Source: a virus
IMG/VR virus record: IMGVR_UViG_3300036863_000017
Span: 1 to 45,179 of that record
Length of the DNA: 45,179 bases
Direction: 5' to 3' (one strand)
The notes under the pieces are model-generated. The model saw nothing but the letters and a program-made list of their open reading frames with translations. It was not told where the DNA came from and made no database searches. How positions within the stretch are numbered: position 1 is the stretch's first letter; the number at the start of each line of letters is the position of its first letter. Positions 1 to 45,179 of this stretch are shown here, piece after piece. The position numbers and the translations under genes were made by a program.

Positions 1-127
1 CCTATATTAACTATACAGGAAGTTAATACGGTCTACTGGTTTAGTTTACATGTAATGTCTGGAAAAGAGGACAGTATAGACTCTTATACCAGTATACTCC
101 CCCCATCCTAGACCGGGTAGGGTAAAA
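1..127. repeat. Terminal direct repeat, left copy
   Basis: These 127 bases recur without a mismatch at 45053-45179. An exact overlap at contig ends is what an assembler leaves on a circular molecule, and 127 is a common k-mer size, so circular closure (unique length 45,052 bp) is more likely than a biological terminal repeat. A true short direct terminal repeat cannot be excluded without read data. Confidence 0.95.
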
Positions 128-289
128 ATTACACTGCCGGAAAGGAGTAGTTTCTTTTTTATTTTTTTTTTTTTTTAATAACTCACAAATTACATGTAAT
201 CCATTACACACATTGACCGTGTAACTTTTACACTTGACTTCCTACCAAGGGTATAGTATACTGGTATGTGAGTCGGAACTGTCCTCTTT
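64..289. repeat. Long imperfect inverted repeat (34-nt arms)
   Basis: Arm 64-97 pairs with arm 256-289 at 29 of 34 positions, with a 158-nt spacer. The flanks pair partially as well (the segment around 45-60 with about 293-310). The right arm contains the -10 box of the promoter at 234-262. The left arm has no matching promoter on the opposite strand. Confidence 0.75.
234..262 (+). promoter_or_regulatory. Sigma70-like promoter, probable early promoter
   Basis: TTGACT at 234-239, a 17-nt spacer, then TATACT at 257-262. Both hexamers are five of six matches to the bacterial sigma70 consensus. Transcription from about 269 would read rightward through a leader of some 385 nt into the first gene at 655. 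The -10 lies in the right arm of the inverted repeat 64-97/256-289. Confidence 0.65.
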
Positions 290-317
290 CGGGGACATAC
301 ATGTTTTGGTTACTTGT

Positions 318-401
318 ATTGGTCGCTTTAACATAGTAAAGTGTATTCTAAGTGTGGCAATAGATATACAAAGAATACAACAAATTAGTAGAGCGACCAA
401 T
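318..401. repeat. Nested hairpin in early leader
   Basis: ATTGGTCGCT (318-327) pairs perfectly with AGCGACCAAT (392-401). Inside the loop GTATTCT (343-349) pairs with AGAATAC (372-378). The structure would form in the leader RNA from the 234-262 promoter. Its function is unknown; an RNase III-type processing site is one possibility. Confidence 0.6.
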
Positions 402-415
402 AGAGGTATCTAGAG

Positions 416-573
416 CTAGATTCCTGAATTGAGTAAGTAATGAAACCAAGAGAAGGAAAATAACTAGATACTTGAATTGAGTAAAATAGCTGGTGTAACG
501 TAGTTAGCTTGTAACTAACTATACCATTACAAGTGGATTGACTCAGCTATTTTACTCAATTGAGGTATCTAGT
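416..573. repeat. Iteron-like 21-bp repeats forming a 29-nt inverted repeat
   Basis: A 21-bp unit of the form CTAGATnCnTGAATTGAGTAA occurs directly at 416-436 and 464-484 (19 of 21 identical), and inverted at 553-573. The last two copies belong to a longer inverted repeat, 463-491 with 545-573 (27 of 29 paired, 53-nt loop). The loop contains a further 7-bp stem (501-507/515-521). A weaker relative lies at about 624-650. This could be a protein-binding array or a leader RNA structure. Confidence 0.65.
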
Positions 574-654
574 CGATATAGCATGACAATCTTATAATGA
601 AAAAACCATTTATGTCAAGCAAGATTAGATACCTCATTTGATTGGATTAAGTAA

Positions 655-933
655 ATGAACAAAACAGCGCCAAAAAAGCATATTCATAAATACATGCGGA
701 CTTCACTTAAACATGTATTTGTATGGAGATGCGCGACATGTTATCATTTCATGCCTTCTCACTTATCTGACTTAGTAGAGGGACGGGAATCAATTTGTTG
801 GGGATGCGGCAATATATTCAAATTAGATGAATATAGTATGCGGGATGATTTTCCTACATGTCTCAACTGCCAACGGACGGGAGAAGATAGCTTAATAGAC
901 AATAATGGACCTAAACTTTCATTGAAAGGATGA
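655..933 (+). CDS. Small zinc-ribbon protein, unknown function
   Basis: 92 residues, first gene of the rightward early unit. CATC, CWGC and CLNC pairs (from about residue 26) are the pattern of a zinc ribbon. The basic N-terminus (residues 1-20) could touch nucleic acid. I recognise it only as a small zinc-binding protein of the sort common in phage early regions. No strong ribosome-binding site is visible before the ATG, so the start is not certain. Confidence 0.7.
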   Translation: MNKTAPKKHIHKYMRTSLKHVFVWRCATCYHFMPSHLSDLVEGRESICWGCGNIFKLDEYSMRDDFPTCLNCQRTGEDSLIDNNGPKLSLKG

Positions 934-937
934 ACTA

Positions 938-1075
938 ATGATTAAGTGGATTGTCTCATGGCGATTCAACGATAAGGAATACTCGGAAGGCTTCATATCA
1001 TATGAATTGGCTTTAATGAAGTCAATTCAATTGGAATCTTTTGGTCAAAAAGTGACCATTCATTTGGCTAACTAA
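938..1075 (+). CDS. Small hypothetical protein (45 aa)
   Basis: A 45-codon frame starting MIKWIVSWRF and ending THLAN-like, with AAAGGA ending 9 nt before the ATG and only 4 nt after the upstream stop. The good Shine-Dalgarno and tight spacing support translation. Not recognised as a family. It is followed by the perfect hairpin at 1087-1137, which may end or process the transcript. Confidence 0.6.
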   Translation: MIKWIVSWRFNDKEYSEGFISYELALMKSIQLESFGQKVTIHLAN

Positions 1076-1086
1076 TTAATTCATAA

Positions 1087-1137
1087 CTGCCCATTAATCA
1101 TCAATTCATATCGTATCACACGATGATTAATGGGCAG
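1087..1137. promoter_or_regulatory. Perfect 16-bp hairpin between small genes
   Basis: CTGCCCATTAATCATC (1087-1102) pairs without mismatch with 1122-1137 across a 19-nt loop. No U-run follows, so it is not a classical intrinsic terminator. It may be an RNA-processing or stability element, or a protein-binding site. An in-frame ATG at 1130 falls inside the right arm, an argument against using that ATG as the start of the next gene. Confidence 0.65.
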
Positions 1138-1195
1138 ATACGAGTTAATTAATTTCCATGTAAGGTCAGAAATAGAAGAAAAAGAAAGGTCACAT

Positions 1196-1321
1196 ATGAA
1201 TGTATATGTAATCAAATCAAGAGCAACAGGAAATGTAGTGGCAGTATTTTCTTCTTATGCAAAGGCTGCTAGGTATTGGGATACTAGAGACTATGATATT
1301 CAATCATGGTATGTTGAATAA
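1196..1321 (+). CDS. Small hypothetical protein (41 aa)
   Basis: The frame is open from 1130, but that ATG sits in a hairpin arm. The ATG at 1196 has AGAAAGG a few bases upstream and begins a compact sequence (MNVYVIKSRATGNVVAVFSS) that looks like a complete small beta-rich domain, so 1196 is chosen. Similar short proteins with a VY.I.S..TG.VVAVF pattern occur in phage early regions. The function is unknown. Confidence 0.6.
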   Translation: MNVYVIKSRATGNVVAVFSSYAKAARYWDTRDYDIQSWYVE

Positions 1322-1337
1322 GTAAAGGATAAATCAA

Positions 1338-1871
1338 ATGTGTTTACCAGATTTTAAAGAATTTAAGCAAATACCAGAAAATAGTCCTTTAATTGGCTAT
1401 CGAACTTGGAAAACTTCTGTTAGGGATGATAGTTATTTGCTCAAATCAGAATTTCAAGATTATCATTGGAATAAACTAGAGGGACCACATGAAGTATTAA
1501 AAGTAAATTCTGGCATATACGCTTATAATAATTATTATAATTATTATAATAATTATAATAATAATTATTATAATTATTATAATAATAATAATTATAATAA
1601 TAATTATTATAATTATTATAATAATAATAATTATTATAATTATTTAGCCGGAATTATTCATCAATGGGGCAAGACAGCTATTCACTCAATGGGACAACGA
1701 AGTGAATATGCCAAAATAGATACTTTATTCTCTATCAGAAAATTAGATGCAAAAGGTCCAAAAGAATTTTTGGACTGGACTAAAATTTTCAACGAGAAAA
1801 TAAATAAAATTGCAGAATTTTATGGAGCCAAGGTAATTACATGGCAGGACTTTATTGGAATTAATAAATAA
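1338..1871 (+). CDS. Conserved phage protein interrupted by a Tyr/Asn-only tract
   Basis: 177 residues. The N-terminal part (LIGYRTWK, then GPHEVLK and GIYAY) and the C-terminal part (AGIIHQWGKTAIHSMGQRSEYAKI) follow the order seen in a widespread phage protein of unknown function, with G-Y/F-R-x-W, GIYAY and WG...H..G.R.EYA motifs. Between GIYA and the WG motif, residues 63-102 are only Tyr and Asn, encoded by TAT and AAT codons (1524-1643). In relatives, as I remember them, this is a short linker. Its stop overlaps the next start (TAATG). Function unknown. Confidence 0.75.
   Translation: MCLPDFKEFKQIPENSPLIGYRTWKTSVRDDSYLLKSEFQDYHWNKLEGPHEVLKVNSGIYAYNNYYNYYNNYNNNYYNYYNNNNYNNNYYNYYNNNNYYNYLAGIIHQWGKTAIHSMGQRSEYAKIDTLFSIRKLDAKGPKEFLDWTKIFNEKINKIAEFYGAKVITWQDFIGINK
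1524..1643 (+). repeat. A/T-only codon tract (40 TAT/AAT codons)
   Basis: 120 consecutive bases are A or T only, and read in frame as 40 codons that are all TAT or AAT. Units such as TAATAATTATTATAAT recur with irregular phase, as expected of a replication-slippage microsatellite. The tract lengthens the linker of the host gene without breaking its frame. Confidence 0.95.
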
Positions 1872-2584
1872 TGAATCATTCATACATACCAAGTCAAATT
1901 GATTCTACCAAATGTGGAGTATGTAAATATGATGTTATATCACATACAGATATGGCTTCATGTGAAGCATGTTCATACATTGGTAAATGTGATATATTCA
2001 TGACCATGTTAATGTGTCCCGAATGTATCGCAAAAGAGAAGGCACTCCAAACTGAAAATAAGAATGGAGAGGATAAAAGAATTAATGAAGTAATTGAAAG
2101 GTCACGCGCGGTCGATTACTCCATTTCAGTAAAAGAAGATATATTCAATGCACAAACAATATCTATCAATGAATTGAAATTAGCTATTGAAAATGATGTA
2201 AACATCACGAATAAACGATATGAATTGGCTAATCAGTTGATGGATAGATACAAACATTTCAGTAAGATTATATTCGAGAAGCAACAAGAAATATCAGAAG
2301 AATCAACTAAACAAAGGGCAGTTCAAAGTTACTTAAATCAATTGGCTTCTACTTTAAGAACTGAGGAACGGGAAAGACTCAAACTACAAGATATTAATTA
2401 CAAGCCATCTGAAACTAAACCTAAAGTAAGTAAAGTAACTACTAAAAAAGGATTTGATAAAGTCGAATTAGTTGAATGGGCTAATAAAGCCAATGTTCCA
2501 CTCGCGGCTTTACAAATGATATGTGTGGCAAAGAATATGACTCCTGAACAGGCCTACAATCATTTAAAGAGTAAGGGATTATGA
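1871..2584 (+). CDS. Zinc-finger phage protein, unknown function
   Basis: 237 residues. The first 60 hold CGVC, CEAC, a further Cys and CPEC, fitting one or two zinc knuckles. The middle (about 90-180) is charged and likely helical. The C-terminal 40 residues after a Lys-rich linker look like a small helical domain (VELVEWANKANVPLAALQ). A DNA- or protein-binding role in early infection is plausible but inferred. The start overlaps the upstream stop by 1 nt, and the end overlaps the next gene by 4 nt. Confidence 0.75.
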   Translation: MNHSYIPSQIDSTKCGVCKYDVISHTDMASCEACSYIGKCDIFMTMLMCPECIAKEKALQTENKNGEDKRINEVIERSRAVDYSISVKEDIFNAQTISINELKLAIENDVNITNKRYELANQLMDRYKHFSKIIFEKQQEISEESTKQRAVQSYLNQLASTLRTEERERLKLQDINYKPSETKPKVSKVTTKKGFDKVELVEWANKANVPLAALQMICVAKNMTPEQAYNHLKSKGL

Positions 2585-2808
2585 TTAACATTTATCTTGA
2601 TGAATGCACGGCATTAGCTCATGAAACACCAGCTACTATTGAATTAAGAAGTAATTTTACGAGTCGGATTAAAGGAGCCATAACTATGGGATGGGAATCA
2701 AGAGTAAATAAGAGTAAAGAATTTAGAGAATCAATTAAGAAACTGAAAGAGGAACAAAAAGAACAGGCAATAAAGGCCAGAAAAATAATGCTCAAGTTAA
2801 AGAAATAA
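2581..2808 (+). CDS. Small basic coiled-coil protein, unknown
   Basis: 75 residues. The C-terminal half is a run of Lys/Glu-rich helix (ESIKKLKEEQKEQAIKARK), probably a single helix or coiled coil. Translation appears coupled to the upstream gene through an ATGA overlap. No family recognised. Confidence 0.65.
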   Translation: MINIYLDECTALAHETPATIELRSNFTSRIKGAITMGWESRVNKSKEFRESIKKLKEEQKEQAIKARKIMLKLKK

Positions 2809-2812
2809 GAAT

Positions 2813-3007
2813 ATGATAAGAGAAACTATTATCACCGTAGAATTTGAAATGCCAACAAAAGAGTGTGAACCAACAGATATTTCAATGTCATACTGTTCAA
2901 CACATAAGCAACAGATGGCATCCTGTTGGCAAATGGCAAAAGGAAATTTGTGCTCAGCATGTAAAGAATGGCATCGTAAAGATTTTAACTGCCAAAAGAA
3001 GAATTAA
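2813..3007 (+). CDS. Small Cys/His-rich protein
   Basis: 64 residues with CSTH, C, CSAC, H and C in the last 40 residues, a plausible zinc site. It starts 4 nt after the preceding gene and ends 3 nt before the SprT-SNF2 gene, inside one tightly packed operon. Function not recognised. Confidence 0.65.
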   Translation: MIRETIITVEFEMPTKECEPTDISMSYCSTHKQQMASCWQMAKGNLCSACKEWHRKDFNCQKKN

Positions 3008-3010
3008 ATC

Positions 3011-5152
3011 ATGACAAGAGAACAAGCCGCAAATTTTTTGCGAAAAGAATTAGATTTACACGGATTAAATGATTGGCATATTAGAATAACAGCAGTTGAT
3101 AAAGGCTTTCTTGGCCTTTGTTCATACAAGGACAAATGTATTATCATAAATGCCCATCATATCGATATTCATTCAGACCCTGATTTAATGAATACAATAC
3201 GGCATGAAGTAGCACATGCTATAGTTGGCCCTACACATGGACATAATGAAGTATGGGCATCTAAAGCTAAAGAGATTGGCTGCGATAATACTGCACCATG
3301 TTCAAATTTGATGTTATCACCTGATGTAATAGATGCCATTAGGTCAGGCGCGGATGTTCAGGTTACATATGAGACAGAAGTAATACGCAGACCTAAATAT
3401 GAAATTACACGGCTTCAAGACAAATGCGACTTTTGTGGTAAAGTAGCCAAATCAAAATCTGAAAAGTTAATAGAGAATGATGACCCATTCAAACCTAACA
3501 TTAAGATGTTAATATTAGAATGCGGTCATACTCTTATTAAACGTATTCCAAAAGGAACACCATTTCAGACCCTTGTAAGTGATAACGATGAAGAATTAGT
3601 TAAAAGTTGTAAGCATGAGTTCAATAAGAATATTTGCCTAAACTGTGGCAAATACAGACCATTTCCATTTCAAGTAGAAGGTATGCAATTTGTTGAACAG
3701 GCACTAGCAATAAATAAAGGTGCCGCGATATTTGATGAAATGGGATTAGGTAAGACCATCCAAGCACTAGGTTATCTCAGATTTCATCCCGAAGCATTCC
3801 CTGTTCTATACGTGGTAAAATCTGCTATTAAGTTTCAATGGTTTAAGCAGATATTAACATGGATGGGACCAGAATACATGCCACAAATCATATCAGGGTC
3901 AAATGACTACCTGATTCCAGGACTAAAAGGTTACATTATTTCCTATGATATTGTGGTTCCTAAGACTCGCAAGTCGAAAAATGGAAAAGAAATCAAACAA
4001 GGATTTGACATTAAGAAATTTGATGGTCTAATAAAGACCGTCATATTGGACGAGTGCCAACAAATCAAGAATCCAGATTCAACGAGAACACAACAAATCA
4101 GACGGATAGTAAAGGATAAAAACGTAATTGCTCTGTCAGGCACACCTTGGAAAAATAGGGGTTCTGAATTTTTTAGCGTGTTGAATATGCTCGCGCCCAT
4201 CAAATTCTATTCATACGAAGCCTATATCAGACAATGGGTGGACAGATGGATGGAAGGAAATAGATGTAAAGAAGGTGGAATACGTAGTCCAGAAAGATTT
4301 AAGGAATACATTAAAGATATTGCACTACGCCGTGAAATATCAGATGTAGCAATTGAAATGCCTGATGTTACGAGAACACCATTTCATTGTAATTTAGACG
4401 ATTTGGAACAAGATACATATGATGATGCAGAAGGTGAATTTGTCAAATGGTATAATGACTTAGTAATAGGTGGTGATGAAGAAAAGCTAACAGGTATGCA
4501 AATTTTAGCTAAACTCTCCCGTATGAGACACATTATGGGATTAGCTAAAATACCTGCTACAGTTGAATTTGCCGAAGAATTTTTTGAGGAAACAGACCGT
4601 AAGCTCTGTATCTTTTTTCATCATAAAGATGTTGGAGAAATATTGTATCAACAGTTTCAAGAAAAATTCGGTAAAGATATTCCTGTAATGAAGTTGACAG
4701 CAGAATTAAATGACTTAGAACGATTTGAGATGCAAGAAAGATTTAATAAACATCCACGCGCATTTATGATTGCATCTACCCTAGCAAGTGGAGAGGGAAT
4801 TAATTTACAAACATGTAGTGATGCAATATTACATGAAAGACAATGGAATCCTCAAAATGAGGACCAAGCTGCTCCGGGTAGATTTAGAAGGATTGGCGCA
4901 AGAACTGACATTCCTGTATCGGTTACATATATCTTAGCAGAAGGAACAGTAGATACCATATTACACGGAATAGTAGAAAGGAAAAGAGTTTATTTCCATA
5001 AAGGAATGAATAAAGGTGAAGCACTTCCTTGGAACGAGAATGATTTTGCAAAGGATATGGCTGAACAGATTGTAAAAAGATGGCGAGAAAAGAATAAGAA
5101 CAAAGTCAAAGTAGAAGGAAAAAAGACTATAGGGGAAATATTACAAGTATGA
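3011..5152 (+). CDS. SprT-like metalloprotease fused to SNF2 helicase
   Basis: 713 residues. Residues 1-90 are SprT-like: HEVAH at 65-69 with a third His at 76-78, the zincin pattern of SprT/Spartan proteins. Residues 139-213 carry Cys pairs (CDFC; C...H; CLNC) typical of the zinc knuckles before phage SNF2 helicases. The helicase core follows, with GLGKT at 245-249 (Walker A), DECQ at 347-350 (Walker B), SGTPW at about 376, and a C-terminal lobe with GEGINLQ and an arginine-rich motif VI (GRFRRIGAR). SNF2 proteins are ATP-driven DNA translocases. The fusion suggests removal of DNA-bound protein during replication or repair, which is inference. Confidence 0.9.
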   Translation: MTREQAANFLRKELDLHGLNDWHIRITAVDKGFLGLCSYKDKCIIINAHHIDIHSDPDLMNTIRHEVAHAIVGPTHGHNEVWASKAKEIGCDNTAPCSNLMLSPDVIDAIRSGADVQVTYETEVIRRPKYEITRLQDKCDFCGKVAKSKSEKLIENDDPFKPNIKMLILECGHTLIKRIPKGTPFQTLVSDNDEELVKSCKHEFNKNICLNCGKYRPFPFQVEGMQFVEQALAINKGAAIFDEMGLGKTIQALGYLRFHPEAFPVLYVVKSAIKFQWFKQILTWMGPEYMPQIISGSNDYLIPGLKGYIISYDIVVPKTRKSKNGKEIKQGFDIKKFDGLIKTVILDECQQIKNPDSTRTQQIRRIVKDKNVIALSGTPWKNRGSEFFSVLNMLAPIKFYSYEAYIRQWVDRWMEGNRCKEGGIRSPERFKEYIKDIALRREISDVAIEMPDVTRTPFHCNLDDLEQDTYDDAEGEFVKWYNDLVIGGDEEKLTGMQILAKLSRMRHIMGLAKIPATVEFAEEFFEETDRKLCIFFHHKDVGEILYQQFQEKFGKDIPVMKLTAELNDLERFEMQERFNKHPRAFMIASTLASGEGINLQTCSDAILHERQWNPQNEDQAAPGRFRRIGARTDIPVSVTYILAEGTVDTILHGIVERKRVYFHKGMNKGEALPWNENDFAKDMAEQIVKRWREKNKNKVKVEGKKTIGEILQV

Positions 5153-5319
5153 TTATGACAACAAATGAGTTAGTTGCGAAACTAGAAATATGGCGCCAAG
5201 AAAATTTACTTGAAAATGAATTAATCAAGATGGCGATAACTAGATTAGAAGAACAAAATTCTAAAATAGAAACATTGGAAGATATTATAGCTCGCTTAGA
5301 AGAAGAAGAATATGACTAA
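5149..5319 (+). CDS. Small acidic helical protein (56 aa)
   Basis: ATG at 5149 overlaps the helicase stop by 4 nt (ATGA). A second in-frame ATG follows two codons later. The sequence is nearly all helix-forming, Leu/Glu-rich with regular heptads (LVAKLEIWRQ to IIARLEEEE), suggesting a coiled coil. It ends inside the start of the next gene. Function unknown. Confidence 0.6.
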   Translation: MIMTTNELVAKLEIWRQENLLENELIKMAITRLEEQNSKIETLEDIIARLEEEEYD

Positions 5320-5539
5320 AATAAAGAAAATTAAATTTCGAGATGAAGAATATTGGCTAGTCCCATCAGATTTTTGTGAAGGAAATATATGTCCTTTAGA
5401 CCAGTTTACAGAGGATGGAGAAATGTTAGCTAATCCATTTCGTGATATATCTTATGCAATAATTGAAGATGGTGGAAAGATAATGAGATTTGGCCAACAA
5501 ATAGGAACAATCAAAGATATAGAGGAAATAAATGAATAA
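5312..5539 (+). CDS. Hypothetical protein (75 aa)
   Basis: 75 residues, overlapping the upstream gene by 8 nt and the next gene by 8 nt. AAGAAGAAGAA upstream may act as a ribosome-binding site. No family is recognised; the composition is that of a small globular protein. Confidence 0.6.
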   Translation: MTKIKKIKFRDEEYWLVPSDFCEGNICPLDQFTEDGEMLANPFRDISYAIIEDGGKIMRFGQQIGTIKDIEEINE

Positions 5540-5774
5540 CTACGAAGAAATAATCACTAGAATAGTAAATTCATCGCAAGGAATCAAAGGAGTTGATTTA
5601 AGTTTAAAAGTGATGGAAGAAATTAATCCACATAAGTTTTCCATTGAAGAATACAATAAAGCACTTGATGAACTAACTAAAACTAATCAAATCCTAGAGA
5701 TAGAATATATACTACCTCAAATGGATTATAGAATCAAGTCATTTTTCTTACCATCAGGAACTGAGCTACCATGA
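5532..5774 (+). CDS. Hypothetical protein, winged-helix-like (80 aa)
   Basis: 80 residues. The order helix, helix, helix and terminal beta hairpin (EEYNKALDELTKTNQILEIEY, then YRIKSFFLPS) is like a winged-helix fold, suggested only by this pattern. It lies in an unbroken run of overlapping early genes. Confidence 0.6.
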   Translation: MNNYEEIITRIVNSSQGIKGVDLSLKVMEEINPHKFSIEEYNKALDELTKTNQILEIEYILPQMDYRIKSFFLPSGTELP

Positions 5775-5914
5775 AGATAGGAATAGCAATTATTAAGACC
5801 AATATACTAGATGGAATAGAAGTAAATAGTGAAATTTGTTTAGAAGATGATACAATGTTTTCTCTAATAAGAGCTTGTAGAAAATTTGGGTTTAAGGATT
5901 TGATAAAAGAATGA
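5771..5914 (+). CDS. Small hypothetical protein (47 aa)
   Basis: An ATGA overlap at both ends (start 5771 with the upstream stop, stop 5912-5914 with the next start) supports this short frame: MKIGIAIIKTN to RKFGFKDLIKE. Not recognised. Confidence 0.6.
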   Translation: MKIGIAIIKTNILDGIEVNSEICLEDDTMFSLIRACRKFGFKDLIKE

Positions 5915-6882
5915 CTGAGATACTAATACCAAAAAAGAATATTATACTAGATAGTCAAATATTCACTACACTACAGGCTTGCCCACGTTTGTCTGATTTT
6001 ACATTCAATCATAATTTAGTTACTTTAGATGGCAAGTCTAATTCACTTGAAGTAGGTTCACTGGTTCATAAGGTAATGGAAGTCTACAATAGGTCTATTA
6101 TTAATGGCATCAAACGGGACGAAGCAATTGGACATGCACTTATAGCTGGCGAAATATATATTCATGGCTGCAAGTATTGTGCTAATTTTACTTCAGAAAA
6201 TGGAAATAAACCAGAGTGCGGACATCAACCAGACGAATATCCCGGCTTAAAGAATACACCACAAGTAATTGATAAGAATAATCCATTGGAGAAGTACAAA
6301 GTAGGTTGGAAATGGGCATTAGAAACTTGTGAACAATACTTCGATTTTTGGAAAAATGATTCATGGATTCCACTTGAGGTTGAAATAACCAAAGGAGAAA
6401 TATTATATGAAGATGACGAAATTAGAATATTATGGAAGGCAAAGTTTGATAAGATTGTAGATACAAATCAAGGAATCTATCCTATTGATTATAAGACAAT
6501 GAAACAAAATAGAGATACGTTATCTCTAAATAATCAATTTAAAGGTCAATGTCTTTTGGCTAAGACTAGACAAATATGGATTGATAAGATTGGATTTCAA
6601 ACTACATTGGAACCAAAAGATAAGTTCAAGAGAGTTCCAATATCATATTCTGCTGACCAATTACTAGAATGGCAATCACAAGAATTACCTTTCTATGCAA
6701 AAATGATGTTGATGTATAATGAAGTAGGATACTGGCCTCCAAACTATACTCATTGTGAAAACAAATATGGTAAGTGTTTATACTATGAAGATGTATGTAG
6801 AGCAGATAGGGGAATGAGAGAAGAAGAACTTAAATTGCATTTCAAAGTAGGAAAGAAATGGGATATAGGGGATGAAGAATGA
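5911..6882 (+). CDS. PD-(D/E)XK nuclease, Cas4/RecB-like
   Basis: 323 residues. GSLVH (49-53), an acidic residue D180 in KAKFD, and D193-Y-K195 are the ordered motifs of the PD-(D/E)XK nuclease superfamily. C24 near the N-terminus and C282, C289, C296 near the C-terminus are placed as in Cas4/AddB-type nucleases, where four cysteines hold an iron-sulfur cluster. An internal Cys/His insert lies at about 87-104. Such enzymes resect DNA ends. Next to a Sak4-like ATPase and an SSB-like protein, this suggests a phage recombination module. Confidence 0.85.
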   Translation: MTEILIPKKNIILDSQIFTTLQACPRLSDFTFNHNLVTLDGKSNSLEVGSLVHKVMEVYNRSIINGIKRDEAIGHALIAGEIYIHGCKYCANFTSENGNKPECGHQPDEYPGLKNTPQVIDKNNPLEKYKVGWKWALETCEQYFDFWKNDSWIPLEVEITKGEILYEDDEIRILWKAKFDKIVDTNQGIYPIDYKTMKQNRDTLSLNNQFKGQCLLAKTRQIWIDKIGFQTTLEPKDKFKRVPISYSADQLLEWQSQELPFYAKMMLMYNEVGYWPPNYTHCENKYGKCLYYEDVCRADRGMREEELKLHFKVGKKWDIGDEE

Positions 6883-7088
6883 AAATAACTGAAGTAATAA
6901 TTACCATAGAACCAAATGAATCTGAAATAACAAGTGGATTTAAGAAAATACTTTTGATGAGAAATTCACATAAGATATGGAATGTACAAGAGGGTGATGT
7001 TTTCAGAGGATTATTTCCAAGTGAAATAAGATTAGCAAATTTTATTCAAGAAAATGTAATATATAAGTATAATACTAGAGGAGAATAA
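6879..7088 (+). CDS. Hypothetical protein (69 aa)
   Basis: 69 residues between the nuclease and the ATPase, overlapping the first by 4 nt and the second by 1 nt. No recognised motif. Its position inside the recombination module suggests it is expressed together with these genes, nothing more. Confidence 0.6.
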   Translation: MKITEVIITIEPNESEITSGFKKILLMRNSHKIWNVQEGDVFRGLFPSEIRLANFIQENVIYKYNTRGE

Positions 7089-7942
7089 TGAACACATTAG
7101 ACCAAGCAGACCCTAGACTTATATACGCAATGTTCAAGGGCGAACCGGGGACACGTAAATCAACATGTGCATTATCATTTCCTTCTCCACAATATTGGTT
7201 CTCATGGGACCAAAAGATGAATGGAATACTTATTCCAGCTAAACAATGGAATATAGATGTAAAGAAAATTCACTATGATGATTATTCTGATTGGAATGCA
7301 GCTAAGGCTAAACTAGAAGCATTTCAATTAAATTGCGATTATCAAACTTTAGTTTTTGATTCCTTAACTTCATGCGCGGATATGACTTTGAGACAAACAT
7401 TAAAACTGAAAGCAGGAGTAACTCGTCAAAGTGGAGCGAAAGCAGGTAAATTAATTGCAGGTATTTCAATCAACGAAATTGAAGATTATGCTGCTGAATC
7501 TTCTGCTCTACAAGAGTTAATTGCCTTAACAAAAGATATACAGAAATATCAAAAAAGTCGAGGTAAATTTCTCAACATAATTCTAATAGCACATGTGGTT
7601 CAAGCTGAATATCGCAATACAACTACAGGTGAAACTCATATTAGTCGAACAATAGTAACGGCTGGTAAGAAAGTAGCCCCTAAAATACCGGCATATTGTA
7701 GTGAGGTATATCACTTCAATATAAAGAAAGGATTTGAAGCAGATGCAGGAGGTAAATATGCCTTATTGACACAACACACAGGAGATGATTTTGCTCGAAC
7801 TGCACTCCCATTAGATAAGGAGATTATATTTGAGGATAGACCTTTATATCAGGATTATATTTTACCTGCTATAGAGAAAATGTTACCACCAAAACAAACA
7901 AACCAAACACAACAAACCACAACAAAAAACTTTGGAGTTTAG
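7088..7942 (+). CDS. Sak4-like RecA-fold ATPase (AAA_24 type)
   Basis: 284 residues. GEPGTRKS at 18-25 is a Walker A loop, and TLVFDS ending near D91 is Walker B. This arrangement is that of the phage nucleotide-binding AAA_24/Sak4 proteins, RecA-core ATPases with single-strand annealing or recombination activity. The C-terminal Gln/Thr-rich tail (about 267-280) is probably disordered. The gene is followed 3 nt later by an SSB-like gene, the usual partnership for Sak4 proteins. Confidence 0.85.
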   Translation: MNTLDQADPRLIYAMFKGEPGTRKSTCALSFPSPQYWFSWDQKMNGILIPAKQWNIDVKKIHYDDYSDWNAAKAKLEAFQLNCDYQTLVFDSLTSCADMTLRQTLKLKAGVTRQSGAKAGKLIAGISINEIEDYAAESSALQELIALTKDIQKYQKSRGKFLNIILIAHVVQAEYRNTTTGETHISRTIVTAGKKVAPKIPAYCSEVYHFNIKKGFEADAGGKYALLTQHTGDDFARTALPLDKEIIFEDRPLYQDYILPAIEKMLPPKQTNQTQQTTTKNFGV

Positions 7943-7945
7943 ACA

Positions 7946-8353
7946 ATGCCTATCATTCAATTTTCGGAGAAAGACTTACTTCGTGGCAAATTGATTACTC
8001 CCGGATGGTATAGAGTATTGATTGATGAAGTAGGTGAATCTCTTAGTAAGGACCAAGGTTCTACTAATTATCCTGTAGAAGCTACAGTTCTTTTTCATGG
8101 AGACACAGGAGATACTGAATTTAAAGGTGTTCCACTTGAATGGAACTTTAATTCAAAGGCTATTGGCTTCGCGGTTGGTTATTTGAAAGTTCTTGGAGTA
8201 GAAGTTAAACCGGGAGTTAGATTTGATTTGGCTAAAAGTAAAGGAGAACAAATCGACGTGTTTGTAGAGAATCAAGAGTATCAAGGAAGAATGATTAATA
8301 AAGTTAATCATAAGTATCGTGAACCACGTAAAGATGTTCAGGCGGCTGCTTAA
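7946..8353 (+). CDS. SSB-like / DUF669-type protein
   Basis: 135 residues. The order (PGWYRVLIDEV, then YPVEATVLF, then a long insert and IDVFVENQEYQGRMINKV) follows the beta-rich phage proteins grouped as DUF669 or SSB-like. These bind single-stranded DNA and accompany Sak4 ATPases. It lacks an acidic C-terminal tail of its own. The next gene encodes a separate, very acidic peptide. Confidence 0.65.
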   Translation: MPIIQFSEKDLLRGKLITPGWYRVLIDEVGESLSKDQGSTNYPVEATVLFHGDTGDTEFKGVPLEWNFNSKAIGFAVGYLKVLGVEVKPGVRFDLAKSKGEQIDVFVENQEYQGRMINKVNHKYREPRKDVQAAA

Positions 8354-8370
8354 TTAAAAAGGAGAATGTA

Positions 8371-8496
8371 ATGCCAAGTAACGGAGAAGATAAAGAAGTA
8401 AAAGAAGAAGAATTAGATGATACAGTTGATGGTGAAGATGAGGAAGATACAGAAGATGAAGAAGAAGAAACAGACGTAACTGATGAAAATGAATAA
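8371..8496 (+). CDS. Very acidic 41-aa protein
   Basis: ATG at 8371 has a strong GGAG 7 nt upstream. Of 41 residues 24 are Asp or Glu, there are few hydrophobic residues, and the chain should be disordered. It follows the SSB-like gene directly, so it may act in trans as the acidic tail that recruits partners in normal SSBs. Alternatively it may mimic DNA. Both are inferences. It ends just before the structured leader of the cold-shock-like gene. Confidence 0.65.
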   Translation: MPSNGEDKEVKEEELDDTVDGEDEEDTEDEEEETDVTDENE

Positions 8497-8525
8497 CAAG
8501 ATATTCATCTGATTAATTTAACACA

Positions 8526-8620
8526 CTTAAATTCTACATCTTATTCCTACCTGCTGGGGGAAAAAATAAGATGCGCGTGTAAAGTCTCAAGAACTTTGAG
8601 ATGCGCTAATAGAATTTAGG
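8526..8620 (+). ncRNA. Three-way-junction RNA element
   Basis: Closing stem 8526-8536 pairs with 8610-8620 (11 pairs, one G-U). A second stem 8537-8545/8565-8573 (9 Watson-Crick pairs) starts at the next base. A third arm has TCTCAA (8585-8590) with TTGAGA (8596-8601), extended by GCGT-type pairs (8575-8578/8603-8606). The second loop (8546-8564) has CCTACCT and GGGGG and could make tertiary contacts. It resembles no known class I can name. Its position suggests a cis-regulatory leader of the cold-shock-like gene. Confidence 0.55.
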
Positions 8621-8645
8621 ACATATAAAGTTAATTAGGTGGATA

Positions 8646-8712
8646 GGATGGTCCATTACTCTGTTACTCTAATCCAAAACAGATGTGACAGTTTAAAAGT
8701 AGTGGGCCATCC
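8646..8712 (+). promoter_or_regulatory. Long hairpin before cold-shock-like gene
   Basis: 8646-8660 pairs with 8698-8712 (15 pairs including G-U). The stem continues after a 6-nt bulge as 8661-8667 with 8685-8691 (7 pairs). It is followed by CTTTATTTTA, so it may act as an attenuator or weak terminator. The Shine-Dalgarno of the next gene lies 20 nt downstream. An alternative lower stem (8639-8644/8709-8714) competes with the main stem. Confidence 0.55.
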
Positions 8713-8741
8713 ACTTTATTTTACATAAATTGAGGAAACTA

Positions 8742-8999
8742 ATGGCAGAAGAATTAACAGAAGAACAAGTTGCAACAAAACCAGTAATTGGAAAAATTAA
8801 TTTTATATCAGAAGAAGGTTGGTTTTTCATCATTAGTAAAGAAATTCCTTTTGAACGTATCTTCGGACATTGGACTGCATTACGTGGAGATACTTTAAAT
8901 TTCAAGGAATTAGAAGAAGGAATGAATGTAGAATTTATTCCTATTAAGATTCCTGAAAAGGGATACAGGGCTATTAAAATAAAGGTGATTAATGAATAA
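8742..8999 (+). CDS. Cold-shock-like (CSD/OB-fold) protein
   Basis: 85 residues from the ATG at 8742, which has GAGG 7 nt upstream; a TTG at 8730 lies before that Shine-Dalgarno and is rejected. GKINFISEEGWFFI, then FERIFGHWTALRGD, then LEEGMNVEF and GYRAIKI follow the order of CspA-family proteins (GxVKxF..xGFGFI, DVFVH.S.., EGQxVEF). The aromatic RNA-binding positions are only partly kept. Such proteins bind single-stranded nucleic acid as chaperones. The unusually long structured leader (8497-8741) is reminiscent of bacterial csp genes. Confidence 0.65.
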   Translation: MAEELTEEQVATKPVIGKINFISEEGWFFIISKEIPFERIFGHWTALRGDTLNFKELEEGMNVEFIPIKIPEKGYRAIKIKVINE

Positions 9000-9231
9000 A
9001 ATATTTGCCAGGCGAATTGAATTATTCACAAAAAGTGGAACAAGAGTCACATATACTCATGTAACAAAATTTGAAGTTAGTCCATCAACAAATAAAGAAA
9101 TTACTATGCCAATATTATTTATTAATGGAGAAATTGATGATGTAGATGGGTCAAGAATTTATATAGAGGAGCAATTTCCTGTTTCAGATATAGAATTTAC
9201 ATTAATTGATTGGTATGTTCCCTTTGAGTGA
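8992..9231 (+). CDS. Hypothetical protein (79 aa)
   Basis: 79 residues, overlapping the cold-shock-like gene by 8 nt. It appears beta-rich (RIELFTKSGTRVTYTHVTKF, ITMPILFINGEI). No family recognised. Confidence 0.6.
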   Translation: MNKIFARRIELFTKSGTRVTYTHVTKFEVSPSTNKEITMPILFINGEIDDVDGSRIYIEEQFPVSDIEFTLIDWYVPFE

Positions 9232-9234
9232 TTT

Positions 9235-9405
9235 ATGCCATCACATCCTGATAGGGTAAGACGTAATTATTGTGAACATGAATTTAAAGTTATTCAGGGT
9301 GTGACTGTATCTGACATGATTAAATTTGCATTTTATTGTGTCAAATGTGGTTTCATAGGCAAGTCTTGGTTTCCTGGTATAGATAAAGAACCAGTAAATG
9401 ACTAA
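9235..9405 (+). CDS. Small zinc-ribbon protein (56 aa)
   Basis: ATG at 9235, stop overlapping the polymerase start by 8 nt. Cys and His at YCEH and CVKC make a four-ligand zinc site in 56 residues. It sits immediately before the UDG-polymerase gene, so it is probably translated together with it. Role unknown. Confidence 0.65.
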   Translation: MPSHPDRVRRNYCEHEFKVIQGVTVSDMIKFAFYCVKCGFIGKSWFPGIDKEPVND

Positions 9406-11083
9406 AAAATATGTCCCAGGAATGGGTAATGCCGGGGCAAAATTAATGTTCTTAGGCGAAGCCCCATCATATGATGAAACCATTACAGGTAAACCATTCA
9501 CAGGACCATCTGGTAGGGAATTAGATAAGTTATGTAAAGATTCAGGAATAAATAGAAATGAAGGATGGGTATCAAATGTATTCAAATATGAAATACCATC
9601 TAATCCGAAAGGTAAGAAAATTCCGGCTTGGATTCGCGCGAAGAATATTGGCATTAATGTCGAGGAATCATTAAGTGAATTACAAAATGAAATTAATGCT
9701 ATTAAGCCAAATTGTATATTGGCTCTTGGTGGTACTGCTCTTTGGGCTATTACTGGGAAAACCAAGATTACTAATTATCGTGGTTCTATTATGTTGGGTA
9801 TGGGCCGCAAATGTGTGCCTACTTATCATCCTGCGCACCTATTACATCAAGAAGGAGAAATCAAAGGATATTGGAACAGATATATAATGATATTTGACTT
9901 CAAACGGGCCTATCAACAAAGTAAGTTTGAAGAACTAGTATTACCTCAGAGAACACTTCAAATTTGCAAATCTTCATATGACTTACATGCATTTTATGAA
10001 AGATACAAACATCTGGAAAAAGTTTCCGTGGATATTGAAGCTGGCGGTAGTTGTATTCCTATTTGCATTGGGCTTGCATTTAATAAATCACATGGGTTAT
10101 GCATTCCTTTATGGAGTAACGATGGGATTAGTAATATACCAGATACTGATATGGTCCAAGTGTGGATTAAATTAGCTGAAATATTACAAAGTCATGGAAT
10201 CATAGGACAAAATTTCAATTATGATAAAGATAAAATCAAAAAATTGGGATTTACTATAAAGAAACTAGTGTCTGACACTATGTTAAAGGCATTTGCCATT
10301 AACCCAGAACTTCCTAAAAGACTTGCCTTCAATCAAAGTATATATACTGAGGAACCTTTCTATAAAGATGAAGGAATGTATGAGGGGAAACTAGAAGAAC
10401 TATTTTTAGGCTGTGCGCGAGATGCGTGTGTTACATATGAAGTTGATGAAGGCATGGACCCTGATTTAGATGAATTAGGCCAGAGAGATTTTTATGAAAA
10501 CTTCCTTATGAAATTACCTGAATTTTATGGTGAAATGGAAAATACTGGATTTGGACAAGACATAGTAGTTAGAGATAGATTGATACATAAGTATGTCGAA
10601 TGGGATGAGAAACTTAAATATGAATTATTCAAATTAACTAATCAAGAAGTCAATTGTAATTCACCTAAACAAGTATATTCTCTACTTTTTGATACATTAA
10701 AATGTCCTGTTCGTAGAGGAACTGGTGAGGAAGAACTTACCTCACTTTTAAATCTACAATCTTTTACAGACCAAGATAAAAGAAGAATTGTAGAAATCAT
10801 ACTTGAAGATAGGAGAGTTCGTAAAACATTATCAACTTACTTAATGGCATTACCAGATTTCGATGGAAGAATGCGAACCACATTTTTTCCTTGTTTAGAG
10901 ACTGGACGTAGTTCAACAGGACAACAAGACCCACCTATTAGACCTGTAATGGATGTTAAAACTGGTAAGTTTACTGGTAAGAAGAAAAAAGGACAGAACT
11001 ACAAGGCATTGGGAATGGCATTTCAAACTATGACGAAACATGGTGATATTGGTGCGGATATAAGGGAGATGTTTATTCCATGA
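9398..11083 (+). CDS. UDG-DNA polymerase A, N-terminal half (split gene)
   Basis: 561 residues. Residues 1-170 are a family 4-type uracil-DNA glycosylase domain (GEAP at 20-23, PFTGPSGRE, PTYHPAH at 141-147). Residues 205-350 are a 3'-5' exonuclease, with D212 and E214 (exo I), QNFNYD (exo II) and RDACVTYEV at 341-349 (exo III). The thumb and start of the palm follow. The frame stops right after DIREMFIP, the segment that directly precedes polymerase motif A in family A enzymes. The remainder is encoded at 12024-12968. UDG-polymerase fusions are known in phages such as SPO1. Confidence 0.9.
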   Translation: MTKKYVPGMGNAGAKLMFLGEAPSYDETITGKPFTGPSGRELDKLCKDSGINRNEGWVSNVFKYEIPSNPKGKKIPAWIRAKNIGINVEESLSELQNEINAIKPNCILALGGTALWAITGKTKITNYRGSIMLGMGRKCVPTYHPAHLLHQEGEIKGYWNRYIMIFDFKRAYQQSKFEELVLPQRTLQICKSSYDLHAFYERYKHLEKVSVDIEAGGSCIPICIGLAFNKSHGLCIPLWSNDGISNIPDTDMVQVWIKLAEILQSHGIIGQNFNYDKDKIKKLGFTIKKLVSDTMLKAFAINPELPKRLAFNQSIYTEEPFYKDEGMYEGKLEELFLGCARDACVTYEVDEGMDPDLDELGQRDFYENFLMKLPEFYGEMENTGFGQDIVVRDRLIHKYVEWDEKLKYELFKLTNQEVNCNSPKQVYSLLFDTLKCPVRRGTGEEELTSLLNLQSFTDQDKRRIVEIILEDRRVRKTLSTYLMALPDFDGRMRTTFFPCLETGRSSTGQQDPPIRPVMDVKTGKFTGKKKKGQNYKALGMAFQTMTKHGDIGADIREMFIP

Positions 11084-11253
11084 CTGTGAAAGAACTTATC
11101 AGAAAACTTGAAGGATTACAATGTGATGATTGGAAAATTATAGCTCATTGTTATCCTGATTGGGAAGGACCAGATTTTCTAGCGGAAATTGAATCTCTTG
11201 AACTAGATGAAAATCATAATCAAATTATTATTGAGCTGGATTTACCTTCATGA
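11080..11253 (+). CDS. Small hypothetical protein inside polymerase split (57 aa)
   Basis: First of five small genes between the polymerase halves. ATG at 11080 overlaps the polymerase stop by 4 nt, and its own stop overlaps the next ATG. The sequence (MTVKELIRKLEGLQCDDWKI to IIIELDLPS) looks like a small alpha/beta protein. Short phage proteins of the form VxELIxxLxxxPxDxxV are common; their function is unknown. Confidence 0.65.
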   Translation: MTVKELIRKLEGLQCDDWKIIAHCYPDWEGPDFLAEIESLELDENHNQIIIELDLPS

Positions 11254-11504
11254 ATCGTAGGGAACTATTAAAGTTAGTTGGATTAGGAGTAGTTAATCAT
11301 ACTCTCGATTTAGATAAATTACTATGGATTCCCGGTCAAAAGAAAATATTTATTCCTTCTGGTAAGGAATTAAGTTTATTAGGTATTCCCTACCATATCA
11401 GTGATTGTTCAATGGGAGCATGGCTAGGAATACGACGCAATCAAAATGCTATGAATGAATTAGTAAATCTTATAAGAATAATGGAGAAAAATAAAATAAG
11501 ATGA
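11250..11504 (+). CDS. Capsid-segment-like small protein with RR leader
   Basis: 84 residues. Residues 43-63 (LLGIPYHISDCSMGAWLGIRR) match residues 227-247 of the major capsid protein encoded at 29026-30276 (LFGVPYHHSNASTGTWLGFSR form) at 12 of 21 positions. The N-terminus MNRRELLKLVGLGVV has a twin-arginine-like start followed by a hydrophobic stretch, and a similar start is seen at 15726. WIPGQKKIFIPSG precedes the capsid-like part. Related short phage proteins exist as far as I recall, with unknown function. It is translationally coupled within the polymerase split. Confidence 0.7.
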   Translation: MNRRELLKLVGLGVVNHTLDLDKLLWIPGQKKIFIPSGKELSLLGIPYHISDCSMGAWLGIRRNQNAMNELVNLIRIMEKNKIR

Positions 11505-11662
11505 GTTTAACAAGACAACAATGGATAGAATTATGGAATCACGTATGCAATATAGAACATGCAGCTAAATTCTTAAAATCACCACCTACTAAACAGACTA
11601 TTCTATGGGAAGTAAAGAAGATTAAGGAAATGATTGAATCTGTGATAGGACAAATGGAATGA
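11501..11662 (+). CDS. Small conserved phage protein (53 aa)
   Basis: Starts by ATGA overlap with the upstream gene. MSLTRQQWIELWNHVCNIE and ILWEVKKIKEMIESVIGQME form two amphipathic helices. Short helical proteins of this pattern recur in phage early regions, with no known role. Confidence 0.65.
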   Translation: MSLTRQQWIELWNHVCNIEHAAKFLKSPPTKQTILWEVKKIKEMIESVIGQME

Positions 11663-11817
11663 TTTTTCATTTATTACATGATTGGCACGCAACTGGCAAT
11701 GAAGAAACTAGACATGGAATGGACTACTTCTGCAATGAAAAAGCTGAATTATGGATTGAGCGAAAATGTTGTGTTTGTAACAAAATAAAATGGTTCAAAT
11801 ATAAATTTGGAATATAA
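11659..11817 (+). CDS. Small Cys/His protein (52 aa)
   Basis: ATGA overlap with the upstream gene. HDWH, a Cys and CCVC near the end may form a metal site. The stop lies inside the start region of the next frame. Fourth gene of the cassette that divides the polymerase. Confidence 0.55.
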   Translation: MIFHLLHDWHATGNEETRHGMDYFCNEKAELWIERKCCVCNKIKWFKYKFGI

Positions 11818-12031
11818 AACGACCACAGAAGAATTAAGAAGAAAATTTAATAATGAATTTAGATTAAGTAAATGGCCTGCAACATATGAGGTAGATTCTG
11901 AAACATATGCTAATGTATGTCAAACAATATTTGAATGGGCTGGGGATTTAGGTTTGGTCAAAATAGCAATTGGACCTAATAATGGAATTATGTTCAAAAA
12001 CGTAGAATTAATACTTAAGAAAAATGACTAA
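11807..12031 (+). CDS. Hypothetical protein with TTG start (74 aa)
   Basis: The frame begins with TTG at 11807 because no ATG is available before the conserved-looking part (TEELRRKFNNEFRLSKWPATY). Residues 20-65 (YEVDSETYANVCQTIFEW to IGPNNGIMFKNVEL) look like a real folded small domain. It overlaps the upstream gene by 11 nt and the C-terminal polymerase gene by 8 nt, so translation may be coupled. Confidence 0.65.
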   Translation: MEYKTTTEELRRKFNNEFRLSKWPATYEVDSETYANVCQTIFEWAGDLGLVKIAIGPNNGIMFKNVELILKKND

Positions 12032-12968
12032 TAAATTAGTCTTTATACAAGCAGACAGTAGCCAAGCGGAATCAAGAGTAGTTTTTTTACTAGCCAATGA
12101 CGAACAAGCATTAAAGGATATAGATGAACATGACTATCATGCACTTACTGCATCGTGGTTTTTCGGCGGTAGTGAAAATGATTATAGTAAAAAGATACTT
12201 GGCTATGAATCACCGATTAGGTTTGCAGGGAAAACTTTACGACATGCGGGCCATCTTGGAGCTGGAAAACGTAGAGCAGCAACTGAACTCAATACCCAAG
12301 CAAGGAAGTATAAAATATCTATTCAAATTAATGAGGCTATCGCTGAACGTGCATTAAAAATATTTCATACTAAACAACCTAAAATTCAACAGGTATTCCA
12401 TTTTGAAGTAATCAATTCTCTCAAGATTAATAGGCGACTAGTCGCGCCAGTTCCATATGGCATTAACTCAAAAATAGGAGGTATCCGAACCTTTTATGAA
12501 AGATGGTCAGATGAATTATTTAGGCAAGCATTTAGTTATTTACCTCAGAGAGCAGTGACAGATAATACAAAGGCTTCAGGACTAAGAATAAAGAAATTAA
12601 TTCCTCAAATTAAAATTTACTTAGAAGCACATGATGCCTTACTTTTTGGAGCACCTGAGAATCAGGTCGAGGAATGGTCTGAAATAATTAAATATGAATT
12701 TGAAAGGCCAATTAGATTTGAAAACTGTAGTTTAAGTAGACGTGATTTAATCATACCATGTGAAATTGAAATAGGAGATAATTATCGTCAGTTAAAAAAG
12801 TTCAGTAGAGATATTCCAATTATTAGACCACCTATTATTGAACCTGAATTAGTTCCAGTAAGTATAACAGAAAAATACACTGTTATAGATTTACCTGAAG
12901 ATTCAAAGAAAGATAGTATAATTTATTATGCCAATGAAATACGAGATAGTATTAACAATCCGGAATGA
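12024..12968 (+). CDS. DNA polymerase A, C-terminal half (split gene)
   Basis: 314 residues. KLVFIQADSSQAESRVV carries motif A with catalytic D11. Residues 66-82 (RFAGKTLRHAGHLGAGK) are motif B (O-helix), and H203-D204 in EAHDALLF is motif C. All three catalytic motifs are intact. The sequence starts where the upstream half ends, with only about three extra residues (MTN). The two halves therefore together make one full family A polymerase and probably assemble as two chains. No intein or splice motif was seen. Confidence 0.9.
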   Translation: MTNKLVFIQADSSQAESRVVFLLANDEQALKDIDEHDYHALTASWFFGGSENDYSKKILGYESPIRFAGKTLRHAGHLGAGKRRAATELNTQARKYKISIQINEAIAERALKIFHTKQPKIQQVFHFEVINSLKINRRLVAPVPYGINSKIGGIRTFYERWSDELFRQAFSYLPQRAVTDNTKASGLRIKKLIPQIKIYLEAHDALLFGAPENQVEEWSEIIKYEFERPIRFENCSLSRRDLIIPCEIEIGDNYRQLKKFSRDIPIIRPPIIEPELVPVSITEKYTVIDLPEDSKKDSIIYYANEIRDSINNPE

Positions 12969-13119
12969 AGATAAATTTGAATCTTTAGATAAAATACAAG
13001 CAGATGATTTACTTCATCTTGCTTCTCAACTTACATTTGTGCTACTAAATATTCAGCGTAAAGAACACGATGAAGAAATGTCAGCGTTAAGGATGAAAGA
13101 TGATGATATTCCATTTTAA
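12934..13119 (+). CDS. Small conserved phage protein (61 aa)
   Basis: Overlaps the polymerase gene. An alternative ATG lies two codons upstream (12928). MKYEIVLTIRNEDKFESLD then LLHLASQLTFVLLNIQRKEHDEEM has a beta strand and a long helix. Similar short proteins lie near replication genes in other phages; role unknown. Confidence 0.6.
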   Translation: MKYEIVLTIRNEDKFESLDKIQADDLLHLASQLTFVLLNIQRKEHDEEMSALRMKDDDIPF

Positions 13120-13270
13120 ATTTACAATCGAGGAAATCAAGGTATTGAATTCTTTTTTTAGCCATCAATACATATCATGTGAAAACATGTCTTTATTGGA
13201 ACTTGTTCGTAAGTTACAAAAAATAGAAGAAGAACATGACATGGTTAACGGAACTAGTAAGCCAACATAG
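13103..13270 (+). CDS. Small hypothetical protein (55 aa)
   Basis: Frame from ATG at 13103 to TAG at 13268-13270, overlapping both neighbours. FTIEEIKVLNSFFSHQYI and SLLELVRKLQKIEEEHD form two amphipathic helices, typical of a real small protein. It fills the only gap between 13119 and 13236. A shorter start at 13187 is possible. Confidence 0.5.
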   Translation: MIFHFKFTIEEIKVLNSFFSHQYISCENMSLLELVRKLQKIEEEHDMVNGTSKPT

Positions 13271-14525
13271 TGAATTTGAATCTCCTTTATCTTTCTGGAA
13301 ATGGAGTGCATTAGCTGCTATTTCAGCAGTAGTTAAGGACCAAGTATGGCTACCTAGATACTTATATAATTTATATCCTAATGTATATGTTATGTTACAT
13401 GCAGAAAGTGGATTGAAAAAAGGTCCACCTGTATCTATGGCTGCGCGCTTGGTTTCTACTATTAATAATACAAAAGTAATACAAGGTAGAAGTTCAATAC
13501 AAGGTATATTAAAAGAATTAGGCACAGCACAAACAGTTCCGGGTGGAAAAATTACTAGTCAATCAACGGCTTTCATTTGTAGTTCAGAGTTAACATCAAG
13601 TATTGTAGATGACCCTGTAGCGGCTAAAATATTAACGGACTTATATGATAGACAATATAGATTTGGTGATTGGGCATCATTACTTAAGATGGAAAGTTTC
13701 AAGTTAAATAATCCTACTATTACAATGCTTACTGCAACTAACGAGGCCATGTCAGAAGATTTTTTCGATAAGAGTGCAATTCAAGGTGGTTATTTTGCGC
13801 GCACTTTTATTATATATGAGAAGGAGGAAAACCGCTCAAATGCTTTAATGGTTCCACCTAAATTAATTCCTGATTATAAAGAACTTGCAAATTATCTACG
13901 TGAGTTAGTTAAGCTAAAAGGTCAATTTCAGGAATTAGGAAGTAGAGAAGAAAGTGATATTTATACGGAGGAATATAAAGATAGAAAGACAGATGAGATA
14001 GGTTACTTAACTCCCGCTGGAGCTATATATCAGAATTGGTATGATGATTTTAAAGCAGTTCTTAAGGAACAACAAGTCAAGGATAATACTGGTACGCTGA
14101 ATCGCTTCGGCGATAGCGTATTAAAAGTTGCAATGTTACTTTCATTAGCCAAATGTCCTAATCTAATGATACATGAAGAATCAATGTCAGAGGCTATTTC
14201 TGTATGTGAAAAGTTAATAGGTAATGTTAGACGCGCGACGATGGGTAAACAGGGTATGTCGGATAGTAGTCCAGTAAAAAATCACATCATACATGAATTA
14301 CTAAATAGAGAAACTCATTCAATTAGTCAAGTTATGTTAATGAAAAAAATGTGGATGCATTATTCTACAGTAGAAGAATTTGCTGATATAATGCAATCTT
14401 TTGAAGCTGCTGGTATGATTAAAACTAGTAATATTGGTAATCAGATTATTTACGAAATGGAACCTAAAGTTGTGAAGGAATTGAAAGATTTTCTAGATGG
14501 AAAAAATAAAAATGAGAAAAGTTAA
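13236..14525 (+). CDS. DUF3987-like helicase/primase-type protein
   Basis: 429 residues. The arrangement resembles phage proteins grouped with DUF3987: an early FWKWSALAAISAVVKDQVWL segment, then a P-loop-like HAESGLKKGPPV at about 54-65, then FICSSEL, then a helical C-terminal part. The group is often fused to or placed near primases and helicases. The P-loop is degenerate (no GK[ST]), so activity may differ. It lies after the polymerase, in keeping with a replication role. No separate DnaB-like helicase or TOPRIM primase is visible in the window, so this gene may fill that place. Confidence 0.65.
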   Translation: MTWLTELVSQHSEFESPLSFWKWSALAAISAVVKDQVWLPRYLYNLYPNVYVMLHAESGLKKGPPVSMAARLVSTINNTKVIQGRSSIQGILKELGTAQTVPGGKITSQSTAFICSSELTSSIVDDPVAAKILTDLYDRQYRFGDWASLLKMESFKLNNPTITMLTATNEAMSEDFFDKSAIQGGYFARTFIIYEKEENRSNALMVPPKLIPDYKELANYLRELVKLKGQFQELGSREESDIYTEEYKDRKTDEIGYLTPAGAIYQNWYDDFKAVLKEQQVKDNTGTLNRFGDSVLKVAMLLSLAKCPNLMIHEESMSEAISVCEKLIGNVRRATMGKQGMSDSSPVKNHIIHELLNRETHSISQVMLMKKMWMHYSTVEEFADIMQSFEAAGMIKTSNIGNQIIYEMEPKVVKELKDFLDGKNKNEKS

Positions 14526-15020
14526 AGTATGGAAAGACTTTCCAATGGAAAATCTTGATGGTAAAATTTTCAAAAAATGCACAAGATGTTTAGAAATTAA
14601 GCCTATAGAGGATTTCTATATAGATTTAACAAAATCTAATGGTTATAGACCAATCTGTATTGAATGCACAAAAAAGAAAATGGCAGACTACCGAATAAAT
14701 AATAAGGAAAAAATAAACTTAAAAAGAATAGAAGTATCATATGGATTGACAGAAATTGAATTCAATTTACTTTCCTTAAAACAGAATAACTTATGTGCTA
14801 TATGTAAAAAATCAATGTTAGTTTATCGTGGTGCCCAAATTGACATGACAAAGAAACAGGAGGGGTTCGTGGATTATTATGTATGAATTGTAATGTAGGA
14901 ATAGGAAGTTTAAAACATGATACTGAAATTTTAGCTAATGCGATTGGTTATTTAAATGAAATGCCTGAAAATCAAGTAAAAGAATTACAAGAATTTCTGG
15001 CAGGAAAATCGAGGAGATAA
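14497..15020 (+). pseudogene. Endonuclease VII-like gene broken by 1-nt frameshift
   Basis: 14497-14886 encodes the N-terminal zinc part (CTRC, CIEC) and the start of an endonuclease VII domain (YGLTEIEFNLL, CAICKK), then runs out of frame at GFVDYYV. Adding one C between 14844 and 14845 would give IDHDKETGGVRGLLCMNCN, the HNH/endo VII core, and the frame would continue to TAA at 15018-15020. The lost base removes the catalytic His codon. It may be a real pseudogene, a sequencing error, or a site of recoding; no classical slippery heptamer is visible. Such enzymes resolve branched DNA or act as homing nucleases. Confidence 0.85.
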
Positions 15021-15025
15021 AAATA

Positions 15026-15217
15026 ATGATTGACATGGGACATGATAATTTACTGAATGACATTAACAAATTTTTTAAGGATGTTACTGAATATCAATAT
15101 CATGATTTCAAAAATAGTATCTATGATGCACCAAAGTTAGCATTAGTTAAAAAATTAGAATGGTTAATTAATAATACTAAAGATGGTAAATATGATAATT
15201 TTGAGTCAGAGAGATAA
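15026..15217 (+). CDS. Small conserved phage protein (63 aa)
   Basis: GAGGAG 11 nt before the ATG at 15026 supports the start (a second ATG is three codons later). The sequence LLNDINKFFKDVTEYQYHDFKN then PKLALVKKLEWLINNTKDGKYDN is mainly helical. Recognised only as a small early phage protein type. Confidence 0.65.
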   Translation: MIDMGHDNLLNDINKFFKDVTEYQYHDFKNSIYDAPKLALVKKLEWLINNTKDGKYDNFESER

Positions 15218-15220
15218 AGT

Positions 15221-15544
15221 ATGATTACATTTGACCCAAATGGCGGAGATTTAGGACGTGCATCTATAACTCATATACATCCACTTGAATTTCATGTAGT
15301 TATTCCACATATAGCTGATATTCTTGAATCATTACATAATATTAAAATATCAACTTTACCATTTAAATATGCATTTGAATTTTCTTCTTACTATAAAGAC
15401 CAAATTTTAATGGAGATAAATACAGCCAAATTACCAGAACATGTTTCATTTTATGAATGTGATGGAAAGAAGTTGTTTGAAATGCGAGGTGCATCTGGTG
15501 GTGTAGTTTCTGGATTAATTTGTTATTTAGTTACGAAGGATTAA
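15221..15544 (+). CDS. Capsid-segment-like protein
   Basis: 107 residues. Residues 4-13 (FDPNGGDLGR) match capsid residues 62-71 (FNPDGGDLGR) at 8 of 10. Residues 76-104 (SFYECDGKKLFEMRGASGGV and on) match capsid residues 363-391 at 16 of 29. The region between does not obviously match. The protein therefore looks like an N-terminal and a C-terminal segment of the phage's own capsid protein joined with most of the middle missing, yet it is encoded in the early region on the opposite strand. Role unknown; capsid-assembly regulation or decoy function are hypotheses. Confidence 0.75.
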   Translation: MITFDPNGGDLGRASITHIHPLEFHVVIPHIADILESLHNIKISTLPFKYAFEFSSYYKDQILMEINTAKLPEHVSFYECDGKKLFEMRGASGGVVSGLICYLVTKD

Positions 15545-15729
15545 TGATGACAAAAGACCCAGAAGTAATTGAAAGATGGATTACATTAGTAAATGAGGAG
15601 GGAAGGGGATTAAATAAATGGGAACAAGATTTCATGGAATCCATTACTGATAGATTTGAAAGAAGTAGGTTTATTACCGATAGACAAGAGGAAATACTTG
15701 AAAGAATATATAGTGAAAAAACTCCATGA
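15544..15729 (+). CDS. Conserved small phage protein (61 aa)
   Basis: The frame is open further upstream, but ATG at 15544 overlaps the previous stop (TAATG) and has AAGGA before it; a second ATG follows immediately. WITLVNEEGRGLNKWEQDFM, then ITDRQEEILERIYSEKTP is a recurrent small phage protein pattern with a long C-terminal helix. Function unknown. It separates two capsid-segment-like genes. Confidence 0.7.
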   Translation: MMTKDPEVIERWITLVNEEGRGLNKWEQDFMESITDRFERSRFITDRQEEILERIYSEKTP

Positions 15730-15929
15730 ATAGAAGGTTATTTCTAAAATCTATTTTATCTGCTGCTGTATTAGCACAGACTAATATTGACACTATTTTA
15801 GACAATATTATTTTAGATACTGAACATTTATCTGATACTGAATTTGTTGCATACATCAATATACAAATGAATATGTGGGTTACAAATCCCACAAGTTGTG
15901 CAATTATAAATCATATAAATGAACCATGA
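15726..15929 (+). CDS. RR-leader small protein with capsid C-terminus-like end
   Basis: 67 residues, start by ATGA overlap. The N-terminus MNRRLFLKSILSAAVLAQ resembles a twin-arginine or lipoprotein-like leader and the start of the protein at 11250. The C-terminal MNMWVTNPTSCAIINHI parallels the capsid C-terminus (MQTFVSNPAATAYIDAL form) with V, NP, A and I kept; this match alone is weak. It lies next to the stronger capsid-like gene at 15221. Confidence 0.6.
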   Translation: MNRRLFLKSILSAAVLAQTNIDTILDNIILDTEHLSDTEFVAYINIQMNMWVTNPTSCAIINHINEP

Positions 15930-15947
15930 AAGTAATTTATAAAGTAT

Positions 15948-16436
15948 ATGAATCTAGACTTATTAAAAAAACTAACAAGATTAGCTAATAATAATCCAAA
16001 TGATAATGAAGCTAATTTAGCTGCTAGACGTGTATGTAAAATATTAGAAGAAGGTAATTGGTCTTTGCCCAGTATTCAGTCTAGACCTAATACTGTCCCA
16101 CCTCGTACATGGAATGATGCTTGGAGGTCTACTGAACCACAATGGAAAAGTAAACCACCAGATAAACCATCTGAACCTGATAGAGAACATCAAAAGAGAC
16201 AAGAAGAATTTTATAGGAAATATTATAGACCATCAAGAGCACAGGAAGAATTCTTTCGAGATATATACGTAGGTGTTGATTTTGGTTTTGGTCCTTCCAA
16301 ACCATCAAAACCACCAAGAGAAAAAAGACCAATGGAATGTACTAGGTGTCATCAAACAAAAGAAACTGCATATGTAGGTAATTTGTATATCTGTAATGAA
16401 TGTATATGGAATGAATATAAGGAGAAAAGAGCATGA
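15948..16436 (+). CDS. DUF2786-like N-terminus with zinc ribbon C-terminus
   Basis: 162 residues. LLKKLTRLANNNPNDNEANL and AARRVCKILEEGN resemble the helical DUF2786 domain found in phage and bacterial proteins. A long Pro/Arg-rich linker (about 45-125) follows, then CTRC and CNEC, a zinc ribbon. Start at 15948, shortly after the upstream stop. The linker has several Trp and Pro-rich repeats (KPSKPP). Function unknown. Confidence 0.65.
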   Translation: MNLDLLKKLTRLANNNPNDNEANLAARRVCKILEEGNWSLPSIQSRPNTVPPRTWNDAWRSTEPQWKSKPPDKPSEPDREHQKRQEEFYRKYYRPSRAQEEFFRDIYVGVDFGFGPSKPSKPPREKRPMECTRCHQTKETAYVGNLYICNECIWNEYKEKRA

Positions 16437-16485
16437 AATAAATGATGGTAGTTATAAAAATGCAGCAGAATAATAGGAGAATAAA

Positions 16486-16926
16486 ATGATAGACTATCTA
16501 GGTTCAGTTAAAGAGTTCCATGAAAAATATGGTCATTATATTTCAAATAAACCAGTTATTCCCCCTGAAAGAGTAATTGAATTACGATATAGATTAATTG
16601 AAGAAGAAATGAATGAGACCCTTGGTGCTCTAAGAGAACTGATGAATGCTAATCCTCTAAATCCAATTAGGGATGACTATTATATTGATTTAGCAGATGG
16701 AATAGCTGATTCAATTGTAGTATTAATGGGAACTATTCTTGCTTTTGGTATTCCTATTGAAGAAGTATTTAAAGAAGTTCACCGTTCAAATATGAGTAAA
16801 TCAACTGAAACTAATGAATATGGTAAGACTATTAAGGGACCAAATTATAGTCCACCAGATATTAAATCAATTATTCATTTATATCTACGAGAAGAACCTA
16901 GAACTAGGAAAGGAAGTTTAGATTAA
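16486..16926 (+). CDS. MazG-like nucleotide pyrophosphohydrolase
   Basis: 146 residues. ATAGGAGAATAAAATG gives a clear Shine-Dalgarno. LIEEEMNET (EExxE type) near residue 38 and the DLADGIADSIVV helix supply the acidic metal ligands of the all-alpha NTP pyrophosphohydrolase (MazG/PRA-PH) superfamily. The C-terminal EVHRSNMSK, then GPNYSPPDI is typical of the phage forms. Phage MazG enzymes are thought to remove noncanonical or signalling nucleotides. Confidence 0.85.
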   Translation: MIDYLGSVKEFHEKYGHYISNKPVIPPERVIELRYRLIEEEMNETLGALRELMNANPLNPIRDDYYIDLADGIADSIVVLMGTILAFGIPIEEVFKEVHRSNMSKSTETNEYGKTIKGPNYSPPDIKSIIHLYLREEPRTRKGSLD

Positions 16927-17105
16927 TGAATAATTTTCATATATTAGTTTATGATGAAGCTTTTGTAGACCCAAAACATATGGGGGCTTTAATAATAAAA
17001 TTAAATGAAAAATTTCCAAATGATATATTCTATTCAATATCACATTTAAATCATGATGAAAGTCCGGTTTACTTAATAAGCTGTGAACTGAAGGAAAATA
17101 AGTAA
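16926..17105 (+). CDS. Hypothetical protein (59 aa)
   Basis: TAATG overlap at both ends. MNNFHILVYDEAFVDPKHMG to YLISCELKENK reads as an alpha/beta small domain. Not recognised. Confidence 0.55.
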   Translation: MNNFHILVYDEAFVDPKHMGALIIKLNEKFPNDIFYSISHLNHDESPVYLISCELKENK

Positions 17106-17251
17106 TGGATGAGAATAATAAAGAACCTAGATTAACCGAAATTGATAGGAAAGATATTCTAATGAAAGCTTATCAATATAAGAATCAGCATCCTGATGAA
17201 TTTGTTAGAATATTGGCACAAATCGCCATATATCATTATGGAGATAAGTAA
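17105..17251 (+). CDS. Hypothetical protein (48 aa)
   Basis: ATG at 17105 overlaps the upstream stop by 1 nt; TAA at 17249-17251 lies one base before the tRNA. Charged and helical (RKDILMKAYQYKNQ, DEFVRILAQIAIYHYG). Last protein of the rightward unit. Confidence 0.55.
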   Translation: MDENNKEPRLTEIDRKDILMKAYQYKNQHPDEFVRILAQIAIYHYGDK

Positions 17252-17252
17252 C

Positions 17253-17337
17253 GCCAGCTTGGTGGAATTGGTATACACACAAGACTTAAAATCTTGCGGC
17301 CATTAAGGTCATAAGAGTTCAAATCTCTTAGCTGGCA
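17253..17337 (+). tRNA. tRNA-Leu (UAA)
   Basis: 85 nt with all arms: acceptor GCCAGCT with AGCTGGC (7 pairs), D-arm GTGG...TATAC, anticodon arm CAAGA/TCTTG with loop CTTAAAA (anticodon UAA), a long variable arm as in class II tRNAs, and T-arm AAGAG-TTCAAAT-CTCTT. CCA is not encoded. The phage uses TTA leucine codons heavily, so this tRNA would support its translation. It lies exactly at the convergence of the two transcription fronts. Confidence 0.97.
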
Positions 17338-17339
17338 CT

Positions 17340-17525
17340 TTATTTTAATCTAGGAATATTAGGACCAACTACTCCTATTAATTGAAGTAACCACAATACA
17401 ATTACTATAACCACAACTACCCTAATTATTGTTTGGATAGGTGGTGACATTGGAATATAAGTTTCTATCAGATAAAGACATACTCCAATAATCACAAGGA
17501 CTAAGATAAACGTAATTAATGGCAT
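17340..17525 (-). CDS. Small two-helix membrane protein, holin candidate
   Basis: 61 residues, mostly hydrophobic: one helix at about 2-22 and one at about 29-52, joined by YIPMSPPIQ. It resembles the short Thivi_2564-type membrane proteins of bacteria. As the last late gene, five genes beyond the endolysin, it could be a holin, which is inference. The stop is 2 nt from the tRNA on the other strand. Confidence 0.7.
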   Translation of the reverse strand: MPLITFILVLVIIGVCLYLIETYIPMSPPIQTIIRVVVVIVIVLWLLQLIGVVGPNIPRLK

Positions 17526-17534
17526 TTTTATCTC

Positions 17535-19919
17535 CTATTTATATAGTTCCCTGAGAGGATATGGATTTTTGATACTTAAATCATATTCTTCTGGAATATA
17601 AATTGATTTACCAAAATCTCCTTTTCCATATGTCTGTGTTCCAAATCCTACACTACTAGCAGGTGCTATTAATGCAGCAATATAGGGGTCATCTTTGGCT
17701 GCTTCAATTAAATCAGTCACATAGAATGGAATAGCCATCTGAACTGCTCTATCCTCCAATTTAACAGGTTGATTTGAACTAGCATTAATTATATCATAAG
17801 CTAATCTTTGGACAGGAGCTAATCTATTTGCAAGAAAATCTCCGGCAATACTTCCTGTGGTATCTGCCTTATATCCTTTTCCTAAATAATTACTTTTACC
17901 TGAAACAGAACTAGTTACTACACCTGTTAGTCCTCTAGCCATTAATGTAGTAAGAGGCTGATAACCACCACCAGGGTCTATACGAGTATTTCCTATTCTG
18001 ATTTTACCAAAATCTGCATTAGTAGGGTCGGTATTTACTTTAACATTTGGGGCTAATGATGCCAAACCAGAGAAAGCAGCCCATGAGCCTAATACCCTAC
18101 TTAATCCTTTTACATATTCCTTTCTTATTATTGGGTCAGCTTGCATATAAGTAGAAGGATTGAAGAACTTAACTTGACTAGCTAAATTTCTAGGACTCCA
18201 TAATACGTCAGATAAAAGTTTAGCATTTGATTCAAAATTAATATTTCTCTTTCCTAATCCAACTTCTAATTTTCCTCTACCAGTAGCATCATTTACAAAG
18301 TCAGCTATTTGTTTACTAAATACTAAATCCTTATCTGGTCCCCTACCTAATTCAATAGCTCTATCTAATAGGCTAGTACTTTTATTTACTCTTAAATCAT
18401 TTAAGAAAGCCGCATATGCCCGATTAGAAGCGCGCACATATCTACCATATCCAGGTATTCTTTCTGCTAAACTACTAGCTATTTGTTCTTCTCTTTTATT
18501 TAATAAATCAGTAGTTTTAACTCCAATTTCCTCGGCTATTGATGGTTTTTCCCTATATTTTGTAAGAATTCCTTCTTTATTATATAATGGTTCGTAACGT
18601 GGTTTATAGTATTTATTATTCAAATGACTCGCTTCTATTGCTTTACTTGCACCTTCACTGTCAAATGCTTTTGCTGCAGTTCCCCATGCTTTAAACCAAT
18701 CTGTAGTAAAAGCTAATGGTCTAGCTTGTCTAAATGCAGCAGAAGTCATAAAGGGCAAATCAATAGACATTAATCCTTTTGGTGCATTTACTACCTGTCT
18801 TAATTTAGATTCTGGCTTAATTGGTGATTCTTTTCTTTTAATAACAGGAATATCTGGGTCTAATTCTTCTGGATTCAATAATCTTCCCTGAATAGGTGGT
18901 TTATTTGGCGGTTTAATACCAGATTGGGTTTTCTTAAATCTAAAATTACCAGATGAATCTTGACCATCATATTCAAAACCGGCAGATTGTGCTTGTTTAA
19001 TTTTAGTTGGAACATCTGGTCCTGGTGTAATCTTTACTATAGTTCCTACTGGAATTGAATCTGATGTTTTTGCTGTGATTGTTTTTGGTGTTTCTATTGT
19101 TGGCTTGTAAATCTTTTCTAGTCTATTTAATGCTTCTTCATTACTTATTTTTCCATCCCTATATTCCTGTTGAACTTTAGAAGCTGCTGCATCTTGAATG
19201 GCAGTAGGTTCGGTTGGTTTTGGTGTAAATTCTTGTTTACCAGCTTGAATAGCCCAATCATCTTTTGGTAATATTCCCTTTCTAACTTCACCAATCATAT
19301 CTTCAGGAACTTCTACTTTTTTAATAGGAATTTCTTTTTTAAGTGCTTCTATTTCGGGATTAAATTCTTCAACAGGTTTTTTACCTTTAGAGCCACCACG
19401 TAAACCAAGAGCACCTAATCCTACTTCTAATCCACCAACAATTTTTTCAGGCCATGTTTCTCCTGAATAAATATCATGTGCTCCTTCAACTATAGTAGGA
19501 ACTGATAATGCTTTAGTTATATAATTTAATCCTTTAGATACAAAGGGAAATCCTAATTTTTCTGCTATACTTCCTATGGCACCGGTTCCACTTAATGCAA
19601 CAGTTAATGGAGAAGGTGTGCCATACATTACATCAGTAGCAAAACTACCTATATTACCTAGAAATGGATGTTCTTTCGTGAATGCTTCTTCAGCTCGTTT
19701 TAAATGTTCTGGTTTAGGAAAAAATGGTTCTGTTACAGCTTCATATCCTTTACGTAACCATCCTTTTTCTTCTATAGGTGGAACTTGTTCCTGTAATTGA
19801 ACAGGCTCTTGTATGGGAGTAGTATCTGGCTTATATGCTTTGATAACTTTAGCTATATTTTCTTCTGGTTCTTTAGCATCAATCATTTTCTGAACAATTT
19901 GTTCTAATGATTGTGGCAT
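17535..19919 (-). CDS. Large internal/ejection protein with polyvalent-type C-terminal domain
   Basis: 794 residues. The N-terminal 350 residues are low in order (Pro, Lys, Glu-rich; repeated TPKTITAKTS and PIKPESK). The C-terminal part has YMQADPIIRKEY, FGKIRIGNTRIDPGGGYQ and YLGKGYKADTTGSIAGDF, a pattern I associate with the large polyvalent protein-associated domains at the ends of phage virion proteins. Position after the tail and lysis genes fits a DNA-ejection or internal virion protein. It starts 1 nt before the next upstream gene ends, so the genes are coupled. Confidence 0.65.
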   Translation of the reverse strand: MPQSLEQIVQKMIDAKEPEENIAKVIKAYKPDTTPIQEPVQLQEQVPPIEEKGWLRKGYEAVTEPFFPKPEHLKRAEEAFTKEHPFLGNIGSFATDVMYGTPSPLTVALSGTGAIGSIAEKLGFPFVSKGLNYITKALSVPTIVEGAHDIYSGETWPEKIVGGLEVGLGALGLRGGSKGKKPVEEFNPEIEALKKEIPIKKVEVPEDMIGEVRKGILPKDDWAIQAGKQEFTPKPTEPTAIQDAAASKVQQEYRDGKISNEEALNRLEKIYKPTIETPKTITAKTSDSIPVGTIVKITPGPDVPTKIKQAQSAGFEYDGQDSSGNFRFKKTQSGIKPPNKPPIQGRLLNPEELDPDIPVIKRKESPIKPESKLRQVVNAPKGLMSIDLPFMTSAAFRQARPLAFTTDWFKAWGTAAKAFDSEGASKAIEASHLNNKYYKPRYEPLYNKEGILTKYREKPSIAEEIGVKTTDLLNKREEQIASSLAERIPGYGRYVRASNRAYAAFLNDLRVNKSTSLLDRAIELGRGPDKDLVFSKQIADFVNDATGRGKLEVGLGKRNINFESNAKLLSDVLWSPRNLASQVKFFNPSTYMQADPIIRKEYVKGLSRVLGSWAAFSGLASLAPNVKVNTDPTNADFGKIRIGNTRIDPGGGYQPLTTLMARGLTGVVTSSVSGKSNYLGKGYKADTTGSIAGDFLANRLAPVQRLAYDIINASSNQPVKLEDRAVQMAIPFYVTDLIEAAKDDPYIAALIAPASSVGFGTQTYGKGDFGKSIYIPEEYDLSIKNPYPLRELYK

Positions 19920-20873
19920 TTATCCACCATATTTCTTAATTAAGTCTGCTGCTGTAGGAATAGTTGATTTTGGTGTCTTACTTACTGGTGCTCCAGTTGA
20001 TTTAGGTAACTGAACATCTCTATTCTGTTTTTTAGAATAAATAGCATTTTGAATCATTTCCATTTCTACAGGTGGAGTTTTAGGGTCTATTTGAACTAAT
20101 CCTTCTGGAGTAAAGGTAATATACTTAGCTAAATCAGGACGTGTATTAATTAGTTCCTGAGCAGTTACCTGCTGACCTGATTTAGTTGGTGCCTTTGTTA
20201 TATTTCTTCCTCTGATATTTGATTCTCTAGCTGCAATTTCACCTAATCTCTGTTGTCCTGTTTCTTTTCTAGCTTCTTTACCTCTCTCAGTAACAGCTTC
20301 AACACGATTCATTGCATTTTGACCTTGTAACTCTAATTTTTCTTGGTCACTTAGAGTATCAATTCCTAAATCAACTTTCTCATTAGTAACTGGATTAACA
20401 GCATATACACGACCATCACCAGGAGTAATAATCCTAGAATTAGGGTTCTTAGCTTTGAATTCATATATATTAGCTCTCTGTTGACTTATATCCTGTCCTC
20501 TTTTAGTAGTTTCTATTCTTTCTTGACCTAATTCTCCTTGTTGTCCTAATCTTTCTCTACTAATATTAAGTTGAGCTTGTTGATATGGAGTTATTTTATT
20601 TGGGTCATCTCTAAATAATACTTGCTTAGGTTGTTCACTAGACATGGCTGATTGAGAAATATTCTGTAATTGAGGTGAGCGTCTAGCCATATTTAATTGA
20701 CGTTGCATATCTAAATCTTTATTCTGTTGCATCATTTCAAATATTTGTCCTGGGTCTATGCCTCTATCACTACCAAAATCAGGCATACCAAATGGTGTTC
20801 CTTCTCTTGGTCCACCACCAGAAGGAAATATATTTTGCATTCTTAGTTTTTGAAGAAATGATGTATCATCCAT
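19920..20873 (-). CDS. Internal virion-like protein, Gln-rich
   Basis: 317 residues, rich in Gln and charged residues. It begins with a Gly/Pro-rich head (GGGPREGTPFGMPDFG) followed by long helical or coiled-coil stretches (ISRERLGQQGELGQERIETT, ARKETGQQRLGEIAARES). No enzyme motif. It shares style and place with the neighbours on both sides, suggesting a group of internal or ejection proteins. Confidence 0.55.
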   Translation of the reverse strand: MDDTSFLQKLRMQNIFPSGGGPREGTPFGMPDFGSDRGIDPGQIFEMMQQNKDLDMQRQLNMARRSPQLQNISQSAMSSEQPKQVLFRDDPNKITPYQQAQLNISRERLGQQGELGQERIETTKRGQDISQQRANIYEFKAKNPNSRIITPGDGRVYAVNPVTNEKVDLGIDTLSDQEKLELQGQNAMNRVEAVTERGKEARKETGQQRLGEIAARESNIRGRNITKAPTKSGQQVTAQELINTRPDLAKYITFTPEGLVQIDPKTPPVEMEMIQNAIYSKKQNRDVQLPKSTGAPVSKTPKSTIPTAADLIKKYGG

Positions 20874-20876
20874 AAA

Positions 20877-21506
20877 TTATCCAAAACCAGACATTAAACG
20901 TGATATTGTACCAAGTCCCTGTTGAGATTTCCTTTGTTTTATTTGCTCTTGTAACTGGGCACCTTGCAATGCTTGATTACCATATAATGATGACAAAGCT
21001 GGAGTAGTTCCATATAAACTAGTCATTCCACTAATAGCTTGAGGAATAGAAGATAATTTATTCTGTGCAATTCTCTGAGCCAAATCGGCATTAATATTAG
21101 TAGTTTGATTACCAATTACATCAGATTGTTCACGAGCCATTTTAGCTTTAACAGCAGCATAATTTGGACTATATCCACCTTGTAATGCACGTTGTCTATC
21201 TACATCACGATTCGCGCCTGCATAAACTGAACGAATAGGACTAATACTACGTTCTCTTATATTTGCAATATCAGTATCAGAATAACCACCAGTTTTGGAT
21301 AAATCAAGTAGTTTCTTGTATTCATCCATTATATTACTATAATCACCTGCTTGTTGCTGAACACCAGTATTATATACTTTATATTGGTCTGTTAATGGGT
21401 TACTAACTGGTTTTGGCTTTTTAAATAATCCACCTCCAACTCTTAATCCCATTTGAGGATAAGAAGGTTCTGATGGATTATAATTAGCAGAGTCAAAAAT
21501 GGCCAT
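20877..21506 (-). CDS. Internal virion-like protein
   Basis: 209 residues with many Gln, Ala and Ser; a helical middle (YSNIMDEYKKLLDLSK; SISPIRSVYAGANRDVDRQR) and an Ala/Gln-rich C-terminus. Proteins of this composition next to the endolysin and a large polyvalent protein are often ejection proteins. No recognised domain; the assignment rests on context. Confidence 0.5.
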   Translation of the reverse strand: MAIFDSANYNPSEPSYPQMGLRVGGGLFKKPKPVSNPLTDQYKVYNTGVQQQAGDYSNIMDEYKKLLDLSKTGGYSDTDIANIRERSISPIRSVYAGANRDVDRQRALQGGYSPNYAAVKAKMAREQSDVIGNQTTNINADLAQRIAQNKLSSIPQAISGMTSLYGTTPALSSLYGNQALQGAQLQEQIKQRKSQQGLGTISRLMSGFG

Positions 21507-21513
21507 ATATCAC

Positions 21514-21993
21514 CTAACTATCTATTGCTCCATAACGTAAATTCTGAGATATTCTTCGCGCCCATCCTTTACTAAAACTAGGCCAATTTGATAGTCTAGT
21601 CATAAAATCTAATCTTTCAGCATTTAATCTCATTATCATATCTGTTTCAGTAGTTATTGCCATTTTTGCATAAGATATTGGTCCAAAATATCCATCATCT
21701 GCTACTCCAAGAGCACGTTGGAAATATCTAACCGCAGTTTCAATACCAGAATTAACTGCAAAATCAAATAACTGAAATGCTACTCCATCAAAAAGCCTAT
21801 CGGCTCCAATACGTGACCAGAAATCTCGCTTATAAATATTATATGCATCTTCTCTTGTTAAATCTTTAATAACTAAATTAGGATAACTTCTTTTTGATAT
21901 TCCCCATTTAGTTTCTCCACCGGGGTCATTTGGATTATTTACATAATTACCCTCATGACCTAGTAATCTGTCAAATGCAATATCAAATGTCAT
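21514..21993 (-). CDS. Endolysin, GH108 family muramidase
   Basis: 159 residues. GHEGNYVNNPNDPGGETKWG near the N-terminus is the GH108 signature, with the catalytic Glu at position 14. The C-terminal part (GYFGPISYAKM to RLDFMTRLSNWPSFSKGWARR) is the usual peptidoglycan-binding fold of this family. No signal peptide. It should cut the glycan backbone at lysis, but could also be virion-borne because it lies among virion genes. Confidence 0.93.
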   Translation of the reverse strand: MTFDIAFDRLLGHEGNYVNNPNDPGGETKWGISKRSYPNLVIKDLTREDAYNIYKRDFWSRIGADRLFDGVAFQLFDFAVNSGIETAVRYFQRALGVADDGYFGPISYAKMAITTETDMIMRLNAERLDFMTRLSNWPSFSKGWARRISQNLRYGAIDS

Positions 21994-21995
21994 AT

Positions 21996-22367
21996 TTAAC
22001 CAGCAACTCCAATTTCACCTTCACCCTCAATACTTAGACTAGTAGCAGCAGATGCACCACCAACTAAAAAGTCAGCAGCATCTAATCTCATTAGTCCAAA
22101 CCAATCAATATAACTATTAGCAGGAACAGATAATCCTTGTCCAATAACTTCTGTTCCAGCCACGTTTCCACCAGTAGCACCTAACCAGAATGAACAAGTT
22201 ATGGCACCAACAGTTTTATTAACTATACGAATATGTTTTAGAACAATATAGTTGGAACTTGAACCTGCTCCTACTCCACCTGTTGCTGTAGGAGGATTTA
22301 AAATATTAGTAGTTAATGTATTAGATAATGCAACAGGTCCAAATCTAAATACTTTATTAGCAGCCAT
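21996..22367 (-). CDS. Small beta-rich structural protein
   Basis: 123 residues, Gly/Ser/Thr/Ala-rich, with VLKHIRIVNKTVGAITCSFW, a pattern seen in small tail or fibre-associated beta-sandwich proteins. Between the collagen-like fibre gene and the endolysin. Function not known. Confidence 0.55.
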   Translation of the reverse strand: MAANKVFRFGPVALSNTLTTNILNPPTATGGVGAGSSSNYIVLKHIRIVNKTVGAITCSFWLGATGGNVAGTEVIGQGLSVPANSYIDWFGLMRLDAADFLVGGASAATSLSIEGEGEIGVAG

Positions 22368-22379
22368 TTTTTCTCCTTA

Positions 22380-23243
22380 CTAAACAAACTTAATTACATA
22401 ATAGGGAACTGTAACTAATAAATTATTAACAGCATTCCCACCAGTTAAATCTGCTGCTTGAAATAATACTACTCCATCATTTCCTACAGTAGCCGTTCCA
22501 GCGGAAGCAAAAAGTATTCCAGGCCAACTAGCATATCTTCTAATAGTTGAATTTTGTAAGCCTGAAGTTGGAGTAGTTAAATTAGTAGCTGTTCCTGCAT
22601 ATCTCAATGATAGATTTGAAGCGGCACTATATGCACCACCTGAAAAATCACTTACCCAATTTAACCATAAAGGAACGACAACTGTATTAGCTCCTTGTGC
22701 AGCTATAATTTCTTTAGGACTAGTGCTTAATGATTTAATTTCTGCATCAGTTAAAGTTACTTTGGCTACTAATAATTCAACACTAACGGTAATACCTGCT
22801 CCTGGTGGTCCTGCTTCTCCATCTAATCCATCTTCTACAAATAATATAGCTGGCGGTCCTATTTCACCTTTATTTCCTTGTATACCCTGTGGACCTTGAA
22901 CTGGAATATTATGTCCATCTAATCCATCTATACCATCTTCAATAAAAACTACTGGACCTATTGGTCCTTGCGCGCCTGTAATTCCTTGTGGTCCAATAAT
23001 ATTAATTCCTGGTGGTCCAATATCACCATCTATACCATCAGAACCATCAATACCAGGTGGACCCATAGAACTTTGTATTACTGTAGTTGTTCCACTTCCA
23101 CTAATTTTTCCAGATGTAACAGTAATATTTAATTGACTAAGTTGTCTTATTAATTCATGAATAACTTGATATAAAGGATTATCCTTATTCTGCAAACCTG
23201 TATTAAGTAAATGAGCATATAGTCTATTGGGGTCAAACGCCAA
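22380..23243 (-). CDS. Collagen-like tail fibre protein
   Basis: About 287 residues. TTG at 23243 is chosen because AGAGGG lies 8 nt upstream; another TTG at 23273 lacks a Shine-Dalgarno and would enlarge the overlap. FDPNRLYAHLLNTGLQ begins an N-terminal helical virion-attachment part. A broken collagen-like region follows (GPPGIDGSDGIDGDIGPPG, GPQGITGAQGPIGP, GPPGAG), then a beta-rich head domain (about 190-287). Collagen-like triplets form trimeric shafts in phage fibres, and the C-terminal domain may bind the host. Confidence 0.75.
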   Translation of the reverse strand: MAFDPNRLYAHLLNTGLQNKDNPLYQVIHELIRQLSQLNITVTSGKISGSGTTTVIQSSMGPPGIDGSDGIDGDIGPPGINIIGPQGITGAQGPIGPVVFIEDGIDGLDGHNIPVQGPQGIQGNKGEIGPPAILFVEDGLDGEAGPPGAGITVSVELLVAKVTLTDAEIKSLSTSPKEIIAAQGANTVVVPLWLNWVSDFSGGAYSAASNLSLRYAGTATNLTTPTSGLQNSTIRRYASWPGILFASAGTATVGNDGVVLFQAADLTGGNAVNNLLVTVPYYVIKFV

Positions 23244-23529
23244 CTGGATAACCCTCTGCGACAGGTTTAACAAATATGACTATTTTAGATATAGTAAATA
23301 CTTCATCTATTTCAGTTGTAGTTAATTCAAGTTGAATTCTTTGTTGCTTAAAGTTAGCCAAGATAATAGGTTCTTTACTAGTAGTATTACTCATGGTAAA
23401 ACTTTTTAATTGAGAATTTACCACATTATCGAGACTGTGTAAATGTAAATCTAAAGTTCCAGAACCAGTTACACGAAGTCTAACTGCGCCCGCATGAAGA
23501 ATTTCTCCTATTGAACCTTTAGCTGCCAA
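23233..23529 (-). CDS. Small beta-rich tail-associated protein
   Basis: 98 residues. It starts with TTG at 23529 (AGG 6 nt upstream) inside the end of the upstream gene and overlaps the fibre start. GSGTLDLHLHSLDNV then ILANFKQQRIQLELTTTEID is a beta-sandwich-like pattern. Non-AUG starts in three linked overlapping genes suggest translational coupling and low stoichiometry. Confidence 0.55.
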   Translation of the reverse strand: MAAKGSIGEILHAGAVRLRVTGSGTLDLHLHSLDNVVNSQLKSFTMSNTTSKEPIILANFKQQRIQLELTTTEIDEVFTISKIVIFVKPVAEGYPVGV

Positions 23530-24427
23530 CGTAACCTGTCTTTATGAAGGGATTAGGTATTTTAACATTTCTAGTAGTTCCATCTCTTATTCCATCATAT
23601 AATGTATCATTAGTTTTATTTTTAATTAATGTATAGATACCAGAAGCATTTTCAAATACATAAGTGAGTGAACCAACAAATACTGATTCACCAAGAGGAA
23701 GATTAGCTGTTACATAAATAATTCCAGAGAAATTGACTCCACTTGGTATTACAAATGTTAAACTGGTTGGACTCTGTTTAATAAAATTACTAGTGCAAAT
23801 AGTTAAACCACCAAAAGCTATACATATTTCTTCAATATTTTCTAAACCATTATTACCTGTTATAGTAACTTCATCTCCCGATTCAACAGATGAGGAAGGT
23901 AAAGTCCAACTAAATGCCTGTAAAGAATAATCTCCTTCTACTCTTGAAAAATCCCAAGAAGGGGTTCCAATTCCTCCTCCTGTATCTCTTTCAAGTCTAA
24001 TTCCTACACCATTCAATCCTATACTAATAGGATTTTTTGTTAAATCAGGCCAAACAAAGATTTTAGTTCCAGAAGTATTAAAACTTGGGGATTCAGTTGC
24101 TTGATTAAATTGTAAATATCCCCTATTGAGAGTATCAAATGTTCCCGCAACTACTTTAGCAATTACAGTATCAAGTGTAAATCCTGCTGGAAGATTATTG
24201 AATTCAGTTGGAGTGCCTGAACCATCCAAATAATATTTAGTATTAAATCGTAGCATATGACTAAAAGGATTTAAAGCACCTATATTGTCAAATACTTGTT
24301 GTCCACCAACAGTAGCCATAGCAGATACTAAATCAGCATTAGCAGTAGAACCACCAGGAGTTGTAGTCCACACACTACCCGCACTTTTTAATGAAACTGT
24401 ATCTGGTTTAAGAACGTAAGTCCCCAT
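23519..24427 (-). CDS. Tail protein with IPT/TIG-like domain
   Basis: 302 residues. Residues about 180-265 (VESGDEVTITGNNGLENIEE, IAFGGLTICTSNFI, LTFVIPSGVNFSGIIYVTA) have the layout of an IPT/TIG immunoglobulin-like fold, common in phage tail and fibre proteins. The N-terminal part is beta-rich and Gly/Thr-rich. Located between the nozzle-like gene and the fibre. Confidence 0.6.
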   Translation of the reverse strand: MGTYVLKPDTVSLKSAGSVWTTTPGGSTANADLVSAMATVGGQQVFDNIGALNPFSHMLRFNTKYYLDGSGTPTEFNNLPAGFTLDTVIAKVVAGTFDTLNRGYLQFNQATESPSFNTSGTKIFVWPDLTKNPISIGLNGVGIRLERDTGGGIGTPSWDFSRVEGDYSLQAFSWTLPSSSVESGDEVTITGNNGLENIEEICIAFGGLTICTSNFIKQSPTSLTFVIPSGVNFSGIIYVTANLPLGESVFVGSLTYVFENASGIYTLIKNKTNDTLYDGIRDGTTRNVKIPNPFIKTGYVGS

Positions 24428-25951
24428 TTATGTAATTAAATCAGCACCCAAAATTATTTCATCAATATTAACTATTGCAACTGAATTAATTCTTGGAACG
24501 AATGAATTAGGAGTCCATCTTATTTTTTTAGGGTCCATTCCATTTCCATAATTACCTGATAATAAATTTCCAGTTGGTAATACTGTATAAATTTCCTTTT
24601 GAATTGGTGCATTAATAATTTGGATAAATCTAAAATCATTTCTATTTAATTTATGCCATAAATCTTCAATTTTCCAACTCAGTTCAGGCTGTATATATTT
24701 ACCATTGAATAACATTATACCTTGATAAGTACATATTAATAAATAGTCAACACTTGAAGAACCAGAATCTAATACAGTAGCAATACCATGAACTGAGGTT
24801 CCTAAAGCATTATCTACTGTAATAAGAGGCCATGATGAAGGAACACTCTCATTATCTTGATAAGCTACAGTTTTACTTCTCTTAAACACATATAATACAT
24901 CTCTTAACTCCTGCGCGTTCGTTATAGGATTACCATCTGGAGGAACTGCAATTAATCCATCAATTTGACTTATAGCTTCTGGTTCACCTACAGCAGATAC
25001 TAATATAGTTGATATATCAGTAAAGATAGAAGCAACTAAAAGACGAGTATGATAAATAGAAAGAACTGCGCCCGCCGGAATTTCAGTATAATTATCAATT
25101 AAATGAGATGCATCATCAAGTAAATCAGCATCATAGAATGAAATATTACTAAGTGTAGTTGTGACATTATCATTTATAATTGCATTGGGAACAAAAAAGA
25201 ATTGATAACCATTTAAATCACCATTAAAAGTAGTGATGACTTTAGTAGCTACCAAATGTCTCTTAGTAGCTGAAGGGTCAGTGGATACATCTACACTACT
25301 AAAACTGACAGAAGAACCAGCAGCAGTAATAAATGAACCATTTAATCCTGGTGGAGTTAAGTATCCTGATGAAGTTTCAACAACGAAAGCGAAAATATGA
25401 AATCCAGCATCAGTATGACCAGCAGCACCATTAGCAATAGTCATACTACCTGATAATGGACTACCAGCAGCTTTTCGTGCAGCAGTTCCATCACCAGCAT
25501 AAACATAAACAAATTCACCACTTAATCCTTTTTCCTGATTTAATCCACCTACATCAAATGTGGCAAAAGGACTAATATATGCTCTACCTGCAATTGGAAC
25601 AAAAGCAAAATCAGTCATTCCTACTTTAGAAAGAATAGGACCAAATACAGTAGAAGCATTAGCAACATGATAGATTGAACCTGTATTTGAGGCTGAATCA
25701 TATGCTAATATTAATAAAGTATTTGCTGTATTAGTAGGATAATTATAAGCTCTTTTAATATTAGAAAGTGGAGTTGAAACAGATTGGCTAATACCTATTC
25801 CATCTCTAGTTCTAAATGAACTACTTCCTATAAATTTTATGTTATTACATTCACTAAAATGGTCTAGGGGAGTATTATCTACATCTCCCCTAGACCATAG
25901 ACCATTAAATTGGTCTATTACTTCTCCTTCATGTTCACGATATTGAGCCAT
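24428..25951 (-). CDS. Tail nozzle-like beta-propeller protein
   Basis: 507 residues from the ATG at 25951, which overlaps the upstream stop by 1 nt (a TTG lies two codons earlier). DQFNGLWSRGDVDNTPLDHF near the N-terminus, then repeated beta segments and a late SAVGEPEAISQIDG motif resemble podoviral tail tube/nozzle (T7 gp12-type) proteins and other phage beta-propellers. It would form the distal tail tube. The assignment is by pattern and context. Confidence 0.6.
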   Translation of the reverse strand: MAQYREHEGEVIDQFNGLWSRGDVDNTPLDHFSECNNIKFIGSSSFRTRDGIGISQSVSTPLSNIKRAYNYPTNTANTLLILAYDSASNTGSIYHVANASTVFGPILSKVGMTDFAFVPIAGRAYISPFATFDVGGLNQEKGLSGEFVYVYAGDGTAARKAAGSPLSGSMTIANGAAGHTDAGFHIFAFVVETSSGYLTPPGLNGSFITAAGSSVSFSSVDVSTDPSATKRHLVATKVITTFNGDLNGYQFFFVPNAIINDNVTTTLSNISFYDADLLDDASHLIDNYTEIPAGAVLSIYHTRLLVASIFTDISTILVSAVGEPEAISQIDGLIAVPPDGNPITNAQELRDVLYVFKRSKTVAYQDNESVPSSWPLITVDNALGTSVHGIATVLDSGSSSVDYLLICTYQGIMLFNGKYIQPELSWKIEDLWHKLNRNDFRFIQIINAPIQKEIYTVLPTGNLLSGNYGNGMDPKKIRWTPNSFVPRINSVAIVNIDEIILGADLIT

Positions 25952-26604
25952 TACCAACCAGTTGTCAAAATACTATAGAGTGTTAATACACGAGCAGTTC
26001 CAGTTCCAGTTGTAAATTCTGCTGCTCCTGTATTATGTAATACTAGTGGAGTATTTTCAACATCTGCCTTTGGACCCTTGGAATCTGTTGCAAGAGGTTC
26101 AAAATGAGTCACAATATCTGTAGTTTGGTCAAATAAACCAGCAGTATCAATTGTTTGACTAATAATATCCCCAGTTGTATTATTGTATCGAACTGCAAGG
26201 TCATTTGTGCCAACTACATATGCAGTTCCATTGTTGGCTATAATTTCTCCTGAAATTAGAGATAGTAACTTACCTGCACCTGGAGCAGCTACTAATGTAA
26301 TAGGTGTGGCTCTTATTGCAAGCAATTGCGCACTTGTTATATCTACAATTGCTGAACGGAAAGAACCATCAGCAGTTCCACCTATTCCAATCCATGTAGG
26401 ACTAGCTTTAGTTCCTATATTAATATATAAGGAACCATTTAGATAGTCAAATAGGAGAGAACTTGGACCAGCTTTACCAGCATAACTACCAGAAGTGCCA
26501 TTAACAGGAACGCCAGAAAGACTGAAGAATGCAATATTACTATTAAGTAAATTTTTTAGCATTCCCCATATGTTGAGACGAGGAAAATCTTGTGGACCAG
26601 CCAT
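25951..26604 (-). CDS. Tail-associated structural protein
   Basis: 217 residues with a strong GGATGGAG Shine-Dalgarno. An N-terminal FPRLNIWGMLKNLLNS helix is followed by a beta-rich Ala/Thr-rich body (LLFDYLNGSLYINIGTKASP). Such proteins in phage tail clusters are fibre or hub components. Not recognised as a named family. Confidence 0.5.
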   Translation of the reverse strand: MAGPQDFPRLNIWGMLKNLLNSNIAFFSLSGVPVNGTSGSYAGKAGPSSLLFDYLNGSLYINIGTKASPTWIGIGGTADGSFRSAIVDITSAQLLAIRATPITLVAAPGAGKLLSLISGEIIANNGTAYVVGTNDLAVRYNNTTGDIISQTIDTAGLFDQTTDIVTHFEPLATDSKGPKADVENTPLVLHNTGAAEFTTGTGTARVLTLYSILTTGW

Positions 26605-26645
26605 AATACTCCATCCTTTCGGACAGCACTTAATTGTGCCAGAGT

Positions 26646-27335
26646 CTAACCAGATACTCTACGCTTATATCCTATTCTAAATGGCCTCCTTCTTGTCATA
26701 ATATTCTGTTTTCCCTTAATAGATATTCCAGTAGCCCTATCCATTGCTAGAGAAGCATAAGAATTTAATTTAGTAGCTCTTTCTTCATTATGTTCAACGA
26801 ATTCCGCTACTAGTCCAGCAGTTCTGAACTGTAGGAAAGAACGTGCATTTACAATGTTAATAACCGAATCTTGATTATATATTTCCGTGAAAAGTGCGCG
26901 AATATAATCAATTTTTATATCATTATTTTGATTTGATGATGGAAGTTTAATCTTTTGGTCTTGCCATAGATAAATTCCAAATCTACTTAACTGAATACCT
27001 TCTATAATATATGTTCCTTTAATCATAGGAACGAATGGGTCTATATTTCTATTTCTTTCCCATAATTGTTGAGGTTCTATCATATCATCTGGTAATTCAG
27101 GTAAGGGACTAACATCGTATGCTATTTCAGTTACTCCAGCATCTACAGGAATTACAGTAGAAGATTTTTCGGTTACAGAAAGACTATGTAACTCAAAATA
27201 TTCCTGTAATTCCTGCATTGCCATTTGTAAATAAGGAACCTGAACAGTATATGTATAAGTAGTACGTGTTACATCATCTAATAAGGCTGCTGCCTTATCC
27301 ATTACTGTTCCGGCTTTTAACTGTGCTACTGACAT
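26646..27335 (-). CDS. Head-tail adaptor-like protein
   Basis: 229 residues. Alternating helix and beta segments (AAALLDDVTRTTYTYTVQVP, AMQELQEYFELHS, DDMIEPQQLWERN) and a C-terminal basic tail (RRRPFRIGYKRR) resemble phage adaptor proteins that sit under the portal (gp11/gp4-like). Its place between capsid-side and tail genes agrees. Moderate confidence because no hallmark residue is known. Confidence 0.6.
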   Translation of the reverse strand: MSVAQLKAGTVMDKAAALLDDVTRTTYTYTVQVPYLQMAMQELQEYFELHSLSVTEKSSTVIPVDAGVTEIAYDVSPLPELPDDMIEPQQLWERNRNIDPFVPMIKGTYIIEGIQLSRFGIYLWQDQKIKLPSSNQNNDIKIDYIRALFTEIYNQDSVINIVNARSFLQFRTAGLVAEFVEHNEERATKLNSYASLAMDRATGISIKGKQNIMTRRRPFRIGYKRRVSG

Positions 27336-27340
27336 AATAT

Positions 27341-28057
27341 TTACTTATTAGTGGGCATTTGAGCTTTCGCTTCAACCAAAGATTTAGTCATAGGATGGTC
27401 TGGGTCTGGAAAGTGACAAGAACTACAAACAGGATATAATGGATTCTTTAATGAACCACATGCCTTACAACGAACCATATCAACCATTTGAAATTCTTTC
27501 ATCCAATCCTTAGTCGTATGAACATTCAATTCTTTTGCCGCCATTCTCATATCATCACTAACAACCATAGGATTGCCATTAGAGCGTGCCCATAAAGAAT
27601 CTGCAAATCTAACTAATATAGTATACCATTTCCTTTGTCTATCAAGAGCTTTATTTAGTTCCTGTAAATATTGTTTTCTTATTAAAAAAACGTCAAATTC
27701 ACCCGGAACATAAAAAAGACCAGGCATTGCATCAGACATATTACAGCCAAAAATACCATTACAGTAATCTTTCACAATAGAATCTGCAATTTGTATACTA
27801 GAATGTGGTATTTCTAATGCTGGTTGGTCCTCATCTATTTCCCTCCACCATGAAGAAGAACCAACAACTAGTACTGATGGTTTTTCATAAGAACCTGGAG
27901 GAATAATAAAGCGACCGGGAGAAATTGTATGTTTAATTTCGTCTATTTCCTTTGGATAAATACTTACAATAGTAGATTTATCAAGAGGATTAACAGGCGC
28001 ACGAATTACATTTCTTTTAAAAGCATTAATACCGGGAAACTGACCTACTATTGACAT
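27341..28057 (-). CDS. Virion-region protein with C-terminal zinc ribbon
   Basis: About 238 residues from the ATG at 28057, which has AAAGAGAG upstream and starts 4 nt after the preceding gene; the frame is open to 28102. CKAC and CSSC near the C-terminus form a zinc ribbon, uncommon in a structural region. The body has helical and mixed segments with no known motif. Confidence 0.6.
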   Translation of the reverse strand: MSIVGQFPGINAFKRNVIRAPVNPLDKSTIVSIYPKEIDEIKHTISPGRFIIPPGSYEKPSVLVVGSSSWWREIDEDQPALEIPHSSIQIADSIVKDYCNGIFGCNMSDAMPGLFYVPGEFDVFLIRKQYLQELNKALDRQRKWYTILVRFADSLWARSNGNPMVVSDDMRMAAKELNVHTTKDWMKEFQMVDMVRCKACGSLKNPLYPVCSSCHFPDPDHPMTKSLVEAKAQMPTNK

Positions 28058-28061
28058 GAAA

Positions 28062-28625
28062 TCAACTCTCTTTCTTTTCTCCAGTATATCCAACAGCTTC
28101 ACCTGTTATAGTTCTTCCAAGTAACATAGATTCATCTCCAAATAATTCTTCTTCTAATTTATCAACTCTTTCTTTTTGTAATTGTAATGAAGTTTCTTGA
28201 TTTTTTTCAGGATGTTTGTATTTAGCCAAACTGCATTTCCCCATAGCAGCATAAACACAATCTATAGCAAATTTAGATGCCCACAAAGTAGGAGGAAGAT
28301 AGTTATTAAATCTATCTCTGAATACCCATAGGGGTTCATATGATAGTTTAGTTGCAATTTCATTCTGATTAACTTCTGGAACTAATACTAATCTTTCGAG
28401 AATATATCTTTCTTTATAGTCTAAATCCCTTTGGTCATATTTTGGCAATAATTGTATTTCTGGATGTATTAATTCAAGTCCTTCCAATGTATATTTACTT
28501 AATCTCTTTTCATACTGGTCAGCAGCCCATATTACTCTGAACATAGGTTGACCTGTAATTGTATCTATTCCGAATAAATCAATTAATTGTTGGTTAATTG
28601 ACTCTATTGGTTCTGTAAGTTCCAT
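28062..28625 (-). CDS. Virion-region hypothetical protein
   Basis: 187 residues from the ATG at 28625 (MELTEPIESINQQLIDLFGI). A GTG-started longer frame (28691) is less likely because the extra N-terminus looks unstructured. GIDTITGQPMFRV and EKRLSKYTLEGLEL suggest a folded structural or assembly protein of the kind seen next to phage capsid genes. No defined function. Confidence 0.6.
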   Translation of the reverse strand: MELTEPIESINQQLIDLFGIDTITGQPMFRVIWAADQYEKRLSKYTLEGLELIHPEIQLLPKYDQRDLDYKERYILERLVLVPEVNQNEIATKLSYEPLWVFRDRFNNYLPPTLWASKFAIDCVYAAMGKCSLAKYKHPEKNQETSLQLQKERVDKLEEELFGDESMLLGRTITGEAVGYTGEKKES

Positions 28626-28698
28626 ATACTTATCTATCCAATACACAAAAATTTGTGCGCGTGATTTCCTGATTTGGTATGCGCGCCCCACCCAATTA

Positions 28699-29013
28699 CT
28701 AAGTTACCGACATAGGAGCATACTTAGCAGTGTTTGGGTCATAAATCATAGCAAATGGCCTATTTGTGATTGGAGTATAAGCCGTTTCTATGTTTCCAGT
28801 TGTAAGTAATGCACCCGGAGCACCATTAGTGAATTTGAACCATAATACATGTGAACCTGTTACTGGAGGTGTGATAGTAGCAACTTGAACTGTTCCAGTA
28901 ACAATAGTTAACATTGTAACAGGTGCAATAGTAGCAGCAGAAGCCAATGTTACAGGTTTCTGTTGTGCCCCACTTTGAACAGAGCTTAAATCCTGAAATT
29001 GAAGGTCCGACAT
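28699..29013 (-). CDS. Small head decoration-like protein
   Basis: 104 residues, Thr/Val/Pro-rich beta protein (IAPVTMLTIVTGTVQVATIT). Lies 12 nt after the major capsid gene. Composition and place fit a head fibre or decoration protein, inferred from context. Confidence 0.5.
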   Translation of the reverse strand: MSDLQFQDLSSVQSGAQQKPVTLASAATIAPVTMLTIVTGTVQVATITPPVTGSHVLWFKFTNGAPGALLTTGNIETAYTPITNRPFAMIYDPNTAKYAPMSVT

Positions 29014-29025
29014 ATCAATTTCTCC

Positions 29026-30276
29026 TTAATAACCAGTAGGTGGAACTAAAGCATCAATATATGCTGTAGCAGCAGGATTTGAAACGAAAGTCTGCATACC
29101 ACATACCATATAAAAGATTTCAGCAGTTGCCACACCACCTGAAGCACCACGAATTTCAAAGATATTTCTTCCATCGGTCTTATAGAAACCAATAGGAAGT
29201 GTCTCACCACGACCCCAAACTTCATCAACAACAAAGTCAATACGTGTATTGTCCCAATTGAAGTGGTCCCTTACACTAGCACCAGCCATTTGCATTTTAT
29301 CGCCAAAATACAAATCTAATGCTTCATCCTTTGCTGTTTTCTGAATCATAATGACAAGCTGCCCAAGTTCTTCATATGCTTGTTTTTGAGCAGGATGCAT
29401 CCATGCAACAGGTTTAAACGTGTTTTCCATTCCAACACGATTTCCTATTTTATTCATTGCTAAACGTGGAAGTGGTAGTGCAAGAGCGGCAGAATTACCA
29501 TTTACACGATTGGAACGAATTTCAGGAGTAGCTGCTCTACTAAAGCCTAACCATGTTCCAGTTGAAGCATTGGAATGATGGTAAGGAACTCCAAATAAAG
29601 CAGGTAGAGAAGTAGGTGAAGAAATACCATTGGTAACAATTCTATCGGTAGCAACTGCACCAGCAATAGCAGGTGTTACATCAATAGACTTGTTTTCAAC
29701 GTCCCATTTGGTAATTACTCCACTACCACGTAAAGTAGCAAAAGTAGTATCAAATACCTGAATGGTTTGACCAAATCTCATTAGGCGCGCACCGAATCCA
29801 TCACTACCTAATGTATATGTATCAACACCACCAGCAGTAGCTACAACAGAAATAGTTCCAATAGCTCCATTTCCTGTCTGCATTAACTGTGAATCAAGCT
29901 GCCGTCTTAATTCATCTAATGCAGTCGCCGTTAAACGTCTTACACCATTTGTAACAGCTTTACGTGGGTCATCAGTAGACCATTGAGTCAGTTTTGTGTA
30001 TTCAATATTTTCTGATACGAATACACTAGTAAGAACTGCTTTATCGAAAGATGGTCCACCACCTCTACCTAAATCACCACCATCAGGATTAAAATACTGG
30101 AAAGAACCACCAGGTCTTAATTCTAATGGAATACGCATTTGTCGATTACTAATTTTCTCAACATCGCGCTTTTTGATATTGGCATAAAACTTGTCATCCC
30201 TTTCAAAAAGAACTCTAATTTTAGGAATAACACGTTCCAATTCTAAGGCTGCGATTTGAGATTCAACTACTGCCAT
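29026..30276 (-). CDS. Major capsid protein
   Basis: 416 residues. N-terminal helix with charged residues, then FQYFNPDGGDLGRGGG (59-74), a central beta domain, LFGVPYHHSNASTGTWLGFS (227-246), and IGFYKTDGRNIFEIRGASGG (362-381) before NPAATAYIDAL near the end. This pattern and its place after a scaffold-like gene fit an HK97-fold major capsid protein of a phage group without a cleaved pro-domain. Segments of it recur in small early ORFs at 11250, 15221 and 15726. Confidence 0.85.
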   Translation of the reverse strand: MAVVESQIAALELERVIPKIRVLFERDDKFYANIKKRDVEKISNRQMRIPLELRPGGSFQYFNPDGGDLGRGGGPSFDKAVLTSVFVSENIEYTKLTQWSTDDPRKAVTNGVRRLTATALDELRRQLDSQLMQTGNGAIGTISVVATAGGVDTYTLGSDGFGARLMRFGQTIQVFDTTFATLRGSGVITKWDVENKSIDVTPAIAGAVATDRIVTNGISSPTSLPALFGVPYHHSNASTGTWLGFSRAATPEIRSNRVNGNSAALALPLPRLAMNKIGNRVGMENTFKPVAWMHPAQKQAYEELGQLVIMIQKTAKDEALDLYFGDKMQMAGASVRDHFNWDNTRIDFVVDEVWGRGETLPIGFYKTDGRNIFEIRGASGGVATAEIFYMVCGMQTFVSNPAATAYIDALVPPTGY

Positions 30277-30285
30277 ATGAATCTC

Positions 30286-30537
30286 CTAAAACTGTCCTTT
30301 GATTCGCTCATTTTTAAGCAAATCATCGACAACTTCAGTAGGTGTATTAGGCCAATGTGTATAAATTGCAGATTCCACATTCATTCCTTTTGATTTCATT
30401 TGCTGAACAAAATCAAAGGCCATGCAATCAGGACATCCAAATCTACCACAGCGACCATAAAGTTTTTCACCAGTTTTTGCTTTACGGTCACAACCATGTC
30501 CACCAACTGCGGTTATATTAATGTTAAATTGTCCCAT
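30286..30537 (-). CDS. Small zinc-ribbon protein, conserved in phages
   Basis: 83 residues from the ATG at 30537, which has GGAGAG 4 nt upstream; the in-frame ATG at 30549 precedes that Shine-Dalgarno. ITAVGGHGCDR, then CGRFGCPDC is a recurrent phage motif with a likely metal site. It sits just before the major capsid gene in transcription order. Function unknown. Confidence 0.65.
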   Translation of the reverse strand: MGQFNINITAVGGHGCDRKAKTGEKLYGRCGRFGCPDCMAFDFVQQMKSKGMNVESAIYTHWPNTPTEVVDDLLKNERIKGQF

Positions 30538-30566
30538 AAATCTCTCCAAATCTGACTAAATCTGAA

Positions 30567-30920
30567 TTAAGTCCACACCAACCTAACACCTGTAATAATT
30601 GCCGATGCAGTTAAAACAAATACAGCAGTTGGTGAGTTTAATGCAATTGTTGTTGGGTCCGTCAAATGTAAGACTACTCCTGTATCACCAGTAATTCCTT
30701 TTAAAGTAATAGTATTGATATTACCAGAAGGAGGAATAATAGTGCATGATTTAGGAGTAGAACCTCCAGTTGGCGGAGTAATTGTATTTGCCCCAGAAGC
30801 TAAAGTAACTATATCAATTTGAGCAGGACTAGCAGTATTATCAGCTGCTGAAAATGTAAATCCAGCAGTCAAATCTCCTGATAATTCTATAGCTATACGT
30901 CTTGTTGCAGTTACAGCCAT
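30567..30920 (-). CDS. Small beta-rich structural protein
   Basis: 117 residues, Thr/Ile/Gly/Ala-rich (TPPTGGSTPKSCTIIPPSGN). Between scaffold and capsid genes, so perhaps a decoration or head-fibre protein. No family recognised. Confidence 0.5.
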   Translation of the reverse strand: MAVTATRRIAIELSGDLTAGFTFSAADNTASPAQIDIVTLASGANTITPPTGGSTPKSCTIIPPSGNINTITLKGITGDTGVVLHLTDPTTIALNSPTAVFVLTASAIITGVRLVWT

Positions 30921-30921
30921 A

Positions 30922-32235
30922 TTAATCCTGACTCAAAAATTCTAGTGTGCTCATGCCTTTAGGCACTTTTCCTTTTTCTGTATTTTTGTCACTTGTTCTA
31001 TGGGAACGTGACGGTTCCTTATCTTCCTTGGACTCTTTTTCTGGAGTGGAGTCAGACTCATCTTCTCTTACACGTTTGCCCATTCCTCTAAGAGCTTCAT
31101 TACGGGCCTTTTTAATGACTGAAGGCAACAGTGTTCTTGCTTTAGAGAAATAAGCGGATTTAATATTATCGAGAGAATTTTGAGAAAAATTACTTTCAAA
31201 TGCTTTTTCCCAAAGTCTATCAATCAAAGTTTTGAATCGAGTATCTTTTTCAATAAGGTCTGTTAATGTATCCATTGCATCGCGCGAGGCATTGCGACGC
31301 ACATAATCACTCATACTAGTTTTTGGGTCAATATTAGCTTCGATAGTTTTCTTTATAGAATTATTTATTCTAGTGTCTAAATCATTATTCGCCGCTTCAA
31401 ATTTCTGTTTAGTAAATGCTTGTCTTTCTTCCTTAAGTTTATTATTTTCTGACTCCTCTTTATCTGATTCTTCTCGATTCAAATTAGAAGGAGGTTTGAA
31501 ATCAGAAGTTCCAAAAACAAATTCATATATTTTTTCAGCTGCTTCATTTAATTCGTCATTACCTTTTCTTTTACCTTCAGCAACCATTGCCATTACAGTA
31601 TGCTTGATAATATTTCCTATAACATGCTGATGCGCTCCAGGGTCAATTTTACCCAAAGTAACAAGGTAATTATCTACAACTTTATTGAATGATTTTGGGC
31701 TGGCACTTTTAACTGCTTTAAGAACATTTTCTATATTACCTGAATCTAAATCAGTTTCAAATTTATTAAGAGTATCCTTAGCTTCTAAGGCATCTTTAGC
31801 ATCAGCAGGAGTAGGAAAAATTTCAGTAAATTGTTGTTCACGATAATAAGCATTTTCAAGATATGGAAAGTCTTTAAATAAGGTAGGATATTTTTTAAGA
31901 ATATCTCTCCGGCGCGCAGGTGCCATTAATTCTAATTTTTCTTCCGGTGGTTCTTCTAATTCTTCCTCAATTTCCTTTAATTCTTCTTCCCCTTCATCTT
32001 TTTCCTCATCTTTATCTTTCTCATCCTCTGCTTTAATCTCATCTTCCTTCGTCTTTTCTTTATCCTTGATTTTATCCTTTTCATCTTTTTTATCATCTTC
32101 TTTTAGAGGAATTTTTTCAATTTCTTCATCATCCTTTAAGAACTCAATCATTTCCTCTTTGCCCATCTCACTAGACGGAGTTCCTAAAGTTACATCAGAA
32201 GCAGGATAAAATAAATTATTGAATCGTAGAAACAT
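30922..32235 (-). CDS. Scaffolding protein (putative)
   Basis: 437 residues from the ATG at 32235 (AAGG upstream). A GTG three codons earlier is possible. Residues about 25-105 are a Lys/Glu/Asp-only charged stretch; the middle is helical and the C-terminus basic and Ser/Lys-rich. A highly charged helical protein placed between portal and capsid genes is the classic position and composition of a phage scaffold. No protease is seen beside it. Confidence 0.7.
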   Translation of the reverse strand: MFLRFNNLFYPASDVTLGTPSSEMGKEEMIEFLKDDEEIEKIPLKEDDKKDEKDKIKDKEKTKEDEIKAEDEKDKDEEKDEGEEELKEIEEELEEPPEEKLELMAPARRRDILKKYPTLFKDFPYLENAYYREQQFTEIFPTPADAKDALEAKDTLNKFETDLDSGNIENVLKAVKSASPKSFNKVVDNYLVTLGKIDPGAHQHVIGNIIKHTVMAMVAEGKRKGNDELNEAAEKIYEFVFGTSDFKPPSNLNREESDKEESENNKLKEERQAFTKQKFEAANNDLDTRINNSIKKTIEANIDPKTSMSDYVRRNASRDAMDTLTDLIEKDTRFKTLIDRLWEKAFESNFSQNSLDNIKSAYFSKARTLLPSVIKKARNEALRGMGKRVREDESDSTPEKESKEDKEPSRSHRTSDKNTEKGKVPKGMSTLEFLSQD

Positions 32236-34576
32236 TTTCTTCACCTTGTATGGGTGTTTCCCTATTTAATTGGTTGGGCTTTTCTGATGGCACAACACCT
32301 TTACCTTCAGTAGCCATTTGTTCCTGCATCATTTGCATCTGTATTTGCATCAAATGCAATTTTCCATGTAATAATACATTTCGATAACCAGGTTCATTTT
32401 CTGATTTAGCTTGTCTACCTTCCTCACTTATAATCCATTTACGACAAATTTCAAAGTGAACTTTATGATTATCATAATCAGGTTCGATTTCTACTGATGG
32501 TAATTCTGGCATCGTTCCTTCAATATCTTCTGGATTTGGAAGTGGCTCGGAATTAAGTAATAGTCTAATTTCATCATTCTGTTTGTCTTTATCATCTTCA
32601 CCAGGAACAAATACATCATTGAGTCCAATAGCATTTCTCATTATTGGAAGATTTTCAGGAGCAGCCATAATATCTAGAATTGCAGGATTAGATGCTTGTA
32701 AAAGTTGCATCCAAACATCTTTTTGCTGGCTCCAAGTCATTGGTAAGTTTTCGTTAGCTTCTAATTCTACTTTACCAATCTTACCTTCAAGGTCGGCTTT
32801 ATGAATAACAATATTTATAAATGAACCATCTTTACTTCTTTGAACATCACGTTCATCATCTTGATTTTTAGTTTCCGCAATATACATTGGAATAGCTTTA
32901 CCAAAAATAGTTTTCCACCATGCAATTAGCACTTTCCATGTAGATTGAAGTCTCTGTAAAGCCTGCGCGCGTGACATACTATATTCAGATGCGGTTCCTG
33001 AACCAGCTTCTATTTGTCCACCAAATAAACTAGGTAATGCACCTGACACAAGTTGTGCGAGGGATTGAATATTCTGAGCAAATGGCATTATTTCTTGTGA
33101 TAAAGTGGCTGTTTTTACTTCATAAAATGCGTCTGAAACTGCTTTACCCGTTTTTGGTTTAGCTTCATAAATCGCGCCGGGAATAGCAGGAGTTTGTCTA
33201 TATGCAGGAAAATCTAATACTCCAGGGTCTGCAAATGTTTGAGGAATACCATGTTCAATAGTTTGTAAAATAAGAGAAATTAAGTCATTTGTAATTTCCT
33301 GAATACTTACAAGTAACAAACCAAGTGGGTCATGGTGTAGATGGTCAGCCAAAGGATTCCTATCCAAAGTCCAACAATCATCAAGTGCTTCATTTTTTGC
33401 ATCACCAAAACAATCATTTACTAATCTTACTTTAACACCATTTGGAAACTCTTTTTTAAGTTCTTTTATATCTGCTTCATCTGGTAATACATTAAATGCA
33501 CAAGGTCGTAACCACCAATTATTCATGGTTACAACATTAGTTGGATATTCACCATTATATTGCGGATTTAATCTACCCCATTGTTCATAGGGGTCATGTG
33601 GTCCTGTGCTTTCTCTAATCTTCTTATATATTTCATCCTTTTTATCTTTGCCTTGTAAATGCTGAAAATCCTCCATAGCATTTACGTAATTTGTTTCATA
33701 ACTATATCTTAAGTAAGGACATTCTTCTTGTGTTCTTGCATAATTTGGAACTTTAACATTTAGTCCACCATAGACTTCCATGCAAATTCTTGATTTTGGT
33801 TCATTTGTAGTTCCAACTAATCTTTCGATAATTAGATTTTCCCTAACTACTAATGGAGCTATTTGCTCCAAACAATTAGGACATTCTTCCAATTGAGGTT
33901 CATTCTGAACTATATTTTGAAGTTCAACATCTTCAGGACCAGGTTGAAATGAATTTTCACTTTGAGCAAGTTTTTCTTTAATAGCAAGAAGTTCAGGAGT
34001 TAACTGTTGGTCATCGATATCATAACCACATTCAGGGCATCTAGTATATTCATGTTCTTCCAACTCATCTTTAGTAGTCTTTACTTCATAAGTTCCATAT
34101 TTCTTATCAGCTTTAGGATATGAATAACAAGCAATCATTCCTTCTGTACAGAAAACAAAGAGTGCATGAAGCCAAAGTAAGGGAGCATCATTATGCCTAA
34201 AAATTAATGCCGCTATTTTATCTCCGGCCTTCGCTGTTGCAAGGTCTAATGTATTATCGGCATCATCTGGATAAGATTTAACGGGAGGAACTGTAACTGA
34301 TAAAGCTGCAATGATAGATTCCAAATAAGCCCGAAACACATTGACTGGTTTATCATAATATGCTTGGTCGGAATCACTTTCTTCTATAGATGACTCGTCC
34401 CATATTCTCCAATCATGCGCGACTTCGGAATACCATACTCTACTAAAAGATTCCCAAAGTAATTTCAGACGTTTCCACTTGAGAATTTGTCGTTCTCTTA
34501 TAGCAAAATCTTCCTTATTAAATTCATCAATTACTGTTTTCAGTAATTTCTGTATTCTTTCTGATGGTTCTTTCAT
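32216..34576 (-). CDS. Portal protein with zinc-ribbon insertion
   Basis: 786 residues, long for a portal. N-terminal helices (SERIQKLLKTVIDEFNKEDF), VFRAYLESIIAALSVTVPPV, then an insertion with CPEC and CPNC (between about 180 and 225) suggest a zinc ribbon. The C-terminal half contains SEYSMSRAQALQRLQSTWK, typical of portal crown/stem regions. A C-terminal tail rich in Met/Gln follows. It starts by ATGA overlap with the glycosidase-like gene. It should form the dodecameric DNA channel. Confidence 0.8.
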   Translation of the reverse strand: MKEPSERIQKLLKTVIDEFNKEDFAIRERQILKWKRLKLLWESFSRVWYSEVAHDWRIWDESSIEESDSDQAYYDKPVNVFRAYLESIIAALSVTVPPVKSYPDDADNTLDLATAKAGDKIAALIFRHNDAPLLWLHALFVFCTEGMIACYSYPKADKKYGTYEVKTTKDELEEHEYTRCPECGYDIDDQQLTPELLAIKEKLAQSENSFQPGPEDVELQNIVQNEPQLEECPNCLEQIAPLVVRENLIIERLVGTTNEPKSRICMEVYGGLNVKVPNYARTQEECPYLRYSYETNYVNAMEDFQHLQGKDKKDEIYKKIRESTGPHDPYEQWGRLNPQYNGEYPTNVVTMNNWWLRPCAFNVLPDEADIKELKKEFPNGVKVRLVNDCFGDAKNEALDDCWTLDRNPLADHLHHDPLGLLLVSIQEITNDLISLILQTIEHGIPQTFADPGVLDFPAYRQTPAIPGAIYEAKPKTGKAVSDAFYEVKTATLSQEIMPFAQNIQSLAQLVSGALPSLFGGQIEAGSGTASEYSMSRAQALQRLQSTWKVLIAWWKTIFGKAIPMYIAETKNQDDERDVQRSKDGSFINIVIHKADLEGKIGKVELEANENLPMTWSQQKDVWMQLLQASNPAILDIMAAPENLPIMRNAIGLNDVFVPGEDDKDKQNDEIRLLLNSEPLPNPEDIEGTMPELPSVEIEPDYDNHKVHFEICRKWIISEEGRQAKSENEPGYRNVLLHGKLHLMQIQMQMMQEQMATEGKGVVPSEKPNQLNRETPIQGEENVSTIQ

Positions 34577-35451
34577 AATCCCAAAGAACCTTTTACACCA
34601 CGAAAAAATTCACCATAAGCTACTTTACTAGCTTCATCAAATCCATTTGATTCCAAACCTTTTTGATAATGAAAAGTTACCCCACCCATATTAGCTCTAA
34701 GACCAAGTATACGAGCATAAGAAGGGTCAGTATAATATGGACCAAATTTATTTGGTTCCTTTAATACTGCTGGTTTATTAACTTTACTTCTTAAAGTAGA
34801 AATGGAATCATCTAAATCACATACCCATTTAGGCCATCTAATAGGGTCATTATTTCTATCACCATGAAATGATATGAAATCTAAATCATATTGATATTCC
34901 CAAACTGTATTATCATTTATAAATACATAATTACCACTATCACGGAGATACCATTCACTAGAATGGGGTTTAACACCATTTTGAGGAAGTTGACCATTCT
35001 TAAATGGTTCGTTACAAGTTTCCATGAAACAAAAACGAGAAACATTCGCACAGAAATCATCTAGCCATTTTTGTTGGTCATTAACATTTGGAAGCATGTA
35101 GGATTTTTGTGAATCCCCACAAGTCCAATCAACATACACATTATATTCAGCACATAAATCTAGGAATGCATTTACCTTAGAGAAATCAACTTGGCTAGGT
35201 AATATACCAAAAGGATTACCAGGGTCGCTATATCTAAATACTCTATTAACAACTGGTCCTTTATATCCAATTGAATCCCTAACTAATTTTCTCTCAGTTA
35301 GATTTGGTCTTACTAGAGCTTCTGGGCCATTAGGTAAATTGAATCTTTTCCAATCACCAAATTCACTTGAACCTACATAATTAAATTCAGAGTTATCTTC
35401 ATTTAGAAAGAAGTCCCCTCCACTTAATTTAACCTTAGGTAATGATGACAT
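34573..35451 (-). CDS. Glycoside hydrolase-like TIM-barrel protein
   Basis: 292 residues. ETCNEPF with E148 is the conserved NEP acid/base motif of clan A glycosidases, and E232 in LKEPNKFGPY is placed as the nucleophile. FHGDRNN and WTCGDS look like barrel loops. No signal peptide. It lies between the portal and a DUF6496-like gene, not in the lysis cluster. It may be a virion-borne depolymerase that cuts a host polysaccharide; this is inference. Confidence 0.7.
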   Translation of the reverse strand: MSSLPKVKLSGGDFFLNEDNSEFNYVGSSEFGDWKRFNLPNGPEALVRPNLTERKLVRDSIGYKGPVVNRVFRYSDPGNPFGILPSQVDFSKVNAFLDLCAEYNVYVDWTCGDSQKSYMLPNVNDQQKWLDDFCANVSRFCFMETCNEPFKNGQLPQNGVKPHSSEWYLRDSGNYVFINDNTVWEYQYDLDFISFHGDRNNDPIRWPKWVCDLDDSISTLRSKVNKPAVLKEPNKFGPYYTDPSYARILGLRANMGGVTFHYQKGLESNGFDEASKVAYGEFFRGVKGSLGL

Positions 35452-35666
35452 TAATTCACCTTATGCTTAGCTTTCACTTTATCAGAAGGACCAGTTTTCA
35501 TACCTTTTTTCTTTGATTTATATTCAGATTTACCTTCACCAGCTTTTCTCTTTTCTGACATCATAATTGCAATTGCCTGTTTTCTATTCTTTACAGGTGG
35601 TCCTTTTTTAGAACCAGAATGTAATTGACCATGCTTGAATTTATGCATTACTTCATCATATGGCAT
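35451..35666 (-). CDS. DUF6496-like small basic protein
   Basis: 71 residues. YDEVMHKFKHGQLHSGSKKG then VKNRKQAIAIMMSEKRKAGE is the pattern of short basic phage and bacterial proteins grouped as DUF6496. The Lys-rich C-terminus could bind nucleic acid. It is followed without gap by the glycosidase-like gene (TAATG). Confidence 0.75.
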   Translation of the reverse strand: MPYDEVMHKFKHGQLHSGSKKGPPVKNRKQAIAIMMSEKRKAGEGKSEYKSKKKGMKTGPSDKVKAKHKVN

Positions 35667-35667
35667 A

Positions 35668-36219
35668 TTATTTCCTATTACTTGGTCCAGTATTAATCAT
35701 CTTTTTAGAAGAACGAAGATATATATCACCAGGAGTAATCATTTCACCAGTTTCAAAACTAGGAACGGCAGTAGGCATTCTTCCCATTCTTGCTCTACGT
35801 TGAACTTCAGATTGATATGCTTCAATTTCATCTGGCCTACGATGATATGGTTCATTTCCTGAAAATGCTTCATGTAAAAATTCTCTAGTAGGGCCAAATC
35901 CCCTTTGATTCATTTGATTAACATGTGTTTGTTCATGCAATAAAGTATCTGCAACATCTTGTGGATTTTGACCTTCCATAGTTCTGGGATTCAAATAAAT
36001 AGTTCTGCCAGGAGAAGTATAACCCATTGCGTTTGGTTGCATTATTCTACTAATCATTCCATATGGCTGAACTGGTGCCAAATTAGGATTTTCTTTCCTT
36101 GCAATATTAATTCCTTGTTCCATTTCAGGAGTCATAGTTGAAGAACCAAAAATGCGCTGTAGTATTCCCTGTGAAGGAGTTGTTTTAACTACCTTCTGCT
36201 TCTCTTGATTTTTCGGCAT
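35668..36219 (-). CDS. Zincin-like metalloprotease
   Basis: 183 residues. LLHEQTHVNQ (HEQTH at 95-99) with RRPDEIEAYQSE downstream supplies the HExxH plus Glu zinc site of a DUF4157-like or gluzincin-type protease. TIYLNPRT precedes it as in that family. It overlaps the upstream gene by 35 nt. Placed between TerL and portal, it may process virion proteins, or be a virion component; neither is proved. Confidence 0.7.
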   Translation of the reverse strand: MPKNQEKQKVVKTTPSQGILQRIFGSSTMTPEMEQGINIARKENPNLAPVQPYGMISRIMQPNAMGYTSPGRTIYLNPRTMEGQNPQDVADTLLHEQTHVNQMNQRGFGPTREFLHEAFSGNEPYHRRPDEIEAYQSEVQRRARMGRMPTAVPSFETGEMITPGDIYLRSSKKMINTGPSNRK

Positions 36220-36544
36220 CTAATAATTCTTTTTCCAAATCTTCTGTCTTAACAATAGGTTTAGGAGCTATTCTCATTAATTTAGCTTTCTCTCTATCTT
36301 CAGCTTCAATCATTTGTCTACGAACATTCCAAGGAACAGTTTTTGGCATGATAGGTTTTATTTCTTCAGTTTGAACTGGTCTAACTTCTGATTCAGGCTT
36401 TTCTAATAGCCGAGTTAATAATTGGCTCTTTTCATGGTTTGCAATTTCAAGTTGCATTTTTAGAGTTTCACATGATTCACATTTAGAACTACGTTCTTTA
36501 AATTCATATTTGAGTTCCAAGTATTCTCTAATCCAATTAAACAT
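36185..36544 (-). CDS. Coiled-coil phage protein with CxxC
   Basis: 119 residues. CESC then KMQLEIANHEKSQLLTRLL is a Cys pair followed by a coiled coil, and the C-terminal part (VPWNVRRQMIEAEDREKAKL) is a recurrent phage motif. Found directly after TerL. Role unknown. Confidence 0.65.
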   Translation of the reverse strand: MFNWIREYLELKYEFKERSSKCESCETLKMQLEIANHEKSQLLTRLLEKPESEVRPVQTEEIKPIMPKTVPWNVRRQMIEAEDREKAKLMRIAPKPIVKTEDLEKELLDAEKSREAEGS

Positions 36545-36546
36545 AA

Positions 36547-38253
36547 TTAATGCCTATGATGATATCTACTAACTACTTGCATTGGTTTATTTGCTTCCAT
36601 CGCAGCCATATTTCTATAGTAAGCAGTCCAATCTTTATTTTCATTTAAGACTCTTATAATTTCTTCTTGTTTCTGTATTTTTTCAAATTCGGATTGAGCA
36701 TCTCTAAAATAATTATCAGCAGTATCTACTGCATATCTCAAATCATCATATGGGTCATCACCTTCAAATTCTGCTACATCTTCTGCTGGTTTTCCATCTT
36801 TTGATTTCTTGTCATATGAACATGCCCTAATTGAGTTAATCATTTGAGGGCAACAATTCGGATGCCCTTCATGTTCATCTGCTTCACATAAAAAGATTTG
36901 TAATTTTGGAATATTAGTTTCTGGTTCAGGTGGGTCAAATATTGAAAGATATGACTTGTAATCTATTAGACCTTTATTTCTTAATAACCAAGATGCATAT
37001 TCATCATTGTAGACAGGCATTTCATCTACAGGAATTACAGGTTTCTCTTTCCATCTAAGGTATTCATGGACTAACATTTTACCAGCCACGCGCGCACCTG
37101 GAGAATTATTACTCAATTCAATTGGCTGACCTAAAGCGGTTTCAATCTGTTCCTGAATAGTATGTTCTTGTCCCCTATCTTGTCCTGCTGATTTACAAAA
37201 CTTTACGATTTTAGGATTCTCCCTATTAGTAAAATCCTTAATAACAGGTGCCCAATCTGCAATCTTAGTTTTTAACCAATAAAGTTCTCTATAAAGATAA
37301 AGCCTCTTTTGTGGAGATACTGCATAGAAACCAATGTAGGTCATTGCAGTATATCCCCAATCACCTATAATAAAGCGAGGCCACCATGCAGGAATGTCGA
37401 AAGGATGACATGTATGAATTGCATTTTCAGGTTCATCTGGATAATGTTTATCCCTAAATTCATCAAATACTTGACCAAGATATGCATCCCAATCACCATC
37501 TAATTTAGCTTTCTTTTCAGCTTCAGGTCTACCCGCTAGAGATTGTGCATAAGTTGGGTCTATATGTTCCTTATTATCTTTTAAAGTAGCATGAATATAA
37601 ATTCTTTTATTTCCACCTCTACCTATAATTACAGTTTTCTCACCATTCTTATAATTTCCTTTATATGGGTCTACAAATCTTTTCTTCGCAAAGGTATGTC
37701 CAACACCACCAGGCATTCCAGCAGTTCTGGTTATACTTGGTAATCCAGAATCTTTAGGTGCTCTGTTACGTTCAAAGGCAATGTATAAATAAATATATTC
37801 TGTAGAGTTAGTAAGCTCATCAGGAGTATAAAGGGATATTTCCATTGAGTCATACATGTGAACATCTTTTTCTTCTTCACAATGACCCAAGAATATTTGC
37901 GCGCCTGAATTACTCATTCCAGAACCGAATTGGTCTAGACGTGGAAACGTCCAAATCATATCAGTTCCATTATATGTTGCGCCAAACTTCGGATAAATCT
38001 CTCTAGTTCTTCCCACAATTTCTTTCTTTAAATCAGGTCTAGTTCGACGTTGAAATACTTGTTTGAATTTTGGATTTTCATGCCATCTATGAATTATTCC
38101 ATAGAGCAAGAGCACATCTGATTTTCCACTACCTGCACCACCACCATACATTGCTTCTTTAATAGTTAGAGGTAAAGACAAAAACAGTTCTTGCTTCCTG
38201 TTAGGACGCCAATGATTTTTATCCAAAACTGTTTGTGTAATATTTAAAGTCAT
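36547..38253 (-). CDS. terL: Terminase large subunit
   Basis: 568 residues. Walker A GGGAGSGKS at 37-45, an acidic Walker B-like region in the ATPase part, and a C-terminal RNase H-like nuclease beginning IIGDWGYTA with D298. These are the two activities of a packaging motor: ATP-driven translocation and cleavage of concatemers. It is flanked by a small helical gene upstream (4-nt overlap) and a coiled-coil gene downstream. Packaging type (cos or pac) is not visible. Confidence 0.95.
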   Translation of the reverse strand: MTLNITQTVLDKNHWRPNRKQELFLSLPLTIKEAMYGGGAGSGKSDVLLLYGIIHRWHENPKFKQVFQRRTRPDLKKEIVGRTREIYPKFGATYNGTDMIWTFPRLDQFGSGMSNSGAQIFLGHCEEEKDVHMYDSMEISLYTPDELTNSTEYIYLYIAFERNRAPKDSGLPSITRTAGMPGGVGHTFAKKRFVDPYKGNYKNGEKTVIIGRGGNKRIYIHATLKDNKEHIDPTYAQSLAGRPEAEKKAKLDGDWDAYLGQVFDEFRDKHYPDEPENAIHTCHPFDIPAWWPRFIIGDWGYTAMTYIGFYAVSPQKRLYLYRELYWLKTKIADWAPVIKDFTNRENPKIVKFCKSAGQDRGQEHTIQEQIETALGQPIELSNNSPGARVAGKMLVHEYLRWKEKPVIPVDEMPVYNDEYASWLLRNKGLIDYKSYLSIFDPPEPETNIPKLQIFLCEADEHEGHPNCCPQMINSIRACSYDKKSKDGKPAEDVAEFEGDDPYDDLRYAVDTADNYFRDAQSEFEKIQKQEEIIRVLNENKDWTAYYRNMAAMEANKPMQVVSRYHHRH

Positions 38254-38555
38254 TTCTTATTAACAATATTTATAGCATGAATAACAGTTGAAACTCCCTC
38301 GTTAACTGCTGCATCAAGATGTTCTTTATCAATTACTTCTTTACCTTTAGCAATGTTAATTGAATCAGCAGCATTACTAGCAATTAATTGAACATGTTTT
38401 AGCTTGTCTTTAATAGTTCCTGCTTCCTTAAGTTTCTCAGCTTCTTCAATTCCATCTGTAATTTTATCTGCAATTGGAGCCAATTCAGGTCTAACAGTTG
38501 TTAAAATTATAGGAGCTAACATTTTTACCAAAGCAAACCATTTATTTTTTGTCAT
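38250..38555 (-). CDS. Small helical phage protein
   Basis: 101 residues from the ATG at 38555, with AGGGAAG upstream; an ATG five codons earlier is less well placed. MTKNKWFALVKMLAPIILTT then LAPIADKITDGIEEAEKLK is a recurrent short phage pattern with an amphipathic or membrane-proximal N-terminus. It overlaps TerL by 4 nt. Function unknown. Confidence 0.6.
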   Translation of the reverse strand: MTKNKWFALVKMLAPIILTTVRPELAPIADKITDGIEEAEKLKEAGTIKDKLKHVQLIASNAADSINIAKGKEVIDKEHLDAAVNEGVSTVIHAINIVNKK

Positions 38556-38784
38556 TTTCTTCCCTTTCATTATCTGATGAACGAGTTTTAGAATTTATAT
38601 CTCTATATGGTTTAGTTTCAATACCACCCCATACGGAGAGAATAAAACCTGATAATTGAATTAACATTCCACTTACAAACATTGGAGTAAGTGCATCTAA
38701 CCATCCATGTTGCATTCCACTTAATTGAGCAGCAATACCACTTATAAATAATGCCAATCCAACTGCTAATTTTGAATTTACCAT
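38542..38784 (-). CDS. Two-transmembrane protein, holin candidate
   Basis: About 80 residues from the ATG at 38784; a TTG at 38802 is also possible. Two hydrophobic helices (LAVGLALFISGIAAQLSGM, MFVSGMLIQLSGFILSVWGG) and a charged C-terminal tail match small class II holins. It lies far from the endolysin, so the alternative of a virion-associated membrane protein remains. Confidence 0.55.
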   Translation of the reverse strand: MVNSKLAVGLALFISGIAAQLSGMQHGWLDALTPMFVSGMLIQLSGFILSVWGGIETKPYRDINSKTRSSDNEREENDKK

Positions 38785-38785
38785 T

Positions 38786-39079
38786 TTATGATGCACACTC
38801 AATTCGATAACTAAGATTTAATAAACTACTGACAAGCCTTATTTCAGGTGAAGTTACATTTGGAATAGCAAATAATTTACTTGAATTAGGTTCAACTAAA
38901 AATGAACCATCGCTACCATCGGTAGTAGGGTCAACACCATCTACTCTTACATAAAGAGCTGTTCCACCTTGATTATAAATTCTTACAGTGCTACATGGTA
39001 GAGAAAATTGCACTACATCTACAGTGCCACCCAATCCAAGAGTAGCACTTATACTTCTCATAATTGAACGAGTAGCCAT
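38786..39079 (-). CDS. Small structural protein
   Basis: 97 residues from the ATG at 39079, immediately after the upstream stop; an ATG ten codons earlier (39109) would give 107. VRIYNQGGTALYVRVDGVDP is a beta-rich pattern also seen in the neighbouring protein at 40280. Possibly a head or tail decoration protein. Confidence 0.5.
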   Translation of the reverse strand: MATRSIMRSISATLGLGGTVDVVQFSLPCSTVRIYNQGGTALYVRVDGVDPTTDGSDGSFLVEPNSSKLFAIPNVTSPEIRLVSSLLNLSYRIECAS

Positions 39080-39080
39080 A

Positions 39081-39785
39081 TTAAAATGCAGTAACTTCTG
39101 CCCATCCAATTAAAACTGTTAAAATACCTGTTCCTGCAGCAGGCCATACTGTTCTATTACGTATGACAATACCTTCATTCTGAACAAGTGTAATAGGATG
39201 GTCGCCATCTGCCATTGAAAAATCTAAATCCATACCATCTGTAGTAGGTTGAATTACTTCTTCTGTAGCCGCAGCAGGATTTGTCCTATTACCCTTTCTT
39301 AACGATTGAGCAAATGGAAATGCATCGAATGTATGTGTTCCTGCTGTTAATGCAATAGTAGTAGAAATTCTTATGTCCGTTACTAATGATGTTCCCATAC
39401 TGGTTCGCATCTTAGCATTATTACCAGTAGGTATTAATGGAGTTCCGCCAGAATGCGATGCAGAATATCCACGAACTATAAATGCATCAAATGAAGTATG
39501 GTCAGTTAATGTAGCAGCAGTAAATAGAGTTAATGGAAGAAATCTGGTTTTAAGTTTAGTTATAATACAAAGTCTAGTGGCATCTCCCCATCTAAATGCA
39601 AATACATGTCCAGCTGTTGCTGTTCCCGCTGCTAATGTCGCTGCTAATATTCCTGTTACAGATTGAATACGATAGTGACCTAATGCTCCATAAGATATAG
39701 GACGAGATTCTACATAGGCAGAAGCCTGTGCTTGTGCGCCTACTCCTAATAATGCTGCGGAAACTCCACCTTCAATAACAGCCAT
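39081..39785 (-). CDS. Beta-rich structural protein
   Basis: 234 residues, Thr/Ala/Gly-rich. GHYRIQSVTGILAATLAAGT and IVIRNRTVWPAAGTGILTVL are typical of phage virion beta proteins. No specific family. Lies in the cluster of small virion-like genes upstream of TerL. Confidence 0.5.
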   Translation of the reverse strand: MAVIEGGVSAALLGVGAQAQASAYVESRPISYGALGHYRIQSVTGILAATLAAGTATAGHVFAFRWGDATRLCIITKLKTRFLPLTLFTAATLTDHTSFDAFIVRGYSASHSGGTPLIPTGNNAKMRTSMGTSLVTDIRISTTIALTAGTHTFDAFPFAQSLRKGNRTNPAAATEEVIQPTTDGMDLDFSMADGDHPITLVQNEGIVIRNRTVWPAAGTGILTVLIGWAEVTAF

Positions 39786-39788
39786 ATT

Positions 39789-40280
39789 TTAAGCTACAGT
39801 ATATTGAAACTTAACATTACCTTTTACTTTGCCCAATATTTGTCTATTATTTCTAAAAGAATTAGCATCTTTTGTTAAGGTTAAGTTTGGTGCTAATCTT
39901 CTATCTTCTAATGGAACATCAACAACGTAATTTATGGTCCTCCAATATATAATAGCTTGCCCACTACCAGATTCAGCAAAACACCATATTGGGTCCATTT
40001 CAGCTTCATCTGCTCTAGTTCCTTTACCAGTATAAGGGCCGGGTGCTTGTTGAATAATTACTTTACTAGTTGGAGTAATAACTGCATCAATTAATGTAAA
40101 CTTGCCACGCCAATTAAGAGAACCTAAATCTTTTTCTATTATAGTCCAACTTGCTCCACCACCTCCTGCTGGACCTTGTGGTCCAATAGGCCCGGGTATA
40201 CTTAATCCATCTTCTCCATCAATACCATCTAATCCTAATAAGTTAATTTGAATATTAGTAGAAGGATTGAATAAGGGCAT
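39789..40280 (-). CDS. Short collagen-like fibre protein
   Basis: 163 residues. GLDGIDGEDGLSIPGPIGPQ and GPAGGGG are Gly-x-y repeats, then a beta-rich C-terminal domain. It is a second, shorter collagen-like protein besides 22380-23243. It starts by 1-nt overlap with the upstream gene. Likely a head or tail fibre. Confidence 0.6.
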   Translation of the reverse strand: MPLFNPSTNIQINLLGLDGIDGEDGLSIPGPIGPQGPAGGGGASWTIIEKDLGSLNWRGKFTLIDAVITPTSKVIIQQAPGPYTGKGTRADEAEMDPIWCFAESGSGQAIIYWRTINYVVDVPLEDRRLAPNLTLTKDANSFRNNRQILGKVKGNVKFQYTVA

Positions 40281-40954
40281 TAAACTTGGAACTCCGTTAT
40301 TCTAGCTGCTCCATCATTAGGGTCTGAAGTCCAAATTCCACTAACATCACCTGCATATCGAAATGGAGATTCCCAGTAACCATTCTTTATAATTCTTGCC
40401 GTATAATTAACTAGAGAAGCAACCCCTCCACATCTGATATAAAGGTCGGCACTTGAATCATTAACTATAGAAATTCCTCTACGGAAACCAGTTATATCAA
40501 CATCTATCAATTGAACTGCTGTTGCCTGGTCTGGAACAAAAAATTCGATTGCATTAGTAACTCTAATTTCAGTTTCAGTTACTGATAATGATGATTGATT
40601 TGATGCTATAGTAACAGGTAAAGATGCCGACATAACTTTTTGGCCTAATGAAGCTGGCATTCTTTCAAAGGCCCACTTAATTAGTCCCCTTAATTTAGCA
40701 CTTAAAGTTCCTGTTGTATCAGTAATTACAGCGGCATCAGTAGTAGCGCCTTCCGCTACATCTGCTCCATCTGCTATAGTAGCTGGTCCTCCACCTCCAC
40801 CGTCTATAGGACGAACTACTAATCCATATTCAGTTCCTACTGGAATAGAATTAATTACCTCAGCTTCACCCGCGACCCCACCGTCAGTAATAACTATACT
40901 ACTTCCTCCGCCACCAGTATTAACTTGTGTAATACCGTCTTTTTTGAGAGTCAT
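40280..40954 (-). CDS. Beta-rich structural protein
   Basis: 224 residues, starting MTLKKDGITQVNTGGGGSS, with a Gly-rich region and FRRGISIVNDSSADLYIRCG near the C-terminus, a beta-sandwich-like motif shared loosely with 38786-39079. Probably a virion surface or fibre component. Not otherwise recognised. Confidence 0.5.
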   Translation of the reverse strand: MTLKKDGITQVNTGGGGSSIVITDGGVAGEAEVINSIPVGTEYGLVVRPIDGGGGGPATIADGADVAEGATTDAAVITDTTGTLSAKLRGLIKWAFERMPASLGQKVMSASLPVTIASNQSSLSVTETEIRVTNAIEFFVPDQATAVQLIDVDITGFRRGISIVNDSSADLYIRCGGVASLVNYTARIIKNGYWESPFRYAGDVSGIWTSDPNDGAARITEFQV

Positions 40955-40957
40955 AAA

Positions 40958-41203
40958 CTATGCAGATATTCTAATTCTATCTGACTCACTACCTAAAGTT
41001 TCATTCAATTTATCATTGAGTTTAACTCTTAATACTTTAGCTTTATTCAAAGCATCTTGATAACTACTACTCGCAACTTGAACAGCCAGAGTAGCTTTAT
41101 CAAAAACTTTTTTCTTTTCTACAATATCTACCATTGCCTTGTCTAACATTGTAGAAATTTCCGAAAATGTAATTACTTCTTCTTTTGGAGCTATATCAGG
41201 CAT
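40958..41203 (-). CDS. Small coiled-coil protein
   Basis: 81 residues, a single long helix (EISTMLDKAMVDIVEKKKVF to KAKVLRVKLNDKLNE), perhaps a trimeric coiled coil for a fibre. No family recognised. Confidence 0.5.
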   Translation of the reverse strand: MPDIAPKEEVITFSEISTMLDKAMVDIVEKKKVFDKATLAVQVASSSYQDALNKAKVLRVKLNDKLNETLGSESDRIRISA

Positions 41204-41221
41204 ATTATTATCCTCTCAAAA

Positions 41222-41560
41222 TTATCCAGCAGCTTTAACCCAAACATCTACAGTTCCACCAACAATTCCAGTGCTAATACGTGCGCGTGTGATAAAAGAA
41301 GTACCAGCAATACTTACTTTATGAACTCTTGTTGCAGCTACCCATGCAACAGCTGAACCTTCTGCTGCCCATGTTCCAGTATATCCAGTTAAATGTGCAG
41401 ATTCTATTTGAACTGCACCAGCAGAAGTTCCTGCTCCAAATACTATATAGAAAGAAAGTTCATCTATTGAACCTAAATCAGATGCATTTAATTCATCTGA
41501 TACAGCATTCAACGCTGATTTAGCATCTAGTATTTTTCGCCACAATCGCATTCTTGCCAT
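41222..41560 (-). CDS. Small structural protein
   Basis: 112 residues. N-terminal basic helix (MARMRLWRKILDAKSALN) then a beta-rich Ala/Gly/Thr domain (VDVWVKAAG end). Fits a virion decoration or fibre-tip protein by composition and position only. Confidence 0.5.
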   Translation of the reverse strand: MARMRLWRKILDAKSALNAVSDELNASDLGSIDELSFYIVFGAGTSAGAVQIESAHLTGYTGTWAAEGSAVAWVAATRVHKVSIAGTSFITRARISTGIVGGTVDVWVKAAG

Positions 41561-41574
41561 GTAATTCCTCTAAT

Positions 41575-41838
41575 TTATTTCTTACTACGTTGTTCCAATA
41601 TCTTATGTATATCTGTTACTTGTTCATCTATTCTATCAAGTTTAATACCAAAAACATCAGCACGAACATATCTTGTATCAAGGATTACCATTAAATCTTG
41701 TCGCCATACATTAAGTTCGTGCATGGTCTTTCTTAATCCTTGAAGTGTTTTGAAATTATATCCTGCATAGAATACAACTGTAGCAACAGAAATTATACCC
41801 AATAACATTGATATAATTAATGCTATTCTTTCTATCAT
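41575..41838 (-). CDS. Single-pass membrane protein with coiled coil
   Basis: 87 residues. One N-terminal transmembrane helix (IALIISMLLGIISVATVVFY), then a periplasmic or cytoplasmic helical part (LKLDRIDEQVTDIHKILE-like). This layout is that of inner-membrane spanins or phage membrane anchors, but there is no second spanin gene visible. Overlaps the upstream gene by 4 nt. Confidence 0.5.
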   Translation of the reverse strand: MIERIALIISMLLGIISVATVVFYAGYNFKTLQGLRKTMHELNVWRQDLMVILDTRYVRADVFGIKLDRIDEQVTDIHKILEQRSKK

Positions 41839-42059
41839 GATACAACAATGGTATGATTTGCACCACTAATAGTATCAGTTAATGTAGTAACACCATTCAA
41901 ATCAAACTCTTTAGCCGGACCACTTAACAATGAACCCTGATAAACTTGCAAGACTTTCCGGTCCATATCAACTACCATAGATGTTACATTTGCTAATACT
42001 AGGGAAGTTGCTTGAACAGCAGGACCAGTTTTTGCAGTAACCGTAACTTGACTAGGCAT
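41835..42059 (-). CDS. Small beta-rich protein
   Basis: 74 residues: SQVTVTAKTGPAVQATSLVL then DLNGVTTLTDTISGANHTIV. Probably a small beta-barrel or sandwich. No recognised function. Confidence 0.5.
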   Translation of the reverse strand: MPSQVTVTAKTGPAVQATSLVLANVTSMVVDMDRKVLQVYQGSLLSGPAKEFDLNGVTTLTDTISGANHTIVVS

Positions 42060-42061
42060 GA

Positions 42062-42607
42062 TTACTCCTTAACGTGAATCACATCAAATGAACGCTCATC
42101 TCTAAATTGTGGAGCATAAAATACAAATTGAGGTTTTTGTTTATCAGATTCATTAGAACCTTTTTCTGGTTCCATATCTTTTATAATAGCAGCCATATCA
42201 CGAGCCACACCTGATACAGCTTTTACATTTGCACTTGCTAATTTTTCTTCAGTAATATGTTTTAATGCATCAAATAGTCTACCACGAGCTTTCTTTTGTA
42301 TTCTTTCTCTTGTATTGTCGATATGATTTTTTAGGTCTGGATTAGGTTGGTTATATGTTGTGGTGCTAGTCGCACCATTAGAATAGGCAGAAACTGAGGA
42401 ATCTGATATATCAAACATGCGCGCAAGTGCTAATGCTTCAGTTCTAGAATCTAATTCATTTGTTTCTCCTATAATCTTTCTTAATGACTCAGGAACTTCT
42501 TTATTTCCATTACCTCTACCTTTTTCTGGTAAAGGAATTATTTCAGCTTTAGTAACTTTATTTATTTCTTTCTCGAAATCTTCATCACTTACGATACCCA
42601 TACTCAT
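42062..42607 (-). CDS. Putative terminase small subunit
   Basis: 181 residues. ALARMFDISDSSVSAYSNGA resembles a helix-turn-helix, followed by a long helical stretch (NHIDNTRERIQKKARGRLFD to AAIIKDMEPEK), as in phage small terminases that bind packaging sites. An early position in the late unit agrees. TerL is about 3.8 kb downstream, so the pairing is inferred. Confidence 0.5.
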   Translation of the reverse strand: MSMGIVSDEDFEKEINKVTKAEIIPLPEKGRGNGNKEVPESLRKIIGETNELDSRTEALALARMFDISDSSVSAYSNGATSTTTYNQPNPDLKNHIDNTRERIQKKARGRLFDALKHITEEKLASANVKAVSGVARDMAAIIKDMEPEKGSNESDKQKPQFVFYAPQFRDERSFDVIHVKE

Positions 42608-42611
42608 AAGA

Positions 42612-42878
42612 TTACCAACCCAGAATTTCTTTTATTCTAAGAAAAGATTTTTCTTGTGAATTGCTATCAGCACCAGATTCACGTAAAGCAGTTCTAATTA
42701 ATTCTAGTTTATGAGAATTATTTCGTCTGTCTTGATTTCTTTCCTTGAAAAGATTGTCAACTTTAATATCTAATTCGTCTAGTTTTTTATTAGCTGCCCT
42801 TACGTTACGCAATGTGGTATCTTGGGGATTTCTTTTTTTCTTTTTATCTACTTTCTTAATTCTAGTTTTCTTTTTCAT
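42612..42878 (-). CDS. Small basic protein, paralogue of the upstream gene
   Basis: 88 residues. N-terminus almost entirely Lys/Arg (KKKTRIKKVDKKKKR), then a C-terminal segment (IRTALRESGADSNSQEKSFL and on) matching the C-terminus of the gene at 42862-43158 at 13 of 26 positions. A tandem duplication is the likely origin. Possible DNA-binding or assembly factor; unknown. Confidence 0.6.
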   Translation of the reverse strand: MKKKTRIKKVDKKKKRNPQDTTLRNVRAANKKLDELDIKVDNLFKERNQDRRNNSHKLELIRTALRESGADSNSQEKSFLRIKEILGW

Positions 42879-43158
42879 TTAATACTTCCTTAATTTTTTC
42901 TAAGGATTTGATTTGAGAAGCTGAATCCATTCCACCATCTTTCAGTATGACCATAATCTTATCATATGTATTTGGCTTCACGTTCAATCCTTGAAGAATT
43001 GACATGTTCTTTTCTCTTGCTTCATTAATTAAATTATCAATTGGCTTAGTTTCTTTTACTTCAAACTTTTCGGCTACTTTGATTGGTTCAGGAATCTTTG
43101 TTGGACTATCTAATTTGATTTCTTCCATTAATTTCTTAGCATCATCTGATGGATTCAT
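42862..43158 (-). CDS. First late gene, small protein, unknown
   Basis: 98 residues. Charged N-terminal part, then IMVILKDGGMDSASQIKSLE, the segment shared with the next gene. As the first gene after the putative leftward promoter it may be made earliest in the late programme. Overlaps the next gene by 17 nt. No family recognised. Confidence 0.6.
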   Translation of the reverse strand: MNPSDDAKKLMEEIKLDSPTKIPEPIKVAEKFEVKETKPIDNLINEAREKNMSILQGLNVKPNTYDKIMVILKDGGMDSASQIKSLEKIKEVLNEKEN

Positions 43159-43200
43159 TTTGCTATCCTATATTACTTATTACACCAAAATTGGACTAGC

Positions 43201-43227
43201 GTATCATGCTCCAGTCAAGCAAGTCAA
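43201..43227 (-). promoter_or_regulatory. Putative leftward late promoter
   Basis: On the minus strand TTGACT (43227-43222) is followed by TGATAC (43206-43201), with a 15-nt spacer, shorter than ideal; ATACGC at a 17-nt spacer is an alternative -10. A second TTGACT lies at 43218-43213, so TTGACTTGCTTGACT is a tandem motif. The first late start codon is about 43 nt downstream. Confidence 0.4.
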
Positions 43228-43266
43228 GTCTGGAAGTGGTTCACAGTCAATGACTTATCGACCGAC

Positions 43267-43295
43267 TTGACAAAGCCGTTGTCAACGGATATGAT
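43267..43295 (+). promoter_or_regulatory. Consensus sigma70 promoter with overlapping operator
   Basis: TTGACA (43267-43272), 17-nt spacer, TATGAT (43290-43295): a near-perfect sigma70 promoter. TTGACAA (43267-43273) and TTGTCAA (43279-43285) make a perfect inverted repeat covering the -35, a typical operator geometry. The predicted start of transcription (about 43302) coincides with the ATG of the following small gene. Confidence 0.75.
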
Positions 43296-43301
43296 ATATG
43301 T

Positions 43302-43433
43302 ATGAGAATATGTAAGGAGTGTGATGGCTCCATTCCATCTAGTCATCGTAAAGATAGTAAATTTTGTTCTACTAGGTGTCGATTATTAAGTTGGATTAGA
43401 AATCATCCGAGAATAAAAAAGAAAAGGAAATAA
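43302..43433 (+). CDS. 43-aa zinc-finger protein, probably leaderless
   Basis: ATG at 43302. CKEC, FC and CRLL give a C-x2-C...C-x4-C zinc site, then a basic tail (RIKKKRK). Similar tiny zinc-finger proteins with RKDSKFCS.RCR motifs are frequent in phages and bacteria. The promoter directly upstream predicts transcription starting at or within a base of the ATG. A different frame (43324-43389) with its own Shine-Dalgarno overlaps it. Confidence 0.65.
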   Translation: MRICKECDGSIPSSHRKDSKFCSTRCRLLSWIRNHPRIKKKRK

Positions 43434-43970
43434 TATATGGAACCATAATATGGGACCCTTTAATTTTTGATTAGAGAGATTCATAAGCAACCGCTGCAAT
43501 TTTCATGCCAATATGGGACCCAATATATAGGGGTATACCCCCATACTCTACACAACATATAGTATACACTACATACAGTATATAATAATTACACTATACT
43601 GTGGATAAACTGTGCGTGTGACAATTATTTGCTGACACTTTTTGTTTATGTGACATAACTTGTCACGGATACAAGGAGACTTTACATGACTTGAACAGAC
43701 TTTAGATGACTTAGCCAACATTACATGTAGTGGCATGAACCATGTATTACATCATGGTGTTCGATGGTTCGGCACTCAGTAGTGAGTGCTCTACCGATAA
43801 AGCCAAACGGGCATTGTGCAGCGTTCTTTATCACGAATAAACGACAAGGCTGATAAGCGCAGCCTACTTAATATCTTAATACGCTGTCGCCCGTCTATAT
43901 CAAACTTAGGTGGAGTGTATAGACGGAAGAATATGGGATTTAATATACTGCCTAGAAAGGGCAGACTACA
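43434..43970. other. Non-coding AT-rich region, candidate origin
   Basis: No credible ORF. It contains the direct repeat AATATGGGACCC (43447-43458 and 43510-43521), the palindrome GGGGTATACCCC (43530-43541), a very AT-rich stretch (about 43555-43600), a perfect DnaA-box match TGTGGATAA (43600-43608), the inverted repeat GTGACAATTAT/ATAACTTGTCAC (43618-43628/43655-43666), and several hairpins such as GCACTCA-TGAGTGC (43772-43789). It could be a replication origin; this is inference. Confidence 0.5.
43920..43949 (+). promoter_or_regulatory. Putative promoter of mini-gene 43971
   Basis: TAGACG (43920-43925), an 18-nt spacer, TATACT (43944-43949). The -35 is weak (4 of 6) and the -10 good (5 of 6). 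The -10 lies in the left arm of the inverted repeat 43929-43955/44151-44177. Confidence 0.4.
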
Positions 43971-44177
43971 ATGTTAATTTCACCCTACGCGCGTTTGTCA
44001 ATCACGAAAAAGACAGTTAATGGTCGTCGATTCAATCGTGAAGTGAAACGATTACAGTTAAGGAATTACAAGCCAGTCATCCGGCTTGTAAAACACTTTC
44101 GTTTCCGGAACAATCCTAGACTAGTTACCGAATAACAACTAACTAATCAACTAGGCAGTGTATTAAATCCCATATTC
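43929..44177. repeat. 27-nt inverted repeat enclosing mini-gene 43971
   Basis: 43929-43955 is the reverse complement of 44151-44177 apart from one mismatch (TATACT versus TACACT). The 195-nt spacer holds one complete ORF (43971-44135) and nothing else. The two arms could pair in RNA around the gene, or mark the ends of an exchangeable cassette. Confidence 0.9.
43971..44135 (+). CDS. Basic 54-aa protein within inverted repeat
   Basis: ATG at 43971 to TAA at 44133-44135. MLISPYARLSITKKTVNGRR then REVKRLQLRNYKPVIRLVKH: 15 Arg/Lys in 54 residues, so probably nucleic acid-binding. AGGGCAG upstream may be a ribosome-binding site. Codon use (more C/G third positions) differs from the late genes. 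No family recognised. Confidence 0.55.
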   Translation: MLISPYARLSITKKTVNGRRFNREVKRLQLRNYKPVIRLVKHFRFRNNPRLVTE

Positions 44178-44186
44178 GTAACAAAA

Positions 44187-44231
44187 GACTCTATCATGTG
44201 GATAGGCTTAACCTATACATGCGATAGAGTC
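44187..44231 (+). promoter_or_regulatory. Strong bulged hairpin upstream of mini-gene 44269
   Basis: GACTCTATC (44187-44195) pairs with GATAGAGTC (44223-44231), and inside ATGT..ATAGG with CCTATACAT, giving 18 pairs and a 5-nt loop. A second small hairpin AATAGACT-ACCT-AGTCTATT follows. The TGTGGATAG at 44197-44205 is one mismatch from a DnaA box. The right arm is shared with the inverted repeat 44223-44248/44456-44481, so alternative foldings compete. Confidence 0.7.
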
Positions 44232-44268
44232 TAATAGACTACCTAGTCTATTGTCTTAGGAGAAAAAC

Positions 44269-44442
44269 ATGGATTTGAAACACGTTACCTTTATCCTTGC
44301 CTGCCGTGAATTTTTTGGACTGAAACCGAATCAGTCACTACAGGAATTTGCACAAGAAATTCGTATGCTTACTCCCGACGACCGCGCGCAGTTCATTGAA
44401 ATGTTTAAGACAGTCGGTTACGACGCCACGAAAACCACATAA
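44269..44442 (+). CDS. Small conserved-type phage protein (57 aa)
   Basis: TTAGGAGAAAAACATG is an excellent ribosome-binding site. MDLKHVTFILACREFFGLKP then LQEFAQEIRMLTPDDRAQFI is a helical protein; short podoviral proteins with LRDFFG..P..TL.EF..E...LT..D. patterns exist, mostly unassigned. GC content is higher than in the late genes. Enclosed by the inverted repeat 44223-44481. Confidence 0.7.
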   Translation: MDLKHVTFILACREFFGLKPNQSLQEFAQEIRMLTPDDRAQFIEMFKTVGYDATKTT

Positions 44443-44447
44443 TTTAC

Positions 44448-44476
44448 TTGACAATGACTAGGTAGTATGTTAGACT
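44448..44476 (+). promoter_or_regulatory. Promoter of gene 44540
   Basis: TTGACA (44448-44453), 17-nt spacer, TAGACT (44471-44476). Perfect -35 and a four-of-six -10. The transcript would begin near 44483 with a hairpin leader (GTCAGT at about 44494 with ACTGAC) before the GAGAAGGGG Shine-Dalgarno. Confidence 0.65.
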
Positions 44477-44539
44477 CTATCTCAGGGTCTAGGTCAGTTC
44501 ACAATTCCGTGACTGACAATTGTAACGAGAAGGGGACAC

Positions 44540-44887
44540 ATGATAACAGAGACGTTCAAGGGCACGATTGAGAATGCATATGGCCAGCCACTTGACAAGC
44601 CACTTGCATTTTCAGGTAGCTACGAAATGCTACAGAAAGGTGATGAAATTCCTGCAAAGGAACAGCCTGATGCTGATGATATTCGCAATTACGTGAATGC
44701 CAAACGTAAGGCGAATGCTCGTCAAAAGAGCATGCAGGAAGTTCTAGACGCGGCAGGAATCGAAAAGCCTACATTGGAAAACAATGTGGACTTACAGGTC
44801 AAGACGATGGTCAAGTCTCTTGTTGCTTCCGGTAAGTATAACGAGGAACAGGCGACTACATTCGCCAAGACTGCACTTGGTCTGTAA
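44540..44887 (+). CDS. Hypothetical early protein (115 aa)
   Basis: 115 residues. GAGAAGGGGACACATG gives a good start. ETFKGTIENAYGQPLDKPLA begins a likely beta domain; the rest is helical (YVNAKRKANARQKSMQEVLD; EEQATTFAKTALGL). It has its own promoter and a strong hairpin after the stop, so it is a monocistronic unit. In podoviruses, short genes in this location are early proteins; the sequence itself is not recognised. Confidence 0.7.
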   Translation: MITETFKGTIENAYGQPLDKPLAFSGSYEMLQKGDEIPAKEQPDADDIRNYVNAKRKANARQKSMQEVLDAAGIEKPTLENNVDLQVKTMVKSLVASGKYNEEQATTFAKTALGL

Positions 44888-44901
44888 TTAATTACAGAAC
44901 A

Positions 44902-44946
44902 AAATACCCGATATGGAAAAACTTTGCAAGGCCATATCGGGTATTT
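44902..44946 (+). terminator. Terminator-like hairpin
   Basis: AAATACCCGATATGG (44902-44916) pairs perfectly with 44932-44946 (15 pairs, 15-nt loop). It is nested in a second stem, TTAATTACA (44888-44896) with TGTAATTAA (44952-44960). The T-run after it is short, so it may be a bidirectional or factor-assisted terminator. It ends the unit of gene 44540. Confidence 0.65.
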
Positions 44947-44960
44947 GATTGTGTAATTAA

Positions 44961-45052
44961 ACTTGGTAAGTAGTTCCAAACAAGTGTCATAATCGACACG
45001 TAATAGTTTTCGGAACGAAAACCACTAGACTGGTATTCACGTAATACTAACT
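44961..45052. other. Non-coding region before circle joint
   Basis: Short hairpins only: GTGTC/GACAC (around 44985-45000) and GTTTTC/GAAAAC (around 45007-45023). AAACCACTAGAC (about 45019-45030) is inverted, with one mismatch, relative to GTCTACTGGTTT at 31-42 across the joint. It continues into the control region at 1-654 on the circle. Confidence 0.5.
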
Positions 45053-45179
45053 CCTATATTAACTATACAGGAAGTTAATACGGTCTACTGGTTTAGTTTA
45101 CATGTAATGTCTGGAAAAGAGGACAGTATAGACTCTTATACCAGTATACTCCCCCCATCCTAGACCGGGTAGGGTAAAA
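45053..45179. repeat. Terminal direct repeat, right copy
   Basis: Exact copy of bases 1-127. Coordinates after 45052 duplicate the start of the window. The non-coding region before the first gene therefore continues, on the circle, from about 44961 through 45052 into 1-654. Confidence 0.95.

Follow-up and report, generated by a model that had tools for sequence, protein, structure and literature searches.

The window, by which we mean the whole 45,179-base stretch of DNA that was analyzed, is a single virus contig, and it carries ORF P0001, in whose middle lies a run of Tyr and Asn codons. The parts of this ORF and the genes beside it are as follows.

1338..1871, + strand: ORF P0001 (177 aa), a small protein of a virus family without a name in Pfam, NCBIfam, or PHROGs; homologues were found
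1338..1526, + strand: N-terminal flank, with an MC start, GYRxW, EGPH, and SGIYAY, kept in alignments
1524..1526, + strand: last Tyr codon of GIYAY, the first of the 40 codons in 1524-1643
1527..1643, + strand: Tyr/Asn tract proper, 39 TAT/AAT codons (17 Tyr, 22 Asn)
1569..1634, + strand: span of two identical 27-base blocks in the tract (1569-1595 and 1608-1634), 39 bases apart, a sign of block duplication
1644..1868, + strand: C-terminal flank, with GIIHQWGKTAIH..GQRSEYA and DAKGPKEFLDW...WQDF, seen in alignments, AlphaFold2 (AF2) confidence mostly >85
1871..2584, + strand: neighbor ORF, a homologue of which also lies near the gene in L163, L166, and L177
3011..5152, + strand: SprT-like and SNF2 helicase, the anchor of the tract-blind scan
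5911..6882, + strand: PD-(D/E)XK nuclease superfamily, near the gene in most relatives
7088..7942, + strand: AAA ATPase, a neighbor

The 120 bases at positions 1524 to 1643 are A or T throughout and read in frame with ORF 1338-1871 as 40 codons, each TAT (Tyr) or AAT (Asn); the frame is preserved across them, and they form the linker that joins GIYAY to the WG...H..G.R segment, all of which bears out the initial annotation of this DNA. The frame was likewise intact in every full-length tract read in the family. An assembly artefact is unlikely, since the tract recurs in 26 records and two 99.2%-identical contigs have an identical 510-nt gene.

Helicase, nuclease, ATPase, and polymerase neighbors are common to the tract-bearing phage group. 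In the window, a gap of roughly 940 bases (11084-12023) divides the family A DNA polymerase, which carries a uracil-DNA glycosylase domain at its front, between ORFs 9398-11083 and 12024-12968, and the junction at which this gap falls is continuous in frame in L053 and L240; Rfam gave no intron in this gap, and its two small ORFs are without a Pfam match. Upstream of the P0001 gene lie three inverted repeats (463-492/544-573, 93%; 1070-1102/1122-1154, 88%; and 55-134/219-298, 71%) and a T-rich run near 150-177. Where the genes that run rightward give way to the structural genes that run leftward, there is one tRNA-Leu (TAA anticodon; 17253-17338), and the ORF at 16486-16926 matched phosphoribosyl-ATP pyrophosphohydrolase (PRA-PH) with an E value of 2e-10.

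A Tyr/Asn-rich stretch at the same site throughout the tract-bearing family

By protein search, alignment search, DNA patterns, and a helicase-anchored scan, we gathered at least 27 distinct P0001-family genes in at least 26 IMG/VR records, the window included; for members with TAC/AAC codons, the pattern scan gives a lower bound. All 27 genes listed had a Tyr/Asn-rich stretch at the same site, its order differing each time. The initial annotation had suggested comparing linker length across homologues, and this length ranged from 8 to 63 residues. The shortest tract, that of L244, comprised eight residues and then a Cys, while the tract of L274 contained many residues other than Tyr and Asn, and the L278 gene was cut at the contig end, with only the last tract residues visible. 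In the eight members compared, the flanks without the tract were 24 to 62% identical to those of the window.

L239 and L240 represent one gene in two records, and two records (the L005/L014 contig and the L162/L272 contig) contain two gene copies each. The L014 copies are located at 2-313 and 1780-2316, one with a TAC/AAC tract and the other with a TAT/AAT tract; the L272 copies are at 5825-6133 and 7255-7818, and the first ends a few residues past the tract. L004 (6001-6507) and L006 (6001-6528) show an early stop codon inside the conserved C-terminal WQDF segment.

Because many family members were found through patterns containing the tract, a tract-blind test was made; among the searches, only one pattern search, the helicase-anchored scan, and the alignment scan that revealed tract-less relatives were blind to the tract. 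For the helicase-anchored scan, 80 loci (80 of the 151 SNF2 helicase relatives) were searched with separate profiles of the two flanks. The gene was present in 15 of these loci, as 16 ORFs, and all 16 had Tyr/Asn at the site and none had another type of linker; no P0001-type gene was found in the stretch examined at the remaining 65 loci.

We also scanned 2.9 million viral contigs for at least 20 consecutive TAT/AAT codons and obtained 34 stretches, 27 of which were one-motif microsatellites (minor codon at most 5%, i.e., 95 to 100% one motif) and seven of which were mixed (minor codon 39 to 50%), with all seven located in homologues of the P0001 gene. The initial annotation called such tracts rare, and this holds for mixed Tyr/Asn codon tracts in viruses. 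It also called the tract a microsatellite, a poor name for it, since mixed stretches are confined to the P0001 family and the others are of one motif; furthermore, order, length, and codon class all vary among relatives while the residues stay constant, with Tyr and Asn codons at about 1:1. The occurrence of the tract is far from chance, and the first reading overlooked that the tract is conserved across the family and bears a signature at the protein level.

Tract-less relatives with an ordinary linker

The tract-blind pattern and alignment scan revealed virus relatives with an ordinary linker. The Tyr/Asn tract was absent in 30 of the 31 loci of the alignment scan, the 31st being the L004 contig again. 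In 18 of the 30 tract-less loci, delimited by script, the linker had 8 to 51 residues with at most six Tyr/Asn; the other 12 were judged by eye from the sequence. The same protein was found in each of three pairs of these loci (L298/L299, L301/L302, and L304/L305). A profile of tract-bearing proteins (nine rows, tract removed) matched that of tract-less ones (22 rows) with a probability of 99.1 and an E value of 6e-19. Given this match and the tract-less relatives, the tract is most simply read as a derived replacement of the ordinary linker within one phage group.

Searches elsewhere were negative. With P0001, L133, L172, L284, and L283 as tblastn queries, no homologue was found in GenBank phages, nor was one found in plasmids searched with L283. 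In prokaryote genomes, the profile scan returned 27 stretches, none of them a relative, and the tract-pattern scan returned 21, by eye mostly poly-Tyr or short alternations and none with the downstream motif. Pfam at an E value of 0.1 gave no match for P0001, just two stray matches (one member each) for 17 tract members, and nothing for five more proteins (L167 and four tract-less relatives). NCBIfam had no match for the 22 tract-less relatives, PHROGs none for P0001 or the 31 rows, and PDB searched by sequence nothing below an E value of 0.14. The analysis marks out a virus protein family unnamed in any library tested.

Composition and Tyr spacing of the tracts

Tract statistics refer to 22 tracts; those of L239/L240, L244, L272 copy 1, L274, and L278 were found later and are not in them. 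With three trailing residues of the L162 tract trimmed, the total was 870 rather than 873 residues, of which 405 were Tyr, 412 Asn, and 53 other. Addition of four later tracts (26 in all) gave 455 Tyr, 458 Asn, and 74 other. The initial annotation had regarded such sequences as prone to prion-like assembly; assembly of this protein is putative, and the composition is that of a prion-like domain, with 817 of the 870 residues being Tyr or Asn; across the 22 tracts, complexity was low, Asn was abundant, and charged or aliphatic residues were few.

The Tyr fraction per tract ranged from 0.38 to 0.60, a tightness that is only suggestive (dispersion P of 0.054). Within tracts, Tyr was evenly spread: the pooled window-5 variance was as low in 3 of 2,000 shuffles, the number of runs as high in 8 of 2,000, and the longest Tyr runs as short in 9 of 2,000, values that are only indicative because duplications make tract residues non-independent. 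Thus, the 22 tracts display the evenly spaced aromatics of sticker-and-spacer proteins, with residues that are not fully independent. In the AF2 model of P0001, tract residues 69 to 97 had a pLDDT below 50, and the tract, being of low confidence in this prediction, is probably disordered.

Two codon dialects and signs of turnover

The 22 tracts fell into two classes of 11 tracts each. In the T-class, the third base of Tyr/Asn codons was T in 421 of 421 cases (C in 0), and in the C-class it was C in 386 of 397 (T in 11); outside the tract, C-class genes prefer T (127 of 168 Tyr/Asn codons, 41 with C). Fisher values computed from the codon counts assume independent codons and are given no weight here. 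A uniform third base is not universal, as L239/L240 mix the dialects at about 22 T to 5 C, counted by eye. On a tree of the flanks, built from 21 of the 22 rows (L014 copy 1, truncated at the 5' end, was omitted), codon class required 8 changes, of which the starred branches impose at least 4, and was no more clustered than shuffled labels (shuffled mean, 7.3 changes). Sister pairs of opposite class were L158/L167 and L166/L053. Such wholesale class change suggests re-growth from a short seed, since codon-by-codon point mutation should leave mixtures, and we infer that the tracts have re-grown in this manner.

The window tract contains an internal repeat of 16 residues (p of 0.002 versus shuffles), and the L006 tract contains one of 20 residues. 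Overall, the longest internal repeat exceeded shuffles (p<0.05) in 9 of the 22 tracts and was not significant in 13. The same odd codon also recurred within a tract more often than expected, giving 37 pairs versus 20.0 expected in the C-class (p of 0.0004) and 8 versus 3.3 in the T-class (p of 0.011). The repeated blocks together with the recurring odd codons indicate in-frame duplication.

Predicted fold of the flanking domain

AF2 models were obtained for P0001 (pLDDT 80) and for the tract-less relative L284 (pLDDT 88). Foldseek alone yielded no significant match to PDB for either model. With VIA-align, the P0001 model matched Tpt1 (Z of 3.6) and DsbG (Z of 2.4), whereas the L284 model matched DarT entries and Tpt1 at Z values of 4.7 to 5.1, the best being 8baq (a weak Z of 5.1 over 128 residues, 5.4 Å), followed by Arr, SAIP, a CNFy fragment, a diphtheria toxin mutant, and glia maturation factor at Z values of 2.0 to 2.9. 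Judged from their titles, 9 of the 11 PDB chains matching the L284 model at a Z of at least 2 belong to the ADP-ribosyltransferase superfamily. The predicted domain fold therefore weakly resembles ADP-ribosyltransferases, which we take as a lead rather than an assignment. A viral structure library gave two unnamed phage proteins, with E values of 8e-5 and 3e-4.

The Arg of GYR was invariant in 17 of 17 tract members, and the Glu of GYR(A/S)E was kept at 90% or more in the 31-row alignment. This Glu (GYRSE) is missing in L011, L158, L167, and L133, so catalysis may not be conserved, and any putative catalytic role may not be universal in the family.

Weighing the explanations

The Tyr/Asn make-up persists through changes of order, length, and codons, which argues for a selected and probably sticky loop over a chance DNA stutter. 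On balance, we lean toward a selected, probably self-associating, disordered Tyr/Asn loop that is renewed by repeat turnover. A tolerated selfish repeat, in which slippage expands a short Tyr/Asn stretch in an all-accepting loop without function, is consistent with the duplication signs in part of the tracts, their low AF2 confidence and probable disorder, and their length range (8 to 63 residues). We nevertheless consider it unlikely, because the residues are always Tyr and Asn at about 1:1 in two codon dialects, Tyr is evenly spaced, ordinary viral repeats of the motif tend toward a single codon (27 of 34), and no different type of linker occurs in the 16 tract-blind ORFs. It is distinctly improbable that the tract is a contingency locus, at which slippage would alter tract length within a phage population and tune the protein. 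Tract length and order do vary between all distant relatives, but the frame is preserved in every full-length tract read, and L239 and L240, which are 99.2% identical over 5,140 bases (40 differ), have a 510-nt gene that is identical to the base. The initial annotation had thought that slippage could make virions differ in tract length; rapid tract variation was not seen in this single close pair, whose bearing on the purer tracts is limited because the L239/L240 tract is among the less pure ones.

Explanations at the nucleic acid level fared worse. The window tract with its flanks folds at -57.4 kcal/mol (z of -10.8 versus dinucleotide shuffles), with arms of 56 nt that are 93% complementary, as would suit a DNA cruciform or an mRNA hairpin. 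However, mixed TAT/AAT strings all fold in this way (codon-shuffle z of -1.9), and the C-class (TAC/AAC, 11 of the 22 tracts) folds only at 0 to -3.1 kcal/mol. The hairpin energies of T-class tracts were -24 to -53 kcal/mol, and L179 of this class was exceptional, with a codon-shuffle z of -4.9. A hairpin as the function is thus contradicted by the TAC/AAC class and very improbable, and the inability of TAC/AAC tracts to form it indicates that the conserved thing is the protein. We give hardly any credence to the idea that the tract is the target of a diversity-generating retroelement with a limited alphabet. Its AAC/AAT codons, in which mostly a single base changes, resemble variable repeats, but the second codon base seldom changes, a tandem-repeat scan of the window found no second such tract as a template, and none of the 26 records, some of which are fragments, contained a reverse transcriptase (PF00078), with control genomes being positive in 3 of 14; for the records examined, a retroelement is therefore contradicted.

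Discussion

The selected-loop reading can be set out as follows. The protein is a small one, encoded among the rightward replication genes of a group of tailed phages of roughly 45 kb. The tract stands where other members of the wider virus family have an ordinary linker, and the near 1:1 two-residue composition of the tract is preserved as order, length, and codons turn over. Turnover would proceed by in-frame block duplication and deletion, and a tract may sometimes shrink to a short seed and then grow again, which would account for the single third base throughout each tract. Even Tyr stickers among Asn spacers may allow the protein to bind further copies of itself or partner molecules, and this association would concentrate the folded domain with its ADP-ribosyltransferase-like predicted fold. 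A bolder version, which we regard as rather doubtful, is that a self-assembling two-residue loop in an ADP-ribosyltransferase-like protein, repeatedly lost to a seed and re-grown in either codon dialect, is selected only for its Tyr/Asn make-up and spacing and gathers the phage enzyme into a condensate or fiber during infection; if true, it would be a minimal natural sticker-and-spacer polymer.

The tracts offer an unusually clean natural case in which low-complexity composition and spacing are kept while sequence and codons are replaced wholesale, and the existence of two codon dialects allows causes acting on the protein to be told apart from causes acting on the DNA, something seldom feasible with tracts of this kind. 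An alphabet of just Tyr and Asn comes near the smallest one for thinking about prion-like phase behavior, and these loops could therefore be natural test material for sticker-and-spacer ideas.

Among known proteins, the ADP-ribosyltransferase superfamily (DarT, Tpt1, and Arr) shares with the family a weak fold likeness of both models; unlike that superfamily, the family has no such PDB chain by sequence and no Pfam or NCBIfam match, and its activity is putative. DUF7666 proteins of phages and giant viruses were weak matches in the viral structures (E values of 0.19 to 1.1), but no Pfam DUF7666 match was obtained at an E value of 0.1 for the 17 tract members, L167, or the four tract-less relatives, and we found no DUF7666 literature among open-licence PMC papers.

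In the same literature, we found no relevant paper on Tyr/Asn low-complexity phage proteins. A survey that likewise has predicted prion-like domains in phage proteins (PMC5694896) made its predictions by N and Q bias; the word tyrosine is absent from its main text, and the Tyr/Asn loop family is thus not described there. The low-complexity regions described for prokaryotes and phages in PMC6821194 are the same kind of feature, with a phage mean of 33 residues, but in the part of that work consulted, prokaryotic regions are strongly depleted in Asn and in aromatic residues, which makes a Tyr/Asn tract the opposite of the norm.

A further likeness is to yeast-prion-type and sticker-and-spacer domains. 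According to the portions of these sources we drew on, prion-like domains have evenly spread aromatics, with composition and patterning conserved but not sequence (PMC9748015), and the preferred spacer in prion-prone domains is Asn (PMC7865556). The tract is similarly polar and probably disordered, with even aromatics and a composition kept though the order changes. It differs in being about 50% Tyr, versus an aromatic share of 15 to 20% in prion-like domains (PMC9748015), in consisting of essentially two residues with almost no Gln or Gly, and in lying within a folded phage protein domain.

Follow-up and report, generated by a model that had tools for sequence, protein, structure and literature searches.

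A covarying, uncatalogued RNA family at a fixed place in the early operon of an uncultured phage group

The window analyzed here is the whole 45,179-base virus record IMG/VR IMGVR_UViG_3300036863_000017. Between a small acidic ORF and a cold-shock-domain protein (Csp) gene, it contains a real structured RNA that is under strong selection in the plus sense and represents a previously uncatalogued phage RNA family. The element is present at the matching place, 3′ of the acidic ORF and 5′ of a variable or cold-shock-like gene, in approximately 70 distinct related phages, which form an uncultured group with genomes of about 45–47 kb and carry it in the early (replication) operon. It probably regulates the downstream genes. 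We tentatively favor, with a probability of roughly 0.42, a cis RNA in the early-operon transcript that would act as a conditional attenuator or elongation-control element and not as a strong terminator.

RNA folding of positions 8497–8760 gave −83.3 kcal/mol. None of the 200 dinucleotide shuffles, which gave −48.2 ± 4.4, was as stable (0/200; z = −8.0). A preliminary description of this region had proposed a three-way junction followed by a bulged hairpin of 22 pairs at 8646–8712. Both are present in the predicted fold within 1–2 bases of the earlier coordinates, and the pair count was about right, as the hairpin (P2) consists of a 15-bp lower stem, a 6-nt bulge and a 10-pair upper stem. The junction domain had been drawn too narrowly (8526–8620), because an overlooked 18-bp outer stem, P1 (8502–8519/8628–8645, mean pair probability of 0.96), encloses the three-way junction and abuts P2. 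The element and its neighbors are arranged as follows.

7946..8353, plus strand: SSB-like protein gene (phrog_378, E = 5e-4), used as the anchor for relatives
8371..8496, plus strand: small acidic ORF, 41 aa, D/E-rich, preceding the element in essentially all relatives
8502..8519, plus strand: 5′ strand of outer stem P1 (fold), with conserved UUCAUC near its start; covaries in relatives
8526..8620, plus strand: three-way junction insert within P1 (fold), closed by an 11-bp stem (8526–8536/8610–8620)
8537–8573, plus strand: insert arm 1 (8537–8544/8566–8573), 8 bp and then 6 bp above
8575–8578/8603–8606 and 8584–8590/8596–8602, plus strand: insert arm 2, with conserved CGCUAAUAGAA 3′ of the arm
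8628..8645, plus strand: 3′ strand of P1 (fold), whose conserved GAUA end abuts P2
8646..8712, plus strand: hairpin P2, lower stem of 15 bp (8646–8660/8698–8712)
8661–8691, plus strand: P2 upper stem-loop, 10 pairs, with subclass-conserved UACUCUAAUCC.AA.ACAGAUGU
8692–8697, plus strand: P2 3′ bulge UUUAAA, 6 nt (fold)
8713..8722, plus strand: U-rich tail ACUUUAUUUU (consensus among relatives, GCYUUU)
8732..8737, plus strand: Shine-Dalgarno (SD) of the next gene (sequence; GAGGA at 8732–8736), with ATG at 8742
8742..8999, plus strand: cold-shock-domain protein gene, 85 aa (PF00313, 27.2 bits, just over the cut-off of 27)

A DNA search of a phage collection with the window returned no relatives. 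Relatives were gathered stepwise at the protein level, using the cold-shock-like protein and the SSB-like anchor encoded upstream as queries, which led to the IMG/VR loci L002–L179. The relatives share one layout after the small D/E-rich ORF: P1, a variable insert, a two-base linker, P2, a pyrimidine/U tail, an SD and a start codon. A protein-independent DNA pattern, GTGATAGGGG...CCCCGCYTTT, matched six IMG/VR loci, two of which had been collected previously (L148, and L180, which is the contig of L171). The four new loci (L181–L184) all place it between the SSB/acidic ORF and the Csp (4/4). A covariance model built on P2 (R1) found 75/83 and 63/72 of the fetched loci, two sets that share contigs. 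Of 24 complete contigs of 44.6–47.8 kb, 23 gave exactly one site with R1; the 24th (L151) also has one element, recognized by eye. The single-copy, fixed position and the nearness to a ribosome-binding site are established. The window copy does not match R1 and belongs, with L024 and L025, to a divergent subclass with the same layout and place. As exceptions, P1 is missing from L007, which has a P2 of one of the other subclasses (A-type, see below), and from L082, which has a short P2-like hairpin; a typical element was not seen in L022 and L116. SSB relatives were absent among 84,980 bacterial species genomes, and 39 pattern matches in bacterial species genomes, with R1 scores of at most 23 bits, look like chance. 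A search for close cultured relatives and for the host found none.

Covariation in related phages, a test named in the preliminary description, proved overwhelming. Pairing across 22 helix positions reaches 96.8% in a set of 69 non-redundant cores and falls to 35–48% when one strand is slid. In the 12-bp lower helix of P2, 99.4% of cells are paired, both-sided changes occur at 11 of the 12 pairs, and the covariation score is 0.977, against 0.227 ± 0.020 for shuffled data. Because the helices of these 69 cores had been located by pairing, the P2 test was repeated with flanking motifs as the only guide. All elements anchored in this manner (38/38) pair at 11 or 12 of the 12 positions, which excludes a search artefact. 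The motif-anchored helices contain 34 G-U and only one A-C combination, which indicates selection on plus-strand RNA. The helices are kept through hundreds of compensatory changes, and the fold z-score averages −7.0 for whole elements (all below −3.4) and −2.0 for inserts. The structure, its covariation and its sense are established. The earlier failure to match a known RNA class also stands: at the gathering threshold, Rfam 15 reported only tRNA in the whole window, a permissive search of the element region gave only chance eukaryotic sno/miRNA matches without a credible sub-threshold score, and six relatives gave nothing at E ≤ 1. A published description was not found in the open-access literature searched, which is not proof of absence.

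The consensus reads [GC]A[UC]UCAYU (P1 5′ strand), an insert of 5–120 nt, and RGUGA-UA-GGGG (P2, 12 bp)-loop-CCCC-GCYUUU, in which UA is the 2-nt linker at the P1–P2 junction. The sequence of the P2 lower helix is nearly free, and its length and both ends are constrained. Directly 3′ of P2, the tail is conserved as G 0.90, C 0.76, Y 0.99, U 0.91, U 0.96 and U 0.76. Subclasses A, B and C were drawn by eye from the P2 top and the insert. Subclass A has a P2 top of AACGUAGC..GCCGUAUAAC and a three-way-junction insert with conserved GGAAAAAUA, a variable hairpin with a CUCACGU loop, and a GCC..GGCC hairpin. A kissing contact between this loop and ACGU in the subclass A P2 was considered and fails in some members; a possible tail–junction pairing (AAAAG/CUUUU) was noticed by eye in some members of this subclass. 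Subclass B has a P2 top of AAYAC..AUUAC and either the insert motif UCAGAA..AUAAGUUGA or almost no insert. The AT-rich subclass C comprises the window, L024 and L025, with a P2 lower stem of 14–15 bp, the 3′ bulge UUUAAA and a conserved top carrying UACUCUAAUCC and ACAGAUGU; each lower stem (GGAUGGUCCAUUACU, GAUGACUAUCAUAU or GGGUAACUGUUACU) is fully paired, although the three show no relationship in sequence. Insert junctions like that of the window occur in L025 and L096, and the subclass A junction is of another type. L096 shares the junction arm GCG..CGCUAAUAGAA with subclass C and differs in its P2 top.

The window genes from about 0.65 to 16.9 kb all lie on the plus strand except for one small minus-strand ORF, and the element (8.5–8.7 kb) is in the middle of this operon, which encodes an SNF2-like helicase with an SprT-like domain, Sak4, SSB, Csp, UDG-PolA and primase. 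The late genes occupy the minus strand from 43 to 17 kb. The helicase is a 713-aa protein (3011–5152) that fuses an SprT-like metalloprotease domain with an SNF2-type helicase (Pfam). The UDG-family A DNA polymerase is a single ORF of about 820 aa in L002 and L003 and is split in the window (9398–11083 and 12024–12968), where approximately 940 bp with five small ORFs is inserted inside the polymerase domain; Rfam found no intron family in this insertion. A phage tRNA-Leu(UAA) differs in position, lying at the gene-arm junction in the window (17253–17338), between SSB and the acidic ORF in L024 (3225–3311) and L025 (3536–3619), and at 1770–1857 in L019. The acidic ORFs of the window and its relatives (41–94 aa) are conserved in position and hardly in sequence; they could take the place of an acidic tail, which the neighboring SSB lacks. 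Both RNA-binding motifs of the window Csp differ from those of its relatives (WFFI in place of WGFI, and FGH in place of FFH), and most phage Csps in the group keep RNP2 (FFH).

The element had initially been regarded as a leader tied to the cold-shock gene. A Csp gene does lie 0.44–2.0 kb downstream of SSB in all 61 usable SSB-selected loci (61/61), but only in 43 of 76 cases does it directly follow the element, an approximate share because the automatic assignment skipped starts without a recognized SD. The other next genes encode an RHH protein or unknown proteins, and the Csp then lies further downstream. The acidic ORF, on the other hand, precedes the element in essentially every case. 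The element therefore tracks operon position and not csp itself. The genes found between the element and the Csp are recurrent, encoding a ~270-aa protein, a ~132-aa protein or RHH-like proteins. They are the next gene in L016 and L058; L012, L054 and L151; and L005, L067, L074 and L076, as if the site just 3′ of the RNA element were an insertion hot spot.

In our preferred explanation, control of elongation within the operon, the cis action on transcription and the identity of the binding partner are the parts that we infer. RNA polymerase would leave the Sak4/SSB/acidic-ORF half of the operon with P1 folding behind it. P2 would then fold at the RNA exit channel with the short pyrimidine/U tail in the hybrid, and together they would form a pause or a terminator that is partial and conditional, controlling the amount of transcription that reaches the second half (Csp, UDG-polymerase and primase). 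The conserved P1 base, UA linker and P2 top are probably a handle for a protein that changes the outcome, which may be RNA polymerase itself, a host factor or the phage Csp. The next gene varies and the element, its position and its tail persist, which we count in favor of elongation control. Because the distance from the end of P2 to the next start codon has a median of 28 nt, no promoter fits between them; a transcription start downstream of the element, proposed earlier as a refutation, is implausible in the window, where the gap to the ATG is 29 nt including the SD. Like intrinsic (Rho-independent) terminators and attenuators, the element has a GC-rich hairpin and a short U-rich tract just 5′ of the next gene. 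Unlike them, it has a short tail spaced by a conserved GC, and its conserved loop and upstream domain are unnecessary for termination. A strong canonical terminator is rejected by E. coli standards because of this spaced, short U tract and because only 6 of the 69 elements pass the d’Aubenton-Carafa rule and 63 fail (median d of −22.7; the E. coli rule may not be that of the host). The stems qualify as terminator stems, and the tails score weakly. No alternative (antiterminator) fold of the element was identified.

The phage Csp deserves mention as a candidate partner. CspD lowers termination in E. coli, a precedent for terminator suppression by a Csp (PMC9765468), and the ligand consensus of CspB is GTCTTTG/C (PMC7825780). 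The GCYUUU tail is close to this consensus, and GYYUUU occurs in 38 of the 69 elements, the likeness being that of a loose pyrimidine motif. By analogy with these proteins, autoregulation by the phage Csp through the element is a testable idea, nothing more. The specific proposal that the RNA domain and a measured hairpin of about 12 bp act on the transcribing RNA polymerase with the phage Csp as the trans factor seems rather unlikely, if conceivable.

T7 RNase III (R) sites, which separate the stability of operon parts, are also intra-operon hairpins in which roughly one helical turn separates the base from an internal loop. By comparison, P2 could be cut by RNase III or block an exonuclease, uncoupling the stability of the operon halves. 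The lower helix, fixed at 12 bp with an arbitrary sequence, the internal loop and small hairpin above it, and the position within the operon suit such a boundary. We nevertheless consider it rather doubtful, as there is one site per genome and not several, and as the conserved U tail and P1 base would be unnecessary. About as doubtful is direct binding of RNA polymerase by the abutting stem-loops, leading to readthrough of downstream pauses and terminators (processive antitermination), as with HK022 putRNA, a V-shaped pair of stem-loops bound to the zinc domain of the RNA polymerase β′ subunit (PMC9378689). Like putL and putR, the element would be a cis RNA of a phage early operon, here in single copy, with two long abutting stem-loops and conserved facing bases (P1 base, UA linker and P2 base). 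However, the likeness is to the published layout description alone, with no sequence similarity seen; the element lies mid-operon, about 8 kb in and not near the promoter, its P2 sequence is free, its insert is large and variable (5–120 nt), and put is not known to make use of a U-rich tail such as the one conserved here. A trans-acting phage small RNA ending in the P2 hairpin and U tail likewise appears doubtful. It would explain a compact, highly structured, single-copy element with a terminator-like 3′ end, but among the promoter-like sites listed, none is on the plus strand within 8497–8741. The fixed place between the acidic ORF and the next ribosome-binding site, kept even in the four loci found by the pattern alone, also counts against it because a free gene should move.

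The acidic ORF always lies upstream, and P1 starts 4–8 nt past its stop codon in most members and within the ORF in approximately 18 of 78, suggesting translation-linked attenuation, in which a ribosome finishing the ORF would cover the P1 5′ strand so that P1 folding reports translation or release. This is improbable, as P2 forms either way, no competing fold was found, and compact genomes yield such spacing anyway. Recoding at the acidic-ORF stop was also considered, but in many members P1 extends into the end of the ORF, and the idea was abandoned for that reason. The architecture recognized in the preliminary description, a junction domain followed by an attenuator-like hairpin, is conserved and resembles that of riboswitches with terminator expression platforms, but the inference drawn from it, a small-molecule riboswitch or an RNA thermosensor controlling Csp, has become quite improbable. 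In subclass A, strands and loops of the insert junction are indeed conserved (GGAAAAAUA, CUCACGU and GCC...GGCC). Unlike in riboswitches, however, the junction domain is not universal, and conservation lies in the P1 base and P2 instead of an aptamer core. Several members dispense with the insert (L008, L057, L160 and L171, for example, have loops of 5–25 nt in its place), which rules out an essential aptamer role and makes a ligand riboswitch unlikely. The E. coli cspA leader thermosensor is likewise a structured RNA 5′ of a cold-shock-domain gene; in contrast, the element is not tied to csp, and its compact, fixed helices are predicted to barely change from 5 to 55 °C, with the SD of the window weakly paired. 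Sequestration of the SD by the P1 loop, prompted by L003 (UUAUCCU/AGGAUAA), was also rejected, since insert–SD pairing across 67 elements is no better than chance (mean z of 0.09). Action at the DNA level, as an origin or a single-strand hairpin, would suit a single-copy element adjoining replication genes and is highly improbable. The U tail and the G-U/A-C asymmetry speak for RNA, and the GC skew follows transcription, with the cumulative skew turning at about 17 kb, where transcription converges, and not at the element; on the skew and the asymmetry, a replication origin was rejected.

Phage biology gains here an RNA family that is uncatalogued, covaries strongly and occurs in a single copy in almost all complete members examined, the phage group being uncultured and widespread. 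The element is a fixed control point halfway along the early operon. Should RNA polymerase be its target, phages would have a new solution to the timing of their early genes, and a role would emerge for the phage-encoded cold-shock proteins, which are always just downstream. An elongation-control pair of RNA and Csp, if true, would differ from both lambda N/nut and HK022 put.

Follow-up and report, generated by a model that had tools for sequence, protein, structure and literature searches.

The family A DNA polymerase of this phage is encoded by two open reading frames (ORFs) that lie 940 nt apart in the 45,179-nt stretch of viral DNA analysed here (hereafter, the window). A preliminary description of the sequence had claimed that the gene is split before motif A by a cassette of five overlapping small genes in 940 bp, and we located both chains, the five ORFs and all of their overlaps. 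We consider it highly likely that the phage makes its replicative polymerase as a working two-chain enzyme, whose chains would co-fold and be active together. This reading, already proposed in the preliminary description, is supported by a recurrent break with differing spacers, by selection on both chains, by the failure to find another family A or B polymerase in the record and by the separate lineage of phage MEP401. The features referred to below are as follows.

9398..11083, + strand: chain 1, 561 aa; Pfam UDG (E 5e-20)
11080..11253, + strand: small gene A, 57 aa; shares ATGA with the stop of chain 1
11250..11504, + strand: small gene B, 84 aa; Tat-like N-terminal module and major-capsid-like segment
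11501..11662, + strand: small gene C, 53 aa
11659..11817, + strand: small gene D, 52 aa, with cysteines
11807..12031, + strand: small gene E, 74 aa; TTG start
12024..12968, + strand: chain 2, 314 aa; motif A with D at residue 11, motif B in the fingers, motif C (HDA)
14497-14886: endonuclease VII-like ORF, ~1.5 kb downstream; PHROG E 6e-14, Pfam below cut-off
29026..30276, - strand: major capsid protein, shown for context as the origin of the gene B resemblance

Two chains and the loop between them

Chains 1 and 2 together make up a UDG-exonuclease-family A polymerase. The Pfam DNA_pol_A profile (381 positions) is divided between them, with positions 16-123 in chain 1 and 151-380 in chain 2, and both chains pass the curated PF00476 cut-off of 34.3 bits (42.6 and 38.2 bits, respectively). 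Chain 1 is 56-69% identical to its continuous relatives. Searches of the 45,179-base record with PF00476 and with the family B profile PF00136 gave no match besides these two chains. By these searches, no continuous polymerase of family A or B lies elsewhere in the record, and a second one was rejected as a candidate.

Chain 1 stops after IP, and chain 2 restarts at MTNKLVFIQAD. Continuous relatives show the order IP, linker and motif A strand (for example, IP-EPGY-IFVQ). Among the matches listed, the length of this linker varies from 1-29 residues and is usually 4-5; it reaches at least 10 residues in 26 of their 117 continuous junctions. The earlier view that nothing was lost at the break stands apart from the linker itself, of which ~4 residues present in continuous relatives are missing. 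Position 3 of the chain 2 profile aligns with Taq residue 603, which places the cut in the window 10 residues before the catalytic Asp. The corresponding distance is 8-11 residues in the other split members (the Asp is residue 9-12 of chain 2 in split members, with the row of L067 beginning two codons before its ATG). Residues D11, E16, R66, K70, H203 and D204 of chain 2 are invariant across 26 sequences, in agreement with the claim that the catalytic residues are intact. We take D11 to be the motif A Asp, R66/K70 the motif B Arg/Lys and H203-D204 the motif C HD.

An AlphaFold model of a continuous relative, L055 (851 aa, 55 sequences; pLDDT 87.1, pTM 0.84), has the Pol I fold, matching 4dsj_A (Z 31.4, rmsd 3.7, 540 aligned) and Klenow 1kfd (Z 30.5, rmsd 3.6, 521 aligned). 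With residue numbering set by the conserved R556, F570 and D574, the break loop in this model is a coil (561-567), preceded by a strand at 559-560 and followed by that of motif A at 568-575. Chain 2 of the window, modelled alone, reached a pLDDT of 85.3 and a pTM of 0.77.

We propose that two polypeptides from one early operon form the replicative polymerase. Chain 1 would supply the UDG-like domain, the proofreading exonuclease, the thumb and the first palm strands, while chain 2, starting 10 residues before the motif A Asp, would supply the fingers and what remains of the palm. They would co-fold without a peptide bond, since the break lies in an insertion-tolerant coil between two palm strands. 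Every small ORF in the gap overlaps its neighbours, and the junctions are, in order, four 4-nt ATGA overlaps, an 11-nt overlap and an 8-nt overlap into chain 2. No clear Shine-Dalgarno sequence was found ahead of the chain 2 ATG in the window, so coupled translation along the operon into chain 2 is plausible.

Recurrence of the break among relatives

Searches of IMG/VR viral contigs yielded at least 399 loci beyond the window's own record. Both chains were present in 394 of the 400 loci (six one-chain loci were excluded), giving 123 distinct junctions. Among these matches, 117 of the 123 junctions are continuous and 6, including that of the window, are split at the linker; the loci are the nearest matches listed, and 6/123 is no population frequency. 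The same split, for which the preliminary description had suggested a search in related genomes, therefore recurs, as a minority form among the window's listed relatives. We found no interruption elsewhere in the gene among the matches listed, in a survey whose design would partly miss such breaks: of 122 groups, 120 could be assessed for chain 1 and 113 for chain 2, and the frame was open in every one of these. Query A1 found no relatives in genome contigs, and tblastn of chain 2 against the phage collection returned one distant record.

The number of small genes in the spacers of the six splits is zero, one or five. The row with the greatest similarity to the window, L051 (72% over 803 columns), is split without an insert, and a single ATGA serves as both stop and start. 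One gene is present in each of the spacers of L077 (63 aa), L147 (38 aa, with two CxxC pairs), L041/L042 (74 aa, the same sequence in both contigs) and L067 (65 aa), and these inserted genes differ from one another.

To place the splits, we used two trees. The 119-row tree leaves out L026 and L028, in which chain 1 is incomplete. The L028 chain 1 is frame-broken at ambiguous bases of its record. In this tree, the nearest relatives of the window are continuous UDG-polymerases. L067 falls inside a fully supported group with the continuous L057, L075 and L076, L041 is paired with L132, which is continuous (support 97), and a single fork (support 93) unites the window with L051, L077 and L147. The entry 'changes 1' for SPLIT in the 119-row table describes the comparison with the LONG group only and is no evidence for a single origin. 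The 28-row tree, with rows hand-picked from the 119 and including all six split rows, conflicts with the single fork: the window groups with L051 (98), and L077/L147 group with the continuous L043/L044 (96), in two separate places. The 28-row test rejected one clade of all six splits, and with it their single origin (p 6.5e-6), and did not reject one clade of the window, L051, L077 and L147 (p 0.43). Chain 1 ends in CCATGA in all four of these, which hints at one origin for them.

Taken together, the sequences read as about three split origins (two to four). One ancestral split may instead have been rejoined repeatedly in the continuous relatives, but this demands several exact fusions.

Small genes, selection and alternative accounts

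Residues 42-63 of gene B match residues 226-247 of the window's major capsid protein with an E of 1.7e-4, against a best E of 0.039 for 20 shuffled capsids, and the gene had rightly been described as capsid-segment-like. Among the matches listed, the N-terminal module of gene B is shared by 19 further junction groups, where it generally lies 2-3 kb upstream of the polymerase. For gene C, homologues are present in 10 further groups and, where positions can be compared, lie upstream of the polymerase. Those of gene E occur in three groups, downstream of the polymerase in the contig of L051 and in L028, and upstream in L137. The L041 insert has homologues in two groups of the same listed matches, elsewhere around the polymerase where they could be placed. 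Among the relatives' loci compared, no homologues were found of genes A and D or of the L077, L147 and L067 inserts. Because homologues of B, C and E occur elsewhere around the polymerase, the cassette genes are, by their sequence relationships, ordinary early genes of the phage.

The break itself would arise from a stop codon and a nearby start within the linker, with small early genes settling afterwards in the new intergenic site. L051 suggests that a split can precede any tenant gene; for the window, we infer the same order, with the split first and the cassette later.

Cutting of the gene by a homing endonuclease that has since disappeared, with the small genes left behind, is improbable and would be an account of the origin only. 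It is favoured by the HNH gene in the spacer of phage ICP2, by T4-type precedents described in the accessible portion of PMC2988022 and by the endonuclease VII-like ORF, which the preliminary description had correctly placed 1.5 kb downstream. Against it, no spacer read from the window's lineage encodes an endonuclease, L051 has no spacer at all, and homologues of the small genes are present at other places in the early region. The endonuclease VII-like ORF appears untied to the split, as its homologue was present in only one relative group among the loci compared. The earlier hint at a homing endonuclease thus finds no support in this lineage, and a stop and nearby start within the linker is our preferred origin.

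A broken, essential-looking gene, with UDG-polymerases intact in most relatives, might also be a decaying remnant in a phage that uses the host polymerase. This is very unlikely. Both chains retain their full length and their catalytic residues, and in the MEP401 type the two-chain form has become fixed. Moreover, dN/dS values (Nei-Gojobori, with dS near saturation) are 0.093 (chain 1) and 0.087 (chain 2) between L077 and L147, 0.12-0.21 for the other split pairs and 0.05-0.17 for five continuous pairs, the comparison being made without the L067/L075 pair (not computable). The range of 0.09-0.21 between split members is like that of continuous pairs, and decay was rejected on these values. By this measure, both chains are therefore maintained under strong purifying selection, as in continuous relatives.

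Splicing of the 940-nt segment, either as a self-splicing intron or at the protein level, would restore one chain. An intron was suggested for the published split polymerase of MEP401 by its authors (PMC10580990, in the part of the article available), and the ICP2 record joins two pieces across its HNH gene. We found no Rfam match at gathering score anywhere in the window, and between 10800 and 12300 only two sub-threshold, chance-level Rfam matches, neither of them an intron. With no group I or II core found in the gap by Rfam, an intron was rejected. An intein was likewise rejected: no Pfam intein domain is present, chain 1 stops right after IP, chain 2 starts at the linker, and neither chain carries extra intein-like sequence at the break. 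These Rfam and Pfam searches agree with the initial impression that the window's gap contains no intron, intein or homing endonuclease. In all of the splits, moreover, a stop codon closes chain 1 and chain 2 opens with an ATG of its own. Given the spacers of zero or few nucleotides in L051, QDWS535 and several MEP401-type loci, the unrelated ORFs in other spacers and the 3.2-kb separation of the halves in MW202796, we regard splicing as very unlikely.

The window is a metagenomic record, yet an assembly error or chimeric contig can be dismissed as the main account with little hesitation, as splits recur with different spacers in contigs of several other metagenomes, across MEP401-type loci and in cultured phages.

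Comparison with other split polymerases

MEP401 and MEP402 (OM43 phages, Zobellviridae; OP830906/7) are replicating cultured phages with a split polymerase, according to the portion of PMC10580990 available, which does not name the position of the break relative to motif A. In the deposited MEP401 sequence, gp13 ends SPNLQNFDGEIKTLFLSRYGE and gp15 starts MILNAD. As in the window, the interruption of this family A polymerase immediately precedes motif A; it contains a small unknown ORF. All 78 two-chain loci of the MEP401 type, including MEP401/402, are split at this position (82 loci were examined, four one-chain loci were excluded and near-copies were retained). Their spacers range from an overlap of 2 nt up to 659 nt, with zero or few nucleotides at several loci. 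Among the loci examined, the split is thus fixed in the MEP401 type, whereas it is sporadic in the window's lineage. The window shares the break immediately before motif A with small ORFs, but the MEP401 type is an exonuclease-polymerase without a UDG-like domain. BLASTP of the window's chains against the MEP401 chains gave no significant match for either. We therefore rejected the window as a member of this type, which it resembles in its workings and not by common descent. Since the chains lack BLASTP similarity, the two lineages most likely split independently.

We lean towards the view that family A polymerases are generally prone to break at the loop before motif A. This loop would have been opened independently several times (at least in the window's group, in L041 or L067 and in the MEP401 type), giving a two-subunit replicase that is then stably inherited, with turnover of small genes in the opened site. 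If so, one of the best-studied enzyme folds tolerates a cut through its catalytic palm and can be assembled from two chains that are translated separately, and evolution chose a nearly identical cut in unrelated polymerases. Natural split points would be at hand for engineered split polymerases, and annotations as truncated or intron-containing genes would need correction. Surveys of viromes that look for family A polymerases of full length would miss or halve such genes. The MEP401 split is known already (PMC10580990, as far as available); we found no description of recurrent phage family A splits at one loop in the accessible text of the open-access literature, and no mention of split phage polymerases in the available parts of PMC6302109 or the review PMC8775771.

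Other phages break the gene at similar or different points. ICP2_2013_A_Haiti, Rostov-5342 and VP41s3 (Vibrio) and Alcaligenes phage QDWS535 encode a two-ORF family A polymerase broken between PNLQN and motif A; in QDWS535 the cut comes with a 1-nt overlap. The ICP2-type break lies ~15 residues earlier than the window-type break, and the Asp is residue 21 of chain 2. In ICP2_2013_A_Haiti, 9 nt separate the parts, with AAGGA ahead of the ATG. The gap of ICP2 (NC_015158) holds the HNH gene and the parts are annotated as joined; the first part ends in a stop and the second has an ATG. The environmental record MW202796 has seven annotated genes between its halves. Quill_5.2, a Desulfofustis phage and Mel-JY34 served as continuous comparators. 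Caulobacter phage Kuura (OQ067476) resembles the window in that its UDG-exonuclease and polymerase parts are encoded by different genes, with two small ones in between, but its break is the exonuclease/polymerase domain boundary, whereas that of the window is inside the palm.

Split replication enzymes of the T4 type include gp43A/gp43B of Aeromonas phages 25 and 44RR, NrdA of Aeh1 and gp39/gp60 of T4 (PMC2988022, in its accessible part). They differ from the window in comprising a family B polymerase or other enzymes, in their association with homing endonucleases and in their break point, and the window, which lacks the family B domain PF00136, does not belong with split gp43. According to the same portion of that review, 43A and 43B of phage 25 co-purify with polymerase activity, and the split NrdA of Aeh1 is active.

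Capsid-like segments in small early genes

Two small early genes in the window contain pieces resembling its major capsid protein (MCP), with which they were compared:

11250–11504 (+), small gene lying between the two polymerase chains, resembling MCP residues 226–247 (E 1.7e-4)
15221–15544 (+), small gene resembling MCP residues 362–391 and 62–71
29026–30276 (−), MCP

For 15221–15544, the longer of the two pieces gave E 5e-7. The best value among 20 shuffled controls was 0.039. In nine relatives, a gene like 11250–11504 carries a Tat-like RRxFLKLL module and WVPGxKxIFLP fused to the capsid N-terminus, which reads LELERxxPKI.xLFERDDxFY. The 15221–15544 product shows 54–58% conservation in two relatives. 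Both genes encode putative capsid-mimic early proteins.

An endonuclease VII-like ORF at 14497–14886 (+) carries a CxxC zinc finger; it is probably shortened, and a homologue occurs in one relative group. The ORF at 1338–1871 (+) contains a long Asn/Tyr run with NYYNYYNNN repeats, its remaining sequence being ordinary.

Polymerase arrangements in other records

Three other records have these arrangements:

3453–6857, Caulobacter phage Kuura, UDG-exonuclease gene and polymerase gene with two small genes between them
2959–5527, ICP2 (NC_015158), annotated as a joined DNA polymerase spanning an HNH endonuclease
1424–2134 and 5733–6893 (−), polymerase halves of MW202796.1

The Kuura arrangement is a second natural break point. 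In ICP2, the annotation joins what the sequence shows as two ORFs, the first closed by a stop and the second with a start of its own. The halves in MW202796.1 are separated by 3.2 kb holding seven annotated genes, one a methyltransferase. Contig IMGVR_UViG_3300036851_000016 (62,483 bases) carries two complete UDG-polymerases of the window's polymerase family (L061 and L086); the record may be a joined contig, or one phage may encode both polymerases.

Motifs B and C compared with Pol I

The motif B helix of the window polymerase reads:

12222–12290 (+), motif B helix, RFAGKTLRHAGHLG

Motif C is HDA. Pol I has Tyr in the motif B helix and Glu in motif C; at the corresponding positions, the window polymerase has Leu and Ala, both common to its family consensus.

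Follow-up and report, generated by a model that had tools for sequence, protein, structure and literature searches.

Small phage proteins carrying segments of major capsid proteins, mostly behind a constant Tat-like leader: possible membrane-directed capsid decoys

The window analyzed here is the whole 45,179-nucleotide stretch of IMG/VR virus record IMGVR_UViG_3300036863_000017. Three small genes on its plus strand encode products (hereafter mini-proteins 1 to 3) with segments that resemble the major capsid protein (MCP). An earlier sequence-only reading had placed these three ORFs and the minus-strand capsid gene in the window, and the coordinates were confirmed as follows.

11250-11504, plus strand: mini-protein 1 (ORF 11250), 84 aa, with a Tat-like leader, the LLWIPGQKKIFIP motif and a capsid middle segment (capsid profile, 19.8 bits)
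11250-11357, plus strand: leader of mini-protein 1, MNRRELLKLVGLGVVNHTLDLDKLLWIPGQKKIFIP (module found in 81 unique sequences)
11370-11447, plus strand: capsid-like segment of mini-protein 1, residues 41-66, corresponding to capsid 225-250 (12/22 identical; 19.8 bits)
15221-15544, plus strand: mini-protein 2 (ORF 15221), 107 aa, without leader, two capsid segments flanking an unrelated middle (orthologues, dN/dS, AlphaFold)
15227-15268, plus strand: mini-protein 2 segment TFDPNGGDLGRASI, residues 3-16, corresponding to capsid 61-74 (hhalign E 2.7e-5)
15443-15538, plus strand: mini-protein 2 segment VSFYECDGKKLFEMRGASGGVVSGLICYLVTK, residues 75-106, corresponding to capsid 362-393 (hhalign E 3.7e-13; 16/30 identical)
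15726-15929, plus strand: mini-protein 3 (ORF 15726), 67 aa, with an MNRRLFLKS Tat-like leader and a capsid C-tail segment (capsid profile; homologue in phage G031)
15837-15920, plus strand: capsid-like segment of mini-protein 3, residues 38-65, corresponding to capsid 384-411 (10.2 bits)
29026-30276, minus strand: MCP, 416 aa (phrog_14242 major head protein, E 1.5e-5)
30055-30096, minus strand: capsid residues 61-74, counterpart of mini-protein 2 (profile alignment)
29527-29604, minus strand: capsid residues 225-250, counterpart of mini-protein 1 (capsid profile)
29098-29193, minus strand: capsid residues 362-393, counterpart of mini-protein 2 (profile alignment)
29044-29127, minus strand: capsid residues 384-411, counterpart of mini-protein 3 (capsid profile)

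The window MCP has more than 300 relatives in viral contigs. When it was compared by BLAST with all window ORFs, the top matches after the capsid itself were ORF 15221 (16 of 30 residues identical to capsid 362-391, E 5e-7) and ORF 11250 (12 of 22 identical to capsid 226-247). In addition, the FDPNGGDLGR stretch of ORF 15221 shares 8 of 10 residues with FNPDGGDLGR at capsid 62-71. The pairwise similarity of ORF 15726 is weak, and its resemblance to capsid 384-411 emerges from the profile score. An MCP profile search of about 50 phage records, covering 15,725 small ORFs, recovered all three window ORFs, with 32.2 (ORF 15221), 19.8 (ORF 11250) and 10.2 bits (ORF 15726) against a maximum of 6.7-7.2 bits among 15,725 shuffled ORFs, and these controls rule out chance or low complexity as the source of the resemblance. 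The weaker C-terminal match described earlier for ORF 15726 is real because its score exceeds that of the best shuffled ORF; in addition, another phage, G031, encodes a homologue of this ORF at 1199-1399 (E 1e-10). A profile-level relation to the capsid family, one of two checks named by the sequence-only reading, was thus found for all three ORFs, by hhalign for ORF 15221 and by the profile scan against shuffled ORFs for the others. The three products hold complementary parts of the capsid (61-74 with 362-393, 225-250, and 384-411). They are not capsid proteins themselves, because they are 67-107 aa long and contain segments only, as opposed to about 416 aa in the capsid. Modeling of the capsid structure gave a poor result (pLDDT 47), and a fold search with that model was not informative. 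Sequence searches of the PDB returned no relevant match.

The starts of the three genes overlap or closely follow the stops of their neighbors, in line with the coupling claimed earlier. ORF 11250 starts within the stop of the ORF before it (11080-11253), and ORF 15726 overlaps its predecessor's stop at 15729, both as ATGA; ORF 15221 begins 3 bases after its neighbor's stop. ORF 15221 has orthologues in four phages (58-68% identity to it), and both of its capsid-like segments rank among the best conserved parts of the family. Its middle (residues 14-74) showed no relation to the capsid family in profile-to-profile alignment with hhalign. A 65-residue pairwise alignment had hinted that the whole ORF might be a capsid domain, an option rejected as the middle fails the capsid profile. 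The AlphaFold model, built from five sequences, reached pLDDT 81 and pTM 0.71; since it is confident from residue 16 onward, ORF 15221 looks like a folded protein, and a fold search with this model gave no significant match among solved structures.

Purifying selection, the second check, is borne out by dN/dS values below 1, namely 0.12-0.33 in the ORF 15221 family and 0.07-0.32 in the other mini-protein families, with capsid controls at 0.08-0.12. Together with the orthologues, these values speak against pseudogene fragments and uphold the earlier view of small early-strand genes whose segments are not random debris. That the ORFs resemble the phage's own capsid, on the other hand, held only in part. 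Among 71 capsids, the own capsid ranked anywhere from 1 to 69 as a match to the mini-proteins (mean about 38), which is random; consequently, by sequence comparison they resemble the capsid family and not specifically the capsid of their own phage. Recent duplication or gene conversion from the own capsid was rejected on this ground, on a nucleotide identity of 61-64%, and because the same codon is used at only 9/16 and 6/12 of the shared residues. Across 23 N-terminal mini-proteins, the key capsid residues F24, D27, F30 and Y31 are invariant, E12 and R15 occur in 22/23, and other positions have preferences of their own. In a tree, these N-terminal mini-proteins part from capsids with two label changes, where shuffling would lead one to expect 20; the test of a single origin did not reject it (AU p 0.56, on 56 columns only and with weak resolution).

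The earlier picture of capsid segments overlooked what precedes them. ORF 11250 begins with MNRRELL, a Tat-like MNRR leader, and a conserved LDxDKLLWIPGxKxIFIP motif (with LLWIPGxKxIFIP at its core) leads into the capsid segment. Most mini-proteins of related phages likewise start with MNRRxFL, followed by LDxDKLLWVPGxKxIFLP and a capsid segment. A motif scan of public viral contigs identified 81 unique leader modules, all with K or R at +5 and with invariant W, P and G residues as well as an invariant closing P; RR occurs upstream of the motif in 71/81, and the 14 residues after RR have a mean hydropathy of 1.56. Judging from these alignments, the architecture in most members of the class is a twin-arginine, Tat-like leader plus LDPE[KR]LLWVPGxKxI[FS][IL]P, and then a variable MCP-like tail; members without an RR leader exist (ORF 15221 and L312). 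The Tat signal models PF10518 or TIGR01409 match several class members, some above the curated cut-off (L206 with 17.3 and L183 with 16.7 attain the TIGR01409 cut-off of 16.7), and gave no match to window ORFs 11250 and 15726. Leaders are modular relative to tails; the nearest leaders (76%) to that of ORF 11250, a mini-protein of the middle type, carry N-terminal tails. The motif was absent from every protein longer than 220 residues in the fetched genomes. In genome contigs most motif matches were due to chance, genuine members being limited to L337 and L348, and cultured phage records contained no match to the leader and none to the window capsid.

The recurrence with unrelated capsid families had also gone unnoticed. 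The scan yielded 86 different tails, about 41 of them MCP-matching. Searched with phmmer against 3,205 phage proteins, 42/86 tails had a match (E<0.01, best E about 1e-16), compared with 0 to 4 in five rounds of shuffled tails. Nearly all matches were to MCPs of about 400-455 residues, of the window type or phrog_283, and one to phrog_133/4523. With capsid profiles, 24 tails were assigned to the window type, whose capsids are over-represented in the comparison set as they were fetched by capsid search, and 16-17 to the P22-like type, all scoring above 4,300 shuffled tails; the P22-like and Mu-like results are unaffected by this sampling. The three MCP families seen in tails (window type, P22-like phrog_283, Mu-like phrog_133/4523) are unrelated in sequence. 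Some tails matched the capsid of the same genome, among them those with 18/25 residues identical to capsid 104-128 (G047), 26/61 and 24/63 to capsid 244-306 (G055 and G063), and 27/54 to capsid 2-55 (G074). On L348, a contig binned with an acidobacterium, three overlapping coupled genes follow one another. Every one has a leader of its own, and their tails run in order from the N-terminal coat segment (20 bits) through the middle segment (26 bits) to the C-terminal one (28 bits). The capsid-like look of the tails of L280, L312 and L323 failed the profile test, and these were left out of the counts. The class may be wider than MCP segments, because the identical tails of G054 and G071 have an 851-residue protein, and not the capsid, as their best match (p about 0.004-0.007).

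Among relatives of the window phage the commonest segment is the capsid N-terminus (residues 3-59; G004, G015, G016, G017, G018, G020, G024, G037, G051, G061, G070), and other genomes carry the middle (226-253; G027) or C-terminal segments (G001, G002, G003, G021, G046, G070). At least one mini-protein was present in 13/24 near-full-length relatives (at least 42 kb) and none in 11/24, these being linear and possibly incomplete records. The gene trio proposed earlier is not conserved as a unit: the segments in relatives are different ones, and in about half of the relatives close to full length none was found. We infer that mini-proteins of the window family are expressed early, because 16/19 are encoded on the other strand from the capsid gene and they adjoin DNA polymerase and small early genes. 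Leaderless mini-proteins on the same strand as the capsid gene, and beside it, were found in G021 and G046.

Bacterial defenses that recognize the MCP are known: CapRel SJ46 is a direct MCP binder, a short T4 MCP peptide called Gol activates Lit, and escape from PifA maps to the MCP (PMC9712102). The constant leader followed by a variable capsid-like tail suggests an adaptor that would link a constant host site to a capsid-recognizing factor. Our preferred reading, offered tentatively and at somewhat less than an even chance, is that the mini-proteins are membrane-directed decoys of the capsid, occupying the sensors with which the host detects it. Specifically, the leader, as an anchor or through Tat insertion, would deliver them to the inner membrane, the tail would imitate capsid surfaces bound by MCP-sensing host factors, and the host factor would be occupied or removed ahead of real capsid protein synthesis; several complementary segments per genome would cover several sensors or epitopes. 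This reading is supported by the constant leader with capsid segments in three sequence-unrelated MCP families, the tandem leader-bearing genes of L348, the matches to Tat signal models, and leader modularity combined with purifying selection and a position opposite the capsid strand beside polymerase-type genes. The patchy presence in relatives also fits accessory arms-race genes. Against it count several observations. Tat export normally takes a protein out of the cytoplasm, which is the site of capsid synthesis, and some members (ORF 15221 and L312) have no RR leader. The window ORFs are not scored by the curated Tat models, and the tails do not track the own capsid, although such tracking might be expected of own-capsid decoys. 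No known family of defense or anti-defense proteins was matched, nine proteins having no defense-model match in PADLOC-DB at E up to 0.1.

The mini-proteins might instead serve interference between phages, with early capsid fragments co-assembling with and poisoning the capsids of co-infecting related phages. This is rather unlikely, yet it agrees with segments drawn from conserved, family-wide MCP parts, with mini-proteins as similar to relatives' capsids as to the own one, and with their accessory distribution. Assembly blocking as a phage weapon also has a reported precedent in a prophage-encoded inhibitor of virion assembly (PMC10884400). However, nothing obvious would keep a phage from poisoning itself, since its own capsid is at least as similar as other capsids are, and a membrane-directing leader would have no clear role. 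Less probable again is a helper of the phage's own head assembly, which would be membrane-anchored and use capsid contacts as a nucleator, chaperone or minor component of the capsid. T4 proheads assemble on the inner membrane, the segments are of a capsid-contact-like kind (the N-terminal part, the FDPNGGDLGR loop and the C-terminal strands), and the leaderless members of G021 and G046 stand beside the capsid gene; nevertheless, about half of the near-full-length relatives lack any mini-protein, most mini-proteins are on the early strand far from the structural genes, and variation in the tails does not follow that of the own capsid. Decoys against capsid-hijacking satellites, in which tails titrate satellite capsid-remodeling factors, would share the evidence of the preferred reading and have a counterpart in PLE TcaP (PMC10945586) and SaPI rcm (PMC12409344), which are reported to remodel the hijacked coat protein. 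We consider them improbable given that the uncultured hosts here have no known satellite and the leader would be unexplained. Finally, debris left by a mobile leader cassette that captures random gene fragments, with capsid remnants drifting, could account for leader modularity and for the roughly half of tails without an assignable source but is very improbable and largely refuted already, as assignable tails are nearly all MCP with matches down to E about 1e-16, dN/dS is 0.07-0.33, and F24, D27, F30 and Y31 do not vary.

Known bacterial sensing of the MCP leads us to favor decoys brought to the inner membrane over poisoning of rival capsids, help in own assembly and satellite decoys. With a shade more doubt, phages with unrelated capsids may repeatedly have built early, leader-tagged, membrane-directed sets of capsid segments that blind or remove capsid-sensing immunity. 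Direct sensing of the MCP is an emerging theme in bacterial immunity, and we know of no general phage counter to it. That unrelated phages place capsid segments behind a constant leader points to a shared selective pressure acting on the recognition of capsids, and it supplies proteins with which this can be tested. Should the role be interference or control of assembly instead, a family of phage genes consisting of pieces of the phage's own shell protein is still new, and the LWVPG motif offers a sequence handle for such genes in viral dark matter.

As judged by sequence comparison, small phage proteins made of MCP segments are a broad, previously undescribed class that includes the three window ORFs. 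No family describing them was found in Pfam, PHROG or NCBIfam, where only Tat-signal models and, for one tail, the phrog_283 head protein matched; the window ORFs gave nothing beyond weak DUF noise against PHROGs and Pfam. The open-access PMC papers that were searched contained no account of leader-tagged capsid segments. To our knowledge, no assembly inhibitor or capsid redirector has been described as segments of the target capsid with a Tat-like leader, a comparison made by description. The likeness to prophage assembly inhibitors and satellite capsid redirectors lies in small proteins that possibly act on capsid or virion assembly (PMC10884400, PMC10945586). With Tat signal proteins (TIGR01409, PF10518) the mini-proteins share an N-terminal RRxFL and a moderately hydrophobic stretch but differ in the fixed LLWVPGxKxIFIP after the signal and the capsid-derived tail, with the window ORFs below model detection. 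HK97/P22-type MCPs (phrog_14242-like, phrog_283, phrog_133/4523) are homologous to the tails, whereas the mini-proteins contain segments of 20-70 residues only, never the whole capsid domain set, and form a lineage separate from capsid genes. Lastly, as in Gol/Lit and CapRel SJ46 (PMC9712102), an MCP segment or whole MCP is a signature that can be read by defense; in those systems the capsid is the trigger, whereas here separate small genes bear the capsid segments, mostly behind a leader.

The leader is joined to diverse tails among the small phage proteins (minis), many of whose tails resemble segments of the major capsid protein. Two paralogues with almost identical leaders are encoded in one phage record:

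G037, 574-864 and 39410-39679: two paralogous minis

The tail of one is clearly capsid N-terminal; that of the other has drifted, yet it still aligns in register with capsid residues 2-42, an alignment that is not significant alone. A protein with an LWIPG leader was found in two further phage records:

G054, 28523-29044; G071, 33076-33597: LWIPG-leader protein

In each record the best match to the tail is not the capsid but a large protein of 851 aa encoded elsewhere in that genome, and this sequence likeness hints that mimicry might extend to proteins other than capsid. A subgroup of leader proteins, from the public contigs scanned for the module (L284, L291, L292, L296, L317, and L320), has tails that are alike among themselves (...DG...GG...YFDV.VRG.E).

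Small genes that lack the leader were located a short distance downstream of the capsid gene:

G021, 5247-5471; G046, 29986-30195; same strand as the capsid gene: leaderless genes matching capsid residues 352-391

These may represent a different type, expressed late.

In the window, mini-protein 1 is one of five small genes lying in the gap between the two parts of a split polymerase, which is broken immediately upstream of the D-SQAE motif:

9398-11083 and 12024-12968: family A DNA polymerase, as two proteins

The same junction is uninterrupted, within a single ORF, in the relatives G017, G052, and G059. Separately, the 62 kb G017 record carries the same genes in two diverged sets (1-17000 and 46000-62483), and may consist of two phages joined during assembly. 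Elsewhere in the window, ORF 1338-1871 contains a long repeat tract rich in Asn/Tyr (YYNYYNNYNNNYYNYYNNNN).
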